64,000 nt of DNA, taken from positions 1-64,000 of IMG/VR virus record IMGVR_UViG_3300025626_000019; one strand, 5' to 3'. The position numbers and the translations under genes are program-made. Source of the DNA: a virus. The notes beneath the pieces are model-generated. The model made no database searches. It saw only the letters and a program-made list of their open reading frames with translations, and had not been told where the DNA came from. Positions 1-64,000 of the stretch are shown in pieces. How positions within the stretch are numbered: position 1 is the first letter of the stretch; the number at the start of each line of letters is the position of its first letter.

Positions 1-2400
1 TTCTATGGAAATGTAGATGTTAGTTATGGTAATTTAATTGTAAATGCTATTGCAAGTAATGCATCTCCTTCTGCGGCTAACACATACGATCTTGGTACGA
101 GTAGTCAAAATTGGAGAACATTGTATGTTGATAACATTACCTCTGATGATCAAGTAATTAAATTTGATACTACAGGCGCTCTTGTTCTTCCATCTGGTAC
201 TGAGGCTCAAAGACCTACTGAACAAGTAGGTATGCTAAGGTTTAACAACCAAGATGCTAGATTTGAAGGATATGATGGTACAGCATGGGCTGGACTAGCA
301 GGTTCTGTTATTGACCTTGATAGAAACACTTATATTATTGCTGAAACAGCATCTGGTGATGATAACAATGAACTTGATTTCTATACATCTGGTACTCAAA
401 GATTACAAATTAGTGAAGAAGGTAATCTATTATATGGTAATAATCTTAATTCGCTTAAGCTCTATTATAACACAGGTGAAATGGTTGTCAATGGTAAAGT
501 TACCTCTGATGGCAATTTATATCTTGACTCAACCAATGTTATCAATGTAAGTAACAATGTTATCACAGACCTCGCTTCTCCTGTTAATCCAAGAGATGCC
601 GTTAACCTTGAATATCTGAATACACAGTTCTCATCTAAGATGATTGTTGTTGACAATGCTAACACATATCCAACATCTATCGATCTGCTTCAAAACCCAA
701 CACTATCAATTGGTCGTGGTCTTGAAGTACAAAATATTGATACTGCAAATAATGAATTAGAGATTGGTCTGGATGTTACTGGCGTTCAAGCTCAGATGTA
801 TGGTACTGATGGGTTTACTCCACGTATCCGCATTACTGAAGATGGTCGTATTGACTTTGCTACAGACATTCCACTAGAGCTACAAGCTAACGCTATTCCT
901 AACTTTACAGAAACATCTCGTGACATTATTGCTCTTATGTTTGTAGACGGTAATGCTAATAACGAAGGTATTATTGCAGTAAACGACGATCTTAACGATG
1001 TAATGAACCTCAAGGTTCGTAACTTTAATATCGAACTAAGTGGTGATCTTGCAGGTGTTGCTGAAGTAACAAGAGCAAGCAACACAACTATCCAAGCTGA
1101 AATTACTGCCGATTATGTTTCGGATGTTGTACATTCCTCTAATACTTCTGGTCTTGTTATTACACAGCCAAACGGTCCTGCCGCAAATGTGGAAATTGGG
1201 GTAGATTACTCACATCTTGACACAGTTTATGCCACGCTTGATGGTTCAACATTCTCTGGTAACGTATTTGCTCCAAGATATTTTGATAGTGATAACAACA
1301 ACTATTATGGTGATTTTGCTGGCGAAACAAGACTAAACCAATTAAGAGTTGGTTATGGTCTGACATTCTCTTCTATTGGCTTTGCTGATGGTCCAGGATC
1401 ACAATCAACACTTTACGCAGGTCAAGGTAAAATTGGTTTCCTTGATAATACCTTCAACTACGCGGCGTATGCTGAAAGAGCAACAGGAAACTGGATTGTA
1501 AACAACGACGTATTGGCAGAACGTTTTGTTGATGCTGATGATACTGGCTACTATATCCACCCCGGAAGTGTTTCCAATCTACATACGTTACTTGTCAGTA
1601 ACGCATTTAGGGCGGGTTCAGTAGCTATTACTGGAAGAACTGTTTCGTCTTCGGCTTCTTCTGGTCTTGATCTTACTTTTAGTTCAGATACGAATGAAAT
1701 TGATGTAAGTCAAAATATCATTAAAAATCTTGCTGATCCTGTAAATAGCCAAGATGCTGTAAATAAGCAATACGTTGACGGTGTTGCTCAGGGTCTTAGA
1801 GTTATTCCAGCAGCACTTGCCGCAACAACCGCTGATCTTGGTGGTTCGTACAATAACGGTGATGGCACTATAACACTTGCCGCAAGTCCAACTCTTGATA
1901 TTGATGGAGTTACATCTTGGGCAGTTGGGTATAGACTTCTTGTTAAAGATCAAACAAACTCACTTGAAAATGGTTCGTATTTACTGACCCAAGTTGGTGA
2001 TTTGAATGATCCTTGGATATTTACTCGTGGCGATTATTTCAATGAATCTTCAGAAATTGCAGGTTCTTTCCAATTCGTAACTGATGGAACGACAAACAAC
2101 GGAACTGGTTTCGTTGCGACAGTAACAGACGCTGAGACTTTTGCTCTTGGCACAGACGATATAATTTGGCAACAATTCTCTGGCGCGGGTACATACTCCG
2201 TTGGACAAGGGCTAACATTAACAGGTACTGAATTCTCTATCACCAACCCAAATATTTTGTTTGGCGCTGACAATGGTACGACTGATACCGTTGTATTGGG
2301 CGAGACAATTACTATAGCTGGGGGCGAAGGTGTGGATACAACAGTATCTGATAATAATATCTCAATTGCTGTTAATGAATTAGATGGTGGAACATTCTAA
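1..2400 (+). CDS. Tail-fibre-like virion structural protein, 5' truncated
   Basis: The frame is open from base 1 with no start codon, so the N-terminus lies outside the window; about 799 residues are visible. It carries repeat units of marine phage fibres, such as YFDSDNNNYYGDFAGETRLN (near 1279) and FVDADDTGYYIHPGSVSNL (near 1525). It also has two L-A-[SD]-P-V-N-x-[RQ]-D-A-V-N segments (near 570 and 1730). The last of these leads into a C-terminal beta-rich tail domain with VKDQTNSLENGSYLL. The role is inferred: a host-recognition or decoration fibre on the virion surface. No enzymatic motif was seen. The family call rests on repeat style; the exact fibre is unknown. Confidence 0.8.
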   Translation, partial: FYGNVDVSYGNLIVNAIASNASPSAANTYDLGTSSQNWRTLYVDNITSDDQVIKFDTTGALVLPSGTEAQRPTEQVGMLRFNNQDARFEGYDGTAWAGLAGSVIDLDRNTYIIAETASGDDNNELDFYTSGTQRLQISEEGNLLYGNNLNSLKLYYNTGEMVVNGKVTSDGNLYLDSTNVINVSNNVITDLASPVNPRDAVNLEYLNTQFSSKMIVVDNANTYPTSIDLLQNPTLSIGRGLEVQNIDTANNELEIGLDVTGVQAQMYGTDGFTPRIRITEDGRIDFATDIPLELQANAIPNFTETSRDIIALMFVDGNANNEGIIAVNDDLNDVMNLKVRNFNIELSGDLAGVAEVTRASNTTIQAEITADYVSDVVHSSNTSGLVITQPNGPAANVEIGVDYSHLDTVYATLDGSTFSGNVFAPRYFDSDNNNYYGDFAGETRLNQLRVGYGLTFSSIGFADGPGSQSTLYAGQGKIGFLDNTFNYAAYAERATGNWIVNNDVLAERFVDADDTGYYIHPGSVSNLHTLLVSNAFRAGSVAITGRTVSSSASSGLDLTFSSDTNEIDVSQNIIKNLADPVNSQDAVNKQYVDGVAQGLRVIPAALAATTADLGGSYNNGDGTITLAASPTLDIDGVTSWAVGYRLLVKDQTNSLENGSYLLTQVGDLNDPWIFTRGDYFNESSEIAGSFQFVTDGTTNNGTGFVATVTDAETFALGTDDIIWQQFSGAGTYSVGQGLTLTGTEFSITNPNILFGADNGTTDTVVLGETITIAGGEGVDTTVSDNNISIAVNELDGGTF

Positions 2401-2434
2401 ACCTACATAGGTTTTATATAGAGAGGGCATAGAT

Positions 2435-4501
2435 ATGTCAACAACAATTAAACTACGCCGTAGTGCTGTAGCTGGTCGTATACCCACGACTGCCCAACTC
2501 GAATTGGGTGAAATTGCGATTAACACGCAAGATGGTAAACTATACTTTAAGAAGTATGATGCCGTTGCCAATACTGAATCTATCGTTGATATTTCTGCCG
2601 ATTTGGATGCAAACGCTATCCTCACTCTTATCAAAGGGGTTGATGGAGCAACATCTGGATTAGATGCCGACTTGCTTGACGGTCAAGAGGGTAGTTACTA
2701 CCTTGACTATACTAACTTCACAAATGTACCCCCATCCACCTTAGACCTCACCCTAGATGGTAAGGTGACTGGTACAGCGTTCTCCAACACTGGTATCATG
2801 ACCCTCACCACAGAACTAGCGAACACAGGCGTCACTGCTGGTTCCTATGGCTCTGCTTCTCTTGTACCTGTATTTACAGTTGATGAAGATGGTAGACTTA
2901 CAGCCGCAAGTACGGTGTCTGTTGCAGGGGTTGACAGCACATCATTTACTACAGCGAATAACACGTTTACCATTGGTACGGCTGATGGTGGCTTCTTCCA
3001 CACACCAATAGAAGCATTTAACAACATTAGTGCTAATAATATATTCGTATCTGGATTAGTCGATGGTCGTGACATTGCGGCTGATGGTGCTAAACTCGAC
3101 ACGTTGGAAGATGGTCTTGAACTCACACTAACAGGTAAGGTCACAGGTACGGCTACATCAAATACTGGTGTGATGACTATTGCGACTGAATTGGAAAACA
3201 CTGGTGTAACAGCAGGCTCATATGGTTCTGCAACCTCTGTCCCAGTAATTACAGTTGATGAAGATGGTCGTTTAACATCGGTTACAACATCGTCAGTATC
3301 TGGTGTTGATGACTTCACATGGAATAGTGCAAACAACACACTATTGCTACAAACTGGTGATGGCACAAGTTATTACGTAGAGGTTGATACATTTGGTCAG
3401 GATATTGATGTAACAGGTAATATCACAGTATCTGGAACTGTTGATGGTAGAGACGTTTCTGTTGATGGTGCTAAATTAGACAACATCGAACCAAATGCTA
3501 CGGCTGATCAGACAGCGGCTGAGTTGATGACTGCAATTCAAACAGTTGATGGCGCGGCATCTGGACTAGACGCAGACTTGCTTGATGGCTCTCATAAATC
3601 AGACATCTTGGCTGAGGCATCAGCGGCGGCTTCTGGACAAATCGGAAATGGTTTGGTAACAATTACTGCATCGTCTGGTCTAACAGGAACTGGCAACTTT
3701 ACGCTAAACGATTTCTCTAATACATCCATCTCAATTACACACGCAGACACTTCTTCTGTTGCTGATATTGATAACTCAGATGGTTCTGTATTACAGGACG
3801 CATCTTTTGACACATTCGGACACGTTGTAAGTGTATCATCCACTGATCTTGACAATCGTTATTACACAGAAACTGAGCTAGATGGTGGGCAGTTAAATAG
3901 CCTCTACTATACAGAAGCTGAATTGGATGGCGGTCAACTTGACAACCGCTACTTCACAGAAACAGAATTGACTAATGGTCAACTAGATACTCGCTACTTC
4001 ACAGAAACAGAATTGACTAATGGTCAATTGGATAGTCGTTATTACACAGAAGCTGAGTTGAATGGTGGGCAGTTAGATGGTCGTTATTATACTGAGACAG
4101 AAGCAGACGCTAAGTTTGTAGACGTTACTGGCGATACAATGAGTGGTAAGTTGACTGTCAATAATGACATTGAACAAGATCATTCAAGAATGATTTCTAA
4201 AACAACCACTACTAGTGCGACTAGCCAAGCAGACCTTTACTCATTCCCACATTCAGCGTTCGGTAGTGCTGAAATCATTATTCAAGCGAAAGATGGGACT
4301 ACAAGACACATCACGAAATTGTTGATTACGCATGATGGATCAACAGCTATGGGTACAGAATTTGGTTCTATATCGACATCTGGTAGCGACTTAGCAACAT
4401 ATGACGTAGAGATTTCGGGTCCTTTGTTAACACTTAAAGGCACACCAGCAAGTTCAAATTCCACAACATATAAAATTGTGGGAACGTTAATAACAGGATA
4501 A
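2435..4501 (+). CDS. Tail-fibre-like structural protein with MTD-like N-terminal domain
   Basis: This 688-residue protein starts at an ATG preceded by GAGAGGG. The N-terminus (TIKLRRSAVAGRIPT, then LELGEIAINTQDGKLYFKK) matches the short attachment domain at the front of many phage fibre and tropism proteins. It is followed by DGATSGLDADLLDG units and two long T-G-V-x-A-G-S-Y-G-S-A / VDEDGRLT repeats. Six copies of an RYYTETELDGGQLD-type repeat lie at 3858-4110. A compact C-terminal domain follows. It is probably a baseplate-attached fibre. It shares sequence style with the neighbouring fibre genes and precedes a late promoter for the next gene. Confidence 0.8.
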   Translation: MSTTIKLRRSAVAGRIPTTAQLELGEIAINTQDGKLYFKKYDAVANTESIVDISADLDANAILTLIKGVDGATSGLDADLLDGQEGSYYLDYTNFTNVPPSTLDLTLDGKVTGTAFSNTGIMTLTTELANTGVTAGSYGSASLVPVFTVDEDGRLTAASTVSVAGVDSTSFTTANNTFTIGTADGGFFHTPIEAFNNISANNIFVSGLVDGRDIAADGAKLDTLEDGLELTLTGKVTGTATSNTGVMTIATELENTGVTAGSYGSATSVPVITVDEDGRLTSVTTSSVSGVDDFTWNSANNTLLLQTGDGTSYYVEVDTFGQDIDVTGNITVSGTVDGRDVSVDGAKLDNIEPNATADQTAAELMTAIQTVDGAASGLDADLLDGSHKSDILAEASAAASGQIGNGLVTITASSGLTGTGNFTLNDFSNTSISITHADTSSVADIDNSDGSVLQDASFDTFGHVVSVSSTDLDNRYYTETELDGGQLNSLYYTEAELDGGQLDNRYFTETELTNGQLDTRYFTETELTNGQLDSRYYTEAELNGGQLDGRYYTETEADAKFVDVTGDTMSGKLTVNNDIEQDHSRMISKTTTTSATSQADLYSFPHSAFGSAEIIIQAKDGTTRHITKLLITHDGSTAMGTEFGSISTSGSDLATYDVEISGPLLTLKGTPASSNSTTYKIVGTLITG

Positions 4502-4506
4502 ATTGT

Positions 4507-4514
4507 TATAAATA
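4507..4514 (+). promoter_or_regulatory. T4-type late promoter TATAAATA
   Basis: An exact match to the T4 late-promoter octamer lies about 46 bases before the ATG of the giant fibre gene. From here to 21,425 the + strand genes are almost contiguous. This site, with the one at 13,053, could therefore drive the fibre, the Cys-tail proteins and the rSAM genes as one late unit. Confidence 0.65.
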
Positions 4515-4559
4515 CAATAAAAGCATAGTATAAGCCGAATCTGGGGAGAGTGAACCAAC

Positions 4560-7500
4560 ATGGCAAACGATAAGAAATTTATAGTCAAGAACGGACTCCA
4601 ATCAGAGAATAACGTTCTAATTGGCACTTCCGCAGATGACGGTACAAATAAACTACAGGTTACTGGAAGCTCTAAGCTAACTGGTGCTGTTGAAGTAACA
4701 CAAGCAACTCCATCCACAGCATCTCTTACTGCGACTAATAGTGGTGGTAATGGTGCTATTATTGCTAACTTTGTTGGCGACAGCAATTCACTACAGATTA
4801 CTAATTTTGCTACTGGCGACTACAGCATTCTAAATGGTGGTCAAAGTAATGGTATTAAGTTTTATGATAATACTGTTGGTGTTGAAGTTATCTATAATAA
4901 TGCGGTTGACTTAGAATTTAACACTTCTGGTATTGACTTCAAACGTGCGCCAACTGTTAGTGGTTCCATTATTTGGTACGCAGGCAATGATGGTTCTGGC
5001 TCTGGTCTTGATGCTGATTTACTTGATGGTATCGATTCTCTATCGTTTGTGCGCTCTGACCAAAACGATACGTTGGACGGTGATTATATCATCACTGGTA
5101 ATCTTACAGTGCAAGGTACAAGAGTTGAAGTTCAATCAGAAACAGTTCTAATTGCTGATAATATTATTACACTCAACAGCAACTTTCTAACTGGCGTTCC
5201 AACAGAAAATGCTGGGTGGGAAGTCTCTCGTGGTGATTTGGCAAACTCATCTATTCAATGGGATGAAACAAACGACTGGTTTAAACTAATCTCAGCAGGT
5301 ACTGATTTAGGTCGTATCATCACAACAGCGGATGAAGGTGCTGGCAATGGGTTTGACGCTGATACAGTAGACGGATTAGAAGCGGCACAATTCTTACGTT
5401 CAGATGCTAACGATACTGCCACTGGCAACCTTGAACTGCAAGGTACAGTCTCTATTGGTAACGATACTGGTTCTGCTTTGCTTACTATGAAAGGTGCTGG
5501 CAACAACCGCGTTCTTTCTTCTGATAATGGTAACATTGGTTTCCTTGGCTCTAGCCTTAACTATGCTACTGGTGCTTACATGGACGCATCTGGTAATTGG
5601 GTTGTAGGTAACGATATTGTTGGTGCAAGGTTCCTTGACGGTGATAATAATGCATATTTTGCAGAGCCAGCAGCAAACTCAATCTTCAACAATCTTGGAC
5701 TTGACAGTGATCTTTTCCATAATGGAAATATTGACACTAAAGTATCTTTTGACACAGACATTATAAAACTTGACACTGATGGAACAACAAGACTAACACT
5801 TACTAACACTGGTGCTTTGTTTGCCAATGACGTTAGTGCGCCTCGTTACTTAGACAGTGGTGACAATACATATTTCGGTGACTTTGCTGGCACGTCAGTA
5901 ATGAACAACATTGGAATTGATACAAGTATCTTCCATAATGGCGACACAGACACAGATATCAATTTTGGTACTGACACAGTAAACATAAACACAGGTGGTG
6001 CTACAAGATTTACGGTTACTGATACTAGCGTAACTTCTACAGTAGACATGATTTCACCAAGGTTCGTTGATGCAGATAACAATACTTACTTAGCTGATCC
6101 AAGTGGCGCATCAGTGTTTAATTCACTAGGGCTTGACTCAGAACTATTCCATAACGGTGACACAGATACAAAACTTGCTTTCGGAACAGATACTATTGGT
6201 TTGGAAACAGGTGGTGCTGAGAGACTTGGAATATCAGATAGTGCGGTAACCGCTACAGTAGACATGGTTGCGCCAAGGTTTGTTGACTCAGGAGATTCAA
6301 ACTTCTTTGCAGACCCTGCAGGAACATCTGTGTTGAATGATATTGGTATTAATGATCAATTATTCCACAATGGTAATGTAGGAACAAGTCTTGCTTTCGG
6401 CACAAACACTATTAATTTATCTACTAACGGATTAAGTAGGGTTAGTATCAGTGATACAGAAGCTGTGTCTACAGTACAACTTCGTGCGCCTGTATATTAC
6501 GCTCCAACTGGAACTACATACAGACTAGACCTTGACAACACTACAACCTCTTTGGCAGTTAATGCTAAGGTTGTTGTTGGTAACGTTGGTGATGACGCAA
6601 GATCAAATGACACCACAGGCGAAGGCGGTATTACACTCGCTCCTTATGGAACCACAGGTGCATCTTCAAATCCTCTGATGTCAATTTCTGGTGGTGCTGG
6701 TGGTTTGCCACTAACATCATTAAACAAGTATGGCATGGGCAACAACCCATTCGTTGTTGGCAACCTAATCAGCGAGACTAGAGTTAACGGCGCAGTCGCA
6801 ACTACTCTCAGAGGCGATTCATTCGGCAACATGTACCAAGTCATCGACAATGATATGACTTGGGCTATTGCAGATTCGAATGCAAACTTCTTGCTTACTG
6901 CTAATGCAACTGATGGCGATGTGATCATTGGAGATCAAGCGGCTACATACGCAACAATGGACGCAACCCCAGTAGTTGGTTCAAAAACAAATAGTATTCT
7001 TCATGTAAGTGGTTCAGTACAACTGACTAGCAATGATGATGCATTTGCAGTTGGTGTTGGCACAGCTACTTTCCTTAAAGGTGATGAGCTAGGCTTCGGA
7101 TCAGGTGGTGGTTTCTATATGGACGACACCGCTACGGTTAAAGTTCGTGGTGATAAAGATGTTTCTACTGCTGGCAATATGATAGCCGCGCAGTTTAAAG
7201 ACAGCAATGATGATACTTTCTTTGGCGACTTTGCTTCAACCTCAAGAATGAATAACATTGACATCTCTGGTACAATCAGGCATGATGGTGACGTAAACAC
7301 AAACATCGGCTTCCCAGCAAATGATCAAATCGCTCTGACAACTGGTGGAACAGCAAGACTTACTGTTGCTGACACATCTGTTACGTCATCGGTTGATTTA
7401 ATTGCACCAAGGATGCTAGATTCCGCAAATAATTCTTATCTTGTTGATCCATCAGGAACATCGGTAATGAACCGCATTGATCTTGATGATTACATTCGCC

Positions 7501-7895
7501 ATAATGGTGATAATGATACGTACTTCGGATTTTCTGGTAATGACATTTTCAAAGTATTTGTTGGTGGCACACAAAAAGTTAACATCGATAGCGACTCCAT
7601 CGACTTCTCTCAAAACGTCTATGCTCCTGCGTATTATGACAGCAACAACAATGCGTATTACCTAGACCCAGCATCCACATCTGAGTTGAACAGCATCAAC
7701 ATTGATGATTGGATCAGTCATAGAGGTGATCTTACTACTCGTTTTGGTTTTGACGCTAACAACAGATTTAGAGTACAGACAGCTAACGCAACTCGCTTGT
7801 CTATAGATGCAGACTCCGCTGATTTCACAGTAGGTGTCTATGCACCTCGTTACTACGATTCAGATAATAGCGCATTCTACCTACGATTCAGATAA
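4560..7895 (+). CDS. Giant tail-fibre-like protein, segment 1 of 4 (N-terminal)
   Basis: The ATG at 4560 (MANDKKFIVKNGLQSENNVL) follows GGGGAG and opens a 1111-residue frame. It carries a typical fibre N-terminus, a GSGLDADLLDGIDS unit, and then repeated blocks of the form RF-V-D-x-x-[ND]-N-[ST]-Y-x-[AG]-D-[PF]-[AS]-G-T-S-x-[ML]-N about every 70-80 residues. The frame ends prematurely inside a 28-base direct tandem duplication (7853-7911) that shifts the reading frame by one. Removing one copy joins it in frame to the next segment. The four segments together form one coding region of roughly 2850 codons. Confidence 0.8.
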   Translation: MANDKKFIVKNGLQSENNVLIGTSADDGTNKLQVTGSSKLTGAVEVTQATPSTASLTATNSGGNGAIIANFVGDSNSLQITNFATGDYSILNGGQSNGIKFYDNTVGVEVIYNNAVDLEFNTSGIDFKRAPTVSGSIIWYAGNDGSGSGLDADLLDGIDSLSFVRSDQNDTLDGDYIITGNLTVQGTRVEVQSETVLIADNIITLNSNFLTGVPTENAGWEVSRGDLANSSIQWDETNDWFKLISAGTDLGRIITTADEGAGNGFDADTVDGLEAAQFLRSDANDTATGNLELQGTVSIGNDTGSALLTMKGAGNNRVLSSDNGNIGFLGSSLNYATGAYMDASGNWVVGNDIVGARFLDGDNNAYFAEPAANSIFNNLGLDSDLFHNGNIDTKVSFDTDIIKLDTDGTTRLTLTNTGALFANDVSAPRYLDSGDNTYFGDFAGTSVMNNIGIDTSIFHNGDTDTDINFGTDTVNINTGGATRFTVTDTSVTSTVDMISPRFVDADNNTYLADPSGASVFNSLGLDSELFHNGDTDTKLAFGTDTIGLETGGAERLGISDSAVTATVDMVAPRFVDSGDSNFFADPAGTSVLNDIGINDQLFHNGNVGTSLAFGTNTINLSTNGLSRVSISDTEAVSTVQLRAPVYYAPTGTTYRLDLDNTTTSLAVNAKVVVGNVGDDARSNDTTGEGGITLAPYGTTGASSNPLMSISGGAGGLPLTSLNKYGMGNNPFVVGNLISETRVNGAVATTLRGDSFGNMYQVIDNDMTWAIADSNANFLLTANATDGDVIIGDQAATYATMDATPVVGSKTNSILHVSGSVQLTSNDDAFAVGVGTATFLKGDELGFGSGGGFYMDDTATVKVRGDKDVSTAGNMIAAQFKDSNDDTFFGDFASTSRMNNIDISGTIRHDGDVNTNIGFPANDQIALTTGGTARLTVADTSVTSSVDLIAPRMLDSANNSYLVDPSGTSVMNRIDLDDYIRHNGDNDTYFGFSGNDIFKVFVGGTQKVNIDSDSIDFSQNVYAPAYYDSNNNAYYLDPASTSELNSINIDDWISHRGDLTTRFGFDANNRFRVQTANATRLSIDADSADFTVGVYAPRYYDSDNSAFYLRFR

Positions 7896-9210
7896 TAGCG
7901 CATTCTACCTAGACCCAGCAACCACATCTATCTTAAATGTTGTGAGAACAAATCAAATCCTAATGGATGGAACTTCTCTAAGCATTGACTCGCCATCAGG
8001 TCCTAAGGGGACTATTATGGTTGAAGGTGAAAGAGACGGTTATGCTGGCTATATGATTAGCAACGACTGGGGCTTCATATCAAGTGGTGCTACAGAAATG
8101 GGTCTGTATAACGAGACTGACAATGAATGGTCACTGACTGCAAACAGAAACAACTTTACAAGACTGCATTCAAACAACATTCACCAAATTGGTGCTGAAA
8201 ACGGTTATGGTTCTGCACCCAACTCTATGCGCTCACCTATCTTCTACGACTTGAATGACTCAGCATTCTATGCTGACTTAGCAGGGCAATCCAGATTAAA
8301 GTCTGTTAAGGCTGGGGATAGTGCGATCTTCAACAACACTACGTATCCTCTTGAGGTTAAATCTGCTCAAGAACGTATGATTGTAATCCAAAACACATCG
8401 GCTGATGCCAACTTCCCATCGATCTTGCACAAGACTAGAAACACTCGTTCTACTATGGCACTTTCTTTTAATGGGATTGGTGAGCGTTTCTGGTTCGAAG
8501 AAAACGGCAACATCCAAGCTTATGGCGCTGGTATCTTTGGTAGCTTGGCGCTTAACGGTGGTAACGAAGACCTTGGCTTGTTGAAAACATACGGCTCTGG
8601 TCTTGCTGACATGAAAATGTTTGACGCCTCAGATTATTGGGACAAACGTGTTGTTCAGCCTATGCAAGGTGAAGAAAATAACGCAACAGGAACAACTAGT
8701 GAATATGTAAAGAACGGTGACGGACCTTTTGCCGCTAGTTATGCTCTGAGAACAAATGCTTTCAGAAGCTTTGACTCTGACTACATCCCTGTTGAACCGG
8801 GCGAAGAAATCTATGCTGAAATGGCGGTAAGACTTATCACTGGTACAGGTGGTAACTTCTTCCTTGGTGTTAGACAATACGATAAAGACAAGAACCCTAT
8901 CGATGCGAACGAAGGTATTGTATACTTTGCGGCATCCTCTGTTAACGTAACTTCTACTTCTTGGAATGAGTATAAGGGATACCACACAGTACCAACTAGC
9001 CACACAGCGTACAATGGTTCTGATGGGCTTGGTGTTAGATATGTTCGTCTAATTGCTCTTATGAACCATAGTGCTGGTGGTGCTACACGAGAATTCGGAC
9101 CTCCTATTCTGAAAAGGTCTGACGTACAAGGTAAAATCAAAGCAGATTCGATGGCTATTGATAATAGCGGTACAATCGGTGAAGATCAAAGCAGATTCGA
9201 TGGCTATTGA
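7834..9210 (+). CDS. Giant tail-fibre-like protein, segment 2 of 4
   Basis: This continues segment 1. Meaningful homology begins about 7881 (STYDSDNSAFYLDPATTS); the residues before that are out of frame with the true protein. The segment contains the same YDLNDSAFYADLAGQSRLKS repeat type. It also has a beta-rich stretch near 8640-9110 (PVEPGEEIYAEMAVRLITG) that resembles a carbohydrate-binding or fibre knob domain. It ends early at a 49-base-period tandem duplication (9136-9230). It has no independent ribosome-binding site, so it is best read as part of one gene. Confidence 0.65.
   Translation: MSMHLVTTIQIIAHSTYDSDNSAFYLDPATTSILNVVRTNQILMDGTSLSIDSPSGPKGTIMVEGERDGYAGYMISNDWGFISSGATEMGLYNETDNEWSLTANRNNFTRLHSNNIHQIGAENGYGSAPNSMRSPIFYDLNDSAFYADLAGQSRLKSVKAGDSAIFNNTTYPLEVKSAQERMIVIQNTSADANFPSILHKTRNTRSTMALSFNGIGERFWFEENGNIQAYGAGIFGSLALNGGNEDLGLLKTYGSGLADMKMFDASDYWDKRVVQPMQGEENNATGTTSEYVKNGDGPFAASYALRTNAFRSFDSDYIPVEPGEEIYAEMAVRLITGTGGNFFLGVRQYDKDKNPIDANEGIVYFAASSVNVTSTSWNEYKGYHTVPTSHTAYNGSDGLGVRYVRLIALMNHSAGGATREFGPPILKRSDVQGKIKADSMAIDNSGTIGEDQSRFDGY
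7853..7911 (+). repeat. Exact tandem duplication, 28-base period, frame-breaking
   Basis: The segment beginning CTACGATTCAGATAATAGCG occurs twice, at 7853 and 7881, as two adjoining 28-base units with 3 further matching bases. The period is not a multiple of three, so it shifts the frame of the fibre gene. Confidence 0.9.
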
Positions 9211-9230
9211 TAATAGCGGTACAATCGGTG
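9136..9230 (+). repeat. Tandem duplication, 49-base period, frame-breaking
   Basis: A 46-base identical segment (ATCAAAGCAGATTCGATGGC...) occurs at 9136 and 9185, separated by three bases. The 49-base offset shifts the fibre frame by one. Confidence 0.9.
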
Positions 9231-10015
9231 TAAACCTTGATGTTCTTGGTACTATTACAGGCGATACTGTCATAGGTACTAACGTTGACGCTACGAACTT
9301 CCGTGATGCTTCAAATTCTACTTACTCTTTCAATCCACGTACTGGTGGTAAAGTTGGTGGTACATGGGATTGGACAAACGGTAATATTACAAATGTAAAC
9401 AATATCACATTCAATGATCCCGGCCCGAATGAAGGTCTTCGTTGGACTGGCGGTAGTGAATGGGCAATATTTGAATCGCCAGACGATTTGACAACAAATA
9501 GCTTGGGTAATCTACAGTTTACATCCGACAACTTGGGTGTCGCTGGATATGCGGCTGTAAGTCGTGCTACTATCACGACATCTGGTGATATTGTTGCGGC
9601 TCGTTACATGGATGCAACAAGGTTCCGTGACTCTAACAACTCAGCATATTACGCAGACCCAGCAGGAACTTCCGTATTTAACGAAGTACGTGCTGATGAA
9701 TATATCAGACACAATGGTGATACTGATACATATATTAGATTTGTCGGTAACGATGACATGCAACTTGTTTCTGGTGGTCGCCAAATGCTTCGCATGGCAG
9801 AAGGAACTAATCCAGACAGACTAAGATTTGTTACGGATAGTAACTGGACAGATGCTAACGGTGATTGGAATATGTCACGAAACGTTAGTGTTAGTGGCAC
9901 ACACACTGTTCTAAACGGCGCGTATGCTAACATCTTCTACGACTCGCGTATGCTAATATCTTCTACGACTCTGATGATAATGCTTATTACGGTGACTTTG
10001 GTGGTACATCTGTGA
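9158..10015 (+). CDS. Giant tail-fibre-like protein, segment 3 of 4
   Basis: This is the continuation after the second frame break. The same IDNSGTIG words occur at the end of segment 2 and the start of this one because of the duplication. It contains FRDASNSTYSFNPRTGGKVG and FRDSNNSAYYADPAGTSVFN repeats. It ends at a third duplication, of 26-base period (9920-9971), where the two copies differ by one base. No separate start signal was seen. Confidence 0.65.
   Translation: MIIAVQSVKIKADSMAIDNSGTIGVNLDVLGTITGDTVIGTNVDATNFRDASNSTYSFNPRTGGKVGGTWDWTNGNITNVNNITFNDPGPNEGLRWTGGSEWAIFESPDDLTTNSLGNLQFTSDNLGVAGYAAVSRATITTSGDIVAARYMDATRFRDSNNSAYYADPAGTSVFNEVRADEYIRHNGDTDTYIRFVGNDDMQLVSGGRQMLRMAEGTNPDRLRFVTDSNWTDANGDWNMSRNVSVSGTHTVLNGAYANIFYDSRMLISSTTLMIMLITVTLVVHL
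9920..9971 (+). repeat. Imperfect tandem duplication, 26-base period, frame-breaking
   Basis: GCGTATGCTAACATCTTC and GCGTATGCTAATATCTTC begin adjacent 26-base units that differ by one base. The offset breaks the fibre frame. Confidence 0.85.
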
Positions 10016-13000
10016 TGAATACTGTTAGAGCTAACCGTTTCGAAATGGGTAGTGCTTCTACTTACATTGATAACGTATCAGGTCAATACGGTACAATTCG
10101 TGTAACTGGTAATACTGGTGGATATGCAGGTTATGCGATCAATGACGATTGGGTATTCATGTCATCTGGCGCAGGGGTTGCTGGTATCTACAACGATACG
10201 AACAATCAGTGGGCTACGATCTATCGCCAAGCAGGTGATACAGAACTTCATTGGGGTGGCGTAGAACAAGCCTCTACCAAAGATGGTTTCTTCTTAGGTA
10301 CTAATCAAGTTCGTTCGCCTATCTTCTATGATAGCGACAATACAACTTACTTCGGTAACTTTGGTGGAACATCAAGGTTCTTGGGTTTAACAGTTGATAA
10401 TGTCATCACAGGTAGTGTTTCTGGAAGTTCTGGGCAGTTGCGCAGTAAAGACAATAGAATTATTGAGCCAAATGAAGATAGTGCAAGCCGCCTAACGTTT
10501 GGTTTCACATCATGGAACAACAATAACACAGCACCATATGCTGATTACTTACACCTTAGATCATACGGTGACGCTTCTGGTGGATCAGACAACTTACTTA
10601 TGTTTAAGAAGTCTGGTCGTGGTATGCGTCTATGGCAACAAACTTGGAACTCAGGTACAGCATATTCTGCTTACTCTGATCTGGCTATCTACAACGCCAA
10701 CCCAGGTGGTGGTTCAAGTTCTAACTTCTATGCCGCTAGTTTCATCGATGCAGATGATACATCCTTCTTTGTAAACCCATCGGGCATATCTAAGATTAAG
10801 CACCTAGAAGTTGCTGGCGAGAACCTTAACGCATCTTACTCACATGCGGCAATCGAAGTACGTGAGTACAACTACGGTGGCGCACAAACAGATAACGATG
10901 CTACAGCACCAAGGATTGGTTTCCATTGGGGTGGCAGAGTTGCTTCTCAGATCAGACTAGCTTCTAACTCTGAAATTCAGATCAGAAACAATCCTGGTAC
11001 TGGCTATGAAAGCTTCCGTGCTAATAACATCTACTCACAGGGTAGTACATATGCTGGGCGTTACTATGATCGTGACAACACAGCATATTATGGAGACTTT
11101 GCATCTACATCTATCGTTAATATTCTTGATGTTCGTGGAGAAATCTACAACGATGGTTGGTTCCGTAACGATACATCTGGTCGTGGTCTTTACAACACAC
11201 CAAACAACATGCACTTCTATTCTAGTGATAGTGACAGTTGGAGAATTCGTTCTGCACAGAATACAATATCTCTTGAGTTCTCAACGAACGCTGATGTGTA
11301 TCGTGGTAGAGTATATGCAACTAACTCTGACGAGATTGGTTTCTTGTCGCAAGATAGTGGTTGGTCGCTAAGAACTACCAATAGTGTCGTAGATGCACAC
11401 CATAGCTTCTACGCTCCTATCATGTACGATAGAGACAACACGTCTTACTTTGTGAACCCATCTAGCGACTCACTCTTTAATGGTGACATTAGAGCAAATA
11501 GATTTGTACACAAAGATGATGTTTCACAAAACGACGCATTTGGTATATACTTCTCATCTAATGAATCTGACTCTTACGCAATTTACAGAGAACCAGGTGG
11601 TTGGTCTAACCCATATCCAGACTTGAAAATTGCTTTCCACACTGGTATCCGTATGGGTGCTTATCATAGTTATAACGGCATTCGCTTCATGAACGATGCG
11701 AATAGTACAACTCAGGTTATGTCAATCAACAACGGTTCTGATCCTTTGGGTCAAAATGACGTATACGTTAACAACGCATTACAAGCTGGTGGTTCGTTAC
11801 GCGCACCTATCTTCTACGACTCAAATAACACAGGTCGTTATACAGACCCTGCGTCTACATCTCAAATGGGTACAATCGAATGGGATCAACTTAACGCAAG
11901 AGATATGGGCGACTTTATTACCTTATACGGTGACAACAGCACAAACCACTCAATCTCTTCAAGAAACGCTTCTGGTAGCAATGCTGATGATATTCGTATC
12001 AACTCATATGGTTCTGTGTATATTAACCTAGACTCAAACGTCAACAATAGTTCTGGTGCTGACTTTATGATTGGTCGCCACGGTCAGGCAACTGGTACTA
12101 TTAATAACACCGACTTGTTTAGAGTTTATGGCGATGCAAACTATGCTTACTCAGCATTCAGTTTCCGTGCGCCTATTTTCTACGACTCGAACAACACTGG
12201 GTTCTATTGTGATCCGTCAAGTGCATCTAACTTCAACACGAGTGTTCGTGCCAACGAGATTTATGCTCGTAACTGGTTCCGTAATGACAACTCTGGCGAA
12301 GGTTTGTATAACCAAAATACAGGCTTCCATGCATATTCGTATCAAGGTAGATATTTTGCACTTACTGGCAATAATAACAACAGTGATGTTCACGTACAGC
12401 TTAGAGCAACGTATAATGGTAACATTCGCATGTGGCTACACGGTGCGAGTAACAACTACTGTGGCTATCTGAACACTGGTGGGCAGTGGATATTGCGCAC
12501 ACGAATGCAAGATGGTTATTCTCCTGCAATCGAATTCCGTGAAGAAGGTAACGAAAGTTGGACAGGTAACCCAGGGAACGATGTTGGTAAGATTGAATAT
12601 CACTCAAACCGTATGTATATTGTTGCTGGTGCTAACTCTAATAGAATTTGCCAATTCCGTAGAGATGGTTCTGACAAATCATATGTTGATAACAACGGTC
12701 TATATGTTGGTACAGCTACGTCAGCAAGATGGGCTGACCTTGCGGAAAGATATTCGGCAGACGACATGTATGAAAATGCAACTGTTATGGGTATGAACCT
12801 TGACGGTGACTCTGAGATTACTAAGTGGGAGCCTGGAATGCCTCTCGTGGGTGTTATCTCAACAAACCCAGCGGTTCAAATGAACGATATGGGAATTGAA
12901 CCCGGAAGTAATTCCGTGAAAGCAAGAATGAACCCATTCATTGCTCTTAAAGGTCGTATCCCATGCCTAGTAAGCGAAGACGTCAAAAAAGGTCAGTGGG

Positions 13001-13125
13001 TAATCCCTGCGGGCGACGGTAAAGCTAAGGGTGTGGACTATGGAACTCCCGGTATAAATAGCTATGAGATTATTGGTATCGCCCTTTCTGACAGTAAGGA
13101 CGGTGAAGTAGAGGTGAAAGTATAA
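10012..13125 (+). CDS. Giant tail-fibre-like protein, segment 4 of 4 (C-terminal)
   Basis: This 1037-residue C-terminal part has many further YDSNNTGFYCDPSSAS-type repeats, FRNDTSGRGLYN blocks and RAPIFYDS units. The last 140 residues (ARWADLAERYSADDMYENAT, then GVISTNPAVQMN and KKGQWVIPAGDGKAKG) match the terminal domain seen on many phage fibre and peptidase-like structural proteins. The stop at 13,123-13,125 lies one base before the next ATG, so it is tightly coupled to the Cys-tail gene. Confidence 0.8.
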   Translation: MMNTVRANRFEMGSASTYIDNVSGQYGTIRVTGNTGGYAGYAINDDWVFMSSGAGVAGIYNDTNNQWATIYRQAGDTELHWGGVEQASTKDGFFLGTNQVRSPIFYDSDNTTYFGNFGGTSRFLGLTVDNVITGSVSGSSGQLRSKDNRIIEPNEDSASRLTFGFTSWNNNNTAPYADYLHLRSYGDASGGSDNLLMFKKSGRGMRLWQQTWNSGTAYSAYSDLAIYNANPGGGSSSNFYAASFIDADDTSFFVNPSGISKIKHLEVAGENLNASYSHAAIEVREYNYGGAQTDNDATAPRIGFHWGGRVASQIRLASNSEIQIRNNPGTGYESFRANNIYSQGSTYAGRYYDRDNTAYYGDFASTSIVNILDVRGEIYNDGWFRNDTSGRGLYNTPNNMHFYSSDSDSWRIRSAQNTISLEFSTNADVYRGRVYATNSDEIGFLSQDSGWSLRTTNSVVDAHHSFYAPIMYDRDNTSYFVNPSSDSLFNGDIRANRFVHKDDVSQNDAFGIYFSSNESDSYAIYREPGGWSNPYPDLKIAFHTGIRMGAYHSYNGIRFMNDANSTTQVMSINNGSDPLGQNDVYVNNALQAGGSLRAPIFYDSNNTGRYTDPASTSQMGTIEWDQLNARDMGDFITLYGDNSTNHSISSRNASGSNADDIRINSYGSVYINLDSNVNNSSGADFMIGRHGQATGTINNTDLFRVYGDANYAYSAFSFRAPIFYDSNNTGFYCDPSSASNFNTSVRANEIYARNWFRNDNSGEGLYNQNTGFHAYSYQGRYFALTGNNNNSDVHVQLRATYNGNIRMWLHGASNNYCGYLNTGGQWILRTRMQDGYSPAIEFREEGNESWTGNPGNDVGKIEYHSNRMYIVAGANSNRICQFRRDGSDKSYVDNNGLYVGTATSARWADLAERYSADDMYENATVMGMNLDGDSEITKWEPGMPLVGVISTNPAVQMNDMGIEPGSNSVKARMNPFIALKGRIPCLVSEDVKKGQWVIPAGDGKAKGVDYGTPGINSYEIIGIALSDSKDGEVEVKV
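13053..13060 (+). promoter_or_regulatory. Candidate late promoter TATAAATA before the Cys-tail genes
   Basis: An exact TATAAATA lies inside the end of the fibre gene, 67 bases before the ATG of the first Cys-tail protein. It is well placed to add late transcription of the Cys-tail and rSAM operon. It could also be a chance match within coding sequence. Confidence 0.45.
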
Positions 13126-13126
13126 T

Positions 13127-13540
13127 ATGCCAACATATGCACAATTGAATAGTAGTATGCAATCTAAGGCGGGCGCACAACTACGAACCTTTGATAGGGG
13201 CATTAATATTGCCATTGATTCTTGGGTTCGTATTTGGGGTTTCGATAGCACTTATGGATCATGGATGATTGTTAACGGCTATGGTTGGTATGGTCGTTCG
13301 AACCATTACCACAGATTCGAATACGTTAACGCAAACAACACATTGTTTAATAACTACCTTGATGGTGGAATATATACTGGTGGGATTATCCGTTCCCAAG
13401 ATGTTATTGATTCAATTAACAGTGTTGTGCGAAGAGCGGTTGATTTGTGCGAAGGCAGAATAACCAACAGAAGTATGACTGCACGTCCATGTCACCAAAG
13501 TTGCCATAGTAGTTGCCACACATCGAGAGGTAGACGCTAA
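13127..13540 (+). CDS. Small protein with C-terminal (CHxS)3-RGRR tail, copy 1
   Basis: A protein of 137 residues with no family recognised. The body shares GAQLRTFDR, YVNANNTLFNNY, DGGI, RRAVDL and EGRI with the next gene, so the two are paralogues. It ends in three tetrapeptide repeats, CHQS-CHSS-CHTS, followed by RGRR. It lies directly behind the giant fibre gene and directly before the rSAM genes, and overlaps copy 2 as TAATG. Inference: a late virion protein or peptide substrate whose Cys/His tail is modified by the neighbouring rSAM enzymes. Metal binding by the CH repeats is the main alternative. Confidence 0.8.
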   Translation: MPTYAQLNSSMQSKAGAQLRTFDRGINIAIDSWVRIWGFDSTYGSWMIVNGYGWYGRSNHYHRFEYVNANNTLFNNYLDGGIYTGGIIRSQDVIDSINSVVRRAVDLCEGRITNRSMTARPCHQSCHSSCHTSRGRR

Positions 13541-13956
13541 TGACCGCAGATAGAGGTGATATTAACAGTTGGGTGCAAACATATAGTGGCGCACAACTCA
13601 GAACATTTGATAGAACTATTACATATACGGTAAATACGTATGTTCGATATTATCGGTTTGATAGTACGTGGGGTGGGGCGTTGAGGCTTGACGGTAGACA
13701 ATATACTACAAATACCAACTTTACTAGAAGATATGAATACGTAAACGCAAACAATACCCTATTCAATAACTATATTGACGGTGGTATTAATGGCGGTCAG
13801 CTTATGTATGCACAAGATATCGTAGATACTGTAGAAGACAACGTAAGAAGAGCGGTTGACCTAATTGAAGGTAGGATTAATAGTACGTATCAAGTAATTA
13901 ACGCATGCCATGCTAGTTGCCATAGTAGCTGTCATACATCAAGAGGAAGACGTTAA
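13540..13956 (+). CDS. Small protein with C-terminal (CHxS)3-RGRR tail, copy 2
   Basis: A protein of 138 residues, paralogous to the preceding gene. The bodies have diverged considerably, yet the last 12 residues are identical (SCHSSCHTSRGRR, preceded by CHA here and CHQ in copy 1). Such conservation of only the tail and a central YVNANNTLFNNY block points to a functional tail. It starts at a TAATG overlap and ends one base before the first rSAM gene. No signal peptide or membrane segment was seen. Function unknown; the proposed role as rSAM substrate is inference from context. Confidence 0.8.
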   Translation: MTADRGDINSWVQTYSGAQLRTFDRTITYTVNTYVRYYRFDSTWGGALRLDGRQYTTNTNFTRRYEYVNANNTLFNNYIDGGINGGQLMYAQDIVDTVEDNVRRAVDLIEGRINSTYQVINACHASCHSSCHTSRGRR

Positions 13957-13957
13957 A

Positions 13958-15133
13958 ATGACAATGCAAAAATCATATTGTAAGCAAATGAGATATTCTG
14001 GTCCAGAGAGTTTGTCTCCTGATAGTGCATCCAAGTTTGATGTTCTCATTCAGATGGAAGTTTTGGCTGGATGCGATCACGGTTGTTTGGGTTGTTTTGT
14101 CGATAAGAACATCGATCCTGATATGAACCAACAGATCATCGACAGAGCAAAGGAACTTGCTGATGGTGTAGCCAGAACTGGTCTTAACCTCAGAGAATTT
14201 GTTATCGGACCTACAGACTTCTTCACAGCCAAGAACACAGAGTCAGTATTAAATAACTCAGTAGTCCAAGAGATTATGAGAGAACACACAGGCGCTCGTA
14301 TTGCCGCTCCTGCTAAGTTTGATATTGCTACTATGGATAAAGTAAAAGAAATCTTTGCTGTCCTTGATGACGAAGACAAATACCGTCGTGACATGATCAT
14401 TGAGTTTATTATGCCAATTGGCAGAGTAGAACAGATGTTGAACGATGACGAATATTTCGACAATGTTATGGAAAAAGTAGAGTTCTTTAAGAATAATACA
14501 CCAAAGCAAATGGATTGGTCTTGGACGCTTCAAGCATCTAATGTTGTTGGTAAGAAGATTGACAAAGAAACATACAATAAGATCATTCAAAAATCAGTAA
14601 ACGAATACGAAACTATTGTAGAGATGAACCCAGCTTTCTCAAGGGCGAGATCACAGTTGGTACAGCGTAGAAACCTATTTGGTTGGAATGATTTTCTTGG
14701 TAAAGTTATTGACAAAGATAATGCACAAGAAACTGTTATGTCAATGGCTAACTTGTATTGTAACTCAATCAACTTTGTTGGTCTTACAATCGTACCAGGA
14801 GAAAACGGACCTACCACACACTTGAATGTAATGCTACATGAGCAAGCATTCTTCTTAAACAATAAAAACCTAGACGTCACAGGTCTTACATTCGAAGAAA
14901 TATTGGATCGTAAAAATGAGCTAGTGACGAAGGGTATAAATAGATCAAGTAAGGTATCTGATTGTAACGGATGTCAATTCGCGGTAGCATGTGCTTCCCG
15001 ATTGATTTTTGAAGCTCAAGAAACTTTAAACGTTGATGGATGTGTTTTAAACAAAGATGTCCTTGCGGAATATAACCCATACGATTGGACTTGGAACGAC
15101 GATGCGATGGAAAAACTAGGAGTGACATCATGA
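13958..15133 (+). CDS. Radical SAM protein A1 (GPTD-type)
   Basis: The start is placed at the ATG after AGAGGAAG, two bases beyond the previous stop, giving 391 residues. The rSAM iron-sulfur motif CDHGCLGC uses C39, C43 and C46. Instead of a GGE motif it has VIGPTDFFTAKN, shared by all five + strand rSAMs. A C-terminal C336-x2-C339-x5-C345 with a later Cys in NVDGCVLN resembles a SPASM/twitch auxiliary cluster, typical of peptide-modifying rSAMs. It is the first gene after the Cys-tail proteins and overlaps the next gene as ATGA. Substrate unknown; the Cys-tail proteins are the prime candidates. Confidence 0.85.
   Translation: MTMQKSYCKQMRYSGPESLSPDSASKFDVLIQMEVLAGCDHGCLGCFVDKNIDPDMNQQIIDRAKELADGVARTGLNLREFVIGPTDFFTAKNTESVLNNSVVQEIMREHTGARIAAPAKFDIATMDKVKEIFAVLDDEDKYRRDMIIEFIMPIGRVEQMLNDDEYFDNVMEKVEFFKNNTPKQMDWSWTLQASNVVGKKIDKETYNKIIQKSVNEYETIVEMNPAFSRARSQLVQRRNLFGWNDFLGKVIDKDNAQETVMSMANLYCNSINFVGLTIVPGENGPTTHLNVMLHEQAFFLNNKNLDVTGLTFEEILDRKNELVTKGINRSSKVSDCNGCQFAVACASRLIFEAQETLNVDGCVLNKDVLAEYNPYDWTWNDDAMEKLGVTS
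14935..14942 (+). promoter_or_regulatory. TATAAATA octamer inside rSAM A1
   Basis: An exact late-promoter word lies within the A1 coding sequence, about 190 bases before the next start. It may be an internal promoter or chance. Confidence 0.25.
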
Positions 15134-16215
15134 TAGGCCAACACCTTTATTTTTTGAATAACAGAAAGTATATTACAAACTCAACTAACCTCGAAACTGT
15201 ATTTTTCGAGATGAACTCATTTTACCACACGAAAACACCTAGAACGGTTTGCATGATTGAATCATCAATGCCAGACAGCAAAATCGTCGAGTATGATGTA
15301 AGAGTACGTGCCGATAGCATTCGCGCAGGTGCTGGTGTTGACATCATTTTCAAACCTTGGGAAGAAGTTTGTACTAGTGAGTTTATCCAAAATAGTGAAA
15401 AGTATATTCTTGTAGCTTGGGAAGAAGAAGATCAAATTCAAATCCATGCAAGATACGCTGCTGGATTGCTGACTGCATCTGGTTTCTATCCTGATGCCTC
15501 TACGGCAACAATCAACACCATGGTTGGCGATTTTATGGAAAAAATCTTCGACTGCGATAGTATGTTTACATTCATGTCAGCGGCTCCTGCTGTTCAAGAT
15601 ATGTCTGATACTGTTGAAGCTATTCTCAACAACCCAGAAACACCACCATTCGACGTTACATATCAAAATGGCAAGAACTTCAGCTATGACTTCTTGTTCT
15701 TCTTAAATGAATACTACCCATGTGCGGAAGTACAATCATTGTTGATTGAGAAGTTTACAATTCATAGTGCTGATATGGCACAAGATGTTATGGAACACTT
15801 TACATCACGTCGCCACTATTTAGCCTACATCCTTTCTGTAATTGATTGGATGAATGCTAATGATCTACCAGTAGACAAGCAATTGTTTGTTAATGAGGTT
15901 TACATGAAAGCCGCTAATAAGGGCAACTATCAAATTGCGTTTTATAAATTAGAAGAACTATGGAATACAGTAAAAGATAACGAAGCTTTCATTCTTGCCC
16001 ACACTGATAAAAGAGATAATACAAGAGATGGTTGGGAATTTTGGGATATGTATACCGAAATAAGCAATGTATTCCCTATTGTTAAGAAGGTGCTTGAGCG
16101 CAGTTTTGACATGGATAACCTAACAGAAGATTTGAGACTTATTAACACTGATGTTCAGTTCTTCTCTAAGAGACAGAATAGAATTCCATACTTGATACAC
16201 AAATACACATTATAG
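15130..16215 (+). CDS. Unknown protein in the rSAM operon (361 aa)
   Basis: The ATG at 15,130 overlaps the A1 stop (ATGA), so translation is probably coupled. The protein is soluble-looking and acidic, with no motif I recognise, no signal peptide and no membrane segment. The C-terminal half is helix-like (YLAYILSVIDWMNANDLP, FYKLEELWNTVKDNEAF). Its position between rSAM A1 and A2 in a tightly packed operon suggests a partner, scaffold or co-substrate of the modification system. That is inference from context only. Confidence 0.8.
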   Translation: MIGQHLYFLNNRKYITNSTNLETVFFEMNSFYHTKTPRTVCMIESSMPDSKIVEYDVRVRADSIRAGAGVDIIFKPWEEVCTSEFIQNSEKYILVAWEEEDQIQIHARYAAGLLTASGFYPDASTATINTMVGDFMEKIFDCDSMFTFMSAAPAVQDMSDTVEAILNNPETPPFDVTYQNGKNFSYDFLFFLNEYYPCAEVQSLLIEKFTIHSADMAQDVMEHFTSRRHYLAYILSVIDWMNANDLPVDKQLFVNEVYMKAANKGNYQIAFYKLEELWNTVKDNEAFILAHTDKRDNTRDGWEFWDMYTEISNVFPIVKKVLERSFDMDNLTEDLRLINTDVQFFSKRQNRIPYLIHKYTL

Positions 16216-16225
16216 GATGTAATAA

Positions 16226-17128
16226 ATGAATGATAATGAAAATAACTTGAACCCAGATAGAGAATTTGACGATCATAAATTTTCAGAGCGTGAGAAGAAC
16301 TTTAAAGCTTACACTTTACCTCTTGCGCCCCAAGATTTGGTTGCGATCTATAAGGAAAAAGAAAAAAATAAAGATTTTATTCTGTACGTAGATTACCACA
16401 GGACTAAAGAAAAGTTGAGTGCTAAGCATATTATCATATACTTGGCGAATACTAACTTTAAGGCTGGGTTTACTTTCTTGGATGAAGAATTGGTTACGGA
16501 ATACATCAAATCAGATTTTATGGTTGATTGTCCAATTCTTGTACGCATGCTCTCAGTTATCGTTAGAATGAGATTGCACTACGATATTAACGATGCCGAA
16601 AAGAAGTTGCTTCTTTTGTTTCCAGAAGAAAAAGTACATGAATATATCGAAGGTAACCTCGAATTAGTTGATGAACTAATCGAAACTATTAGAGATGCCG
16701 TGCCGTGGGCGATGACAAATCTATATGAAAACCTAAATGAACAAGACAAAGAAATTGAGGTAGAACTCAAGAACTTTGTGGGTGATATTGAGGTTTATGA
16801 TAAGCCATCGAACTGTGGACCTAATGTTGCGCGTTTCATCACAGAAGCGTGGGATGGATTTTTGTGTATCGTTCACAACATGGGTGTTAGTACGACGTAT
16901 AATAAAGCAGTTTACAATGCACAACCAAAGTATTTTGGCAAAGATTTGTACTACATCATGAATGAGACTAGGGTTATTGATCAGATTATGGCGATGTTCC
17001 CCGACTGGTTTTGGGTTAAAATTGAGACTCTAGACTTGAATAAGTTGCTAGAGGAATCTGAAGGCGACCACATCGAAGAATCTATCGACAAGATCGAAGA
17101 TAAGTTTGATGATAGTCCATCTGAATAG
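16226..17128 (+). CDS. Unknown protein in the rSAM operon (300 aa)
   Basis: It starts at an ATG after GGATG, ten bases after the previous stop. It is an acidic protein with a charged N-terminus (EFDDHKFSEREKNFKAY) and a very acidic C-terminus (EESEGDHIEESIDKIEDKF). The middle is helix-rich (ILVRMLSVIVRMRLHYD). No known family was recognised. It overlaps the start of rSAM A2 by about 20 bases. Conservation of this pair between rSAM genes in other phages would show whether it belongs to the system. Confidence 0.8.
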   Translation: MNDNENNLNPDREFDDHKFSEREKNFKAYTLPLAPQDLVAIYKEKEKNKDFILYVDYHRTKEKLSAKHIIIYLANTNFKAGFTFLDEELVTEYIKSDFMVDCPILVRMLSVIVRMRLHYDINDAEKKLLLLFPEEKVHEYIEGNLELVDELIETIRDAVPWAMTNLYENLNEQDKEIEVELKNFVGDIEVYDKPSNCGPNVARFITEAWDGFLCIVHNMGVSTTYNKAVYNAQPKYFGKDLYYIMNETRVIDQIMAMFPDWFWVKIETLDLNKLLEESEGDHIEESIDKIEDKFDDSPSE

Positions 17129-18131
17129 CACATATGCGGGATATTACTCTTATAATGCAGACGAAAGCCCCATAAACACAGACTTTCTTAGAACAGAAAT
17201 CAATCTGGACATATTGCATGGCTGTAGCCAAATGTGTCCGGGTTGCTTTATCCCTCGAAAGAACTTGACTAAGGCAGACAACCTAGAAACTCTGTATAAT
17301 CTTCTTATCAAAGGTGCGTATTACCCCGACGAAATAACCGTCGGACCTACAGACATATTTGATGCTGAGAACTTTAGTGATATTATGAACCATCCCTATA
17401 TGGAAAAGCTCTATGGGATTTCAGCTATTGGTTTCACGTCTACGCTTACACAACCATACGCAATGGTCAAAGATAAACTTGCAAAGATATGGTCTTTGTA
17501 TAAAAACATTCACCGTGTTCCTGATATTGACTTTAAGATTGTTTTAGATATAGATAAGTATCTTGATGGAGATAACGATCATTTCTATAAGAATTTAGAA
17601 TTGTTTAAACTAGGCTCAGTTCAATTTCGTGTCAATTACCACAAAGATATATTCAAAAGAATTTCGTATAATGAATTAGCTCAAAGAGTATTTGATGATT
17701 TCAATGCTCCTGTTGTCATAACACCTTCTTTCCTTACTGATAGGAACGTTAGAGGTAAAGTAAGTCAACACCTAGAAAACTTTAGACGTGAGATGGTAGA
17801 ACAAAAAATCGACAAACAGTGGCTAAACCTTTACACGTTCTTTGATGCTAAGTTTAATGGATATGGTTGCCAAAACTATAGTTTTTATAATAACAAGCTA
17901 TACCTCAACCCATTCTTATACGACGTGATCATACAAAGAACACCACAGTTCGAAACAACTATGGATGCTAATACTTTATATGATAATATCGAATATGCAC
18001 AACAAGTTGATGATTGTAATGGTTGTGAATACATGATGAGTTGTGCTGAGCGCAACATACACTTGTATATGGAGTCGAGAGGATTAGGCAGTTGTGTTGC
18101 TCTTAAGGAGTACATGTATGCCTCTAATTAA
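17109..18131 (+). CDS. Radical SAM protein A2 (GPTD-type)
   Basis: About 340 residues. The start is taken at the ATG at 17,109 inside the end of the previous gene; a TTG lies just before it. The cluster motif CSQMCPGC uses C39, C43 and C46. The family marker TVGPTDIFDAEN follows. The C-terminus has DDCNGCEYMMSCAER and a further Cys in RGLGSCVALKE, a SPASM-like C-x2-C-x5-C pattern. The segment YLNPFLYDV parallels YLSPF[IM]YE in A3 and A4. It is a paralogue of A1 and A3-A5 and probably an iron-sulfur, S-adenosylmethionine-dependent peptide modifier; substrate unknown. Confidence 0.85.
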   Translation: MIVHLNSTYAGYYSYNADESPINTDFLRTEINLDILHGCSQMCPGCFIPRKNLTKADNLETLYNLLIKGAYYPDEITVGPTDIFDAENFSDIMNHPYMEKLYGISAIGFTSTLTQPYAMVKDKLAKIWSLYKNIHRVPDIDFKIVLDIDKYLDGDNDHFYKNLELFKLGSVQFRVNYHKDIFKRISYNELAQRVFDDFNAPVVITPSFLTDRNVRGKVSQHLENFRREMVEQKIDKQWLNLYTFFDAKFNGYGCQNYSFYNNKLYLNPFLYDVIIQRTPQFETTMDANTLYDNIEYAQQVDDCNGCEYMMSCAERNIHLYMESRGLGSCVALKEYMYASN

Positions 18132-19278
18132 GAACAACCTACACTACGAAATGACCACAGAGACGCAAACTAAGCCAGTGAGCGCAGTGAAGATACAACT
18201 TGATGTCTTGGATGGATGTCACCACAAATGCCCTGGGTGCTTCGTACACAGACGTGGCAACAGTAGTGATGAGCATCAGCTAGAGAATGCCAAGAGGTTT
18301 ATACGAGACATTACTGATCAAGGTATTCTTGTTGATGAGATGCTTATAGGTCCGACTGACTTTCTTGCCTCTGAAAACTTCTATGAGGTTATGCCACATC
18401 TGTTAGATATTATCAATGATAATAGCCCAATACTTGCATTCGTGTCAACCCTTATTGATGGAGATATTAAAAGGTTTTGTCAATACATTACTGATAATGT
18501 AAACCTTGACACAGAGATTGAAATTGGTATTGCGACTAACCCACACAAATTCTTCAATGAAGATTATATTGAACACGTATCAGAAATACTAAACTACATA
18601 GACAAGAACCTCAAGCATGAGGTCACATATACGTTCGTTGTTAATATAAAAGATTATGGGTTAGATTACGAAGCATTGCATGATCAAGCTGTAAAACGTT
18701 TTGATACCATATTAGACTTCATTCCTTCTGTGTCTCGCTCTCACAAGGCAAACATAATCTTAAAGACCCTTGATGAATTTAATGAATACTTTAGCACATG
18801 GCATCGTGAATCTAAACTAAACAATATTATGGTAGATCACAGCCATGCAGGAATGAACTATACGGTGTTGAACTACAAAAGAGGCGAGTGGTATCTTAGT
18901 CCGTTTATGTATGAAAATATGGCTATCTACCATGACATGTTCAAAGTAGATAACTTTAACTCAGTTAATGTTATGGTGGAGCAACAAATAGAAAGCGCTA
19001 AGGGAACTGAGTGTGAAGATTGTCCCTTGTTCTTCTCTTGTTACAACAGAAAGATCATAATGCTAAGAGATTACCTTGGCGTGGATCGTTGTATTGCTCC
19101 TAAGGAGAACATGCTAAATAACATACATAACTATAACGCACCCGCCCAAACAATGTATCAATGGGATGGGTACACTGTAGAGAAAGATAAACAAGGCTAT
19201 CGAAAGAAGTTTCTGGTTACTGAGGATGATGACCCAGAATTAAAAAGAATTGAGGATATTTCTTATGTTAAACAATGA
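18118..19278 (+). CDS. Radical SAM protein A3 (GPTD-type)
   Basis: The start at ATG 18,118 follows AAGGAG by a good spacing, overlaps the end of A2, and gives 386 residues. The cluster motif CHHKCPGC uses C34, C38 and C41. The family marker is LIGPTDFLASEN. The conserved IPSVSRSHKAN and YLSPFMYEN segments are shared with A4. The auxiliary-cluster-like motif is ECEDCPLFFSC, with a later Cys in GVDRCIAPKEN. After this it has an unusual charged C-terminal extension of about 50 residues (KDKQGYRKKFLVTEDDD). Role inferred as for A1. Confidence 0.85.
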   Translation: MPLIKNNLHYEMTTETQTKPVSAVKIQLDVLDGCHHKCPGCFVHRRGNSSDEHQLENAKRFIRDITDQGILVDEMLIGPTDFLASENFYEVMPHLLDIINDNSPILAFVSTLIDGDIKRFCQYITDNVNLDTEIEIGIATNPHKFFNEDYIEHVSEILNYIDKNLKHEVTYTFVVNIKDYGLDYEALHDQAVKRFDTILDFIPSVSRSHKANIILKTLDEFNEYFSTWHRESKLNNIMVDHSHAGMNYTVLNYKRGEWYLSPFMYENMAIYHDMFKVDNFNSVNVMVEQQIESAKGTECEDCPLFFSCYNRKIIMLRDYLGVDRCIAPKENMLNNIHNYNAPAQTMYQWDGYTVEKDKQGYRKKFLVTEDDDPELKRIEDISYVKQ

Positions 19279-20422
19279 CTGGAAAGACATTGTAAGTGGC
19301 GGTGGAGTGGGCGAAGAGTTCACTTCTATAGACAGTATGAAGCAGTACAAGATACAAGTCAATCTTGAGATACTTGAAGGTTGCTCGTATATGTGTCCCG
19401 GTTGTTTTGTGAAACGCAAAGGCAATTGGAACCCAAGATCAATCACGACGTTTCATTCATTGGCATATGAATTAAAAGATAGAGACGATATTGTACTAGA
19501 TGATATTGTAATAGGTCCGACTGACTTCTACGGCGCACAGAACTTAGAAGAGATCATCAACAACCTAAAACTTGCTGATGCTATCCTGATGATGCCAGAA
19601 GACAATAGAAACATTCAGCACAACTGTTCTATACTTGGCTCGTTATCTGAGAAAGATATAGAAAGTAAAATTAAGTCTATTGAGAACTCACCCTTGGGCA
19701 AAGTTGTTGAGGCGTGGGATGTTCAAATTGCACTAGACTTAAACCGTCTAATGAACGATCCAGAATACTTAAATGCATTAGACGAAAGAATTGAGACTTT
19801 TAAGAATAGTTCTCTGAACTTCGAAATAAGCATGGCTACTAATATCGTACAAGGAGTAGAGGACATATTGTACCCTGCTATCGATTTTGTTCGCTCAAAG
19901 TATGAAACAGTTATTGAAGTTTTGCCCTCTGTTGTCAGATCATTTAATCATAGTGCAAAGCACGGAAACAAGCTATTCGAATGGAATGACATGTTATCTC
20001 GTTTAGCTGTAGACCCACATCGTTTTAAAAATAAGTTTCATTTCCTACAAGGGGACGTATCACATAAAGCATTCCACTATTCTGTGGTAAGTATATATCA
20101 TGGTGATATGTATTTGTCTCCTTTCATATACGAAAACGCTCAGATACACACAGATGATTTTAAAGTTGATGACAGTTGGCATTGGTTGCCAGATGCAGAT
20201 ATATCTGATTACATTCTAAAAAAGAAAGATGAAGTTGTTGTATCGCAAATGGAAAAGAGTGGAGACAAGGAATGTGGAAGCTGTAAGTACCTAAACATAT
20301 GCGTGAATAGAATGGTTCCTATGATAATGGATACTGTGTTTGATGGACGTAAAGAATGCATCCTAAATAAAGATGTTATTGCTTTATTTGATGATGAGGT
20401 TTACCATGGGAATAGTTACTAA
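19265..20422 (+). CDS. Radical SAM protein A4 (GPTD-type)
   Basis: The ATG at 19,265 follows GAGGAT, overlaps A3 by 14 bases, and gives 385 residues. The rSAM motif CSYMCPGC uses C40, C44 and C47. The marker VIGPTDFYGAQN, the segment LPSVVRSFNHS and the segment YLSPFIYEN are all shared with A3. The C-terminal ECGSCKYLNICVNR, plus a Cys in GRKECILNKDV, fits an auxiliary iron-sulfur site. It is in the same operon as the other A-group genes. Confidence 0.85.
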   Translation: MLNNDWKDIVSGGGVGEEFTSIDSMKQYKIQVNLEILEGCSYMCPGCFVKRKGNWNPRSITTFHSLAYELKDRDDIVLDDIVIGPTDFYGAQNLEEIINNLKLADAILMMPEDNRNIQHNCSILGSLSEKDIESKIKSIENSPLGKVVEAWDVQIALDLNRLMNDPEYLNALDERIETFKNSSLNFEISMATNIVQGVEDILYPAIDFVRSKYETVIEVLPSVVRSFNHSAKHGNKLFEWNDMLSRLAVDPHRFKNKFHFLQGDVSHKAFHYSVVSIYHGDMYLSPFIYENAQIHTDDFKVDDSWHWLPDADISDYILKKKDEVVVSQMEKSGDKECGSCKYLNICVNRMVPMIMDTVFDGRKECILNKDVIALFDDEVYHGNSY

Positions 20423-21425
20423 CAATAGACGTTCCGCCCAAGCTGACAAGGACTTTAATCTATCCTTCTCTGAGGGACATGAAATCAAAGTACAGTTTAA
20501 TTGCGAAGTTTTATCTGGATGTGAGTTCAAGTGTAAAGGTTGTTTTGTAAACAAACTTGGCTCTAACATGGGTTCTTACGATAGATTAAACAATGCTATT
20601 GACTTATTCAACGATAATGGGTATAGAGTATCTACAATAAACATCGGACCTACTGATTTATTTGGCAACAACAACGTCATTGAATTGCTGCAGGACGAAA
20701 CGTTTCGAGAGTGTTTGAGTAAAGTTTCTACTATACAATTCGTGACGACTCTAACCAACATCTCAACAGAAGTAATTGATCTACTCAATAGTATACCTAA
20801 GATAGATGGCTTTATGTATGATGCCAACATCGCACTACAACCACCAGTAGATTGGGATTGGGTTGAGGAAAGGTTAAGCCTTCTGAATGGTTTCACAGAT
20901 GATCTAAACTATTACATGGTCTACAATATGGGCAATGATGATGAGTACAATTCTAAGGTACTTGAGATGTCAAAGTTAGTTGAAGATAGATTTGACTCAA
21001 TCCTCACGTTAAACCCATCATTCTTCCGTGCGCCTAAGAGTAAGGTGCATGCTCACTTAATTGAGAAATGGAAGAGCTACGACTTCGCAGATGATCTTAT
21101 GCCTAAGACATTTATAGACCAAGCACAGGGTGGAAGTTTAGAACTCAATTACACATACTGCAATGAAAGGTTTTTCTGGACACCATTCGTTTATGACATA
21201 GCATTAATTGGTACTGATGAGTTTCAAGTAAAAGATGAGAATGATATTGAGTCATGGACAGAAGCCAAATCGTTTCAATTTATGGAACAATTAACTTATT
21301 CTAGTGAAACGAAAAACTGTGGCTCCTGTCCTAATATGATGACATGTATTGATAAGGGTGTGCTAAGTTATATGAAGCACCATCAATTAACGCTCTGTAC
21401 GTTTCCTGGTGTAATAGCGACCTAA
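20406..21425 (+). CDS. Radical SAM protein A5 (GPTD-type)
   Basis: The ATG at 20,406 follows GATGAGG, overlaps A4 by 17 bases, and gives 339 residues. The cluster motif CEFKCKGC uses C39, C43 and C46. The marker is NIGPTDLFGNNN, followed by LNPSFFRAPKS and FWTPFVYD. The C-terminus has NCGSCPNMMTCIDK and a Cys in LTLCTFPG. It is the last gene of the + operon. Its end overlaps the end of the convergent gene by 39 bases. A CCTAAG-AATGTT-CTTGGG hairpin at 21,421-21,438 sits on its stop codon and may end transcription from either side. Confidence 0.85.
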   Translation: MGIVTNNRRSAQADKDFNLSFSEGHEIKVQFNCEVLSGCEFKCKGCFVNKLGSNMGSYDRLNNAIDLFNDNGYRVSTINIGPTDLFGNNNVIELLQDETFRECLSKVSTIQFVTTLTNISTEVIDLLNSIPKIDGFMYDANIALQPPVDWDWVEERLSLLNGFTDDLNYYMVYNMGNDDEYNSKVLEMSKLVEDRFDSILTLNPSFFRAPKSKVHAHLIEKWKSYDFADDLMPKTFIDQAQGGSLELNYTYCNERFFWTPFVYDIALIGTDEFQVKDENDIESWTEAKSFQFMEQLTYSSETKNCGSCPNMMTCIDKGVLSYMKHHQLTLCTFPGVIAT

Positions 21426-22100
21426 GAATGTTCTTGGGAATGAATCGTTAATTTTACCCCATTGCTCCAAGCTATCTACGAATATGTTCTTAAAAGAAAC
21501 ATCAACATCTTCCATTGGATAAATCGCCATTAGGTCATTTCCATAATTCAGTCGAACTTCGTATGGCTCATCTTTCAGAGGAAACAATAAGAATACGTTA
21601 ATCGCATGTTGATCGTAGAAGTTAAGAACTCCCGGTGCTACAAGTATTCCATGTTTACGCAAATCTTCGCTATAATGAAACTCACAGTTCATAAAGTCCA
21701 CACGCTTCTTAGTTTTTAAATACCAAGGCGCTTCAATTTTTAGCACAGCATATCCTGGGTAAAGATCATCACCATATTGTCTTTGCTCGTGCATACCAGT
21801 ACCAACTTGATGCGAGTGCAATGGGCTTGCGGATGAAACTTTCCCATCAGGTGTTACCCTAAAAATCATGTCAGACCACAACTTCATTACAATAGCTTTT
21901 TGCATGTATTGGGTAATGCCAGGGCAAGCTTTTACAGTAGGGGTTGGAACCATAATGCCAGACTTGGAGTTATAGACAGTGTACATCGTAACCAAGTTCT
22001 TCCACCACGATGGCTTTCTACTCTTAGATGTCCATTTAAAATTTGCAAAAACACTTTTATCATAAGTGTACGCTTCAATCTCTAGTTTTTTTCTTCTCAT
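21387..22100 (-). CDS. Unknown protein, DUF6065-like, last gene of the - rSAM operon
   Basis: About 237 residues. The start is placed at the ATG at 22,100 after AGGA; a TTG six bases upstream is possible. The block KACPGITQYMQKAIVMKLW, then VLKIEAPWYLKTKK and VLNFYDQHAINVFLLFP, resembles the phage DUF6065 family from memory; this is a tentative match. It overlaps the end of rSAM B4 and is convergent with rSAM A5. Its place in the - operon suggests a role linked to the rSAM proteins, but no catalytic motif is evident. Confidence 0.75.
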   Translation of the reverse strand: MRRKKLEIEAYTYDKSVFANFKWTSKSRKPSWWKNLVTMYTVYNSKSGIMVPTPTVKACPGITQYMQKAIVMKLWSDMIFRVTPDGKVSSASPLHSHQVGTGMHEQRQYGDDLYPGYAVLKIEAPWYLKTKKRVDFMNCEFHYSEDLRKHGILVAPGVLNFYDQHAINVFLLFPLKDEPYEVRLNYGNDLMAIYPMEDVDVSFKNIFVDSLEQWGKINDSFPRTFLGRYYTRKRTER

Positions 22101-23157
22101 AATCAAATCCTGTAATTAAGTTTTGTCCAGTTTTTTCCATATAATTAAACCACATTCTCATGATGCAGTCAGGTAAGTCTCGTTCTCTATTCTTCCAGTC
22201 CCATTGAGTGTAACATCTAAAGCCACATTTATTCCACCACTTACATGATAAACAACCGTTCTCATCCATATAAGCTTGCATCATGCCAGCATTATCTTTT
22301 GGCTTGTACTCAGTGTTGAAATCACGTTGATCATATCTATCCCATCTACAATTAGATGTAGAGTTGTCAGGAAAGATAGTAACCTTATTTAGCGCTAGGC
22401 AATGCATGTGATTTGATTCATTGTAGATCAAATCTTTGATTGGGTTGATATCTGGGTAGTTGTGATATACGAATTTAAGGAACTCAAGATATTCGCTATC
22501 TGAGGGGATCATATAATCGAAGCCACGATCTGGAATGTAATCATCAAAGTAAAAGTTGTCGAACTTCTCGTACAAGTAATGAAAATACTCATCATCGTCA
22601 GCCATGAATTTTCTGATGCTCAGCGTAGTGGCAACCATATTGATCGATGTAATGTAATCAGCGAAGTATTCGATGTTCTTAGCATACGGACCTTTCGTAG
22701 GTCTACCATCAAAGTCATATGAGCAAATAATGTGAGATGGTATGTCTATGGCGTTTAGATCATCAAGCAACTTCTGTACCAATTCTCTTTTCGAGAACTG
22801 AAATGAAGTAACCCAAACTACTTTAATGTTTTGTTTGTGTTCATCGTAAATCTTTTTAATTTCTACTAGAAAGTCATAATAAACCTCGTATGCCCAATCG
22901 GAAATACGATCTTGAAACAACTCACCGCCAAGCATATTGATCTGTATGACATCGGCTCTATTCTTCATTTTAATAACATGTTCTTCAACCAAAGGTATCT
23001 TAGAGAAGATTTCTTCCCTTGACAAACCTACGGTAGACTTCTTGTCGTGGTGGCAAAACGAACAGTTAAGATGACAGTTTTCAAACAACGTCATCTCTAT
23101 CTCTGCTATGTCTGGTCGCTTGCTTTCCAGAAGTTGTTTTGTTATTTCAAAGTCCAA
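22075..23157 (-). CDS. Radical SAM / SPASM-like protein B4
   Basis: There is no ATG in a sensible place: the first in-frame ATG falls just before the cluster motif. A TTG at 23,157 preceded by AGAGGA is proposed, giving 360 residues; the open frame extends to 23,214. The motif CHLNCSFC uses C28, C32 and C35 from that start. A canonical GGE follows (MLGGELF). The C-terminal C-rich part (NGCLSCKWWNKCGFRCYTQ, plus further Cys) is SPASM-like, indicating auxiliary clusters. It overlaps the preceding and following genes, as in a coupled operon. Confidence 0.8.
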   Translation of the reverse strand: MDFEITKQLLESKRPDIAEIEMTLFENCHLNCSFCHHDKKSTVGLSREEIFSKIPLVEEHVIKMKNRADVIQINMLGGELFQDRISDWAYEVYYDFLVEIKKIYDEHKQNIKVVWVTSFQFSKRELVQKLLDDLNAIDIPSHIICSYDFDGRPTKGPYAKNIEYFADYITSINMVATTLSIRKFMADDDEYFHYLYEKFDNFYFDDYIPDRGFDYMIPSDSEYLEFLKFVYHNYPDINPIKDLIYNESNHMHCLALNKVTIFPDNSTSNCRWDRYDQRDFNTEYKPKDNAGMMQAYMDENGCLSCKWWNKCGFRCYTQWDWKNRERDLPDCIMRMWFNYMEKTGQNLITGFDYEKKKTRD

Positions 23158-23545
23158 ATAACATTTCCTCTTTGTAGTATTCGTAGATGTCAGGAACCAT
23201 ACCAAGTTTCTCATTGAAGTCTAGTTGGTGTAATATCTCATCATAGGTTTCTTTGTCTTGCCAGTAAGGCACGAAATGCGGATCATTATTGAATAACAAT
23301 TCTGGATCGTTAAGTGCATCGAAGAAGGGTTCGTTGAAGTCTCTATTGAGCCAATGGGCATAACATATCGCAACCACATATGATTTGGCTGGATAAATCC
23401 ATTCGTCTACATATTCTCTAAAGTGCTGTAGAGCAAACTCAACTACCAAGTCGGGTTGCCAATTAATCTCAACATCAGTCAAGTCATCTTTGAATAAAGA
23501 TGCTGTCAAATGATATGCGCTTTGTCTAGCTTTCCATTCTTTCAT
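23147..23545 (-). CDS. Unknown protein between rSAM B3 and B4
   Basis: The ATG at 23,545 lies in the last codons of rSAM B3 and gives 132 residues. An upstream ATG at 23,572 would give 141, and the choice is uncertain. It is acidic and Trp/Tyr-rich (WQPDLVVEFALQHFREYVDEW, DPHFVPYWQDKETYDEIL) with no Cys cluster. It does not look like a standard RRE/PqqD protein, so no function is assigned. Overlap on both sides implies co-translation with the two rSAM proteins. Confidence 0.7.
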   Translation of the reverse strand: MKEWKARQSAYHLTASLFKDDLTDVEINWQPDLVVEFALQHFREYVDEWIYPAKSYVVAICYAHWLNRDFNEPFFDALNDPELLFNNDPHFVPYWQDKETYDEILHQLDFNEKLGMVPDIYEYYKEEMLFGL

Positions 23546-24482
23546 AATATTCCAACAATCCTTTGTATCCATTACAACTATTAGTCAAATCTTTAACATA
23601 TCGGTAATGTTCTGTTAAACAATTGCCATAATATGTACACGTTTTGCATATTTCGCTAAGATTTTTCTCAGGTTCTTCTCTAGCCCACTTCTTGTATTCA
23701 TAATATGTTTTGTATTCTTTGAAGTATTCCTTATCATATTTATCGAACTCAAGCACACCAAATTTACCAGATGGGGTGATATAGACGTGATCATTACTAA
23801 ATGCATCATACTCTTTATATATACTTCGCCATATATTATCAATATTCTGGAAGTTAAAGTTCTTCTCTGTCTTTGCTTCATCAAACTTAATAACAAAATC
23901 TTCGAAGTCTTTGTGCGTTACAGGATGTGCGTTCGCTTGGTTAATTAAGTCTTTGTGTGTTACAGGGTGTGCGTTCGCTTGGTTAATTGAATATGGTTTA
24001 ATCTCTACTGACTTGATGTTAGACACCATGTTTAGTGTAAATATCATAAATTCAACATCCATCTCCAATACCTTCGGACTAGCCAAGATTAGAACAGACA
24101 AGTCTTTGTTTGCGTTCATCATGTTGTTTAGGACATGCTGTTCTTTCTCCCTTGCACTAAAGTCATAAGACACAGATAAAGTGATATCATCGTCTCGAAA
24201 GAAGTCTGGAAACGCAGAAAGGTTTGTGTTGATGTTTATATCACCCTTATAATATTTACGTATCTTTTCTTTTATAGCATAAAAATAATCTGATGTCAAT
24301 AGACCAATTTCCCCACCATATAGATCGACGTGTCCAATAGGATCATCTATCTGACCCAATGAATGGTCTAACCATAACGGTGTTATCTTGTGCCTGTCGT
24401 TTAACTGTTCGGGCGTCAAGTAACAAAAATCACAACTGAAGTTGCAATAGTATGTGGGATTAATTGATAGATTCATCAACAT
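23526..24482 (-). CDS. Radical SAM protein B3, with internal 14-residue duplication
   Basis: A protein of 318 residues; ATG at 24,482 after GGTGA. The motif YCNFSCDFCY uses C13, C17 and C20. A GGE motif follows (LYGGEIG). The C-terminus has CKTCTYYGNC plus a Cys in LTNSCNGYKG, an auxiliary-cluster-like pattern. The segment INQANAHPVTHKD occurs twice in a row because of a 42-base in-frame tandem duplication at 23,905-23,988 whose copies differ at two bases. The true protein may therefore be 14 residues shorter. Substrate unknown. Confidence 0.8.
   Translation of the reverse strand: MLMNLSINPTYYCNFSCDFCYLTPEQLNDRHKITPLWLDHSLGQIDDPIGHVDLYGGEIGLLTSDYFYAIKEKIRKYYKGDININTNLSAFPDFFRDDDITLSVSYDFSAREKEQHVLNNMMNANKDLSVLILASPKVLEMDVEFMIFTLNMVSNIKSVEIKPYSINQANAHPVTHKDLINQANAHPVTHKDFEDFVIKFDEAKTEKNFNFQNIDNIWRSIYKEYDAFSNDHVYITPSGKFGVLEFDKYDKEYFKEYKTYYEYKKWAREEPEKNLSEICKTCTYYGNCLTEHYRYVKDLTNSCNGYKGLLEYYERMES
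23905..23988 (-). repeat. Imperfect in-frame tandem duplication, 42-base period, in rSAM B3
   Basis: The two units begin AAGTCTTTGTGCGTTACAGG and AAGTCTTTGTGTGTTACAGG. They differ at two bases and insert 14 residues. Confidence 0.85.
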
Positions 24483-25497
24483 AAGGCGTCACCATATCAG
24501 GACTCATTCCATTCGTAGCAAGTATTCTTGGAGCAAGTGTTTTCATTCTACGACAATGTTCTTCAACAGTGCCTTCTCTTTTCATATCACGCACAGTCTT
24601 CTTACAACCATTGCAAATTTCAAACATTGGACATGTATAACAAGCCATCTTCATTGTTTGGATGTGAGGATCATTCGCTAGTGGCGTCTGCATCTCACCA
24701 TTCATTTCTTCTTCAAAGTCGATGGGGTAATCCATATCATCAGCAAAAGAACCACATGAGTAGTAATCACCACCTGGGTTGAATGCACGAATACCACTGT
24801 CACACAGTCTATTTTGTGGACAAGAGGTTGAGTAACCTTTAAGACGTTTCATCATCTGCTTTGTATTGAACTCGTGTTCAGCCAATCCACGATCATATAT
24901 CTCAAGATATGTTTCATAAATCTTACTTAACTGATAGGTACTGCCTTGGACACCAGATGCCATAGCATAATTTAGCTTACACTCCACACCCATTTCTTTG
25001 GCAAGTTCAACGTTCTTGATAGCAAGGTGAGCATTTTCATCTACAATAACAGAAATGAAGTCTGGGCGTTCGCCAGTGTGCTTTAACATAGCATTAGACA
25101 CCATCCAGAAATCTTTCTCAGTGAATTCTGAATAATCACCTTTTAATCTACCACCCCCATATTGAAATGATGTTGCACATCCAAACCTTTCATTCTTGAA
25201 GATAGGAAGCCACTTCTCTGGTCTCATTAAGAAAGGCCAAAGGTTAGATGTAAAGCTGATAGATGCTGGGTAATCATGTTCGTTAAGATGATCAATCAGT
25301 TCTTGGTAATACTCTGGCTTAACCATAAGTGGATCACCACCATTAACGATAATAGTATTCGTATCTGGATATCTCTTAAGGAATTTGTATATGTACTCTA
25401 AGTCCAACAGCCCAACTTCATTAGGGTCAATATCAGTAGAAGAACAAAACGTACACTTGAAATTACATGCTTCGGTGGGTTTAATAATTAAATCCAT
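24460..25497 (-). CDS. Radical SAM / SPASM-like protein B2
   Basis: A protein of 345 residues; its ATG overlaps the end of B1 (ATGGATTTAA). The motif ACNFKCTFCSS uses C11, C15 and C18. A GGDP variant of the SAM-binding motif follows (IVNGGDPLMV). The C-terminal half has CPQNRLCDSGIRAFNPGGDY, YYSCGSFADD, and ACYTCPMFEICNGCKK with a later HC. This is a SPASM-type arrangement for two auxiliary clusters, as in anaerobic sulfatase maturases and peptide maturases. It is in the - operon with B1, B3 and B4. Confidence 0.85.
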   Translation of the reverse strand: MDLIIKPTEACNFKCTFCSSTDIDPNEVGLLDLEYIYKFLKRYPDTNTIIVNGGDPLMVKPEYYQELIDHLNEHDYPASISFTSNLWPFLMRPEKWLPIFKNERFGCATSFQYGGGRLKGDYSEFTEKDFWMVSNAMLKHTGERPDFISVIVDENAHLAIKNVELAKEMGVECKLNYAMASGVQGSTYQLSKIYETYLEIYDRGLAEHEFNTKQMMKRLKGYSTSCPQNRLCDSGIRAFNPGGDYYSCGSFADDMDYPIDFEEEMNGEMQTPLANDPHIQTMKMACYTCPMFEICNGCKKTVRDMKREGTVEEHCRRMKTLAPRILATNGMSPDMVTPYVDESIN

Positions 25498-26516
25498 CCT
25501 TTTTCTCCCGCTAGTTTTAGCATTAGAGTTTTAGGGGCTGGGCAAACATCTTCCATCCATTGTAACTGATGACAATCAGAATGGCAATAGATAAACACAG
25601 GGCAGTCATAACACCTTGGATCACGATCATGCGTCTCACATGAAATGATCTCCATACGTTTTGGGCTTTCACGCACAGTCTTTGCTGGCATGCTGATATC
25701 ACCATACCATTGAGTGGGCGCAGTATTAGGACAACCTGCTACAGTACCATCGGCATTGATGGTGTGTATCTTTTGTTCGCAATCTCTACAGAACGTACCA
25801 TTAAAGAATTGACCTTTGCTAAACTTGTCATACACAGAATTAAGAAAGTTATTCTCAATAGGGTGGTCTTTAGTTGTCTCGTGCATCTTCATCCAAAAGG
25901 CATCAAGCTCAGAGTTATGTGGAAAGATTTCTGTATTGATTGTTGCATTACCATCGTGTGTAAGGCGCTCATAACTAATAGTACCAATGCCTAAAGAGTG
26001 CATATAATCTGCAATCTCAAGTGGTTCCATTGCAACAACGTCTTTAGATACTGAGATAAAGCATTGGATATAACAACCTTCTGCAACTAAACGCTTTACA
26101 TTATCTTCCCAAAGCTGTCTTTGCTTTTCGTTTGCAAAACGAATATTAGGGTCCCATGATGTACCGATAGAACCAGAGTCTAATACTTTAAGAAACTCAA
26201 CACGTTCGTCAGTTAGCTTATACGTAAGATTTGTCGTGATGCCGTGTGTACATTTATCACCCCAATGGTCTTTCGTAACATTATAGAAATGCCACAGGTC
26301 TTTCATTGGCGCAAGCAGAGGCTCACCACCATGATACTCAAAGTGAATGTGGTTTGACCCATCGTCTAGTTCGTTACACCACTTAGCTGTCTTGTCTGCA
26401 TCGAAGTAAATTTTACGCCCATTGATACCAGAGGTAAAACAGTGAGCGCAGTTCAGATTACAAGTTTCAGTGGTCTTGACGTATACGATTAAGTGTTTCT
26501 GTGTCGTGAATGCCAT
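25488..26516 (-). CDS. Radical SAM / SPASM-domain protein B1 (anSME-like)
   Basis: A protein of 342 residues. The motif TCNLNCAHCF uses C19, C23 and C26. The canonical FEYHGGEPLL lies at residues 59-68. The C-terminal SPASM region includes CRDCEQKIHTINADGTVAGC and RCYDCPVFIYCHSDCHQLQW. This is the most canonical of the nine rSAMs and closest in style to anaerobic sulfatase-maturating and RiPP-maturating enzymes, which oxidise Cys, Ser or other side chains in proteins. Its start lies 50 bases inside the end of the cupin gene. Confidence 0.88.
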   Translation of the reverse strand: MAFTTQKHLIVYVKTTETCNLNCAHCFTSGINGRKIYFDADKTAKWCNELDDGSNHIHFEYHGGEPLLAPMKDLWHFYNVTKDHWGDKCTHGITTNLTYKLTDERVEFLKVLDSGSIGTSWDPNIRFANEKQRQLWEDNVKRLVAEGCYIQCFISVSKDVVAMEPLEIADYMHSLGIGTISYERLTHDGNATINTEIFPHNSELDAFWMKMHETTKDHPIENNFLNSVYDKFSKGQFFNGTFCRDCEQKIHTINADGTVAGCPNTAPTQWYGDISMPAKTVRESPKRMEIISCETHDRDPRCYDCPVFIYCHSDCHQLQWMEDVCPAPKTLMLKLAGEKGWI

Positions 26517-26928
26517 GTGATATCATCAATGCCTTTTCATAATTTAACGCTCTATGCGGTGTTCCAGATGGTATTAAAACTGTATCGCCTTTTTTTAATA
26601 CAACCTCTTTGCCTTCAACTTCCATAATCTTTGTGCCAGCAAGACATTCGATAAGAACATCTACAGGGTCTGTGTGGACATCAAATGATGCACCATTCTT
26701 TTGATTGTAAAAGGCATGGACAGTTCCTTGTACAAAGATTAACGTTTCTATTTGCTCGACTTTAATAGTTTTGCTTTCAGACAACAACCTAGCTACAGTC
26801 CCAACATATGAGATGAAGTCAGTCTGTTCTAAGTAGTGTTGATTACCATCTTCGTCTATATAAGAAACATCGTGGTTATCAAAACACGTTTCTGTAAGAA
26901 GGAAGTTTTCAAAGTCGAGAAATGTCAT
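26467..26928 (-). CDS. Cupin-domain protein, first gene of the - rSAM operon
   Basis: A protein of 153 residues. The conserved cupin core is visible as DVHTDPVDVLIECLAGTK, then VVLKKGDTVLIPSGTPHRAL, with metal-ligand-type His residues in both blocks. Cupins of this sort may bind a metal and act as a dioxygenase, isomerase or small-molecule binder. It heads the operon just downstream of an overlapping sigma70-like and late promoter. A role in providing or processing the rSAM product is possible but unproven. Confidence 0.8.
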   Translation of the reverse strand: MTFLDFENFLLTETCFDNHDVSYIDEDGNQHYLEQTDFISYVGTVARLLSESKTIKVEQIETLIFVQGTVHAFYNQKNGASFDVHTDPVDVLIECLAGTKIMEVEGKEVVLKKGDTVLIPSGTPHRALNYEKALMISHGIHDTETLNRIRQDH

Positions 26929-26953
26929 AGTCCTTGCCCATATTATATAATTG

Positions 26954-26961
26954 TATTTATA
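26954..26961 (-). promoter_or_regulatory. Late promoter TATAAATA on the - strand
   Basis: TATTTATA on the + strand reads TATAAATA on the minus strand, 26 bases before the cupin start. It overlaps a sigma70-type -10 element, so the - rSAM operon may be used both early and late. Confidence 0.6.
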
Positions 26962-26987
26962 CTACCATATTTAACTCAAAATGTCAA
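26959..26987 (-). promoter_or_regulatory. Sigma70-type promoter of the - rSAM operon
   Basis: On the minus strand TTGACA (26,987-26,982) is followed after 17 bases by TAGTAT (26,964-26,959). The -35 is consensus and the -10 is near-consensus. It directs transcription into the cupin gene and the four rSAM genes behind it. Confidence 0.7.
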
Positions 26988-27000
26988 CTCAAAGATTCGT

Positions 27001-27008
27001 TATAAATA
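27001..27008 (+). promoter_or_regulatory. Late promoter TATAAATA
   Basis: An exact octamer 28 bases before the ATG of the 2OG oxygenase. It is divergent from the - operon promoter about 40 bases away. Confidence 0.65.
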
Positions 27009-27035
27009 GTATCATATATCATGAGGAGATTGAAT

Positions 27036-27605
27036 ATGGAAATGACACCACGTTGGCCTACTATGTTTGGTCAGGGGAAATTTGAAGTTGACGGATTATT
27101 TGAATACCTATTTACAAACTACGACTTAAACGATCCAGTCGGTGATGTAGATGGTGGTAATATATTTAACGACACTTCCGAAATGATGGACAAGTTTAGG
27201 TCTGTTGTTCACATTAAATTTAATGAGTACCTTACAAACACAATCGGCAAGACCATTGAAGATTTCGGTGATCACGAAATGAAAGCATGGATTACTGGTC
27301 ACGGTAAAGATTACAGTATGACAATTCACAATCATTCTGGTGCGCACATATCAGCGGTATTTTACGTTTTGGCTGAAGATAAGTATTCTGGTGGTTCTAT
27401 TGTATTCACTGATCCAAGAGCAAACGCAAACCGTGGATACGATACTTCGTTTGAACAATTATTTGCACAACATGAACACATACCAGAAACTGGTGATTAT
27501 CTAATCTTCCCTTCTTTTAACTACCACCACGTAAATCCTTATTATTCTGAATTTAGGATATGCATCCCAGTTGACTTGTATTTGTACAGCAACAACGACG
27601 TATAA
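27036..27605 (+). CDS. Putative 2OG-Fe(II) oxygenase
   Basis: The ATG at 27,036 follows GAGGAG, giving 189 residues; an earlier in-frame ATG overlaps the ribosome-binding site. The core HNHSGAHISAVFYVL, then SGGSIVFTDPR, then GDYLIFPSFNYHHVNPYY and RICIPVDL matches the putative 2OG-Fe(II) oxygenase family common in marine T4-like phages. Iron-binding His residues and the 2OG-binding Arg are present. Such enzymes hydroxylate proteins or nucleic acids. It is adjacent to and divergent from the rSAM operon under a late promoter, so virion-protein hydroxylation is plausible but unproven. Confidence 0.82.
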   Translation: MEMTPRWPTMFGQGKFEVDGLFEYLFTNYDLNDPVGDVDGGNIFNDTSEMMDKFRSVVHIKFNEYLTNTIGKTIEDFGDHEMKAWITGHGKDYSMTIHNHSGAHISAVFYVLAEDKYSGGSIVFTDPRANANRGYDTSFEQLFAQHEHIPETGDYLIFPSFNYHHVNPYYSEFRICIPVDLYLYSNNDV

Positions 27606-27646
27606 ATACACATATAACTCAAGATAAACCGTCTTTCAGATAAATA
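27601..27646 (+). promoter_or_regulatory. Two late-promoter-like elements (TATAAATA and GATAAATA)
   Basis: TATAAATA at 27,601-27,608 overlaps the stop codon of the oxygenase. GATAAATA at 27,639-27,646 lies 33 bases before the next ATG. Either could drive the DUF7936-like pair. Confidence 0.55.
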
Positions 27647-27678
27647 AGACACTACTACAATTAAAACGGAGACATAAA

Positions 27679-28062
27679 ATGGCTTTTACATATACATACA
27701 CTGTCCGTAACCTCAAGGTTAAGGATGAAGTGAACGCAGATGGCGACACACTAACAAATGCTGTTGTGCAAACATACTGGGATATCGTCGGAACTGATGA
27801 AGAAGGCAATAGTGGTCAATTCACAGGCGCTACACCATTCTCAGCGGCTACAGTACCTGCTGGTTCATTCACTGCTTTTGAAGACCTAGAAGAAGCAACA
27901 GTAATCGGTTGGATTACAAACGTAATCGATTCTGATCCACAATACAAATCACACATCGACACGCAAATTCAAAAAGAAATTGACAGAAATGTTGCTACAG
28001 AAGTTGTTGGCGAAGACCTTCCTTGGGGTGAACCTACACCAGCACCTGCTGACGATATTTAA
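27679..28062 (+). CDS. DUF7936-like phage protein, copy 1
   Basis: A protein of 127 residues, ATG after ACGGAG. It has the pattern of a small marine-phage family: VKDEVNADGDTLTNAVVQTY, W-x-I-x-G-T-D, an F-x-G-A-T-P-F block and EEATVIGWI. The next gene has the same plan (TNSDGDVLADAII, then TKADVISWI), so they are paralogues. Function unknown. Late promoters upstream suggest a virion or assembly role. Confidence 0.8.
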   Translation: MAFTYTYTVRNLKVKDEVNADGDTLTNAVVQTYWDIVGTDEEGNSGQFTGATPFSAATVPAGSFTAFEDLEEATVIGWITNVIDSDPQYKSHIDTQIQKEIDRNVATEVVGEDLPWGEPTPAPADDI

Positions 28063-28077
28063 TAGAAAGAAACGATT

Positions 28078-28407
28078 ATGAACTACACATGGGAAATACT
28101 AAAGCTTGGAACCCTTGACCAGACAAACAGTGATGGTGATGTGTTAGCAGATGCAATCATTTCTATTAAGTGGAAGAAAATTGCGACGAATGATGCCAAT
28201 ATTAAAGCAAGTTTTGTGGGTAAGACTGCACTTGACGTATCTGACACATCAGCGGCTGACTACATTGATCTTGATGACGTGACAAAAGCAGATGTCATAT
28301 CATGGATCGAAGGAACCATGACTGAAAGTGAAATAAATAACATTAATAAAATTCTAGCTAAAAAGCTAGAAACTGAAACGATGACTACGTTCAAACCAGA
28401 CTGGTAA
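28078..28407 (+). CDS. DUF7936-like phage protein, copy 2
   Basis: A protein of 109 residues, 15 bases after copy 1. It shares the GDVLADAI...W...VISWI layout but little exact sequence, and it lacks the proline-rich acidic tail of copy 1. Function unknown. No membrane segment or Cys motif was seen. Confidence 0.75.
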   Translation: MNYTWEILKLGTLDQTNSDGDVLADAIISIKWKKIATNDANIKASFVGKTALDVSDTSAADYIDLDDVTKADVISWIEGTMTESEINNINKILAKKLETETMTTFKPDW

Positions 28408-28440
28408 AAACTACAGTCTACTTTATATAATGGAGAAATC

Positions 28441-29478
28441 ATGCACGACTTGCACATGGGCGGTTTGGCAACATACGCTTTAAAAAGAGGGGGTTCATTG
28501 CATCCCCTATTGATACCAACTCAAGTTCTTGGAAACGAGACTGGGATCATGAACCCCTCTATATTCTCACACAAGGGAAAAATCCTTGTAAATGTGAGAC
28601 ACGTAAACTACTATCTATATCACAGCGAAGGTAAAAAGTTTCCTCACCAGTGGGGTCCTTTGGTGTACATTCATCCAGAAAATGACGTAACACTCACTAC
28701 GCATAATGTAATGTGTGAGTTAGACAAGAACATGAATCTTGTGAACGCACAGCGTGTTAATATGGCATTAGATACTGGGAAGCCGACATGGAACTTTATC
28801 GGTCTTGAGGATGCACGTCTGTTCAGTTGGGAAGACAGACTATTCCTATGTGGAGTACGTAGAGACTGTTATGACGATAAGGGGCGTGGTCGCATGGAGA
28901 TGTGCGAAATCGAATTCCTTAATGGAGAATGGACAGAGGTATCACGTAACCCCATTCCAACTCCCGGTGATGACAGTTCTTATTGTGAAAAGAATTGGAT
29001 GCCAGTTAATGATATGCCTTGGCACTTTGTTAAATGGACAAATCCAACACAGGTTGTCAAGTTCGATATCGAAAGTGGCACAACTGTTGATGCGGTATAT
29101 GATGCAGATAAAAGGGTTGAAGCCAACAAAGACTTTAGAGGTGGCTCACAGGTAGTCCGTATTAATGAAAATCAGCGTATGGCATTTGTTCATGAAACAA
29201 ATTTGTTGCGTGACCCATTTGGCAGAAAAGATGGCAACTACGCACACCGTGTAATCATATGGGATAACGATTGGAATATTGTTCATAGAAGTCGTGAATT
29301 TCATTTCATGGGTACGTATTACGATCACGTAAAAGCGCAAGATTATAATATTGAATTTGTTACAGGAGTTACAACACTTGGCAATGACATCCTAATATCT
29401 TTTGGATGGCAAGACAATGCTTCATATGTATTGCGTATGCCACAAAGTGTGTTTTCGCAATTTTTAATGGTAGAGTAA
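28441..29478 (+). CDS. GH130-like five-bladed beta-propeller glycosidase/phosphorylase-like protein
   Basis: A protein of 345 residues, ATG after GGAG. The run MNPSIF, GKILVNVRHVNY, FIGLEDARLFSWEDRLFLCG, KNWMP, RGGSQVVRI and AFVHE resembles GH130/GH43-type propellers that act on mannosides or other sugars. Acidic residues in the GLEDAR and FVHE blocks could be catalytic. It stands at the head of a sugar-linked cluster (methyltransferase, nucleotidyltransferase-cupin). It may bind or trim glycans of host or virion. The family call is from motif memory. Confidence 0.65.
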   Translation: MHDLHMGGLATYALKRGGSLHPLLIPTQVLGNETGIMNPSIFSHKGKILVNVRHVNYYLYHSEGKKFPHQWGPLVYIHPENDVTLTTHNVMCELDKNMNLVNAQRVNMALDTGKPTWNFIGLEDARLFSWEDRLFLCGVRRDCYDDKGRGRMEMCEIEFLNGEWTEVSRNPIPTPGDDSSYCEKNWMPVNDMPWHFVKWTNPTQVVKFDIESGTTVDAVYDADKRVEANKDFRGGSQVVRINENQRMAFVHETNLLRDPFGRKDGNYAHRVIIWDNDWNIVHRSREFHFMGTYYDHVKAQDYNIEFVTGVTTLGNDILISFGWQDNASYVLRMPQSVFSQFLMVE

Positions 29479-29712
29479 ATGACAAAGAAACTAATACAGA
29501 TCACTGATATACTTGAGACTAAGCTTCGTAAAGAAAGAGAAATAGAATACTACGAAGAGCAAATTAAAAAGATACAACATAAGATGATGTTTCTTCAAAA
29601 AGACCTTGACCTAACTAAACTTATCATTTCGATTATAGAGAAAGAAAAGGTTTATGATATTAAGGAAACGATGGAACAGCGAATGATAGAAGGTGATGAT
29701 CATGAAATTTAA
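29479..29712 (+). CDS. Small coiled-coil protein
   Basis: 77 residues starting immediately after the preceding stop. The sequence is highly charged with heptad-like hydrophobics (EREIEYYEEQIKKIQHKMMF), consistent with a coiled coil. It overlaps the start of the methyltransferase gene. Function unknown. Confidence 0.7.
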   Translation: MTKKLIQITDILETKLRKEREIEYYEEQIKKIQHKMMFLQKDLDLTKLIISIIEKEKVYDIKETMEQRMIEGDDHEI

Positions 29713-30934
29713 AAATATGCAAATTCTGAATGACGTTGTTTTAGACTATAGTAACCCATGGAAGATGTTCAAACTCGCTTGTGAGTACGATAGACTTAAG
29801 CAAGGTGCGGCGGCATTTGGTTGGTATTTGAGAGCGGCTGACTTCTGTGAAGGCAATACCTTTGATGAGAAATTTCTGCAATATAAATGTATGGTTCTAG
29901 GTGCGGCTATCTTTGAAAGATCAGAGGCTAGAAACCAAACGACACAGGGTCTTCTTAAGATGGCTATGGCGGTACTGCCTGATCGACCAGAAGCATATTA
30001 CTTCATGGCTAAGCACTCAATGGACATCAATAACTTTCGTGATGGATTAATGTATGCTAAAATGGGTCTATCCAAAGAGTTAGTCGAACGCAGTGATGAA
30101 TTGGGATATCCTGGTAGTATTGGGTTGGATCATGCATACGCTGTTTGTAAATGGAAGACTGACGGTAGAGATGACTCTAAGAATTTGTTCTTTGATCTAA
30201 AGCACAAGAGATCACTGGATATGACTGATGAAATACGTCAGAGCGTTGATTGGTGGCTTGACCAAATTGGCTACCCAAGTACACTACCATATAAAAGAGA
30301 AGAAATTAAGAAATACAGATGGCAGTTTGATGACCTTAATGTTATCGAAAGAAACTATTCTCGACACTTCCAAGACATGTTCGTCATATCACTTCTTAAA
30401 GGGAAGATGGAAGGCACGTTCGTAGAGATTGGTTCTGGACACCCCACTCTTTTTAACAACACATATATGTTAGAGAAAGACTTTGGATGGCGTGGCTTGT
30501 CTGTGGATCACAGCGAAAGAATGTGCGCTCAATTTAGTAGAGAACGTAATACATCTGTTATATTGGCAGATGCGAGTACACTAGACTATAGTAGTTTGTT
30601 CAAACAACATTGCCTTGAGCAACACATCGATTTCTTGAGAATTAATAGTGATCAGTCATCACTACCAGTTCTTAACTCAATACCTTTCAATAAACATGAG
30701 TTCTCTGTCGTTCAATTCCAACACAATGAATGTTGGTGGGGTTCTGATTATAAGGATAAGTCAAGAGAATACTTGAATAAGCTTGGTTATAAGCTGTTCG
30801 TTTCTGATGTGGCTATTGACAATAAGAATTCTTATGAGGATTGGTGGGTACATCCGTCCTTCCTAAATAACAATATGAAAAGCAGTAATAAGATTAACTT
30901 TGCTTGGGACTATATGATGAGGGAAAGAACATGA
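29702..30934 (+). CDS. TPR-like plus FkbM-type methyltransferase
   Basis: About 410 residues; the start is placed at ATG 29,702, inside the end of the coiled-coil gene. The N-terminal half is helical with TPR-like content (AYYFMAKHSMDINNFRDGLM). The C-terminal half has a Rossmann methyltransferase entry motif TFVEIGSGHPTLFNNT, then WRGLSVDHS, as in FkbM-family O-methyltransferases that act on glycans. It overlaps the next gene as ATGA. Inference: SAM-dependent methylation of a sugar or glycan on the virion or host surface. Confidence 0.75.
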   Translation: MKFKNMQILNDVVLDYSNPWKMFKLACEYDRLKQGAAAFGWYLRAADFCEGNTFDEKFLQYKCMVLGAAIFERSEARNQTTQGLLKMAMAVLPDRPEAYYFMAKHSMDINNFRDGLMYAKMGLSKELVERSDELGYPGSIGLDHAYAVCKWKTDGRDDSKNLFFDLKHKRSLDMTDEIRQSVDWWLDQIGYPSTLPYKREEIKKYRWQFDDLNVIERNYSRHFQDMFVISLLKGKMEGTFVEIGSGHPTLFNNTYMLEKDFGWRGLSVDHSERMCAQFSRERNTSVILADASTLDYSSLFKQHCLEQHIDFLRINSDQSSLPVLNSIPFNKHEFSVVQFQHNECWWGSDYKDKSREYLNKLGYKLFVSDVAIDNKNSYEDWWVHPSFLNNNMKSSNKINFAWDYMMRERT

Positions 30935-31704
30935 AACCAGTGATCGTAACAGGGGGGTTTGATCCTCTACACTCAGGACATATTGCATACTTCAAAGCGG
31001 CTAAAGAATTAGGTTCTATCCTATTCGTTGGTCTTAATAGTGACGAATGGCTGACACGTAAAAAGGGCAGACCTTTCATGTCTATTGAAGAACGTATGTC
31101 TATTATCAAAGAAATTGGTTGTGTGGGTCATGTGTTTACTTTTGATGATTCAGATGACACTGCATGTGATGCTATTCGATATGTAGCAAAACAAACTCCT
31201 AGAAACTCAGAAATCATATTCGCTAATGGTGGTGATCGTAAAAAAGGAACAACACCAGAAGTTGAGTTTGCTAGAGAATTACGTGATGAATGTAACATAT
31301 CATTTGCATTTGGTGTTGGTGGAGAAGATAAGAAGAATAGTTCATCATGGATATTAAAGGAGTGGGACAAGCCCACTACAGATAGACTATGGGGTAAATA
31401 TAGAGACTTAGATCAGAATGGACATTGGAAAGTTAAAGAGTTGTCTATTGATGTTGGTAAGTCATTATCTGATCAAAGACACTTCATACGTTCTGAACAT
31501 TGGCATATTGTTGATGGTAGTCTTAAGATGAACTTAGAGTTTAATGATGGTTACTCAACATCTAAGGTATATGGTACTGGTGACAGTATAGACATTCCAT
31601 CTAAGACTTGGCATCATGCAACTAATGTTGGTAATAAACCTGTTAAGGTTATTGAAGTGTGGATGGGTGATACCTTATCAGAAGATGATATTGAAAGAAG
31701 ATAA
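30931..31704 (+). CDS. Cytidylyltransferase-cupin fusion
   Basis: The ATG at 30,931 overlaps the previous stop (ATGA) and gives 257 residues. The N-terminal nucleotidyltransferase domain has GGFDPLHSGH (residues 8-17, the HxGH motif) and NSDEWLTRKKGRPFMS, as in HldE/TagD-like enzymes that activate sugar phosphates. From about residue 170 a cupin follows (SLSDQRHFIRSEHWHIVDGS, then DIPSKTWHHATNV) like the C-terminal domain of type II mannose-6-phosphate isomerases. It is probably a nucleotide-sugar enzyme working with the neighbouring methyltransferase. Confidence 0.8.
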   Translation: MKPVIVTGGFDPLHSGHIAYFKAAKELGSILFVGLNSDEWLTRKKGRPFMSIEERMSIIKEIGCVGHVFTFDDSDDTACDAIRYVAKQTPRNSEIIFANGGDRKKGTTPEVEFARELRDECNISFAFGVGGEDKKNSSSWILKEWDKPTTDRLWGKYRDLDQNGHWKVKELSIDVGKSLSDQRHFIRSEHWHIVDGSLKMNLEFNDGYSTSKVYGTGDSIDIPSKTWHHATNVGNKPVKVIEVWMGDTLSEDDIERR

Positions 31705-31762
31705 TCTTAATTATCCTTAAAAGCATTAAAGAAACATTATTGTTCTTATTAAGGTTACACCT

Positions 31763-31790
31763 ATTATACCACGTCTCAGAATGTTGTCAA
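31763..31790 (-). promoter_or_regulatory. Strong sigma70-type promoter pointing antisense
   Basis: On the minus strand TTGACA (31,790-31,785) and TATAAT (31,768-31,763) are both consensus with 16 bases between. No minus-strand gene lies downstream, so it would produce RNA antisense to the nucleotidyltransferase-cupin gene. Confidence 0.55.
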
Positions 31791-31799
31791 CTCTTTTTT

Positions 31800-31807
31800 T
31801 ATAAATA
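31800..31807 (+). promoter_or_regulatory. Late promoter TATAAATA
   Basis: An exact octamer 31 bases before the ATG of the next structural gene. Confidence 0.65.
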
Positions 31808-31837
31808 TAAGAAAATAATGCAACAAAGGAGAAGAAG

Positions 31838-32245
31838 ATGGCTTTTCAGTTATCCCCACAAACGAGAAATGGTACGCTCCAAGCAATCGAAACAACGATT
31901 GGGGCAAACCCAATTCTTACGATTGCTACAGGATCAGTACCAACTGAGTGTGCAAGCGCAAACACAGGTTCTATTGTAGCAACAATGGTACTACCAACAG
32001 ATTGGCTTTCAGCACCAAACAATGGTGTTATGCAATTATCTGGTAGTTGGCAAGACCTTTCAGCGGATGCTTCTGGTACTGCTGGGTACTTTAGAGTACA
32101 CCAAAGTGATGGATCAGTATGTCACTTGCAAGGTACTATCTCAGCATCTGGTTCTGGTGGAGATATGCAACTTGACAACACCAACATCGCAATTGGTCAG
32201 CAAATCACTATTACGACATTTACAATTACTGCTGGTGGCGCATAA
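31838..32245 (+). CDS. Putative virion structural protein (135 aa)
   Basis: ATG after GGAGAAG. A Gly/Ser/Thr-rich beta-type protein (VQLSG-like blocks, AGYFRVHQSDGSVCHLQGT, DNTNIAIGQQITITTFTI) of the kind found just before the neck genes in marine T4-like phages. It stands directly behind a late promoter. Function unknown; no domain was recognised. Confidence 0.7.
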   Translation: MAFQLSPQTRNGTLQAIETTIGANPILTIATGSVPTECASANTGSIVATMVLPTDWLSAPNNGVMQLSGSWQDLSADASGTAGYFRVHQSDGSVCHLQGTISASGSGGDMQLDNTNIAIGQQITITTFTITAGGA

Positions 32246-32258
32246 AAGGACGTTCTAA

Positions 32259-32840
32259 ATGTCTAACGGCGTAACTACAGGAAGTATAGATTTCAGCTTT
32301 TTCGGTGGGGGATATTCAGTCCTTGTCGGTCAAGCTAATGGCACGTTCGATGTATCTATTACATCTGACGTGTTTGTTCCTGTTCATGCTAATGCCAATA
32401 ACACTGTAGAATTTTTTGTCACTGCTGGGGTTGAAACTCCGACTATTTACGGTGAATTCAACGGTACTATAGACTTCTCTTTAAATGAGAGTGGACGTAT
32501 TGTATTTGGACGCCAAGGATATGGTGAATCTGCTAACCTTTCCATAGAGTTCACTGGATCGGCTACAGCAACCAACCCTATTGTGGGTAGTTTTGATAAC
32601 ATATTTCCAATTGAGTTCAGTGGTACTATGGCTCAGTTTTCGTTGGGTCAAACTACAGGTGCTTTTTCGTATGCATTGCAGTCTAAGGTTGTCAACTATA
32701 CCTTACTAAACAAAAGCAGACCAAACTTAACAAACGGTATCAGACTACAGGATACTCAAAACAACCAAGTAACCATAAAACAAGAGCCAAATGGCGTCAA
32801 GGTACGCAACAGTGGCGAAAATTTTGTTATAATCAGATAA
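32259..32840 (+). CDS. Putative virion structural protein (193 aa)
   Basis: ATG 13 bases after the previous stop. Beta-rich, with repeated G-x-[FI]-x-[FV]-[ST] segments (GEFNGTIDFSLNESG, GTMAQFSLGQTTGAFSYAL). The C-terminal 50 residues are more charged (RPNLTNGIRLQDTQNNQVTI). It ends in a hairpin terminator. Probably a virion protein; family unknown. Confidence 0.7.
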   Translation: MSNGVTTGSIDFSFFGGGYSVLVGQANGTFDVSITSDVFVPVHANANNTVEFFVTAGVETPTIYGEFNGTIDFSLNESGRIVFGRQGYGESANLSIEFTGSATATNPIVGSFDNIFPIEFSGTMAQFSLGQTTGAFSYALQSKVVNYTLLNKSRPNLTNGIRLQDTQNNQVTIKQEPNGVKVRNSGENFVIIR

Positions 32841-32849
32841 CAACTTTTT
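32824..32849 (+). terminator. Hairpin plus T-run after the 32.3 kb structural gene
   Basis: TTGTTAT-AATCAG-ATAACAA, a 7-base-pair stem, is followed by CTTTTT. It covers the stop codon of the upstream gene and lies just before the next late promoter. Confidence 0.55.
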
Positions 32850-32850
32850 A

Positions 32851-32858
32851 GATAAATA
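32851..32858 (+). promoter_or_regulatory. Late-promoter-like GATAAATA
   Basis: One base off the octamer, 21 bases before the ATG of the Ig-like protein. It follows a hairpin terminator. Confidence 0.45.
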
Positions 32859-32878
32859 AAAGTAAACGGAGAGAACAC

Positions 32879-33211
32879 ATGTCGGATAACTTCTACATTA
32901 AGCAAAACGATACTGCCCCATCTTTAGAAGTAGTCCTAACAAGTTCGTCTGGACGTGCTAAGCCTATGACAGAAGCGGCAACCATCTCTTTTAATATGTC
33001 AACAGATGCTGGCGTTAATGTGGTGAGCCAAGGCGTAGGGACAATCGTTAACTCAGCGAAGGGCATCGTTGCCTATACTTGGCAGACAGGTGATACCTCG
33101 AATACAGGCATTCACAACGCAGAATTTCAAGTTACTTATAACAATGGTCAGATCGAAACTTTCCCTAACTCTGGCTACATTAAAGTAATCATCAAAGGTG
33201 AGTTAGCATAA
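32879..33211 (+). CDS. BppU-N-like Ig-fold structural protein
   Basis: A protein of 110 residues, ATG after GGAGAG. The layout IKQNDTAPSLEVVLTSSSG, AATISFNM, KGIVAYTWQTGDT, HNAEFQVTYNNGQIETFPN and GYIKVII matches the N-terminal Ig-like domain of baseplate upper proteins (BppU). It overlaps gp13 as TAATG. Probably a small virion decoration or adaptor protein. Confidence 0.75.
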   Translation: MSDNFYIKQNDTAPSLEVVLTSSSGRAKPMTEAATISFNMSTDAGVNVVSQGVGTIVNSAKGIVAYTWQTGDTSNTGIHNAEFQVTYNNGQIETFPNSGYIKVIIKGELA

Positions 33212-33954
33212 TGGCACAACCAAGATCAAAAGAAGACTTTAAAGACTATATCCTAAGAAAAATTGGCGCACCAGTAATTGACATCAACGTTGCAGATGAG
33301 CAAGTTGAAGATCGTGTAGATGAAGCCATTTCTTTTTGGAGAGATTACCACTACAACGGTAGTCAACTAGTATACCTCAAACACCAAATTACAGAAGCAG
33401 ACAAAACCAATGGGTACATTCCGTTGCCACAGGGGCTGTTAGGTATTTCTAAGATATTTGATATGGATACGAGCATTTCAACTGGTACTGGCATGTTTAA
33501 CGTCAACTATCAATTTGTTTTGAATAACATCCAAGATATGACTAGCTACAACATGCAGAACTACTACATGACTATGCAACACATTGAGTTCATGCAAGAG
33601 CTATTGGTTGGCAAACCTTTAATCCGTTACAACAAGCACGTAAATAAACTACACATTGATACAGACAAGAAGTCTTGGGCAGTAGGCAATTACATTCTTA
33701 TCGAAGCATATGATGTTGTTAACCCTGATGAATACGCAGATGTTTGGGGTGATCGTTGGTTGCAGAACTATGCGGCTGTCCTTGTGCGTGAGCAATGGGG
33801 TTTGAATCTTACTAAATTTACACAGATGCAATTGGTTGGGGGAGTACAGTTTAATGGTGAGCAAATCCTTGCTGAGGCTAGGGCTGACCGCGAACGTATG
33901 GAAGAAGAGGCAATCAGAGCATTGCAACCTTTGACCTATAACTTTATTGGATAA
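33211..33954 (+). CDS. 13: Neck protein gp13-like
   Basis: A protein of 247 residues. The N-terminus (RSKEDFKDYILRKIGAPVID, then QVEDRVDEAISFWRDYHYNG) aligns in pattern with T4 gp13, which with gp14 closes the filled head and receives the tail. It is followed by gp14, gp15, gp16 and gp17 in T4 order, which strongly supports the call. It starts at a TAATG overlap. Confidence 0.88.
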   Translation: MAQPRSKEDFKDYILRKIGAPVIDINVADEQVEDRVDEAISFWRDYHYNGSQLVYLKHQITEADKTNGYIPLPQGLLGISKIFDMDTSISTGTGMFNVNYQFVLNNIQDMTSYNMQNYYMTMQHIEFMQELLVGKPLIRYNKHVNKLHIDTDKKSWAVGNYILIEAYDVVNPDEYADVWGDRWLQNYAAVLVREQWGLNLTKFTQMQLVGGVQFNGEQILAEARADRERMEEEAIRALQPLTYNFIG

Positions 33955-33957
33955 GAT

Positions 33958-34641
33958 ATGGCAACTAACGCATATTTCAGAAATACGACGAATAGCTACG
34001 AACAGAACTTGATCGATGACTTGGTTATCGAGTCAATCCAGATGTATGGCCTTGACGTCAAATACGTTTCGAGAAATAACGCCAATATCGATTCTCTATT
34101 GAATGAGGATGATATTCCCACATTCGATGCATATTACGATTTTGAAGTTTATATTAAAAACGTAGATGGGTTTGAGGGCGAAGGCGACTTCTTGAGTAAG
34201 TTCGGTCTTCAAATTCGTGACTCTATTACATTTACAGTTGCAATACGAACATTTGAGCGCTTCGTCACAAGAGAAAACGATAAGAGAATAAGACCTATCG
34301 CTGGTGAAGTTATATTCTTGCCTCTGAACAACAAGCTTTATAAAATCCAACACGTAGAACACGAGAGTGTGTTCTATCAAAGTGGTGCGCTGCAGGTTTA
34401 TGACATGCGCTGTGAACTTATGGAATATTCTGGTGAGCAATTCGATACAGGATATTATGACATCGACCACTTCTTCGATGATATTGATACTACGGCTAAT
34501 ACGGTAAATACGCTTGAAACTTTAACCGCTGTTGATCCTCTTGCTGATAACTTGGCATTTGAACAACAAGCTGATGACATTTTAGATTTCTCTGAAATGG
34601 ACCCTTTCAGCGAAAACATTTCAATACAGGATGAAGTATAA
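33958..34641 (+). CDS. 14: Neck protein gp14-like
   Basis: A protein of 227 residues. The N-terminal signature YEQNLIDDLVIESIQMYGLD, then VKYVSR, corresponds to the LVAESIQMRGVEVFYVPR region of T4 gp14. It is a structural part of the head-tail connector. The stop overlaps the gp15 start (TAATG), and the acidic C-terminus is typical. Confidence 0.88.
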   Translation: MATNAYFRNTTNSYEQNLIDDLVIESIQMYGLDVKYVSRNNANIDSLLNEDDIPTFDAYYDFEVYIKNVDGFEGEGDFLSKFGLQIRDSITFTVAIRTFERFVTRENDKRIRPIAGEVIFLPLNNKLYKIQHVEHESVFYQSGALQVYDMRCELMEYSGEQFDTGYYDIDHFFDDIDTTANTVNTLETLTAVDPLADNLAFEQQADDILDFSEMDPFSENISIQDEV

Positions 34642-44288: not shown

Positions 44289-45536
44289 ATGAAAACGTTT
44301 AAGCAAATTGTAGAAAATATTGTAGTCCTTGATGAAGCAGTCATGGATCAAAAGATGTGGGATCGAACTAAGAAGGGTGATAAACTCACTATTAGTTATG
44401 ACTCAGGCATCAAAAAAGGCAACAAGACTACATTTGTTGTAGGAACGAAAAATATTGTTGGTAAAGCTAAAGTTGGCAAGATCACAATGAAAAGAGAAGA
44501 TGGCAAGGGCGGTAAGTTCTTCCTATACAACCGTAATGGTAATATCTCTTTGGCGTTGGGCGACATGGCGGCTTCTATGACTGGTCTAGTTAAAGAATCT
44601 GTAGAAGTAGAACTTGATGAACGCAACTATGCTAAAGAGTATGCAAACTACCATAGCAAACCAGAGCAAATTGCAAACCGTTCTTCAAGAAACAAAGCAC
44701 GTAGAATTATGGCTAAAGAGAATGATGTTGACGGTATGGATGTTGGGCATGCGGATAATAATCCATTGAATAATGATCCTGCAAACTTACGTATCGAAAA
44801 TCCAAGTGATAATCGTCGTGAGCCACGTATGCGTAGCGAAGGTACTTGGGCAACTCCTGACACTCCTAAGAAAAAAATGACATTGAAGAAAATATTATCT
44901 AAGCCACTTAAAGCAAAAGATGCTGAAGATGTTATGTATAGCATTATTGGGGATGATGAACTTTTTGATGCGTTTGGTGAAGCTAAGCCAAATGAAGATG
45001 TTCGTTCACTCATTAAATCACGCATGAAAGAAATGGGCATTAAAGAAGACTTGGATGAAGGTAAGAATGACAAATACCCTCTTTACCACAAAGATTTCTC
45101 AGGTGCTATGAAAACAGCATACGATCACGCTAAGAAAAATCTTGGTGTAATTGTTGACCCATCAGAGATTGATGACAAGGTTGCAATGGGACCTAAAAAG
45201 CCAAGCACAGGTAAGACAAACTCTTATCGTTTGACAGACAAAAGCGGTAAGAAAGCTATCCAAGTACAGGTATACAACACTGGTAAAAGCTATGAGTTGA
45301 ACATGTATAAAGAAGACTTGGATGAGGCTGTTGAACTTGATGAAGCATTCAAAGCTGGTGGTCTTAAGTTAAAAGATGGCAAGCAAGTGATGGTCAAAAA
45401 AGATGATGCAATGATGTTGAATGACCTCATGAAGCAACTTAGCAAGCCAAATGTCAAGAAGATGACAGACACTGCTATGAAGAATAAAAAAGGCTATGAA
45501 GAAATTCTTGGCTTTGCAAGAGACAGTCACGAATAA
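44289..45536 (+). CDS. Prohead core-like protein with embedded HNH-like motif and LDE sites
   Basis: 415 residues, starting MKTFKQIVENIVVLDEAVM, parallel to the previous gene. Residues near 112-180 (YHSKPEQIANRSSRNKARRI, DVGHADNNPLNNDPANLRIE) form an HNH-endonuclease-like block, although the usual first His of D-x-D-H is replaced in DVGH. LDE sites lie at 109-111, 255-257, 344-346 and 350-352; the last two precede Ala. It is probably an internal or core protein cleaved by gp21 that releases an HNH-like domain. Nuclease activity is uncertain. Confidence 0.75.
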   Translation: MKTFKQIVENIVVLDEAVMDQKMWDRTKKGDKLTISYDSGIKKGNKTTFVVGTKNIVGKAKVGKITMKREDGKGGKFFLYNRNGNISLALGDMAASMTGLVKESVEVELDERNYAKEYANYHSKPEQIANRSSRNKARRIMAKENDVDGMDVGHADNNPLNNDPANLRIENPSDNRREPRMRSEGTWATPDTPKKKMTLKKILSKPLKAKDAEDVMYSIIGDDELFDAFGEAKPNEDVRSLIKSRMKEMGIKEDLDEGKNDKYPLYHKDFSGAMKTAYDHAKKNLGVIVDPSEIDDKVAMGPKKPSTGKTNSYRLTDKSGKKAIQVQVYNTGKSYELNMYKEDLDEAVELDEAFKAGGLKLKDGKQVMVKKDDAMMLNDLMKQLSKPNVKKMTDTAMKNKKGYEEILGFARDSHE

Positions 45537-45778
45537 TGGCTTGGGTGGATGTTTTAGGATCAGAGCATCCTGTGTCGAATACTTGCATATGGGAATATGA
45601 TAATGCGGCGACAGCGGCAGATACATACGCAGATGCTAATGGAACAACGGCTGCAGGTGTGAGAACATTTACACCGCCTAACGGAAGCACACAGACAACA
45701 TATGTCAAAGTGCGTAAGAAGGGCGAGACAATTGAGCGTGGTGAATTGAGTAAAACATATTACGATGCAAGAATATAA
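45536..45778 (+). CDS. Small conserved phage protein (80 aa)
   Basis: It starts at a TAATG overlap with the core-like gene. Sequence ADTYADANGTTAAGVRTFTP, then TYVKVRKKGETIERGELSK; soluble and beta-type. It lies between core and protease genes in a late unit and is probably a minor structural protein. Family not recognised. Confidence 0.7.
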   Translation: MAWVDVLGSEHPVSNTCIWEYDNAATAADTYADANGTTAAGVRTFTPPNGSTQTTYVKVRKKGETIERGELSKTYYDARI

Positions 45779-45793
45779 ATAATAGTATAAATA
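45774..45793 (+). promoter_or_regulatory. Double late promoter TATAAATA before gp21
   Basis: Two exact octamers, at 45,774-45,781 and 45,786-45,793, lie 41 and 29 bases before the protease ATG. Confidence 0.65.
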
Positions 45794-45821
45794 CAACTAT
45801 AGTGTTTAAAGGAATAGAAAT

Positions 45822-46511
45822 ATGAGACTAATTACAGAAGTAGTAGAGGATTGCAATGTAGCAACCGAAATTAACGAAGAAACAGGAAAAAAATCCTATT
45901 TCGTTGAAGGTATCTTCATGCAAGGTGATATTAAAAACCGTAATGGTCGCATCTACCCTGCACAGATACTTGAGAATGAGATGGTACGTTACAATAAAGA
46001 CTTTATTGGAACAAAACGTGCCTTGGGAGAACTAGGTCATCCAGATGGTCCTACCATCAATGGTGATCGTGTTTCTCACCTCATTACAGAAATGAAACGT
46101 GAGGGTTCAAACTTCATTGGTAAAGCCAAAATTCTTGGTACTCCAATGGGCGAGATCGTAAAAACTTTCATGGATGAAGGCGTTACCATTGGTGTATCCA
46201 CTCGTGGTTTGGGTTCAGTTAAGCCAACAAAAGATGGAATTATGGAAGTTCAAAATGACTTTCACCTAGCGACTGTTGACATCGTAACAGACCCATCAGG
46301 TCCTAATTGTTTTGTCAATGGTATCATGGAAAACGCTGAATACTATTACGATATAGCTTCTGGTAACTGGATTGCTCAGGAACCAATTGAACAAGTTATT
46401 GAAGAAATACAACAGGTAGTAGAGAAAGAAGTAAGTCGTATCGTTCGTCGTGTTGACGAAGCCACAGCTAAAAAGCTGTTCGAGCGCTTTATTCAGTCTC
46501 TGAAGAATTGA
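45822..46511 (+). CDS. 21: Prohead core protease gp21
   Basis: A protein of 229 residues; T4 gp21 has 212. The catalytic region is visible: H73 in ELGHPDGPTIN and S126 in GVTIGVSTRGLGS, with a later Asp in VDIVTDPSGPNC. This herpes-type serine protease cleaves scaffold, core and capsid proteins after [LI]-x-E during head maturation. Matching sites occur in the neighbouring core proteins and in gp23. Good GGAAT site and two late promoters upstream. Confidence 0.93.
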   Translation: MRLITEVVEDCNVATEINEETGKKSYFVEGIFMQGDIKNRNGRIYPAQILENEMVRYNKDFIGTKRALGELGHPDGPTINGDRVSHLITEMKREGSNFIGKAKILGTPMGEIVKTFMDEGVTIGVSTRGLGSVKPTKDGIMEVQNDFHLATVDIVTDPSGPNCFVNGIMENAEYYYDIASGNWIAQEPIEQVIEEIQQVVEKEVSRIVRRVDEATAKKLFERFIQSLKN

Positions 46512-46523
46512 AAGTAACAAAAT

Positions 46524-46531
46524 TATAAATA
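46524..46531 (+). promoter_or_regulatory. Late promoter TATAAATA
   Basis: An exact octamer 37 bases before the scaffold gene start. Confidence 0.65.
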
Positions 46532-46567
46532 ATAGCAATAAAGTATCCAAATAAAGGAGTAGAACAT

Positions 46568-47524
46568 ATGTCTAACGACCTAGAAGAAAAGTTCGTATCT
46601 GACGATGGGGTTTCAACTGTTGAAGACCCAACGACACCAGAAGGCGGCGCAATCAAAAAGAAAAAAGCAGACGTAGCTAAAAAAGTCGATCCAAAGGCTG
46701 ACAAAGTTGCACCTGCACCAGTAGCAGAAGACGCAGTTGATGAGACTGCCGAAGTTGTTGCAGAAGAAGTTATCGAATATGAAGCTGGTCTTGCGGCTAT
46801 GTTTGAAGGCATGGATTTGTCTGAAGAATTTACAAGCAAAGTATCTGTAGTATTTGAAGCGGCTGTAAACGAAGCGGCTACTGCTAAAGCAGACGCTATC
46901 ATTGCAGAAAAAACAGAAGCTCTTGCAATTTCTATGAAAGAAGCATCTGACGCATCAATTGATAACGTTGTAGAAAATCTTGATTCTTACCTTGACTACG
47001 TTGTAGAAGAGTGGATGAAAGAAAATGAATTGGCAATCGAAGCTGGTATTAAAGTAGAGATGGCTGAATCGTTAATGGACGGACTAGCAACATTGTTCGA
47101 AGAGCATAACATCGAAGTCAACGAAGATACTGTTGACGTAGTAAAAGGCTTGGAAGAAGAAGTTGAAGGTCTTAAGGCTGACGCTAACAAAACAATCACT
47201 GAAAACGTAGCTCTTGCAAAAGAGATCGCTTCATTGAAAGCAGACGCGGCTTTTGAAGAAATGACTGAAGGTCTTACACTTACACAAGTAGAACGCCTAA
47301 AGGTTCTTTCAGAGAAACTAGCTTTCGACGATTTGGAAGCTTACAAATCTGATCTTACAACACTTAAAGAGTCTTTCTTTGCAAAGAGCAAGCCTTTGGT
47401 AGAAGAAGTAGCAGAAGAAGAAGAAATCATTGTTGAAGATACAGCCGTTAAACAGCCAGTATCAGAATACAGCAACATCAATGCTCTTCTTGAAGGCTTC
47501 GACAGAATGCCAACAAAACGTTAA
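46568..47524 (+). CDS. 22: Prohead scaffold (core) protein gp22-like
   Basis: 318 residues, very acidic and helical, between protease and capsid as in T4. The N-terminus is Lys/Ala-rich (IKKKKADVAKKVDPKADKVA). The middle has long coiled-coil-like stretches (VKGLEEEVEGLKADANKTIT). The C-terminus INALLEGFDRMPTKR is typical of marine gp22. It builds the inner scaffold around which gp23 assembles and is then digested by gp21. Confidence 0.9.
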   Translation: MSNDLEEKFVSDDGVSTVEDPTTPEGGAIKKKKADVAKKVDPKADKVAPAPVAEDAVDETAEVVAEEVIEYEAGLAAMFEGMDLSEEFTSKVSVVFEAAVNEAATAKADAIIAEKTEALAISMKEASDASIDNVVENLDSYLDYVVEEWMKENELAIEAGIKVEMAESLMDGLATLFEEHNIEVNEDTVDVVKGLEEEVEGLKADANKTITENVALAKEIASLKADAAFEEMTEGLTLTQVERLKVLSEKLAFDDLEAYKSDLTTLKESFFAKSKPLVEEVAEEEEIIVEDTAVKQPVSEYSNINALLEGFDRMPTKR

Positions 47525-47552
47525 ACTAAACCCCAGATGAAAATCTAATTAT

Positions 47553-47560
47553 TATAAATA
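47553..47560 (+). promoter_or_regulatory. Late promoter TATAAATA of the capsid gene
   Basis: An exact octamer 35 bases before the gp23 ATG. Confidence 0.7.
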
Positions 47561-47594
47561 AACTCAGACAATACAAACAAGGAGATAGAATCAC

Positions 47595-48899
47595 ATGACT
47601 CAGTCAAACTATCAGCAACTGGTCGAAAAATGGGGTCCCGTTTTGGAACACGCATCTTTCGCACCAATTCAAGACAACCACAAGAAAAGCGTAACAGCTA
47701 CTATTCTTGAAAACACAGAGAAGGCACTCATGGAATCAGGCGACACGTCTGCTAACATGTCTGGTTTCTTGGCAGAAACTGCGGCTAACGATGCGGGTAC
47801 AGGCGGCTTCGGCGGCACATCCACAGCGGCTGGTCCAACAGCAGGTTATGACCCTGTTCTTATTTCACTAGTACGTCGTGCGATGCCAAACCTAATCGCA
47901 TATGACATTGCTGGTGTTCAGCCAATGACAGGTCCAACAGGCTTGATCTTTGCAATGCGTTCGCGCATGACATCACAAGCTGGTGGCGAAGTGTTCTACA
48001 ACGAAGCTGACACAGACTTCTCAGGTGCAGGTACACATGCTAACGCATTGGGTGCAGGTTCTGAAACAACTGGTACAGGCATGGACACTGCTGACGCAGA
48101 AGCTCTTGGTTCAACAGGCGATGCATTCGCTGAAATGGCTTTCTCAATTGAAAAAGTTACTGTTGCGGCAAAATCTCGTGCGTTGAAAGCAGAGTACACA
48201 ACTGAACTAGCACAAGACTTGAAAGCTGTTCACGGTCTTGACGCGGAAACAGAACTTGCAAACATCTTGCAGTCTGAAATCCTCGTTGAAATCAACCGCG
48301 AATTGGTTCGTACCATCTATACAAACGCTAAAGCAGGTGCTGCTGGAACGGCTGTTGCAGGTACTTTCGATCTTGACGTAGACGCAAATGGTCGTTGGTC
48401 AGTTGAGAAGTTCAAAGGTCTTATGTTCCAAATCGAGCAAGAAGCTAACGCTATTGCTAAAGGCACAAGACGTGGTAAAGGTAACATGGTTATCTGTTCT
48501 TCTGATGTTGCTTCGGCACTTCAAATGGCAGGTGTACTTGATTACACACCAGCACTTAACAGCAACGCACTAAACGTTGATGACACAGGCAACACATTCG
48601 CAGGTGTTCTTAACGGACGTTACAAAGTGTACATTGACCCATATGCAGGTTCTAACTACCTCGTAGTAGGCTATAAAGGTTCTTCATCTTTCGATGCAGG
48701 TCTATTCTATTGCCCATACGTACCGTTGCAAATGGTTCGCGCAGTTGGTGAGAATTCTTTCCAACCCAAAATTGGCTTTAAAACGCGCTACGGCATGGTG
48801 TCAAACCCATTCGCTAAAGGTGCTACACAAGGCTCAGGCGCATTGGATGCGAACTCTAACGAATACTACCGCAGAGTTGCAGTATCTAATTTGTTCTAA
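47595..48899 (+). CDS. 23: Major capsid protein gp23
   Basis: A protein of 434 residues. The N-terminal propeptide (QQLVEKWGPVLEHASFAPIQ, then DNHKKSVTATILENTEKAL) and the block DPVLISLVRRAMPNLIAYDI are hallmarks of gp23. The likely gp21 cleavage site is L59-A60-E61 before T62 (FLAE/TAAND). The C-terminus (RVAVSNLF) is typical. It forms the hexamers of the head. A strong terminator follows. No gp24-like vertex gene is visible in the window. Confidence 0.96.
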   Translation: MTQSNYQQLVEKWGPVLEHASFAPIQDNHKKSVTATILENTEKALMESGDTSANMSGFLAETAANDAGTGGFGGTSTAAGPTAGYDPVLISLVRRAMPNLIAYDIAGVQPMTGPTGLIFAMRSRMTSQAGGEVFYNEADTDFSGAGTHANALGAGSETTGTGMDTADAEALGSTGDAFAEMAFSIEKVTVAAKSRALKAEYTTELAQDLKAVHGLDAETELANILQSEILVEINRELVRTIYTNAKAGAAGTAVAGTFDLDVDANGRWSVEKFKGLMFQIEQEANAIAKGTRRGKGNMVICSSDVASALQMAGVLDYTPALNSNALNVDDTGNTFAGVLNGRYKVYIDPYAGSNYLVVGYKGSSSFDAGLFYCPYVPLQMVRAVGENSFQPKIGFKTRYGMVSNPFAKGATQGSGALDANSNEYYRRVAVSNLF

Positions 48900-48930
48900 G
48901 AACAATAAGATATCGGATAACGATACAACT

Positions 48931-48958
48931 AGGGAAGCCTTCGGGCTTCCCTTTTTTT
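48931..48958 (+). terminator. Rho-independent terminator after gp23
   Basis: AGGGAAGCC-TTCG-GGCTTCCC, an 8-base-pair GC-rich stem with a stable TTCG loop, is followed by seven T. It ends the late capsid transcript. Confidence 0.92.
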
Positions 48959-49349
48959 ATGCGTGACGTGCTTTGATGTGACGTGCTAATGTAGCAGGAT
49001 TACCCATCATATCACAATGAGGACACTTCTTCTTTACCTTCATTGTGGTTGATAGTTTGGCTACAGACTCAGGATTGTCCATAGGATTATTATTTGTCAT
49101 AATAACTCTACGCTTCTCTTTGAACTCATCAGATAGAGTATATCCACTAGTACGTCCGTTGGTATTTCCCATACCCTTTTCACGTATTAACTCTTTAGTC
49201 TCTTCTGCATGGTTCCATCCAGTTTCTCTACCACCCCATCTGTAGATAGAATCTTCTGGTACTGATGGATTGAGGTTGTAATCTGGAAAGTATTCTTGAA
49301 TAGGTTTTAGTCCCAAGGACTCGCCAATGGGATCGATATAAATAGACAT
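48957..49349 (-). CDS. NUMOD3-like / zinc-finger protein, homing-endonuclease-related
   Basis: A protein of 130 residues, ATG after AAAGGA. The middle (GRTSGYTLSDEFKEKRRVIM, then TNNNPMDN) resembles NUMOD3 DNA-binding repeats of homing endonucleases. The C-terminus CPHCDMMGNPATLARHIKAR is a C2H2 zinc finger. No GIY-YIG or HNH catalytic domain is present, so it may be a DNA-binding remnant or a regulator. It sits right behind the capsid terminator, a typical niche for mobile endonuclease genes in T4-like phages. Confidence 0.72.
   Translation of the reverse strand: MSIYIDPIGESLGLKPIQEYFPDYNLNPSVPEDSIYRWGGRETGWNHAEETKELIREKGMGNTNGRTSGYTLSDEFKEKRRVIMTNNNPMDNPESVAKLSTTMKVKKKCPHCDMMGNPATLARHIKARHA
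49337..49344 (+). promoter_or_regulatory. Candidate late promoter TATAAATA
   Basis: An exact octamer on the + strand, 90 bases before the small + strand gene at 49,434. It lies inside the N-terminal codons of the opposite gene. Confidence 0.35.
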
Positions 49350-49376
49350 ATGCTGTAATATTCCTTTCTTTTATAG

Positions 49377-49408
49377 TGTGTATGGGAATTGCCGTTCCGC
49401 GATACACA
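49377..49408. repeat. Imperfect inverted repeat between divergent genes
   Basis: TGTGTAT-G-GGAA-TTGCCG-TTCC-GCG-ATACACA forms a two-part stem with a small internal loop in the divergent intergenic space. It could be an operator or RNA hairpin. Confidence 0.4.
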
Positions 49409-49433
49409 TTTATTTAGTAGATTGGAAAATTCA

Positions 49434-49649
49434 ATGGACTTAGAAGAGTTGAAGAAAATCAATGAAGTTTTTTATGCCACAAAAGGACATCTATTTCCTG
49501 CAGGATATAGTCTTCATGAAATGCGTGTAGTGTATGGTCACTACTTTAAAAGACTATGGGGCAACCATGAAAGATTGACGAATTGCCGTGAAGAATTTGA
49601 AGAGGTTTGGGCTAATCGTACAACTTGGCTACATGAAATAGAAGATTAA
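49434..49649 (+). CDS. Small hypothetical protein (71 aa)
   Basis: ATG at 49,434 (MDLEELKKINEVFYATKGHL). It is Trp- and His-containing and soluble. It is the only + strand gene in this stretch and ends four bases into the convergent gene. Ribosome-binding site weak (TTGGAAA). An upstream TATAAATA supports it moderately. Function unknown. Confidence 0.5.
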   Translation: MDLEELKKINEVFYATKGHLFPAGYSLHEMRVVYGHYFKRLWGNHERLTNCREEFEEVWANRTTWLHEIED

Positions 49650-50410
49650 GCCAAGTAATCAGGAAGCTTATCGGCTTTGTTAACGAAGTCATCGTATGCA
49701 TCTTCAACCTTTTGTTGGTTGTAGAAGAAATACTTGTGTATTCTTTGCCAAATACTTTTCTCTACCATAGAATAACCAAACGAAAATACGATACACTCGT
49801 AATGTGTGTAGTTTCTACAGGTTTGCACATTCCAAAACCTAGTTAAATCTAAATCAGTATATGGTTTTTGTCTTCTTCGCTGTTGGGGTGCTTCATTATA
49901 TAACTGATCATCAAATACAATGTGAAGTGTAACTCCACCATCAGACCACCAAGGAACATCTTTACAGGGTCTTTCTACGGTATTAATGGCATTGTCATAC
50001 CAATGTATATCACAATTAAGTTTATTCATTTCAGAAACAAATTCTTGCTTTTGTTCTGTATTATTAAACACAACACCAATATATCGATGTTTTGAATCAT
50101 CATGACCTTGGCAACTCGTAAAGGTTAGATATCCTTTTTTGTGCAAAGCACGAACACCATCCTTAACTCGTGGCTCAAGGTTGTCTTCTATTATATCGGA
50201 ATATTGACTTACGAAACTGCTTACATAATTGCCATCTTCATCTTTAAAGCAGTATGTTCTACCACCAATCAAATGATCGTTACCCTTTACGAACATGGCG
50301 TACCTATGACCATCCTCTGCATTCTTGAACATAGGTTCTTTTTGTTCTTGCTGATATTGGTGATAGTAGGGTACTACAATTTCATATTGGCTTTTCAATA
50401 GGTTCTCCAT
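49646..50410 (-). CDS. Unknown protein (254 aa)
   Basis: ATG behind a terminator-like hairpin. It contains GYLTFTSCQGHDDSKHRYIG, a Ser-Cys-x-Gly-His motif reminiscent of TYW3-like or phosphatase-like folds, but the match is too weak to name. Aromatic-rich C-terminal half (HYECIVFSFGYSMVEKSIWQ). No membrane segment. Function not assigned. Confidence 0.75.
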   Translation of the reverse strand: MENLLKSQYEIVVPYYHQYQQEQKEPMFKNAEDGHRYAMFVKGNDHLIGGRTYCFKDEDGNYVSSFVSQYSDIIEDNLEPRVKDGVRALHKKGYLTFTSCQGHDDSKHRYIGVVFNNTEQKQEFVSEMNKLNCDIHWYDNAINTVERPCKDVPWWSDGGVTLHIVFDDQLYNEAPQQRRRQKPYTDLDLTRFWNVQTCRNYTHYECIVFSFGYSMVEKSIWQRIHKYFFYNQQKVEDAYDDFVNKADKLPDYLA

Positions 50411-50413
50411 AGC

Positions 50414-50444
50414 AATAAAGGGGCTTGACGCCCCCTTATTTATG
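50414..50444 (-). terminator. Terminator-like hairpin with adjacent late-like CATAAATA
   Basis: On the minus strand AAGGGGGC-GTCAA-GCCCCTTTATT forms a GC stem (one bulge) with a T-rich tail, behind the GapR-like gene. CATAAATA at 50,437-50,444 lies 27 bases before the next start and may be a late promoter. Confidence 0.6.
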
Positions 50445-50459
50445 TGTTATTCTGAAAGT

Positions 50460-50741
50460 TTACATGCCTAGTGCTGACATATACATTTCTGTAACAGCAT
50501 TTTCGTTATCAACGTCGTCACGATTACGTTTGCGGATTGCCACGATTTTACGGATAATCTTAGCTTCATACCCACGAGATTTTGCTTCTTGCAACACTTC
50601 TTTTGTGCTATCAGCAATACCCGCTTTCTCAGCATCAAGGGTTTCTACACGCTCTACAAAAGATCGCAATTCTTCAGCGGTTACCTTATACACTTCTTGT
50701 GATGAGTCAGATAAGATAGTTTCTGTTGTGCCGTTATTCAT
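50460..50741 (-). CDS. GapR-like DNA-binding protein (DUF2312)
   Basis: A protein of 93 residues. From about residue 24 the sequence LRSFVERVETLDAEKAGIAD, STKEVLQEAKSRGYEAKIIR, KIVAIRKRNRDD and MYMSALGM follows the DUF2312/GapR pattern closely. GapR is a small alphaproteobacterial nucleoid protein that clamps overtwisted DNA ahead of replication and transcription. A phage copy could support phage DNA replication or displace the host protein, and suggests an alphaproteobacterial host. It overlaps the preceding stop by one base. Confidence 0.85.
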   Translation of the reverse strand: MNNGTTETILSDSSQEVYKVTAEELRSFVERVETLDAEKAGIADSTKEVLQEAKSRGYEAKIIRKIVAIRKRNRDDVDNENAVTEMYMSALGM

Positions 50742-51111
50742 TATGTATTCCTTTTCAAGTTATAGTATTTGTCATAGGTCTGTTTGACCTTATCTAGTTC
50801 TGGATGTCGATGTATCCATTGTCCAGTTGAAGGATTAAATTGTTCTCGAAAGAACCTATCCATCACTTCATTACCAGTGCCTATAGACGTATCGACTTCC
50901 AGACATTTCTTATCAAACTCAGCATCTGACATTATCTCAGAGTTTTCTATCTCGTAAGCATATGCGGCCATACAGAGTTTGATGCGAAGGTGCGTCTGCT
51001 TTTCGACAGGCGCACCCCATTTATACAGAGTTTGATGCGAAGGTGCGTCTGCTTTTCGACAGGCGCACCCCATTTTGGTTTCTCCTCTTCGAAGAACGCT
51101 TCTAAAGACAT
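50741..51111 (-). CDS. Small unknown protein, frame broken by a 53-base duplication
   Basis: The likely start is ATG 51,111 (MSLEAFFEEEKPKWGAPVEK), which overlaps the previous stop as TAATG. The first reading runs into the second repeat copy out of frame. With one copy removed the product continues AAYAYEIENSEIMSDAEFDK and VDTSIGTGNEVMDRFFREQF to the stop at 50,741, about 105 residues. Function unknown. The segment GEVMDRFF...QWIHRHPEL is soluble and helical. Confidence 0.6.
50971..51075 (-). repeat. Tandem duplication, 53-base period, frame-breaking
   Basis: A 52-base segment beginning TACAGAGTTTGATGCGAAGG (+ strand) is repeated identically at 50,971 and 51,024 with one base between. It shifts the frame of the small gene. 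Confidence 0.9.
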
Positions 51112-51488
51112 TATCCCCCTACTGTTTTGATATGATCTTCTACAGACCAGTCGAACCACGATGATGCCAAAGCACTCTGCTTTGTTTCTTCAATGAATGC
51201 GCCCATCTTATCCCAGATTTCTTTCTTCACCATATCCCAGTCGATACCGTGAATATTCTTTTCAAAGTTTTCGCTGTTCCAAACAGCAACATTAAAGGCT
51301 TTGTTCATTTCACAAAGAAGTTCTTGTTGATTTGATTTATACATATCGTATCTCCTACAGATTTCTTTCTTCACCATATCCCAGTCGATACCGTGAATAT
51401 CCTTTTCAAAGTTTTCGCTGTTCCAAACAGCAACATTAAAGGCTTTGTTCATTTCACAAAGAAGTTCTTGTTGATTTGATTTATACAT
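51111..51488 (-). CDS. Small unknown protein containing a 48-residue tandem duplication
   Basis: It reads MYKSNQQELLCEMNKAFNVA ... VKKEI twice because of a 144-base in-frame duplication that also copies the ribosome-binding site and ATG. The native gene is probably only 77 residues, starting at the internal ATG 51,344. Soluble, Trp-containing (SSWFDWSVEDHIKTVGG); function unknown. It overlaps the next start as TAATG. Confidence 0.65.
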   Translation of the reverse strand: MYKSNQQELLCEMNKAFNVAVWNSENFEKDIHGIDWDMVKKEICRRYDMYKSNQQELLCEMNKAFNVAVWNSENFEKNIHGIDWDMVKKEIWDKMGAFIEETKQSALASSWFDWSVEDHIKTVGG

Positions 51489-51503
51489 ATCGTATCTCCT
51501 ACC
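51215..51503 (-). repeat. Near-perfect tandem duplication, 144-base period
   Basis: AGATTTCTTTCTTCACCATA (+ strand) begins at 51,215 and 51,359. The units differ by about one base (ATTC/ATCC) and include the gene start and upstream TATCGTATCTCCTAC. Confidence 0.88.
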
Positions 51504-51699
51504 AATACTTTTCTACAGTTACAGACCAATGAGGCTCTTGCCACTGTTCACCAGTGACAGAATTGATACCGTCATTGAAAAAAGGACCTCGTACATAATA
51601 GTCTGCATTAGGCGCAGTATAACGAACGTTCGCATAGCTATCTACTTCAGCTTGGGCGGCTTCTTTCGTTTCAAACACAAATGTTTCTTTCTTATGCAT
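51499..51699 (-). CDS. Small hypothetical protein (66 aa)
   Basis: MHKKETFVFETKEAAQAEVD opening; it then has ADYYVRGPFFNDG and a Trp-rich end. Alpha/beta character, no motif recognised. Preceded by a sigma70-type promoter at 51,729-51,757. Confidence 0.65.
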   Translation of the reverse strand: MHKKETFVFETKEAAQAEVDSYANVRYTAPNADYYVRGPFFNDGINSVTGEQWQEPHWSVTVEKYW

Positions 51700-51728
51700 C
51701 TCAGTATCTTTCTTGTTGTTACCTATAC

Positions 51729-51757
51729 TGTATAGCGTATGATTCGGTTGGTGTCAA
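51729..51757 (-). promoter_or_regulatory. Sigma70-type promoter
   Basis: On the minus strand TTGACA (51,757-51,752), 17 bases, then TATACA (51,734-51,729). It drives the 66-residue gene and probably the small genes behind it. Confidence 0.65.
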
Positions 51758-52398
51758 GTGTATAAATCAGGATTTTCTTCTCTATCCTTTTGATTAATTT
51801 CCACCTCTTCAAGCATCTCAATAAAGAAATCATGTTGTTTCATGTTTATGGTTTCCCATATTTCTTCGTAGAAAGTATCTTCGCTTTCTTCGCCATTCCA
51901 CTCATCTTCGTCAGCATCGTAAGAATCTTCATTGAGAACTTCGGAATCTTCAATAACGAATTCACGAATTTCTTCAAAATCCCATTCAAGCCAGTCATGC
52001 GCATGTTCGCCATCATAGATACACGCACCTGCAAAGTTAGGACTTTCATCTTCATAACTAAACAAAGTAACGATGTTTGGATCGTGTTCTGCCAGAATAG
52101 TAAGAAGCTTTTCTAGCCCCTCTTGAGGTGCGCCCCATGCCGAAAATCCATACATAGAGTCAGTATCGAATTCTTCAAGGTAACACCATTTAGGACCGAT
52201 GTTGGCAGTAGTCCAAGAATATTGTTCAGTGTCTTTATAGGTTAAGTCACCTTCTACGAACATATCTGAAAACCATTGATGTCCATTATAATTTTCCTGA
52301 TCAGATGATCTAATTCTGGAATATAGTTCATTTAGTTTTGCTTTTGCTTCATCATTGATTTGCTTAAATTCAATATGAAAGTGTACATGATTAGCCAT
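51754..52398 (-). CDS. Unknown acidic protein (214 aa)
   Basis: The N-terminal MANHVHFHIEFKQINDEAKA and middle FSAWGAPQEGLEKLLTILAE suggest a ferredoxin-like fold as in YubB/DUF1281-type phage and plasmid proteins; tentative. The C-terminal 90 residues are extremely acidic (EDSYDADEDEWNGEESEDTF), which may mimic DNA. It overlaps the nucleotidyltransferase stop. Confidence 0.7.
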   Translation of the reverse strand: MANHVHFHIEFKQINDEAKAKLNELYSRIRSSDQENYNGHQWFSDMFVEGDLTYKDTEQYSWTTANIGPKWCYLEEFDTDSMYGFSAWGAPQEGLEKLLTILAEHDPNIVTLFSYEDESPNFAGACIYDGEHAHDWLEWDFEEIREFVIEDSEVLNEDSYDADEDEWNGEESEDTFYEEIWETINMKQHDFFIEMLEEVEINQKDREENPDLYT

Positions 52399-52808
52399 TA
52401 TAATTTCCCTTCTTCTCTCATTTGTTTGCGAATTTTAGTTGCAGAGATATTATGTACATCTGCACCAAGATCATGTTCAGTAAATGTATATCCAACGCCA
52501 CGTCCATAACTAATATCAACAATGTTAGGAACTTCAAGGATTAGATACTCAAATCCATTACGGAAGCCATGAGGTGCTAAACCTTTTTCGATGTTAGCAA
52601 TCACGTCAATCATCCCAAAGGGGTTGTCATCTTGCGTTGCAGTGCGCCCAGCGCCTGCGTCACCGTCAAATTTAAATACGTCACGTACCATGATGATAAC
52701 TTGTCCAGTGATAGCGTGAGCCTTCTTAAATAGCTCTGTATGACCATCGTGCCAAGGTTGCCAACGTCCTAACATTTGTACTGTTGGTTTCTTATAATCA
52801 AACATCAT
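52398..52808 (-). CDS. Cytidylyltransferase-like nucleotidyltransferase
   Basis: 136 residues; MLGRWQPWHDGHTELFKKA includes the HxGH motif (H20-H23). ISATKIRKQMRE matches the I-S-x-T-x-x-R motif of the cytidylyl/NMN-adenylyl transferase superfamily. It transfers a nucleotide to a phosphorylated small molecule; substrate unknown. It overlaps the APS-kinase-like gene by 11 bases, so they likely act in one pathway. Confidence 0.8.
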   Translation of the reverse strand: MMFDYKKPTVQMLGRWQPWHDGHTELFKKAHAITGQVIIMVRDVFKFDGDAGAGRTATQDDNPFGMIDVIANIEKGLAPHGFRNGFEYLILEVPNIVDISYGRGVGYTFTEHDLGADVHNISATKIRKQMREEGKL

Positions 52809-53241
52809 TGTTCCCTTCTTTGTTTTTAATCATTACATAACGTTGCACCACTTCATGCAAAACTTTTGGTGTATTAGTAAACCATTTTTCTACATGATAG
52901 TCTACGTTCTCAGGTGTTTCAAACATCTTATTCGTATCTTCAAAACGTCCCTCTTCAATAGTATCCATCCACACCGTGAAGTCTGGATTAAATTGTTTCC
53001 TTGTTTCTTCTGTAGGGCAAACAAAGTCAGCTACTGCAACTCTACCTGCCATTACGATACCATCTGATAAATGTTTCATGCGTTGTGCTTGTCTGATGCG
53101 TCCCTCTTTCGAGAAGTCCCAATCGTTATAGCTTGTTCGTATGATATCAGCGTTCACCCACACACCGCCTAGAAGCTCCGCTAGAGGCCGTGCAAGGGTA
53201 CTCTTGCCACTCCCAGGTAAACCCATGATAAGTATCTTCAT
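52798..53241 (-). CDS. APS-kinase-like P-loop kinase
   Basis: 147 residues, with P-loop GLPGSGKST at residues 7-15. VNADIIRTSYNDWDFS and then RMKHLSDGIVMAGRVAVADF follow the layout of adenylylsulfate kinase (CysC). It phosphorylates a small molecule, perhaps APS or a sugar/polyol. The following gene is the nucleotidyltransferase, a pair seen in other phages. Specificity cannot be told from the sequence. Confidence 0.8.
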   Translation of the reverse strand: MKILIMGLPGSGKSTLARPLAELLGGVWVNADIIRTSYNDWDFSKEGRIRQAQRMKHLSDGIVMAGRVAVADFVCPTEETRKQFNPDFTVWMDTIEEGRFEDTNKMFETPENVDYHVEKWFTNTPKVLHEVVQRYVMIKNKEGNNDV

Positions 53242-53621
53242 TCGTCGTCTCCGTCGATCTCACCCATGTCTACGTTCAACACAGTGATCAAAATTGAAAG
53301 GGTTGTAATTAAAAAGTAGAGCGCAGAGAAACCTGCAATAAGTTCCCATCCTGCTACGTAGAACATATAGATGGAAAACCCTTGTGTCGCATTATGCAAA
53401 AACTTCCATCTATATGGAATATGCTCAGCATAAGATAATTCAACTTCCCAATTAGGGCTTAGAACCAACACACCTACTTTGATGAATTGAAACAATGCAT
53501 ATGCCATAACTGCTAGGTTTAGGTAGAGATACATTGAATCTTCTGTTTGTTGAAAAGCTAGAATGCCAACAATATGGCAAGTCATGTAAATTAAAGTCCA
53601 GTTCATTTTTTTATATTCCAC
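53238..53621 (-). CDS. Integral membrane protein with about four helices
   Basis: 127 residues. Hydrophobic segments near 8-25 (LIYMTCHIVGILAF), 31-55 (LYLNLAVMAYALFQFIKVGV), 80-100 (IYMFYVAGWELIAGF) and 100-120 (ALYFLITTLSILITVL). Short acidic C-terminus. It overlaps the kinase gene. Possibly an inner-membrane protein altering the host envelope; no family recognised. Confidence 0.7.
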   Translation of the reverse strand: MEYKKMNWTLIYMTCHIVGILAFQQTEDSMYLYLNLAVMAYALFQFIKVGVLVLSPNWEVELSYAEHIPYRWKFLHNATQGFSIYMFYVAGWELIAGFSALYFLITTLSILITVLNVDMGEIDGDDE

Positions 53622-53653
53622 GAATAATCATTGAGGGGTCAAGGCCGATAAGA

Positions 53654-53675
53654 GGAGTAGCCCTAGAGCTACTCC
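53654..53675 (-). terminator. Hairpin after the DUF932 gene
   Basis: GGAGTAGC-CCTAGA-GCTACTCC, a perfect 8-base-pair stem, lies 17 bases beyond the corrected DUF932 stop. The minus-strand tail TCTTAT is only moderately T-rich. Confidence 0.5.
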
Positions 53676-53691
53676 CCAAAACAAGATTTCT

Positions 53692-54662
53692 TCAATTTGC
53701 ATCAGCCATTTCCAATGCTAGATCAAGAGCCTTGACTTTACGGTTTGCATTGTTGCCAAACCATGCAGAAGTCATACGAGTGTCGGCAGAGCGTCCCAGT
53801 TCGTGGTCAGCCATGTATGTAACTGCATTGTAAGCATTCCACCATGTCCCCGGACGGAAGTTGTCGCCCGGTTGGTTCTCCCCGGTTGGTTCTCAGTCAC
53901 TTCCATTGCACGACGTGCTGTAGTTGAAAGTGTTTGATCTTCACGAGTAGACTCTCCAAAGATTTTACCAAAGAACTTCTCAAGAGTTTCACGCTTGTAG
54001 TTACGTGATCCAAGGAACTCAGCGGCTTCCTTGAATTGCTCTACTTTATTGTGAGAGACACCAAGGATTTCTTTTACACGCTCTGGATTGAACTGTTGAC
54101 GGTGATTAACACGAACAGAAGCTTGGCTACCTTCGTTTAGCGCCACTGCCAGAGTGTTGTTGCAGACTACACGTTCCATCACGAATTTGATGTCGATTGC
54201 CTTACCGTACTGGTGTGGATTTGAAAAGAGCAAATAACCCTTCACTTCGTCGCCATTAAAGAGCGAGAAACCATCACGCACATCAGCCATAGCCCATACG
54301 ATTTGTCCACCTTTAAGCGAACCCGCAGTATCCATAGACATGTCACCGTTAGCAACAAACTCTGTAAAGAAGTCAAAAGCTTCTGAGTTTTGCACAGGGT
54401 TCCAGTTCTTACCAACTTGCGTCAGAACCTTACCGTCAGTCTCACGCACTAGTGCTTGTTGACCAGTAGCGATGTTATCGCCCTTAAAGCGGAAGAAAGT
54501 GTCAACCTTCTCTACACCCCAGTTAAGACCCGCAGCGTCCATCATCTCTTGCGGTGACATATCATCACCTACTGGAACCCCCAGACCGTGCCAAGGAAGA
54601 CCGTTGCTTGCGCGATACGCCATTTGTGCTTCGCCATTAATCATTTCAAGTTCGTGTGCCAT
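53692..54662 (-). CDS. DUF932 / TIGR03299-type phage-plasmid protein, frame broken near its end
   Basis: It starts MAHELEMINGEAQMAYRASN, then GLPWHGLGVPV, the signature of this family. The middle (NGDMSMDTAGSLKGGQIVWA, VMERVVCNNTLAVAL) is also typical. A 14-base exact tandem duplication (53,867-53,894) throws the last part out of frame, so the raw reading ends at 53,772. With one copy removed it continues GDNFRPGTWWNAYNAVTYMA, DHELGRSADTRM and LDLALEMADAN to the stop at 53,692. About 318 residues. Function not established; found on many phages and plasmids. Confidence 0.8.
53867..53894 (-). repeat. Exact 14-base tandem duplication in DUF932
   Basis: CCCGGTTGGTTCTC occurs twice back to back. 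Deleting one copy restores the family-typical C-terminus. Confidence 0.9.
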
Positions 54663-54710
54663 GATATAAACCCTTTCAAGGTTACTTAGTTTGTTTTCAT
54701 TACATATATT

Positions 54711-54738
54711 AATGTATCACAGTTTTAGCTGTTGTCAA
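54711..54738 (-). promoter_or_regulatory. Sigma70-type promoter of DUF932
   Basis: On the minus strand TTGACA (54,738-54,733), 16 bases, then TACATT (54,716-54,711), about 50 bases before the DUF932 start. Confidence 0.6.
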
Positions 54739-54988
54739 CTGTATAATGCTGAGAATTTTTAACGATTTCTTCAAACATGATTTTTGCGCCCATGTCTGTT
54801 TCAAAGTCTTCTTCAGTTGCAAAGTCCATAGAAGAAGAGAAGTACAATTCAGAGTTATCAATTCCATAGGCTTCAACCCAATAAACACCGTCTTCTACAG
54901 TGTCGGCTCTTTTTGCAATTGAGCCTTCGTTTGCACATTCAATGTTGAAGATTAAACCGCCTTGGTCTGCTGAAACATAATTGATCAT
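54725..54988 (-). CDS. Small hypothetical protein (87 aa)
   Basis: MINYVSADQGGLIFNIECAN opening, acidic, no motif recognised. It is the first gene after a very good sigma70-type promoter (55,026-55,054) and is probably early expressed. Confidence 0.65.
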   Translation of the reverse strand: MINYVSADQGGLIFNIECANEGSIAKRADTVEDGVYWVEAYGIDNSELYFSSSMDFATEEDFETDMGAKIMFEEIVKNSQHYTVDNS

Positions 54989-55025
54989 TTTGATTTCTCT
55001 TTCGTTTGATTCTCTTTACTCTTAC

Positions 55026-55054
55026 TTTATAGAATCAAAACAAACTTGTGTCAA
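55026..55054 (-). promoter_or_regulatory. Sigma70-type promoter, element shared with 55,746-55,774
   Basis: On the minus strand TTGACA, 17 bases (ending GTTTGTTTTGATTC), then TATAAA. The spacer end and -10 are the same as in the promoter 720 bases away. Confidence 0.75.
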
Positions 55055-55057
55055 CCC

Positions 55058-55381
55058 CTAATGCATAGCCTCACTTGGCATATACATAGAGTCTATCATG
55101 TCCCAAGCATAATCGCCAAAACCAGACTTGCATATATCAGTAATGCCAACGAATTGTTCATTGGTATCCGCATCAATCTCTGCAACGAAACTATGTTTAA
55201 GATGTCTTTTAATGTGCTTATACAGGTAAGCAGTAGCTTCTTCCCTAGTCTTCCAACAGGTTGCTCTTGTGATGTATAAAAAATTGTGGGCTGAGAACAA
55301 CATTCCCATCCCACCCATTTCTTCATCTTTTCTTGTACCCAGAAAAATCTTTTCATCTGGGTCAATGATGATGTAACGCAT
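55058..55381 (-). CDS. Small hypothetical protein (107 aa)
   Basis: It starts at a TAATG overlap with the previous gene. IIDPDEKIFLGTRKDE, then FLYITRATCWKTREEATAYL, an alpha/beta pattern seen in many phage ORFs of unknown role. No catalytic motif seen. Confidence 0.7.
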   Translation of the reverse strand: MRYIIIDPDEKIFLGTRKDEEMGGMGMLFSAHNFLYITRATCWKTREEATAYLYKHIKRHLKHSFVAEIDADTNEQFVGITDICKSGFGDYAWDMIDSMYMPSEAMH

Positions 55382-55713
55382 TACATTCCTTTCTTAGCTT
55401 TCCACTTAGCCATGATGTCAATAGACCACTGTGGATTTTTACCTTCTAAGATTGCGTGAGGCGTCAAGCCTTCGGCACGTTTGGCGGCATACTCTTCTAC
55501 CGTCCAGTTTTTCTTCAACTCTTTAACAAAGTTTGCTTTTGTGAAAGGAGTACCACTGTACTTGAAACGAGCGATAAACAAGTCAATGCCACGACCAACA
55601 TTCGAAGGGTGGATATTTGGCTTGTCTTCGTAGACTGGTTGACCTTCATAAGAACCACGAAACATCAGGTATCCACCGTGGTAGTCTAGGTTTTCATTTG
55701 TAAAAGCAGTCAT
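55381..55713 (-). CDS. Small hypothetical protein (110 aa)
   Basis: The opening MTAFTNENLDYHGGYLMFRG and the segment IHPSNVGRGIDLFIARFKYS are unrecognised. Soluble, basic at the end (AKWKAKKGM). First gene after a strong sigma70-type promoter. Confidence 0.7.
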   Translation of the reverse strand: MTAFTNENLDYHGGYLMFRGSYEGQPVYEDKPNIHPSNVGRGIDLFIARFKYSGTPFTKANFVKELKKNWTVEEYAAKRAEGLTPHAILEGKNPQWSIDIMAKWKAKKGM

Positions 55714-55745
55714 GTCATTCTCTCTTTCGTTTTGATTACATATAA

Positions 55746-55774
55746 CTTATAGAATCAAAACAAACCTATGTCAA
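55746..55774 (-). promoter_or_regulatory. Sigma70-type promoter, element shared with 55,026-55,054
   Basis: On the minus strand TTGACA, 17 bases (ending GTTTGTTTTGATTC), then TATAAG, 33 bases before the next start. Probably an early promoter. Confidence 0.75.
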
Positions 55775-55777
55775 GCA

Positions 55778-55981
55778 CTAATGTGCAAAATATTTGTCAA
55801 GCATTTCCAATACGTCATCATATTTTGCAATTTCAAGGATTTCCATTTCCATAGCTTCAAAAACATCTGGGTGTTCACCAATCCCTGCTGGGTTTGCTAG
55901 ATATACTTCCACATTCATTTTGTGCTTATCGATATGTCCTTGTGCATGTGAACGCATTGCCTTTAACATTTTATTTCTCAT
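55778..55981 (-). CDS. Small hypothetical protein (67 aa)
   Basis: MRNKMLKAMRSHAQGHIDKH, then IGEHPDVFEAMEMEILEIAK. Helical, typical of a small phage family whose members encode an N-terminal Lys/His-rich helix. Function unknown. Confidence 0.7.
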   Translation of the reverse strand: MRNKMLKAMRSHAQGHIDKHKMNVEVYLANPAGIGEHPDVFEAMEMEILEIAKYDDVLEMLDKYFAH

Positions 55982-55992
55982 AATATATTCCT

Positions 55993-56661
55993 TTATTTTT
56001 CGTTGAGTTCTCTAAATTTCTTACGGACACTCAGAAAGTGTTCCAGATAATCGTATGTATTTATCTTGAAAACTTGAGGCTCATTATGATCCACTGTAAT
56101 CAAGATAACACCTTGCTTAATAGGAATGCCAGTTCTCTCATAGAAAGCGGCGGCATAGAAAGATGCTTGGATGAAGTAACTTGTAATCCATTCCTCTTTC
56201 TTCGGTTTGCGAGATGTTTTGAAATCAATAATAGACAACTGACCGTCAAACTCTGCAATACAGTCAACCTGTCCAGCAGTCTTTAGTCGATCACTATACA
56301 AGAATACCTCTTGCATCCAAATGTTATTCAGACGCTTATCCATGATCTTCTTGATGTCTTCAAATGAGAATAGGTTGGTTGGCATTGCGCCTTCCTTCCA
56401 GTTTGGATCATTGTTAAGATAGTCCTCAGCCAACTTGTGAACTGCCGTACCTCTTACTGATGCTTGTTGGGATATCTTATTGGCTTCTTCCTCACCCACA
56501 CGCTTACGCCATGCGATGATGCCTTCCTTGTTCAATACACCCAAGACAGTGGTGATTGATGGGTATGCGTTACCTTCGGGCGTAAAATACTTACGTCCTT
56601 TGTCGGTTGTTTTTCTGGTCAACGTAGGTAACACTACGTCGTGCTTCACATGATTAAACAT
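55993..56661 (-). CDS. PD-(D/E)XK (RecB/Cas4-like) exonuclease
   Basis: 222 residues. The RecB-nuclease motifs are present in order: SVRGTAVHKLAEDYL (motif I His), AGQVDCIAEFDGQ (motif II Asp), LSIIDFKTSRKPKK (D-x-K) and YFIQASFYAAAFYERTG (Q-x-x-x-Y). Likely a DNA exonuclease in phage replication, recombination or host DNA breakdown. An extended -10 promoter lies at 56,686. Confidence 0.85.
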   Translation of the reverse strand: MFNHVKHDVVLPTLTRKTTDKGRKYFTPEGNAYPSITTVLGVLNKEGIIAWRKRVGEEEANKISQQASVRGTAVHKLAEDYLNNDPNWKEGAMPTNLFSFEDIKKIMDKRLNNIWMQEVFLYSDRLKTAGQVDCIAEFDGQLSIIDFKTSRKPKKEEWITSYFIQASFYAAAFYERTGIPIKQGVILITVDHNEPQVFKINTYDYLEHFLSVRKKFRELNEK

Positions 56662-56685
56662 AATATAACTTTCTATTGATTCTGT

Positions 56686-56694
56686 ATTATAACA
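56686..56694 (-). promoter_or_regulatory. Extended -10 promoter (TGT-TATAAT)
   Basis: On the minus strand TGTTATAAT lies 25 bases before the exonuclease start. No good -35 is present, as is usual for extended -10 promoters. Confidence 0.5.
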
Positions 56695-56707
56695 CAGAAA
56701 AAATTAT

Positions 56708-57031
56708 TTATCCACCTAAAAATACTTTACCTGATCCAGATGTGATTTCTGCGCCACAATTATATACATCACCTAAACGACCTGCACCTTTAGTTTCTAT
56801 GAAAACCTTTGTGCTACCTACAGTTAATCCTGGTGTATGAGTGGAACAAGTGCCGTCATCCTTTCGAACGACGCCAATACCTTCTGCGAAAACCTTGCCG
56901 CTACATGCATCAGTTGATGTGGTGATAGGTGCAACATCACAGAATGAATTGTCATTTGTGTTTGCATCACCCGACGCTACGTGAACCGTATTCACAGTCT
57001 CTGTTGCGTCTCCTCTAGCGGCTTTGGGCAT
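56708..57031 (-). CDS. PAAR-motif spike-tip protein (gp5.4-like)
   Basis: A protein of 107 residues. MPKAARGDATETVN, then HTPGLTVGSTKVFIETKGAG, GDVYNCGAEITSGSGKVFLG is the PAAR pattern, with Cys and His residues that bind a metal at the needle tip. It caps the central baseplate spike and pierces the host membrane. It overlaps PhoH by one base (ATGC/TAA junction), and is away from the main structural block as in many T4-like phages. Confidence 0.88.
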   Translation of the reverse strand: MPKAARGDATETVNTVHVASGDANTNDNSFCDVAPITTSTDACSGKVFAEGIGVVRKDDGTCSTHTPGLTVGSTKVFIETKGAGRLGDVYNCGAEITSGSGKVFLGG

Positions 57032-57780
57032 TATGCGGCTTCCATCATTTTTTCTTTGGCAATGATATATTCTTTAACTAAACCAGAGCGAACAATATCA
57101 TCTACCGTGAATTTGATTGTCTTGAATGACGGAATGTCACTAAGAACATTCATAAACTCACCAAGACCAGAGATGTCTGCCTTGTTACGGTTAATTGCCA
57201 AATCGTCTTGCTTCGTATCTCCACAGAAGATAATTCTTGAAGATTCGCCAACACGTGTAATGATTGTATCCAACTCGTGATATGTCATTGACTGGCACTC
57301 ATCAACCAAGATGATTGCATTGTCAAAGGTTAGTCCACGAACAAACGAAGACGTCATAAACTGGATCATCCCCTTTTGCTTTAGGATTTGATATGCATCT
57401 CTTCGACCAAATAGATCATTTGCAATATCTTGATACGGTGCTTCAAACACAGCCGCTTTTTCTGCTTGTGAACCTGGCATAAATCCCTGTTCTCTTGTTT
57501 GGACTGCCGATCTAATGATGACAATCTTTTCATATTGGTGTTTCGTCATGACGTCTTGCATTGCTAGGTACATACCACACATCGTTTTACCTGTGCCAGC
57601 AGTACCAACTGCCGCGAGATTTTTTCCTTCTTTATAAGAGTTGAATAGTACCGACTGAGAGTCTGTTAACGGTGAAATTTGACGCATTGCAAATTTTTGG
57701 TTTAGGATACCTACTAAATGTTCGCTATCTCTCTCTTGTCTACGCTTTTCCTTGCGGGATAATCTGCGCTGTTTTGTCAT
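57031..57780 (-). CDS. phoH: PhoH-like P-loop ATPase
   Basis: A protein of 249 residues. Walker A GTAGTGKT at 59-66, Walker B AIILVDECQSM, then RIIFCGDTKQDD. A basic N-terminus (QRRLSRKEKRRQERD). PhoH-like genes are very common in marine phages; the role is not settled, with proposals of RNA helicase or ATPase function. Good GGAGG site upstream. Confidence 0.93.
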   Translation of the reverse strand: MTKQRRLSRKEKRRQERDSEHLVGILNQKFAMRQISPLTDSQSVLFNSYKEGKNLAAVGTAGTGKTMCGMYLAMQDVMTKHQYEKIVIIRSAVQTREQGFMPGSQAEKAAVFEAPYQDIANDLFGRRDAYQILKQKGMIQFMTSSFVRGLTFDNAIILVDECQSMTYHELDTIITRVGESSRIIFCGDTKQDDLAINRNKADISGLGEFMNVLSDIPSFKTIKFTVDDIVRSGLVKEYIIAKEKMMEAA

Positions 57781-57813
57781 GAAACCTCCTTATGATAACT
57801 CAAAGTCAGGATT

Positions 57814-58050
57814 TTACCATGTGTTGATGTTATCTTTTTTATGATGATGTTTTACATTTTTGAGTACATCACGAAAGCCATCATCGGGCTTCATACGCCC
57901 AAGACGGTACGGGTCAACGAACCCCGGAAACTTTGTAAAGATTTGTTTGATATGGGTATTGGTAGCTAGATAATGCTCTAAGTCTGCCCAAGGCATACTT
58001 TCTTCAAACTGTTCATGTGTTTCTTTGTTTTCAAAACTATAGGTAGGCAT
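57814..58050 (-). CDS. Conserved small protein of marine T4-like phages (78 aa)
   Basis: MPTYSFENKETHEQFEESMP, then IKQIFTKFPGFVDPYRLGRM, KPDDGFRDVLKNVKHHHKKD. It looks like an FmdB-type small protein that has lost its zinc-binding Cys. A - strand TATAAATA at 58,076-58,083 gives it a late promoter. Function unknown. Confidence 0.75.
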   Translation of the reverse strand: MPTYSFENKETHEQFEESMPWADLEHYLATNTHIKQIFTKFPGFVDPYRLGRMKPDDGFRDVLKNVKHHHKKDNINTW

Positions 58051-58075
58051 TAATGCTCCTTACTTTTCATACATC

Positions 58076-58083
58076 TATTTATA
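58076..58083 (-). promoter_or_regulatory. Late promoter TATAAATA on the - strand
   Basis: Exact octamer 26 bases before the 78-residue gene, overlapping the end of the HAD gene. Confidence 0.6.
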
Positions 58084-58666
58084 AGATTGAGTGGTAGATA
58101 TCGTGCCAATTAGCGACATTTTTTACATTTGGGTGAGAAAAATTTCTGCTGTGGTTGGATGTCAATAGATATGAATCTAACCCCATCTCTGCGCCAAGTT
58201 GTGCGTTCTCTGGCTTATCTTCCACCCAAATACAACCGCTATCACGATAAGGCTCAAGTGCATCATTCTTATCAGCACCACAAGGCAAACAGATCAGTTC
58301 TTCAAAAATCTTTCGACCAAACACGGCTTCAAGGTTTTTCTTTCGTAGCTTACCTGCATAGATGTCATCTGATAGAGATGTGATTACATGGAATACGTAA
58401 CCATGATCTTGGTTTAGTTTGCGAACATACTTAACGGCATCACGGAATGGAGTTAACCACCCAATAGCCGCTGACTGGTTGAAATACTCAATCAATCCAT
58501 GCGCCTTCTCTGGTGTAATTCCAAACGTTGAACCCATACAGTAAGTCGAGATAGTTGGGTCTACAGGCTTGTAACCCTGTTTCTCCATCCACCTAAAGAA
58601 GCTATATGTCCATTCTAGTAGTACACCATCACAGTCTACCATTATTACTTTTTCATTCATCATCAT
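58079..58666 (-). CDS. HAD-family phosphatase (5'-nucleotidase-like)
   Basis: A protein of 195 residues. Motif I VDCDGVLLEW supplies the nucleophile D11 and D13. VITSLSDD fits motif II. CIWVEDKPENAQLGAEMGLD fits motif IV. The size and layout fit phage 5'(3')-deoxyribonucleotidases or polynucleotide phosphatases acting in nucleotide recycling. The first codons (NEKVI) are shared with the small gene upstream owing to a local duplication. Confidence 0.82.
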   Translation of the reverse strand: MMMNEKVIMVDCDGVLLEWTYSFFRWMEKQGYKPVDPTISTYCMGSTFGITPEKAHGLIEYFNQSAAIGWLTPFRDAVKYVRKLNQDHGYVFHVITSLSDDIYAGKLRKKNLEAVFGRKIFEELICLPCGADKNDALEPYRDSGCIWVEDKPENAQLGAEMGLDSYLLTSNHSRNFSHPNVKNVANWHDIYHSIL

Positions 58667-58880
58667 AATATAATACTTTCTTAATCGTCTTTAGTGACGA
58701 AGTTATCTATTCAACATCCTCATGCATGTAAGTACAGAGTTTTCTCCCAAGCAATCAGACCAAATATGGTAAAGATACCATCCAACTAATACAATACCAA
58801 TTGTAATAGCAATTCCATATATTACTTTTTCATTGATCATAATATAATAACTTTCTTAATCGTCTTTAGTGACAGAGAGG
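58643..58880 (-). repeat. Imperfect direct repeat of a gene-start region, about 177-base offset
   Basis: On the minus strand GTCACTAAAGACGATTAAG, then AAAGT(T)ATTATATTATGAT and AATGAAAAAGTAATA occur before both the HAD gene and the 45-residue gene. The copies differ by small indels. The upstream end carries the last codons (VTKDD) of the 54-residue gene. Confidence 0.8.
58703..58840 (-). CDS. Small single-span membrane protein (45 aa)
   Basis: MINEKVIYGIAITIGIVLVG, WYLYHIWSDCLGEN; one hydrophobic segment at residues 6-26. Start and ribosome-binding region are shared by duplication with the HAD gene downstream. It could be a small regulator of lysis or envelope, or a by-product of the duplication. 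Confidence 0.5.
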   Translation of the reverse strand: MINEKVIYGIAITIGIVLVGWYLYHIWSDCLGENSVLTCMRMLNR

Positions 58881-59020
58881 TTTGCGTTTTTCTCTTCACG
58901 TTTCATGCGCTTTCGGTCACGACGTCGCTTCATTCGATGTTCTTTGTCTTGAACATCATCATCGTCCATTCCCCATTCTTCATCGTAGTCTTCACGAAAT
59001 TTTTTAAAAGTCTTAGCCAT
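58856..59020 (-). CDS. Small highly charged protein (54 aa)
   Basis: MAKTFKKFREDYDEEWGMDD, then EHRMKRRRDRKRMKREEKN, ending SVTKDD. An acidic then strongly basic, helical layout seen in small ORFs of marine T4-like phages. Function unknown; possibly nucleic-acid binding. Confidence 0.65.
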   Translation of the reverse strand: MAKTFKKFREDYDEEWGMDDDDVQDKEHRMKRRRDRKRMKREEKNANLSVTKDD

Positions 59021-59027
59021 GTTTGTT

Positions 59028-59456
59028 TTACTCTTCGATTAATTCTGGAAACGCTTCCATTACGGTTTTCTTTGTAAGACCTTTGACGGACTTGTGCGAG
59101 ATCATATGGTTTGCCAACAAGTCAGCATCATCATTATCAATATCTTCTAGTAAACTGATAAACAACTGTTCGCGTTTAATCGGTTTCAAACTGTCATATC
59201 CACCACCTTCTACGAAAATACGAAGTCTACGTGCTTCTTGAAATAAGAGCGCTTTAGCCTCATCTTCATACTCATTATATTTCCAAGGTGGGGGTGTATC
59301 TGGTACTAAAAACTTTACCCCTACATCATATATATTCTTTAGCACAACTCGCAACGGTTGGCTGTCATTTTCACGCAACCAAGCAATCTTGTCACTCTTA
59401 GAGCCAAGTGTTTGTACGTGATTTACGATTTCTGAAATAGATCGTCTTACTGCCAT
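59028..59456 (-). CDS. Conserved DUF6433-like phage protein
   Basis: 142 residues. MAVRRSISEIVNHVQTLGSK, LRENDSQPLRVVLKNIYD, ARRLRIFVEGGGYDSLKPIK and REQLFISLLEDIDNDDADLL match a small family widespread in T4-like marine phages and usually encoded next to RNase H. Function unknown; context suggests DNA metabolism. Confidence 0.8.
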   Translation of the reverse strand: MAVRRSISEIVNHVQTLGSKSDKIAWLRENDSQPLRVVLKNIYDVGVKFLVPDTPPPWKYNEYEDEAKALLFQEARRLRIFVEGGGYDSLKPIKREQLFISLLEDIDNDDADLLANHMISHKSVKGLTKKTVMEAFPELIEE

Positions 59457-59458
59457 TA

Positions 59459-60319
59459 TTAAAAATCCTGTATGTCTGAAACCAAGTTCTTTAGTTTCTT
59501 AGTGATGAAGAAGTTGAACAGATGCTCACGTCCAACCATTTTTTCTTGTGTATATTCAGCAATGATCATATCTTGGTAGTTCTGAGGTACTTCTTTCAAG
59601 TCAATCATCTTTTTGTTGCGATTGTATCTTGCAATAGTTTCCTCATCCATATTCTCACTAGTGCCTCTATACAAAGCCATACGCTTCTGCGTCATAGGCT
59701 TCTGTCGTTCCCCAACAGCCAAACAATTGTCAGCCGATAGGATATTCGGTACGCCATCGCCAGCATCACCTTTCAGAATGTGTTCTTCAAGGAACTGCGT
59801 TGGGTTAGTATCAGTCAACCAACGTTTACGGATAGGATCAAATTGATCAACATTCGCATAAGTTTGTAGTTGAATGAAGTCTTTGTCGGCAGAAAGAACA
59901 AGGTATTTCTCTGCACCAACATTCAAGTCAGTGCCTTCTTTGTGTATAATAGTACCGATAATGTCATCTGCTTCACAGTGATCAATATGAATTACTTTAT
60001 ACGGAAAGAACTCTTTCATCTCATCACGGATGACGTTCATAATATTGAATACGTTATTCCAGTCAAGATCAGACTTGTCTCGTGTTTTCTTACGGTTTGC
60101 CTTATAGTAAGGGTACGCTTCGCGTCTCCATGTGTTTTTACCGTCAGCACAGATGATTATCTCACCATATTCTTCATGGAACTTCTTTCGATTTGTCCGT
60201 ACTGAATTCAAGAACATATGACGAATGATGTTCTCATCAATGTCTATGTTTGTATGGTTACCTATGCTCGAAAAAAGCGATGCAAGGATAACCTGATTAA
60301 AATCCATTAATATTGCCAT
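59459..60319 (-). CDS. rnh: RNase H / 5'-3' exonuclease (T4 Rnh-like)
   Basis: 286 residues; T4 RNase H has 305. Metal-binding acids stand at D6 (LMDFNQ), D59 (ICADGKNTWRR), E116/D118/D119 (CEADDIIG) and D145/D147 (LSADKDFIQL), followed by KGDAGDGVPNI. It removes RNA primers and flaps from lagging-strand DNA. Pattern WRREAYPYYKANRKKTRDKS matches T4 closely. Confidence 0.92.
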   Translation of the reverse strand: MAILMDFNQVILASLFSSIGNHTNIDIDENIIRHMFLNSVRTNRKKFHEEYGEIIICADGKNTWRREAYPYYKANRKKTRDKSDLDWNNVFNIMNVIRDEMKEFFPYKVIHIDHCEADDIIGTIIHKEGTDLNVGAEKYLVLSADKDFIQLQTYANVDQFDPIRKRWLTDTNPTQFLEEHILKGDAGDGVPNILSADNCLAVGERQKPMTQKRMALYRGTSENMDEETIARYNRNKKMIDLKEVPQNYQDMIIAEYTQEKMVGREHLFNFFITKKLKNLVSDIQDF

Positions 60320-60340
60320 TATATTTCTCTTTGTTACATT

Positions 60341-60359
60341 ATAGACTATTTTAGTCTAT
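60341..60359. repeat. Perfect inverted repeat over a stop codon
   Basis: ATAGACTA-TTT-TAGTCTAT overlaps the stop of the 117-residue gene and lies before RNase H. No T-run follows on the minus strand, so it is more likely an RNA processing or stability hairpin than a terminator. Confidence 0.5.
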
Positions 60360-60704
60360 ATCTTCCTCATTGTCAAGTATTTTATCTACTTCTTCATGAT
60401 ACTCATCTAAGTCTATGGCATCATTCGCAAAGTCTTGCAGAGGATGGTGCAAACCTTGACTCAGTAGATGCAGTGATTTTATTGTTTCCAAAACAAGAAC
60501 TATAGATGGGAAGTATTCTGATGGATCGTCACCAAAATCACAACCACTCCTAATAAGTTCAGTTAATACGGATTGCCATATCAATTCAGAAACTTGATCA
60601 GCCAACCCATATCTGAAGTCTGTTACTTGTTCTTCAAGTTCGTCTTCATTCTGGGGTGGTGTCCCAAACCTTTTCTGCTTTGGGAATTCTATAATATCAG
60701 CCAT
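60351..60704 (-). CDS. Conserved acidic phage protein (117 aa)
   Basis: MADIIEFPKQKRFGTPPQNE, then FPSIVLVLETIKSLHLLSQG. The N-terminal I-I-x-F-P-x-x-K motif and acidic tail (DEYHEEVDKILDNEED) are seen in small marine-phage proteins near replication genes. It overlaps the glycosyltransferase stop. Function unknown. Confidence 0.72.
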   Translation of the reverse strand: MADIIEFPKQKRFGTPPQNEDELEEQVTDFRYGLADQVSELIWQSVLTELIRSGCDFGDDPSEYFPSIVLVLETIKSLHLLSQGLHHPLQDFANDAIDLDEYHEEVDKILDNEEDID

Positions 60705-61656
60705 TAGCTCTCAGTTCTAGCAAAAGTTTAGTCCAATTGCTTTTAAAAATTTCAATACTGTGAGGGTACAAATTCGATCTGTCGTGGTTAGTCATCGAAC
60801 TGATAAACTTAGGATCATCCTTTTGAATATCAAGAACTTGCTTGGCATACGCATAAGCAATGTTAGCATGCGCAGTCTGATCCTCATTATAATTGTACTG
60901 AATAGTTGCATTAGCACTTGTCTCGCCCAAAGCACCTAGATTTGGGTGAACGCAAAGCACACCAGAGCGGATAGCTTCGATCATTGCAATACACGATGTT
61001 TCTTGCCAAATATTTGGATACAAGAAGATGTGACTGTCTTTCAATGCTTGGATAACTACTTCATTAGGTTGTGCGCCATGGTATGTAATGTTAGGGTGAT
61101 CTGTCAATTTCATAAACAATTCACGGTATGGTTCATCACGCTGTTCCCATCCGTAGATAGAAAAAGAAGAGAAAACGTCTAGGTGAATGTTGTCATGTAC
61201 CTTAGTCAGTGCGTCAAACACTGGGTAGAGCAATTCTAAGCCCCTGTGAGGCGTAGTATGATAGATAAATCTAATTTTGTCTGTAGGTTTGTCACGTGGC
61301 TCAAACGTCGTTTCTACGGCGTTGTGGATGACAGAACACTTTGAGTGTGGGATGCCATACATCGCAATGTACTGGTCACGTTGCCACTGAGAAACGAATA
61401 CAAAATGATCAAACTGTTTCCACTCGCCATTGCGCAAGATTGTATTCTCTGGGTCTTGTGCCAAATCATGGCAGTATAGAATATTCTTATTTACATCTGT
61501 TGGAATTTGTCTTGGTCGTGAGAAGTGGATAGCCACGTCACCCAATAAATCAAAGTCCACGTTGTCCAATAGGCGCTTACGCATCATTTCTGTGCCACCA
61601 TTAGCGTTCTTAGATTGTTCGCTTTCGACAATATGTCCTTTATGAATCATGCTCAT
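60697..61656 (-). CDS. Glycosyltransferase, GT4-like
   Basis: A protein of 319 residues. NANGGTEMMRKRLL near the N-terminus, HFVFVSQWQRDQYI, VIHNAVETTFEP, RFIYHTTPHRGLELLYPVFD and IWQETSCIAMIEAIRSGVLC follow the GT-B fold, the last with the nucleotide-sugar-binding Glu. It transfers a sugar, perhaps to DNA, a virion protein or host glycan. Acceptor unknown. Confidence 0.85.
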   Translation of the reverse strand: MSMIHKGHIVESEQSKNANGGTEMMRKRLLDNVDFDLLGDVAIHFSRPRQIPTDVNKNILYCHDLAQDPENTILRNGEWKQFDHFVFVSQWQRDQYIAMYGIPHSKCSVIHNAVETTFEPRDKPTDKIRFIYHTTPHRGLELLYPVFDALTKVHDNIHLDVFSSFSIYGWEQRDEPYRELFMKLTDHPNITYHGAQPNEVVIQALKDSHIFLYPNIWQETSCIAMIEAIRSGVLCVHPNLGALGETSANATIQYNYNEDQTAHANIAYAYAKQVLDIQKDDPKFISSMTNHDRSNLYPHSIEIFKSNWTKLLLELRANG

Positions 61657-61671
61657 TATTAATTCTCCGAA

Positions 61672-61944
61672 TTATAAAATTTTAAAATCTGTTACAGAAT
61701 CCCAACGAAAAGAACGCCACCCTGGGGCATTAGTGTCGTACACCACGCAAACCTCTTCACTCACGGCACGAACTTTTTTCTGTGTTAGGGGTTCGTCTTT
61801 GGAAGCTTTTGGCAACACACTTTCCATAAGTGTACATTGCATTACTCGAACTTCACCATTTTTCTTGGTGAAAGTTACTTCGCATCTTTGTTCTTTTAGA
61901 TTGGCGACGATACCATCTTTGTATGCTTGTGTAATTGTTTCCAT
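61672..61944 (-). CDS. Small beta-barrel phage protein, DUF2693-like
   Basis: A protein of 90 residues. CEVTFTKKNGEVRVMQCTLM, then VCVVYDTNAPGWRSFRWDSV is the pattern of this phage family. Probably a small nucleic-acid-related or regulatory protein. Function unknown. Confidence 0.75.
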   Translation of the reverse strand: METITQAYKDGIVANLKEQRCEVTFTKKNGEVRVMQCTLMESVLPKASKDEPLTQKKVRAVSEEVCVVYDTNAPGWRSFRWDSVTDFKIL

Positions 61945-61973
61945 GATATATATTCCTTAGTTTGCTTAGTCAT

Positions 61974-62222
61974 TTATTTAGGCTCAAACTTGACCAATTG
62001 CAAGTCTTTGTTCAGAACCTTAAAAACTACGTCTGCCGTATCCTGTAATGGGTCTAGCCTTAGATTGGCAATAAACCGATCTACGTAATGTAGCTCTTTG
62101 TTGTTCTGTGCCGCTATTTCCAGTCCTTCAAAAAATGTTTCTACATCGTATGGGTTTTCATAAAATATTGATTCGCTTCTTGGCTTTGATTCTGCTCTAC
62201 GTTCTTTCTTTGAAGACGACAT
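61974..62222 (-). CDS. Small basic/acidic hypothetical protein (82 aa)
   Basis: ATG 62,222 follows AAGGA, giving MSSSKKERRAESKPRSESIF; an upstream ATG at 62,249 lacks a site. C-terminal half FIANLRLDPLQDTADVVFKV. It overlaps the end of the kinase-like gene by 82 bases in another frame. Function unknown. Confidence 0.65.
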   Translation of the reverse strand: MSSSKKERRAESKPRSESIFYENPYDVETFFEGLEIAAQNNKELHYVDRFIANLRLDPLQDTADVVFKVLNKDLQLVKFEPK

Positions 62223-62842
62223 TGTATTCCTTTTCGTATATCTTTCCAAGTGTGTGCAAGTACGTTGTGTAGGTCTTCTACACTACCATTGTTGTGTATT
62301 CTGTATGTGTCAACATCAAACTTATGGTCTAATATGTATTTAGTGTTAATTTCAGTTCGTGATGAAATAACATGCTCTTTCACTACGTTACCATTAAAGT
62401 ATCTACGACTGTCTATAGAGTAATCACATCCCTCACGCACAAGTTGTACAAGAACGAAATTATCAGTACCAACTTTATCCATGATAGGGAACAGTTCATG
62501 AGAAAACCCACCATCAGATATAACATAATCTTTTTTGGGGTCTATCTCTTCTGCCACCATTTTACCAAAATAGTCTAACCCACGTTTTGGTTTGATGAAA
62601 TTTTCACTGACGTGGATCATAGCTTCACGACGTGACATGCCACCAAGATAAGCTGATGGACGCTCTTTTACATCACGATTGTCGTAATCTTCCATAAACC
62701 AATCTTCAGACACATCAAAATATTTAAAGGTTTCTCTAAATAGTTGGTACTTGAAGGATAGATGCTTATATCCCCTAGCTTTAAAAAAATCGGCGGCACA
62801 ATCTTTACCAGATGCTGGTGGTCCGTTAAATAATATAATCAT
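62141..62842 (-). CDS. P-loop (deoxy)nucleoside monophosphate kinase-like protein
   Basis: A protein of 233 residues. P-loop FNGPPASGKDCAADFF near residues 5-20. SDGGFSHELFPIMDKVGTDN and LVQLVREGC fit the dNMP kinase (T4 gp1-like) plan for making dNTP precursors. The last 35 residues overlap another gene and are low-complexity, so the true end may lie earlier, with a frame slip in the sequence. Good overlap (ATGA) with the upstream gene. Confidence 0.7.
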   Translation of the reverse strand: MIILFNGPPASGKDCAADFFKARGYKHLSFKYQLFRETFKYFDVSEDWFMEDYDNRDVKERPSAYLGGMSRREAMIHVSENFIKPKRGLDYFGKMVAEEIDPKKDYVISDGGFSHELFPIMDKVGTDNFVLVQLVREGCDYSIDSRRYFNGNVVKEHVISSRTEINTKYILDHKFDVDTYRIHNNGSVEDLHNVLAHTWKDIRKGIQCRLQRKNVEQNQSQEANQYFMKTHTM

Positions 62843-63051
62843 GCTGTATCACTTTCTGCTTTAAATGCTTCTTCCCATTCACCCTCTACTATGCCAGATA
62901 AGATAAACTCACGATCTGCATCTGATAGATATGGCATGGCTTCGCTAACACAAACCATTCCTGTTTCATATAAAGCCCAGTCTTGTGGGTCTACTGGTAT
63001 ATCTTTAGAACGAACTTTTCCACTGTACGCACTTTTTCTTTGAATTTTCAT
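62839..63051 (-). CDS. Small hypothetical protein (70 aa)
   Basis: Start set at ATG 63,051 (MKIQRKSAYSGKVRSKDIPV) after TAGGAG. A longer frame to 63,087 would begin inside the -10 element of the promoter, so it is unlikely. Acidic C-terminal half (FILSGIVEGEWEEAFKAESD). Function unknown. Confidence 0.7.
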   Translation of the reverse strand: MKIQRKSAYSGKVRSKDIPVDPQDWALYETGMVCVSEAMPYLSDADREFILSGIVEGEWEEAFKAESDTA

Positions 63052-63078
63052 GTTACCACGACTCCTACGATTTCTAAT

Positions 63079-63107
63079 AGAATACACTACTCTACCAGAA
63101 ATGTCAA
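63079..63107 (-). promoter_or_regulatory. Sigma70-type promoter
   Basis: On the minus strand TTGACA (63,107-63,102), 17 bases, then TATTCT (63,084-63,079). It lies in the tail of the GIY-YIG gene and drives the 70-residue gene and the kinase. Confidence 0.7.
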
Positions 63108-63509
63108 GTCTTTTACGTGACTACGATGAATTTTACAGTTTATAATTCCGTTGTAATAGTCATCACGCAGTAATACGTCATGCTCAAACTGGTACTTAGC
63201 TTCAAGGTAGCCAAGTTCGCCTTTCTTCATACACAAAGTTAGTATCTCTCTGTGGAAGTTATCAGCACCTTTTTCTTCAAGCATCTCTTTCACAGCATCA
63301 GATGAACCATAATAGGTTTTCCAATCTGATTCTTTTATGACGGTACGCTTGCGCTTGTATCCTTTTAGGGGTGGTAGCTTACGAACAGATTTAAGTAGTT
63401 TCTTTCCAACGTACTTCATACCATTAGATTTGTCTGTGATGAGATACACAAAGCCAATGTATTCCCCAATCATCTCAGACGTGAATTCTTCACCTTTGTA
63501 GTACCACAT
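63087..63509 (-). CDS. GIY-YIG endonuclease-like protein
   Basis: A protein of 140 residues. GFVYLITDKSNGMKYVGKK carries a GIY-YIG-like core (VYL...YVG), and DWKTYYGSSDAVKEMLEEKG and EAKYQFEHDVLL complete the fold, as in Seg-type and SegE-like phage nucleases. It may be a DNA-cutting homing-type enzyme. A late-like CATAAATA lies at 63,535. Confidence 0.8.
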   Translation of the reverse strand: MWYYKGEEFTSEMIGEYIGFVYLITDKSNGMKYVGKKLLKSVRKLPPLKGYKRKRTVIKESDWKTYYGSSDAVKEMLEEKGADNFHREILTLCMKKGELGYLEAKYQFEHDVLLRDDYYNGIINCKIHRSHVKDLTFLVE

Positions 63510-63534
63510 AATATATCTCCATGCTATATGAAGT

Positions 63535-63542
63535 TATTTATG
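63535..63542 (-). promoter_or_regulatory. Late-promoter-like CATAAATA on the - strand
   Basis: One base off the octamer, 26 bases before the GIY-YIG gene and overlapping the previous stop. Confidence 0.4.
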
Positions 63543-63765
63543 TTGGTTCGACAACCCTTGGAATGCAGATTGCTTGAGTTCCTTTAGGAAAGGAACCCAT
63601 TACACCACTAAACTTAAACCCAAGTACAGATCGTGCTTCAAAGCACTCTAGCATAGTATCATAAGTCCAATGACCTTCTACTGTGGGTTCGTGGTATTCT
63701 CCATTAAACATGAGATTTATGAATACTAATGTCCATAACTCAGTCAATTGAAATCTCCTCTTCAT
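63538..63765 (-). CDS. Small hypothetical protein (75 aa)
   Basis: MKRRFQLTELWTLVFINLMF opening with one moderately hydrophobic stretch, then FEARSVLGFKFSGVMGSFPK. It overlaps the previous gene by 26 bases. The layout YDTMLECFEAR...GTQAICI is common among small phage ORFs. Function unknown. Confidence 0.65.
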   Translation of the reverse strand: MKRRFQLTELWTLVFINLMFNGEYHEPTVEGHWTYDTMLECFEARSVLGFKFSGVMGSFPKGTQAICIPRVVEPT

Positions 63766-63973
63766 CTTCGTATTCTACGAATATTTTGAGTGTACGATCA
63801 TCGTCTTGTAATGACAAAGACACGTTGTTGACATTATGTTTGCCATAGGAACGACCTCTGTTGTCGATAACTTCGACACGAGTTACTGTTTTTGGGATAT
63901 CAGTCATGTCCACGCCCAACAACCCAACTACCTTCAACTTCCCACTGTCTAACGTATGGAAAGAAATCTCCAT
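63740..63973 (-). CDS. Small hypothetical protein (77 aa)
   Basis: MEISFHTLDSGKLKVVGLLG, then VEVIDNRGRSYGKHNVNNVS; beta-type, acidic end (YEDEEEISID). No motif recognised. The last 27 bases of the window beyond it hold no gene. Confidence 0.6.
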   Translation of the reverse strand: MEISFHTLDSGKLKVVGLLGVDMTDIPKTVTRVEVIDNRGRSYGKHNVNNVSLSLQDDDRTLKIFVEYEDEEEISID

Positions 63974-64000
63974 GACTTGCTAGTTCGATTTCTGGGTATC

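What the first reader, a model, noticed from the sequence alone, without database searches (positions are those of the whole stretch)
13127..26928. Phage-encoded cluster of nine radical SAM proteins beside two Cys/His-tailed virion-operon proteins
Five rSAM genes on the + strand (13,958-21,425) and four on the - strand (22,075-26,516) have C-x3-C-x2-C motifs and extra C-terminal Cys clusters of the SPASM/twitch type. They share this space with two small proteins ending in (CHxS)3-RGRR, a cupin, a nearby 2OG oxygenase and several unknown partners. SPASM rSAMs are known to modify peptides. Inference: a RiPP-like or virion-protein modification system in a T4-like phage, with the CHxS tails or the giant fibre as substrate.
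Basis: partly seen in the sequence, partly recalled or inferred. Interest (0 to 1): 0.95.

Follow-up and report, generated by a model that had tools for sequence, protein, structure and literature searches.

The report
Phage radical-SAM cassette for fibre-linked protein tails
Many large bacterial viruses carry a conserved set of radical-SAM enzymes that almost certainly chemically modifies a short Cys-His-x-Ser repeat at the very end of a small protein encoded next to the tail fibres, which would be a previously unrecognised way for viruses to build non-standard chemistry into their particles.

Summary
All nine genes are radical-SAM (rSAM) proteins with a SPASM or twitch-type auxiliary Cys set. 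Two tandem small proteins (T1, T2) end in (CHxS)3-RGRR and directly follow a tail-fibre gene. A tail-independent search with rSAM B4 gave 160 viral loci; all 136 with room downstream carry, just after B4, an ORF ending in three CHx[S/N] repeats (105 distinct proteins; median identity body 27%, tail 81%). Of 50,697 cultured-phage records only seven carry rSAM B3 or B4 (the same seven), and all carry the tail protein, across T4-like/Rak2-like and phiKZ-like lineages. The recurrent core is cupin-B4-T-U2-Y-B1-B3-B2-W plus 2OG oxygenases. Best explanation: a phage-encoded RiPP-like machine modifies the C-terminal tail of a tail-fibre-associated virion protein. The likeliest chemistry is His(i)-to-residue(i+2) cross-linking (triceptide-like), with Cys thioether as rival. 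Modification, virion location and function are inferred, not shown. Papers found treat these rSAM genes as auxiliary metabolic genes; none found links them to a substrate.

The parts
13127..13540 (+). T1: tail-bearing protein, 137 aa, ends CHQSCHSSCHTSRGRR; proposed substrate
   Evidence: sequence
13540..13956 (+). T2: tandem paralogue, 138 aa, ends CHASCHSSCHTSRGRR; proposed substrate
   Evidence: AlphaFold model: body folded, tail low confidence
13490..13537 (+). (CHxS)3-RGRR C-terminal tail of T1
13906..13953 (+). (CHxS)3-RGRR C-terminal tail of T2
13958..15133 (+). A1: rSAM, C55x3Cx2C, GPTD, twitch-type 4-Cys C-terminus (mechanical ORF from 13910)
15085..16215 (+). U1: unknown partner, 376 aa; weak profile similarity to the core family Y
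16226..17128 (+). U2: core partner of unknown function, adjacent to T in the core layout; confident AlphaFold model (pLDDT 88), no PDB fold match
17106..18131 (+). A2: rSAM, twitch-type
18094..19278 (+). A3: rSAM, twitch-type (PF04055 6.7e-5, below gathering score)
19250..20422 (+). A4: rSAM, twitch-type
20373..21425 (+). A5: rSAM, twitch-type
21387..22106 (-). V: unknown, phrog_7084; only in some relatives
22075..23214 (-). B1: rSAM with full SPASM Cys set (phrog_1802 1.7e-19)
23147..23572 (-). W: small conserved partner, phrog_20737 2.5e-35
23526..24482 (-). B2: rSAM, twitch-type
24460..25497 (-). B3: rSAM/SPASM, nearest named model DynA (4e-14); nearest solved structure anSME
25488..26516 (-). 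B4: rSAM/SPASM, nearest named models DarE, PapB, DarW, DynA; nearest solved structure anSME
26467..26928 (-). CUP: cupin, precedes B4 in most relatives
27021..27605 (+). OG: 2OG-Fe(II) oxygenase (PF13759)
10012..13125 (+). C-terminal part of the tail-fibre gene directly upstream of T1 (context); C-terminus matches phrog_22593 / phrog_19602

Best explanation
A phage-encoded, RiPP-like protein-modification machine. T1 and T2 are made with a folded body and a flexible C-terminal tail of three Cys-His-x-Ser repeats ended by R-G-R-R. The B-type SPASM rSAM enzymes (B4 and B3 as the invariant pair, B1 and B2 as usual partners), helped by U2/Y/W, and in this phage by an expanded A-type set, abstract hydrogens from the tail and install cross-links once per repeat. 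The likeliest bond joins the His imidazole (residue i) to the beta-carbon of the Ser/Asn at i+2, as in triceptides; the Cys thiols may form a second bond or a metal site. The cupin and 2OG oxygenase may add later oxidations. The modified protein is probably a tail-fibre-associated virion component, displaying a rigid non-standard tip used in host recognition. Shown here by sequence: enzyme family, substrate-like tail, strict co-occurrence, position after fibre genes. Inferred: that modification happens, its chemistry, virion incorporation, role in adsorption.
For: rSAM/SPASM identity; nearest named models for B3/B4 are peptide maturases (DynA, DarE, PapB), all far below cut-off. Tail: in every tail-selected viral locus with a complete tail ORF the motif is the exact C-terminus. 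Tail-independent test: 136/136 B4-selected loci with room have it directly downstream of B4; body identity median 27%, tail 81%. Both codons of Cys and of His are used in similar numbers, so selection is on the peptide. Cys is 0.15% of body residues. Cultured phages: B3 and B4 each hit the same seven of 50,697 records, all with the tail; in the three whole genomes with exact matches the motif occurs once, in T. Chemistry: the i+2 residue is S/N/A/Q/K/V in 315 positions and never Gly, while i+1 is Gly in 83 of 315; rSAMs join C2(His) to Cbeta(Ala/Arg) and Phe to Cbeta(Ser) at i/i+2 (PMC11002830). Virion/fibre: a gene with the fibre C-terminal families phrog_22593/19602 lies just upstream in both layouts; in Atu_ph07 T is gp170, first gene of the MS-supported virion cluster CDS 170-215.
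Against: No mass shift or structure has been measured. No RiPP recognition element was found in Pfam scans of the window proteins. The enzymes match known maturase models only far below their cut-offs. T has no fold match, so the adhesin role rests on gene position. The Atu_ph07 mass-spectrometry table itself could not be read, and the virion cluster there also spans B4 and the cupin. The never-Gly rule at i+2 also fits a simple preference for Ser/Asn. Why this phage needs nine rSAMs is unexplained.
Confidence: 0.8

Rival explanations
1. Same machine and substrate, but the key bond is a thioether: each Cys is linked to an alpha/beta/gamma carbon nearby (sactionine- or ranthionine-like), and His and Ser serve recognition or metal binding.
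For: Cys is conserved in all repeats except the third repeat of two loci. B4 of core-type phages has PapB (ranthipeptide maturase) as best named model, 4.8e-15 and 7.6e-12. SPASM auxiliary clusters suit thiol chemistry.
Against: L355/L356 lose the third Cys but keep His and Ser. B3 is closer to DynA. Thioether chemistry alone does not explain an invariant His.
Confidence: 0.35
2. The Cys/His tail is a metal-binding tip (Fe-S, Zn or Cu), and the rSAM enzymes build or load a metal cofactor rather than cross-link the peptide.
For: Six Cys/His in 12 residues; fibre tips with metal sites exist in other phages (own knowledge).
Against: rSAM SPASM enzymes of the nearest families act on peptides or proteins; nothing in metal-cofactor assembly was identified; the Ser/Asn at position 4 would not need conserving as a ligand.
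Confidence: 0.1
3. The rSAM genes are auxiliary metabolic genes (Fe-S or host metabolism) and their neighbourhood with the tail proteins is incidental.
For: This is how marine virology papers have read them (PMC5332604; PMC7150976; Campylobacter phages PMC2853527).
Against: Strict one-to-one co-occurrence in 136/136 loci with room and 7/7 cultured-phage records, with conserved gene order across unrelated myophage lineages; SPASM-type peptide-maturase relatives.
Confidence: 0.04
4. A secreted or intracellular RiPP: the tail is cut off as a small cross-linked peptide acting on competitors or the host, and T's body is a leader.
For: Architecture (leader-like body, C-terminal core) resembles RiPP precursors (sequence).
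Against: No protease or exporter was seen recurring in the cassette; bodies are large (up to ~300 aa) and modelled as folded; the genes sit with fibre and baseplate genes, and T marks the start of a virion-protein cluster in Atu_ph07.
Confidence: 0.08

Closest known systems
His-Xaa-Ser (HxsABCD) system, Haft & Basu
   Same: Repeated His-x-Ser motif in a protein encoded with paired rSAM maturases; B4 and B3 hit HxsB (1.8e-8) and HxsC (1.1e-5) weakly
   Different: Far below HxsB/HxsC cut-offs; each repeat here has a leading Cys; four or more rSAMs; phage-borne and linked to fibres; no HxsA or HxsD found
Triceptides / three-residue cyclophane-forming rSAMs (HaaB, YhhB, MscB, XncB)
   Same: Aromatic residue i and acceptor i+2; known His-C2 to Cbeta cross-links; SPASM-type enzymes (PMC11002830)
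   Different: Enzymes not members by model cut-off; substrate is the C-terminus of a folded protein of more than 120 aa in phages; Cys precedes each His
Darobactin/dynobactin maturases DarE, DynA
   Same: Nearest named models for window B3 and B4 over most of their length; dynobactin has a His-Tyr i/i+2 C-N link
   Different: Scores about one tenth of cut-off; substrate unrelated; no exporter seen
PapB ranthipeptide maturase
   Same: Best named model for core-type B4
   Different: Sub-threshold; the substrate has CHxS repeats instead of a Cys-x3-Asp/Glu type repeat (own knowledge of PapB)
rSAM 'AMG' cassettes in marine and other T4-like phages
   Same: Marine T4-like contig with 12 rSAM genes (PMC5332604); rSAM cassettes inside the pelagimyophage host recognition cluster (PMC7029224); 11-12 in Campylobacter phages (PMC2853527)
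   Different: Those papers give no substrate or modification role in the passages read; whether those cassettes carry T was not tested, and CP220-type phages gave no B3/B4 hit

Membership tests
Radical SAM superfamily | C-x3-C-x2-C cluster motif and superfamily profile match | tested here: met
   Motif in all nine and in nearly all relatives; PF04055 above gathering score for B3 only, sub-threshold for A3, A4, B1, B2, B4; A1, A2, A5 by homology to A3
SPASM rSAM peptide/protein maturases | 7-Cys C-terminal signature C-x9-15-G-x4-C...C-x2-C-x5-C-x2/3-C...C | tested here: met
   Complete in B3 and B4 alignments and by Cys spacing in B1; B2 and the A proteins have the shorter twitch type instead
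His-Xaa-Ser system (HxsABCD) | HxsB and HxsC equivalog scores | tested here: not met
   B4 33.6 bits vs 370 (HxsB); B3 24.4 vs 267.9 (HxsC)
His-Xaa-Ser system (HxsABCD) | HxsA-type substrate with H-x-S repeats | tested here: inconclusive
   Tail has H-x-S/N repeats but with an added Cys; T1 has no NCBIfam HxsA hit
Triceptide 3-CyFE | Model score of XyeB/GrrM/FxsB/YhhB/AmcB families | tested here: not met
   All sub-threshold
Triceptide 3-CyFE | Aromatic-x-X3 substrate motif, X3 with a beta-carbon | tested here: met
   H-x-[S/N/A/Q/K/V], never Gly in 315 positions
Triceptide 3-CyFE | Measured C-C cross-link | not testable with these tools
   needs mass spectrometry / NMR
RiPP pathway | Precursor gene strictly linked to the modifying enzymes | tested here: met
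   136/136 loci with room and 7/7 cultured-phage records
RiPP pathway | RiPP recognition element (PqqD-like) | tested here: not met
   No PqqD-like Pfam hit in the window proteins; U2, Y and W remain candidates by structure, untested
Phage virion component | T present in purified virions | tested here: inconclusive
   Atu_ph07 gp170 is the first gene of MS cluster CDS 170-215, but the peptide table could not be read

The most novel reading that the evidence does not exclude
Phages of several unrelated large-genome lineages share a dedicated multi-rSAM pathway that covalently cross-links a repeated Cys-His-x-Ser/Asn tail on a tail-fibre-associated protein, giving the virion a non-standard, rigid recognition tip. 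This would be a virus-encoded rSAM pathway whose product is part of the particle, and it would re-explain at least part of the rSAM 'auxiliary metabolic genes' of marine T4-like phages.
Probability: 0.6. Interest if true: 0.97.

Novelty: new variant of a known kind. Interest (0 to 1): 0.92.

Why it matters
Radical-SAM genes are repeatedly reported in marine and jumbo phages and treated as metabolic helpers. Here their substrate can be read from sequence: an almost invariant tail that co-occurs with them without exception in the loci tested. That makes the function directly testable in cultured phages (Agrobacterium Atu_ph07, Sinorhizobium Phosso, Burkholderia FLC6/FLC8/S13, Pseudomonas DT01). 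If right, it shows viruses using RiPP-type chemistry to finish their own particles, offers new cross-linking enzymes that work on the end of a folded protein, and suggests a new layer of phage-host recognition.

Tried and rejected
tblastn with window T1 against cultured phages found nothing: T bodies diverge too far; the link came from scanning ORF C-termini. Fold searches of T and U2 gave no usable match. Pfam gave no credible family for T1, U1, U2, V or W, and NCBIfam none for T1. GenBank records tried for Ralstonia phages phiRP31 (AP017925) and phiRSF1 (AP014927) are not in the collection, so their tail proteins could not be compared with published virion MS. B4 was sought in plasmids: none. 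Chance was rejected as the source of the tail: 0 in 100 shuffles; the genome-collection hits that look like chance lie inside ORFs or low-complexity stretches, the others at exact C-termini. Selection bias of the tail regex was removed by the B4-selected test, which also corrected the motif from CHxS to CHx[S/N]. In the B4-selected set the ORF directly after U2 is often family Y rather than B1. U1 as the Y homologue is only weakly supported (hhalign probability 38%). The link 'no R-x-RR end = no cupin' (16/16 vs 13/88) is confounded by kinship and not used as proof.
Full report
WHAT IS THERE. The window is part of a 70,335-base T4-like virus record (gp20 portal at 41585-43147). Between a tail-fibre gene ending at 13125 and the next structural genes lie two small tandem genes T1/T2, five rSAM genes A1-A5 on the + strand with two unknown partners U1/U2, and on the - strand, in transcriptional order, cupin, B4, B3, B2, W, B1, V; a 2OG oxygenase follows at 27021. 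All nine rSAM proteins have one C-x3-C-x2-C motif. A1-A5 are mutual homologues of 17-28% identity that share GPTD (in the place of the usual GGE) and a twitch-type C-x2-C-x5-C...C end; B1, B3 and B4 have the complete SPASM signature, B2 the twitch type. Only B3 passes the Pfam gathering score; A3, A4, B1, B2 and B4 match below it and A1, A2, A5 are placed by homology to A3. B4 and B3 profiles match the anaerobic sulfatase-maturating enzyme, a protein-modifying SPASM rSAM, over nearly full length.

THE TAIL. T1 and T2 end in CHQSCHSSCHTSRGRR and CHASCHSSCHTSRGRR. In 257 billion bases of genome contigs the same pattern gave 25 hits; those at exact C-termini lie with the same gene families (one, L174, could not be judged), the others inside ORFs or low-complexity stretches. 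The codons for Cys and His split in similar numbers between synonyms, so the peptide is what is conserved.

AN UNBIASED TEST. Because the pattern search selects for the tail, I searched with B4 rSAM alignments instead. Of 160 loci, 24 end too soon; all 136 others have, directly downstream of B4, an ORF ending in three CHx[S/N] repeats (the 43 non-exact cases were read one by one, and in a few of them another ORF lies between B4 and T). Two of these loci lose the third Cys. Seventeen loci, a related group, end CHGS[L/I] without RxRR. The two scans share some contigs; they hold 105 distinct T proteins, with median pairwise identity 27% in the body and 81% in the tail. Position 4 of the repeat is S 265, N 39, A 7, Q 2, K 1, V 1 of 315, never Gly; position 3 is Gly in 83 of 315.

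CULTURED PHAGES. B3 and B4 each hit the same seven of 50,697 phage records: Sinorhizobium Phosso, Agrobacterium Atu_ph07 (two records), Burkholderia FLC6, FLC8 and SURPRISE13, Pseudomonas DT01. All carry a T protein, next to cupin and B4 where the map was read. Atu_ph07 is T4-superfamily/Rak2-like while FLC6 is described as close to RSF1, a phiKZ-related phage (PMC8066314, PMC5468394, PMC6102473), so the cassette crosses unrelated lineages. The recurrent order is cupin-B4-T-U2-Y-B1-[2OG]-B3-B2-W. The window's layout (T doubled beside the fibre, A genes expanded, B block inverted) is shared by marine relatives, and L030, L085, L100 and L145 show intermediate layouts.

VIRION LINK. In marine core-type phages the cassette follows a baseplate wedge gene, a giant phrog_358 gene and a fibre gene whose C-terminal families phrog_22593/19602 are also at the end of the window's fibre just before T1. 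In pelagimyophages, rSAM cassettes were reported inside the host recognition cluster (PMC7029224). In Atu_ph07, T is gp170, and the published virion mass spectrometry names CDS 170-215 as one of three clusters holding most virion proteins (PMC6102473; numbering checked with gp140 sheath and gp141 lysozyme). The peptide table itself could not be read, and B4 and the cupin (gp171, gp172) lie in the same range. AlphaFold models T with a folded body and a low-confidence tail; no fold match.

MECHANISM. Inference: T folds and exposes its tail; B4 and B3, the pair found even in the smallest cassettes examined (B4-T-U2-Y-Y-B3), plus B1/B2 act on each repeat. His-x-(residue with a beta-carbon) is the substrate form of known rSAM cross-links: C2(His)-Cbeta(Ala) by HaaB and ScaB, C2(His)-Cbeta(Arg) by YhhB, C4(Phe)-Cbeta(Ser) by MscB, all i to i+2; dynobactin has a Tyr-His i/i+2 C-N link (PMC11002830). 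The named models nearest to B3/B4 are DynA, DarE and PapB, all far below cut-off, so a thioether at Cys remains a serious rival, and both bonds may form. Cupin and 2OG oxygenases are frequent but not universal, hence accessory.

KNOWN OR NEW. Papers found by full-text search (ten searches, open-licence library) describe rSAM genes in phages as auxiliary metabolic or unusual genes and propose no substrate in the passages read. The HxsABCD system is the closest in motif but membership fails by score. I file this as a new variant of SPASM-rSAM peptide/protein maturation, with a new setting (phage, fibre-linked protein) and a new substrate motif. Absence from the library searched does not prove it is unpublished.

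Noticed in passing
window 4560-13125: The tail-fibre gene upstream of T1 is split into four overlapping ORFs in different frames (4560-7895, 7834-9210, 9158-10015, 10012-13125), while relatives L002, L003, L007, L031 have one open ORF over the ~5 kb visible; frameshifts or assembly errors are likely.
   Followed up: partly
L363, L370, L402 (freshwater-type cassettes): Small cassette without cupin or 2OG oxygenase: B4-T-U2-Y-Y-B3 plus a 614-629 aa further rSAM-motif protein (CPYxCVFC), with a T tail lacking R-x-RR.
   Followed up: partly
L174 (JAUIHA010000067.1) 5203-5406: A T C-terminus (CHSSCHGSCHGSRTRR) at the edge of a MAG contig that looks cellular (ABC ATPase resembling SufC, pilin-like and prepilin-peptidase-like ORFs) with no rSAM in view; could be a cellular member or a chimeric contig.
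   Followed up: no
PMC5332604 (TARA_ERS488813_N000010) and PMC7029224: A marine T4-like contig with 12 rSAM genes and pelagimyophage rSAM cassettes in the host recognition cluster were read as AMGs; they should be re-checked for T tails.
   Followed up: no
PMC2853527, Campylobacter phages CP220/CPt10: 11-12 rSAM genes including an exchangeable five-gene module; they gave no B3/B4 hit in the phage collection, so may be a different system.
   Followed up: no
L355, L356: T tails with only two Cys (third repeat HSS instead of CHSS): natural variants useful to tell Cys from His chemistry.
   Followed up: partly
L054, L107, L274, L280: Cassettes with a second B4 copy, in some with an A-type rSAM interleaved with T, i.e. 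local duplication around the enzyme-substrate unit.
   Followed up: no
window 28441-31704: Genes after the cassette: 345-aa and 413-aa proteins without family matches, and a 266-aa protein matching phrog_7878 (heptose kinase/adenylyltransferase), possibly host-surface related.
   Followed up: no

What the first reader, a model, noticed from the sequence alone, without database searches (positions are those of the whole stretch)
13127..13956. Two diverged paralogues with the identical C-terminal tail (CHxS)3-RGRR
The bodies share only scattered blocks, but the final SCHSSCHTSRGRR is identical and preceded by CHQ or CHA. Three exact tetrapeptide repeats CHxS with a basic end look like a modification or recognition tag or a metal site. 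Placement exactly between the giant fibre gene and the rSAM genes is striking.
Basis: seen in the sequence. Interest (0 to 1): 0.9.

Follow-up and report, generated by a model that had tools for sequence, protein, structure and literature searches.

The report
Phage fibre-locus proteins with conserved CHxS tail
Many phages, and some predatory bacteria, carry a protein beside their fibre genes that ends in the same 16-residue tail (CHxSCHxSCHxSRGRR), always with a cassette of radical-SAM enzymes that probably modify it chemically; the system appears not to have been described as a unit before.

Summary
The exact C-terminal tail CHxS-CHxS-CHxS-RGRR occurs in at least 126 distinct phage proteins (76 clusters at 70% body identity). 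It is encoded with one conserved cassette: cupin, SPASM-like rSAM "B", tagged protein, a protein of unknown function ("DUFA"), then rSAMs F, D, E, with optional C-type rSAMs and 2OG-Fe(II) oxygenases. All 50 tagged records of 40 kb or more contain rSAM genes, and 49 of 50 hold a close rSAM-B orthologue. Among relatives picked by portal gene instead of tag, the tag occurs only where rSAM-B does (6 of 8 against 0 of 11). Six cultured jumbo phages carry it. Predatory bacteria carry chromosomal copies next to S74 fibre genes. In the Atu_ph07 virion proteome, one structural cluster begins at CDS 170, the tagged protein.
Best explanation: a fibre-associated virion protein whose C-terminal CHxS repeats are the recognition and/or modification site of a multi-rSAM maturation pathway, perhaps making His-x-Ser cyclophanes or Cys thioethers. 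The association is shown; the modification, its chemistry and the attachment role are inferred. It resembles the His-Xaa-Ser (Hxs) system but fails its family models.

The parts
4560..13125 (+). Giant tail-fibre coding region upstream of the tagged genes; in this record split into ORFs 4560-7895, 7834-9210, 9158-10015, 10012-13125
   Evidence: one ORF of 2830-3196 aa in relatives L005, L007, L088
13127..13540 (+). Tagged protein 1 (137 aa), ends CHQSCHSSCHTSRGRR
13540..13956 (+). Tagged protein 2 (138 aa), ends CHASCHSSCHTSRGRR
13490..13537 (+). C-terminal tag of protein 1 (16 codons)
13906..13953 (+). C-terminal tag of protein 2 (16 codons)
13958..15133 (+). C-type radical SAM protein (CDHGCLGCF)
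15133..16215 (+). Accessory protein of unknown function; resembles FLC6 gp73 by eye and position only
   Evidence: no family match
16226..17128 (+). DUFA, conserved partner next to the tagged gene in 44 of 44 testable loci; unknown function
17106..18131 (+). C-type radical SAM protein (CSQMCPGCF)
18094..19278 (+). C-type radical SAM protein (CHHKCPGCF)
19250..20422 (+). C-type radical SAM protein (CSYMCPGCF)
20373..21425 (+). C-type radical SAM protein (CEFKCKGCF)
22075..23214 (-). Radical SAM F (TLFENCHLNCSFC)
23526..24482 (-). Radical SAM E (NPTYYCNFSCDFCYL), 44% identical to FLC6 and SNUABM_DT01 homologues
24460..25497 (-). Radical SAM D (KPTEACNFKCTFC), SPASM-like, weakly DynA-like
25488..26516 (-). 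Radical SAM B (KTTETCNLNCAHCFT), the marker enzyme of the system; weakly DarE/PapB/DynA/HxsB-like
26467..26928 (-). Cupin / JmjC-like protein, partner of radical SAM B
27021..27605 (+). 2OG-Fe(II) oxygenase (PF13759), optional member

Best explanation
The two genes encode small fibre-locus proteins, probably virion components, that are substrates of a phage-encoded radical-SAM maturation pathway. Their invariant C-terminal tail CHxS-CHxS-CHxS-RGRR is the element the pathway recognises, and very likely also the site it modifies: three equal CHxS units receive the same change three times, while the basic RGRR and the chain end dock the enzyme. SPASM-like rSAM B (with the cupin and DUFA) is the most likely first enzyme. 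rSAMs F, D, E, the C-type copies and the 2OG oxygenases would add further changes. The likeliest chemistry is a crosslink, either His-x-Ser three-residue cyclophanes or Cys thioethers, giving a rigid, protease-resistant or metal-binding end on an attachment fibre. Shown: the tail, its conservation, the cassette and their co-occurrence. Inferred: modification, order of enzymes, chemistry, place in the virion.
For: The tail is invariant at the exact chain end over 76 body clusters, with Ser coded by both AGY and TCN codons. rSAM genes are in 50/50 tagged records and close rSAM-B orthologues in 49/50. DUFA plus at least one rSAM lie within 4.5 kb in 44/44 testable loci, in a recurring order CUP-B-TAG-DUFA-F-D-E in unrelated phages. 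Control by portal gene: tag in 6/8 records with rSAM-B and 0/11 without, p=0.001. rSAM-B is in only 8 of 50,697 phage records; the seven full records, which are six phages, carry the tag next to it (inspected; MF403008 is a duplicate record of Atu_ph07). rSAM-B and D are closest to peptide-crosslinking SPASM maturases. The tagged gene lies near fibre or virion structural genes. The Atu_ph07 virion proteome cluster starts at CDS 170, the tagged protein (PMC6102473). Bacterial copies sit by Peptidase_S74 fibre genes.
Against: No modification, enzyme activity or virion location was measured here. All rSAMs score far below the cut-offs of characterised maturases, so function by homology is weak. 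Five to nine rSAMs for 16 residues seems excessive, so the bodies or other fibre proteins may also be substrates. The virion evidence is a cluster boundary quoted in a paper, not the protein table. The tagged bodies have no structural relative in the PDB.
Confidence: 0.62

Rival explanations
1. The tail is only a docking tag (like a RiPP leader placed at the C terminus): it recruits the enzymes, but the modified residues lie in the tagged body or in the neighbouring giant fibre.
For: Many enzymes (nine rSAMs in the window) for a short tail. RGRR and the chain end are as invariant as CH, and a variant with RSRR exists. Bodies differ widely while the tail does not.
Against: Three exact repeats of a His-x-Ser/Cys unit are more than a docking site needs; repeated units in rSAM systems can be the modified core (TvgA in PMC9062424). 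A divergent contig keeps CHSS repeats but has no RGRR (L049).
Confidence: 0.2
2. The tail is a metal site (Zn or Fe bound by Cys/His), perhaps a trimeric fibre-tip needle; the rSAM cassette serves another purpose and is only a neighbour.
For: Cys-His pairs at fixed spacing at the end of a strand. T4-type fibre tips are known to bind iron through His motifs (own knowledge, not tested).
Against: Does not explain the conserved Ser at every fourth position, the invariant RGRR-stop, or the strict joint presence with rSAM-B and DUFA across phages and bacteria.
Confidence: 0.1
3. The cassette makes a small toxic or antibiotic-like peptide: the tail is cut off after modification and released, as in RiPP pathways, and the location by fibre genes is incidental.
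For: rSAM-B and D resemble DarE and DynA, makers of antibacterial peptides.
Against: No protease or transporter is among the recurring cassette families found. Bodies of 120-300 aa are large and conserved. The tagged protein opens a virion-protein cluster in Atu_ph07.
Confidence: 0.07

Closest known systems
His-Xaa-Ser (Hxs) system: HxsA repeat protein with rSAM maturases HxsB and HxsC (NCBIfam TIGR03978, TIGR03977)
   Same: His-x-Ser repeats in a substrate encoded beside two or more rSAM genes (PMC9062424 cites Haft and Basu for the system)
   Different: Cys before each His and an RGRR end; phage fibre loci; many rSAMs plus cupin and DUFA. rSAM-B scores 33.6 bits against the HxsB cut-off 370, rSAM-D 24.4 against the HxsC cut-off 267.9. 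No tagged protein reaches any NCBIfam cut-off
rSAM/SPASM peptide-crosslinking maturases (DarE, DynA, PapB, FxsB, YhhB, AmcB)
   Same: rSAM B and D align with them over most of their length and keep Cys-rich C termini
   Different: Far below every family cut-off; substrate is a 120-300 aa protein with a C-terminal tail, not a short peptide with an N-terminal leader
Radical SAM cassettes noted in jumbo phages and pelagimyophages (332-Vera PMC12390700; FLC6 PMC8066314; S13 PMC11898562; PMC7029224)
   Same: Very likely the same gene cassettes: FLC6 and S13 were inspected directly; the other two are inferred from the text. Reported in structural or host-recognition regions
   Different: The papers list single genes without a function; in the passages read, none mentions the tagged protein, its tail or the system as a unit
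Mosaic adhesive trimer (MAT) fibres of Bdellovibrio (PMC10769870)
   Same: Predatory bacteria carrying the tag cassette have Peptidase_S74 phage-like fibre genes beside it
   Different: No rSAM genes or CHxS tail were seen in the passages read

Membership tests
His-Xaa-Ser (Hxs) system | Substrate matches the HxsA model | tested here: not met
   No HxsA match for the window, FLC6, SNUABM_DT01, Atu_ph07, predator or L049 tagged proteins in NCBIfam
His-Xaa-Ser (Hxs) system | Maturases reach HxsB and HxsC cut-offs | tested here: not met
   rSAM-B 33.6 bits vs 370; rSAM-D 24.4 vs 267.9
His-Xaa-Ser (Hxs) system | Repeated His-x-Ser in the substrate, rSAM genes adjacent | tested here: met
Radical SAM superfamily | CxxxCxxC motif and Radical_SAM domain | tested here: met
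   PF04055 over cut-off for window 24460-25497; other window copies below cut-off but with the motif; 47 of 50 tagged records over cut-off
SPASM-domain maturases | C-terminal SPASM domain TIGR04085 over its cut-off of 27 bits | tested here: inconclusive
   FLC6 rSAM-B 28.8 and predator rSAM-B 28.7 pass; window rSAM-B 24.7 and rSAM-D 22.9 do not
RiPP pathway | Ribosomal substrate gene always with modifying enzymes | tested here: met
RiPP pathway | Demonstrated post-translational modification | not testable with these tools
   Needs mass spectrometry
Virion structural protein | Present in purified virions | tested here: inconclusive
   Atu_ph07 virion cluster 'CDS 170-215' starts at the tagged gp170; the protein table itself was not readable

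The most novel reading that the evidence does not exclude
Phages of several unrelated lineages and predatory bacteria share a mobile pathway that chemically remodels the tip of an attachment fibre: radical-SAM enzymes turn a genetically encoded CHxS tail into crosslinked, possibly metal-binding, non-protein-like chemistry used to grip or breach the prey envelope. This would be a new class of post-translationally built adhesin or injection tip.
Probability: 0.35. Interest if true: 0.95.

Novelty: new variant of a known kind. Interest (0 to 1): 0.86.

Why it matters
Radical-SAM modification of a phage attachment-locus protein was not found in the literature searched. The result gives a concrete substrate (a 16-residue tail), a marker enzyme (rSAM-B), a conserved partner (DUFA) and six cultured phages in which to test it, and it offers an explanation for the puzzling rSAM clusters reported in jumbo phages and pelagimyophages. 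The presence of the same cassette beside S74 fibre genes in predatory bacteria points to a shared way of attacking Gram-negative cells. It could also supply new peptide-modifying enzymes with a portable C-terminal tag.

Tried and rejected
(1) tblastn of the window protein and of one main-family protein against cultured phages: no match. The bodies diverge too fast; rSAM homology found them instead. (2) Structural search: the main-family model is good (pLDDT 86.6), but there is no PDB match by Foldseek or VIA-align. Viral matches are other phage proteins, including the Atu_ph07 tagged protein. The window model is weaker (pLDDT 68.9) and gave nothing. (3) Filing it as Hxs: rejected, models not met. 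(4) A cellular-genome scan gave 19 hits. Three (Frankia, Pseudoalteromonas, Bordetella) are not ORF ends, have no rSAM and were dropped; one is truncated. (5) Records with rSAM-B but no tag (17 of 27) looked like counterexamples. For the large ones (G050, G058, G059, G063, G064) the contig ends before the expected tag place (coordinates); the others were not all checked one by one. (6) Supplementary proteome tables of Atu_ph07 and RP31 could not be read. (7) The main jumbo-phage review does not mention radical SAM at all.

Full report
WHAT IS THERE. The two ORFs at 13127-13540 and 13540-13956 exist and end in CHQSCHSSCHTSRGRR and CHASCHSSCHTSRGRR. They sit between a giant fibre and an rSAM gene. 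The 16 tail codons differ at 8 synonymous sites and at only one non-synonymous site, the free x position. The window lies in a virus record of 70,335 bases with T4-like portal, sheath, terminase and major head genes. In relatives the upstream fibre is one ORF of 2830-3196 aa; in this record it is broken into four overlapping ORFs.

THE TAIL IS WIDESPREAD AND INVARIANT. From all loci I collected 126 distinct tagged proteins in 76 clusters (70% body identity) and 7 groups with no BLAST-detectable body similarity. In all 76, C and H of the three units and the G of RGRR are invariant; the Arg residues are kept in 75 and the fourth position of each unit is Ser in 73-75. The tail ends at a stop codon. 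C, H and R were fixed by the patterns, so conservation there is partly built in. But Ser is coded by both AGY and TCN codons, and tagged proteins reached through enzyme homology alone have the same tail, with RSRR in Atu_ph07 and Phosso. The two main body families share only the last helix and tail by profile comparison. Both models suggest helix, beta hairpin, helix, then the tail; in the better model (pLDDT 86.6) the last strand runs straight into the tail, which is itself low-confidence. No known structure matches.

IT BELONGS TO A CASSETTE. HMMs built from window, cultured-phage and bacterial members show one recurring order: cupin - rSAM B - tagged gene - DUFA - rSAM F - D - E, with optional C-type rSAMs and 2OG-Fe(II) oxygenases. 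In the window it is rearranged: tag, tag, C, DUFA, C, C, C, C on the plus strand; F, E, D, B and cupin on the minus strand; then a 2OG oxygenase. Of 44 tagged loci with at least 4 kb on each side, 44 have DUFA and at least one of the five rSAM families within 4.5 kb.

LINKAGE TESTS. In 50 tagged records (48 IMG/VR contigs of 40 kb or more, FLC6 and SNUABM_DT01), all have rSAM genes, and 49 have a close rSAM-B orthologue (E below 1e-113); the exception has a distant one (E 5e-45) and a different tail end. As a control not chosen by tag, I took 19 relatives of 17 kb or more by portal gene: 8 have rSAM-B, 6 of them the tag. The other two contigs end before the expected tag place. The 11 without rSAM-B have no tag (Fisher p=0.001). 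Nine of those 11 have no PF04055 match at all; a 221 kb one has two rSAMs that do not match the rSAM-B profile, and one has a sub-threshold match. The cassette is therefore accessory and appears to be gained and lost as a unit, in line with the remark in PMC7029224 that pelagimyophage host-recognition clusters differ by rSAM cassettes. Among 50,697 phage records only 8 have rSAM-B; one is a faecal fragment, and the seven full records (six phages) have the tagged gene directly downstream (MF403008 is a duplicate record of Atu_ph07 and was not opened separately).

BEYOND PHAGES. A scan of 84,980 prokaryote genomes found 16 hits that are true ORF ends, one of them truncated. Nine are in predatory-bacteria genomes or a close look-alike (Bacteriovoracaceae, Bdellovibrionaceae, Halobacteriovoraceae); the rest look like phage contigs in metagenome bins. 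Some lie on contigs of 219-382 kb among transporters and other cell genes, and next to genes with a Peptidase_S74 fibre chaperone and, by eye, prepilin-like starts. The distribution is patchy: 8 of 290 sampled genomes of the phylum. Bdellovibrio uses S74 fibres on its surface to recognise prey (PMC10769870). I read the shared feature as attachment to Gram-negative cells; this is inference.

HOW IT PROBABLY WORKS. rSAM-B and D align along most of their length with SPASM peptide maturases, several of which form crosslinks (DynA, DarE, PapB), but stay far below family cut-offs. Three equal CHxS units at the chain end, constant company of such enzymes, and an invariant basic end suggest a substrate that is recognised and modified at the tail. 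His-x-Ser fits the three-residue cyclophane motif; His-containing motifs are known for such enzymes (Sugiyama 2022, cited in PMC10206099). Cys thioethers are equally possible. For location, the Atu_ph07 virion proteome paper gives a structural cluster 'CDS 170-215'; CDS 170 is the tagged protein and CDS 171 is rSAM-B. That is suggestive, not proof.

WHAT IS KNOWN. Papers on FLC6, S13, RP12/RP31 and 332-Vera list the enzymes one by one, and the 332-Vera paper calls so many rSAM genes 'highly unusual'; none found here describes the tail, the substrate or the cassette. The nearest named system is His-Xaa-Ser (Hxs), whose models are not met. The library searched holds open-licence papers only, so an earlier description elsewhere cannot be excluded.

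LIMITS. Contigs are often fragments and partly redundant; the HMM families were seeded with some of the loci later counted; no experiment was possible.

Noticed in passing
L235 15959-17101, L236 5658-6692, L237 361-918 (predatory bacteria): Peptidase_S74 fibre genes beside the cassette; two have N termini that look prepilin-like, suggesting pilus-anchored phage-type fibres.
   Followed up: partly
L049 560-1141 (504 kb contig): Divergent tail CHTNCHSSCHSSCHSSCHGSSGGW without RGRR, beside a distant rSAM-B and a DUFA homologue: a relative with a different chain end and more repeats.
   Followed up: partly
window 4554-13122: Giant fibre is split into four overlapping ORFs in different frames, while relatives have one ORF; sequencing errors or real decay.
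   Followed up: partly
window 23526-24482 (minus): rSAM E carries a tandem duplication (INQANAHPVTHKDL/INQANAHPVTHKDF) absent from FLC6 and SNUABM_DT01 homologues.
   Followed up: no
L236 16629-18308: In a predatory bacterium the cassette has an extra rSAM with a B12-binding domain (below cut-off) and more 2OG oxygenases, hinting at extra modification steps.
   Followed up: no
BFVD A0A8S5USJ8, A0A8S5USJ7, A0A8S5USV2 (Myoviridae sp. ctijX18): Three large proteins (504-660 aa) of one phage match the body fold of the tagged proteins; whether they carry the tail is unknown.
   Followed up: no
window 30904-31704: ORF whose sequence starts like a nucleotidyltransferase and ends in a cupin-like stretch (by eye), after the cassette.
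   Followed up: no
L131 12104-13317: Two dihydrofolate-reductase-like genes lie inside the FLC6 cassette; role unclear.
   Followed up: no
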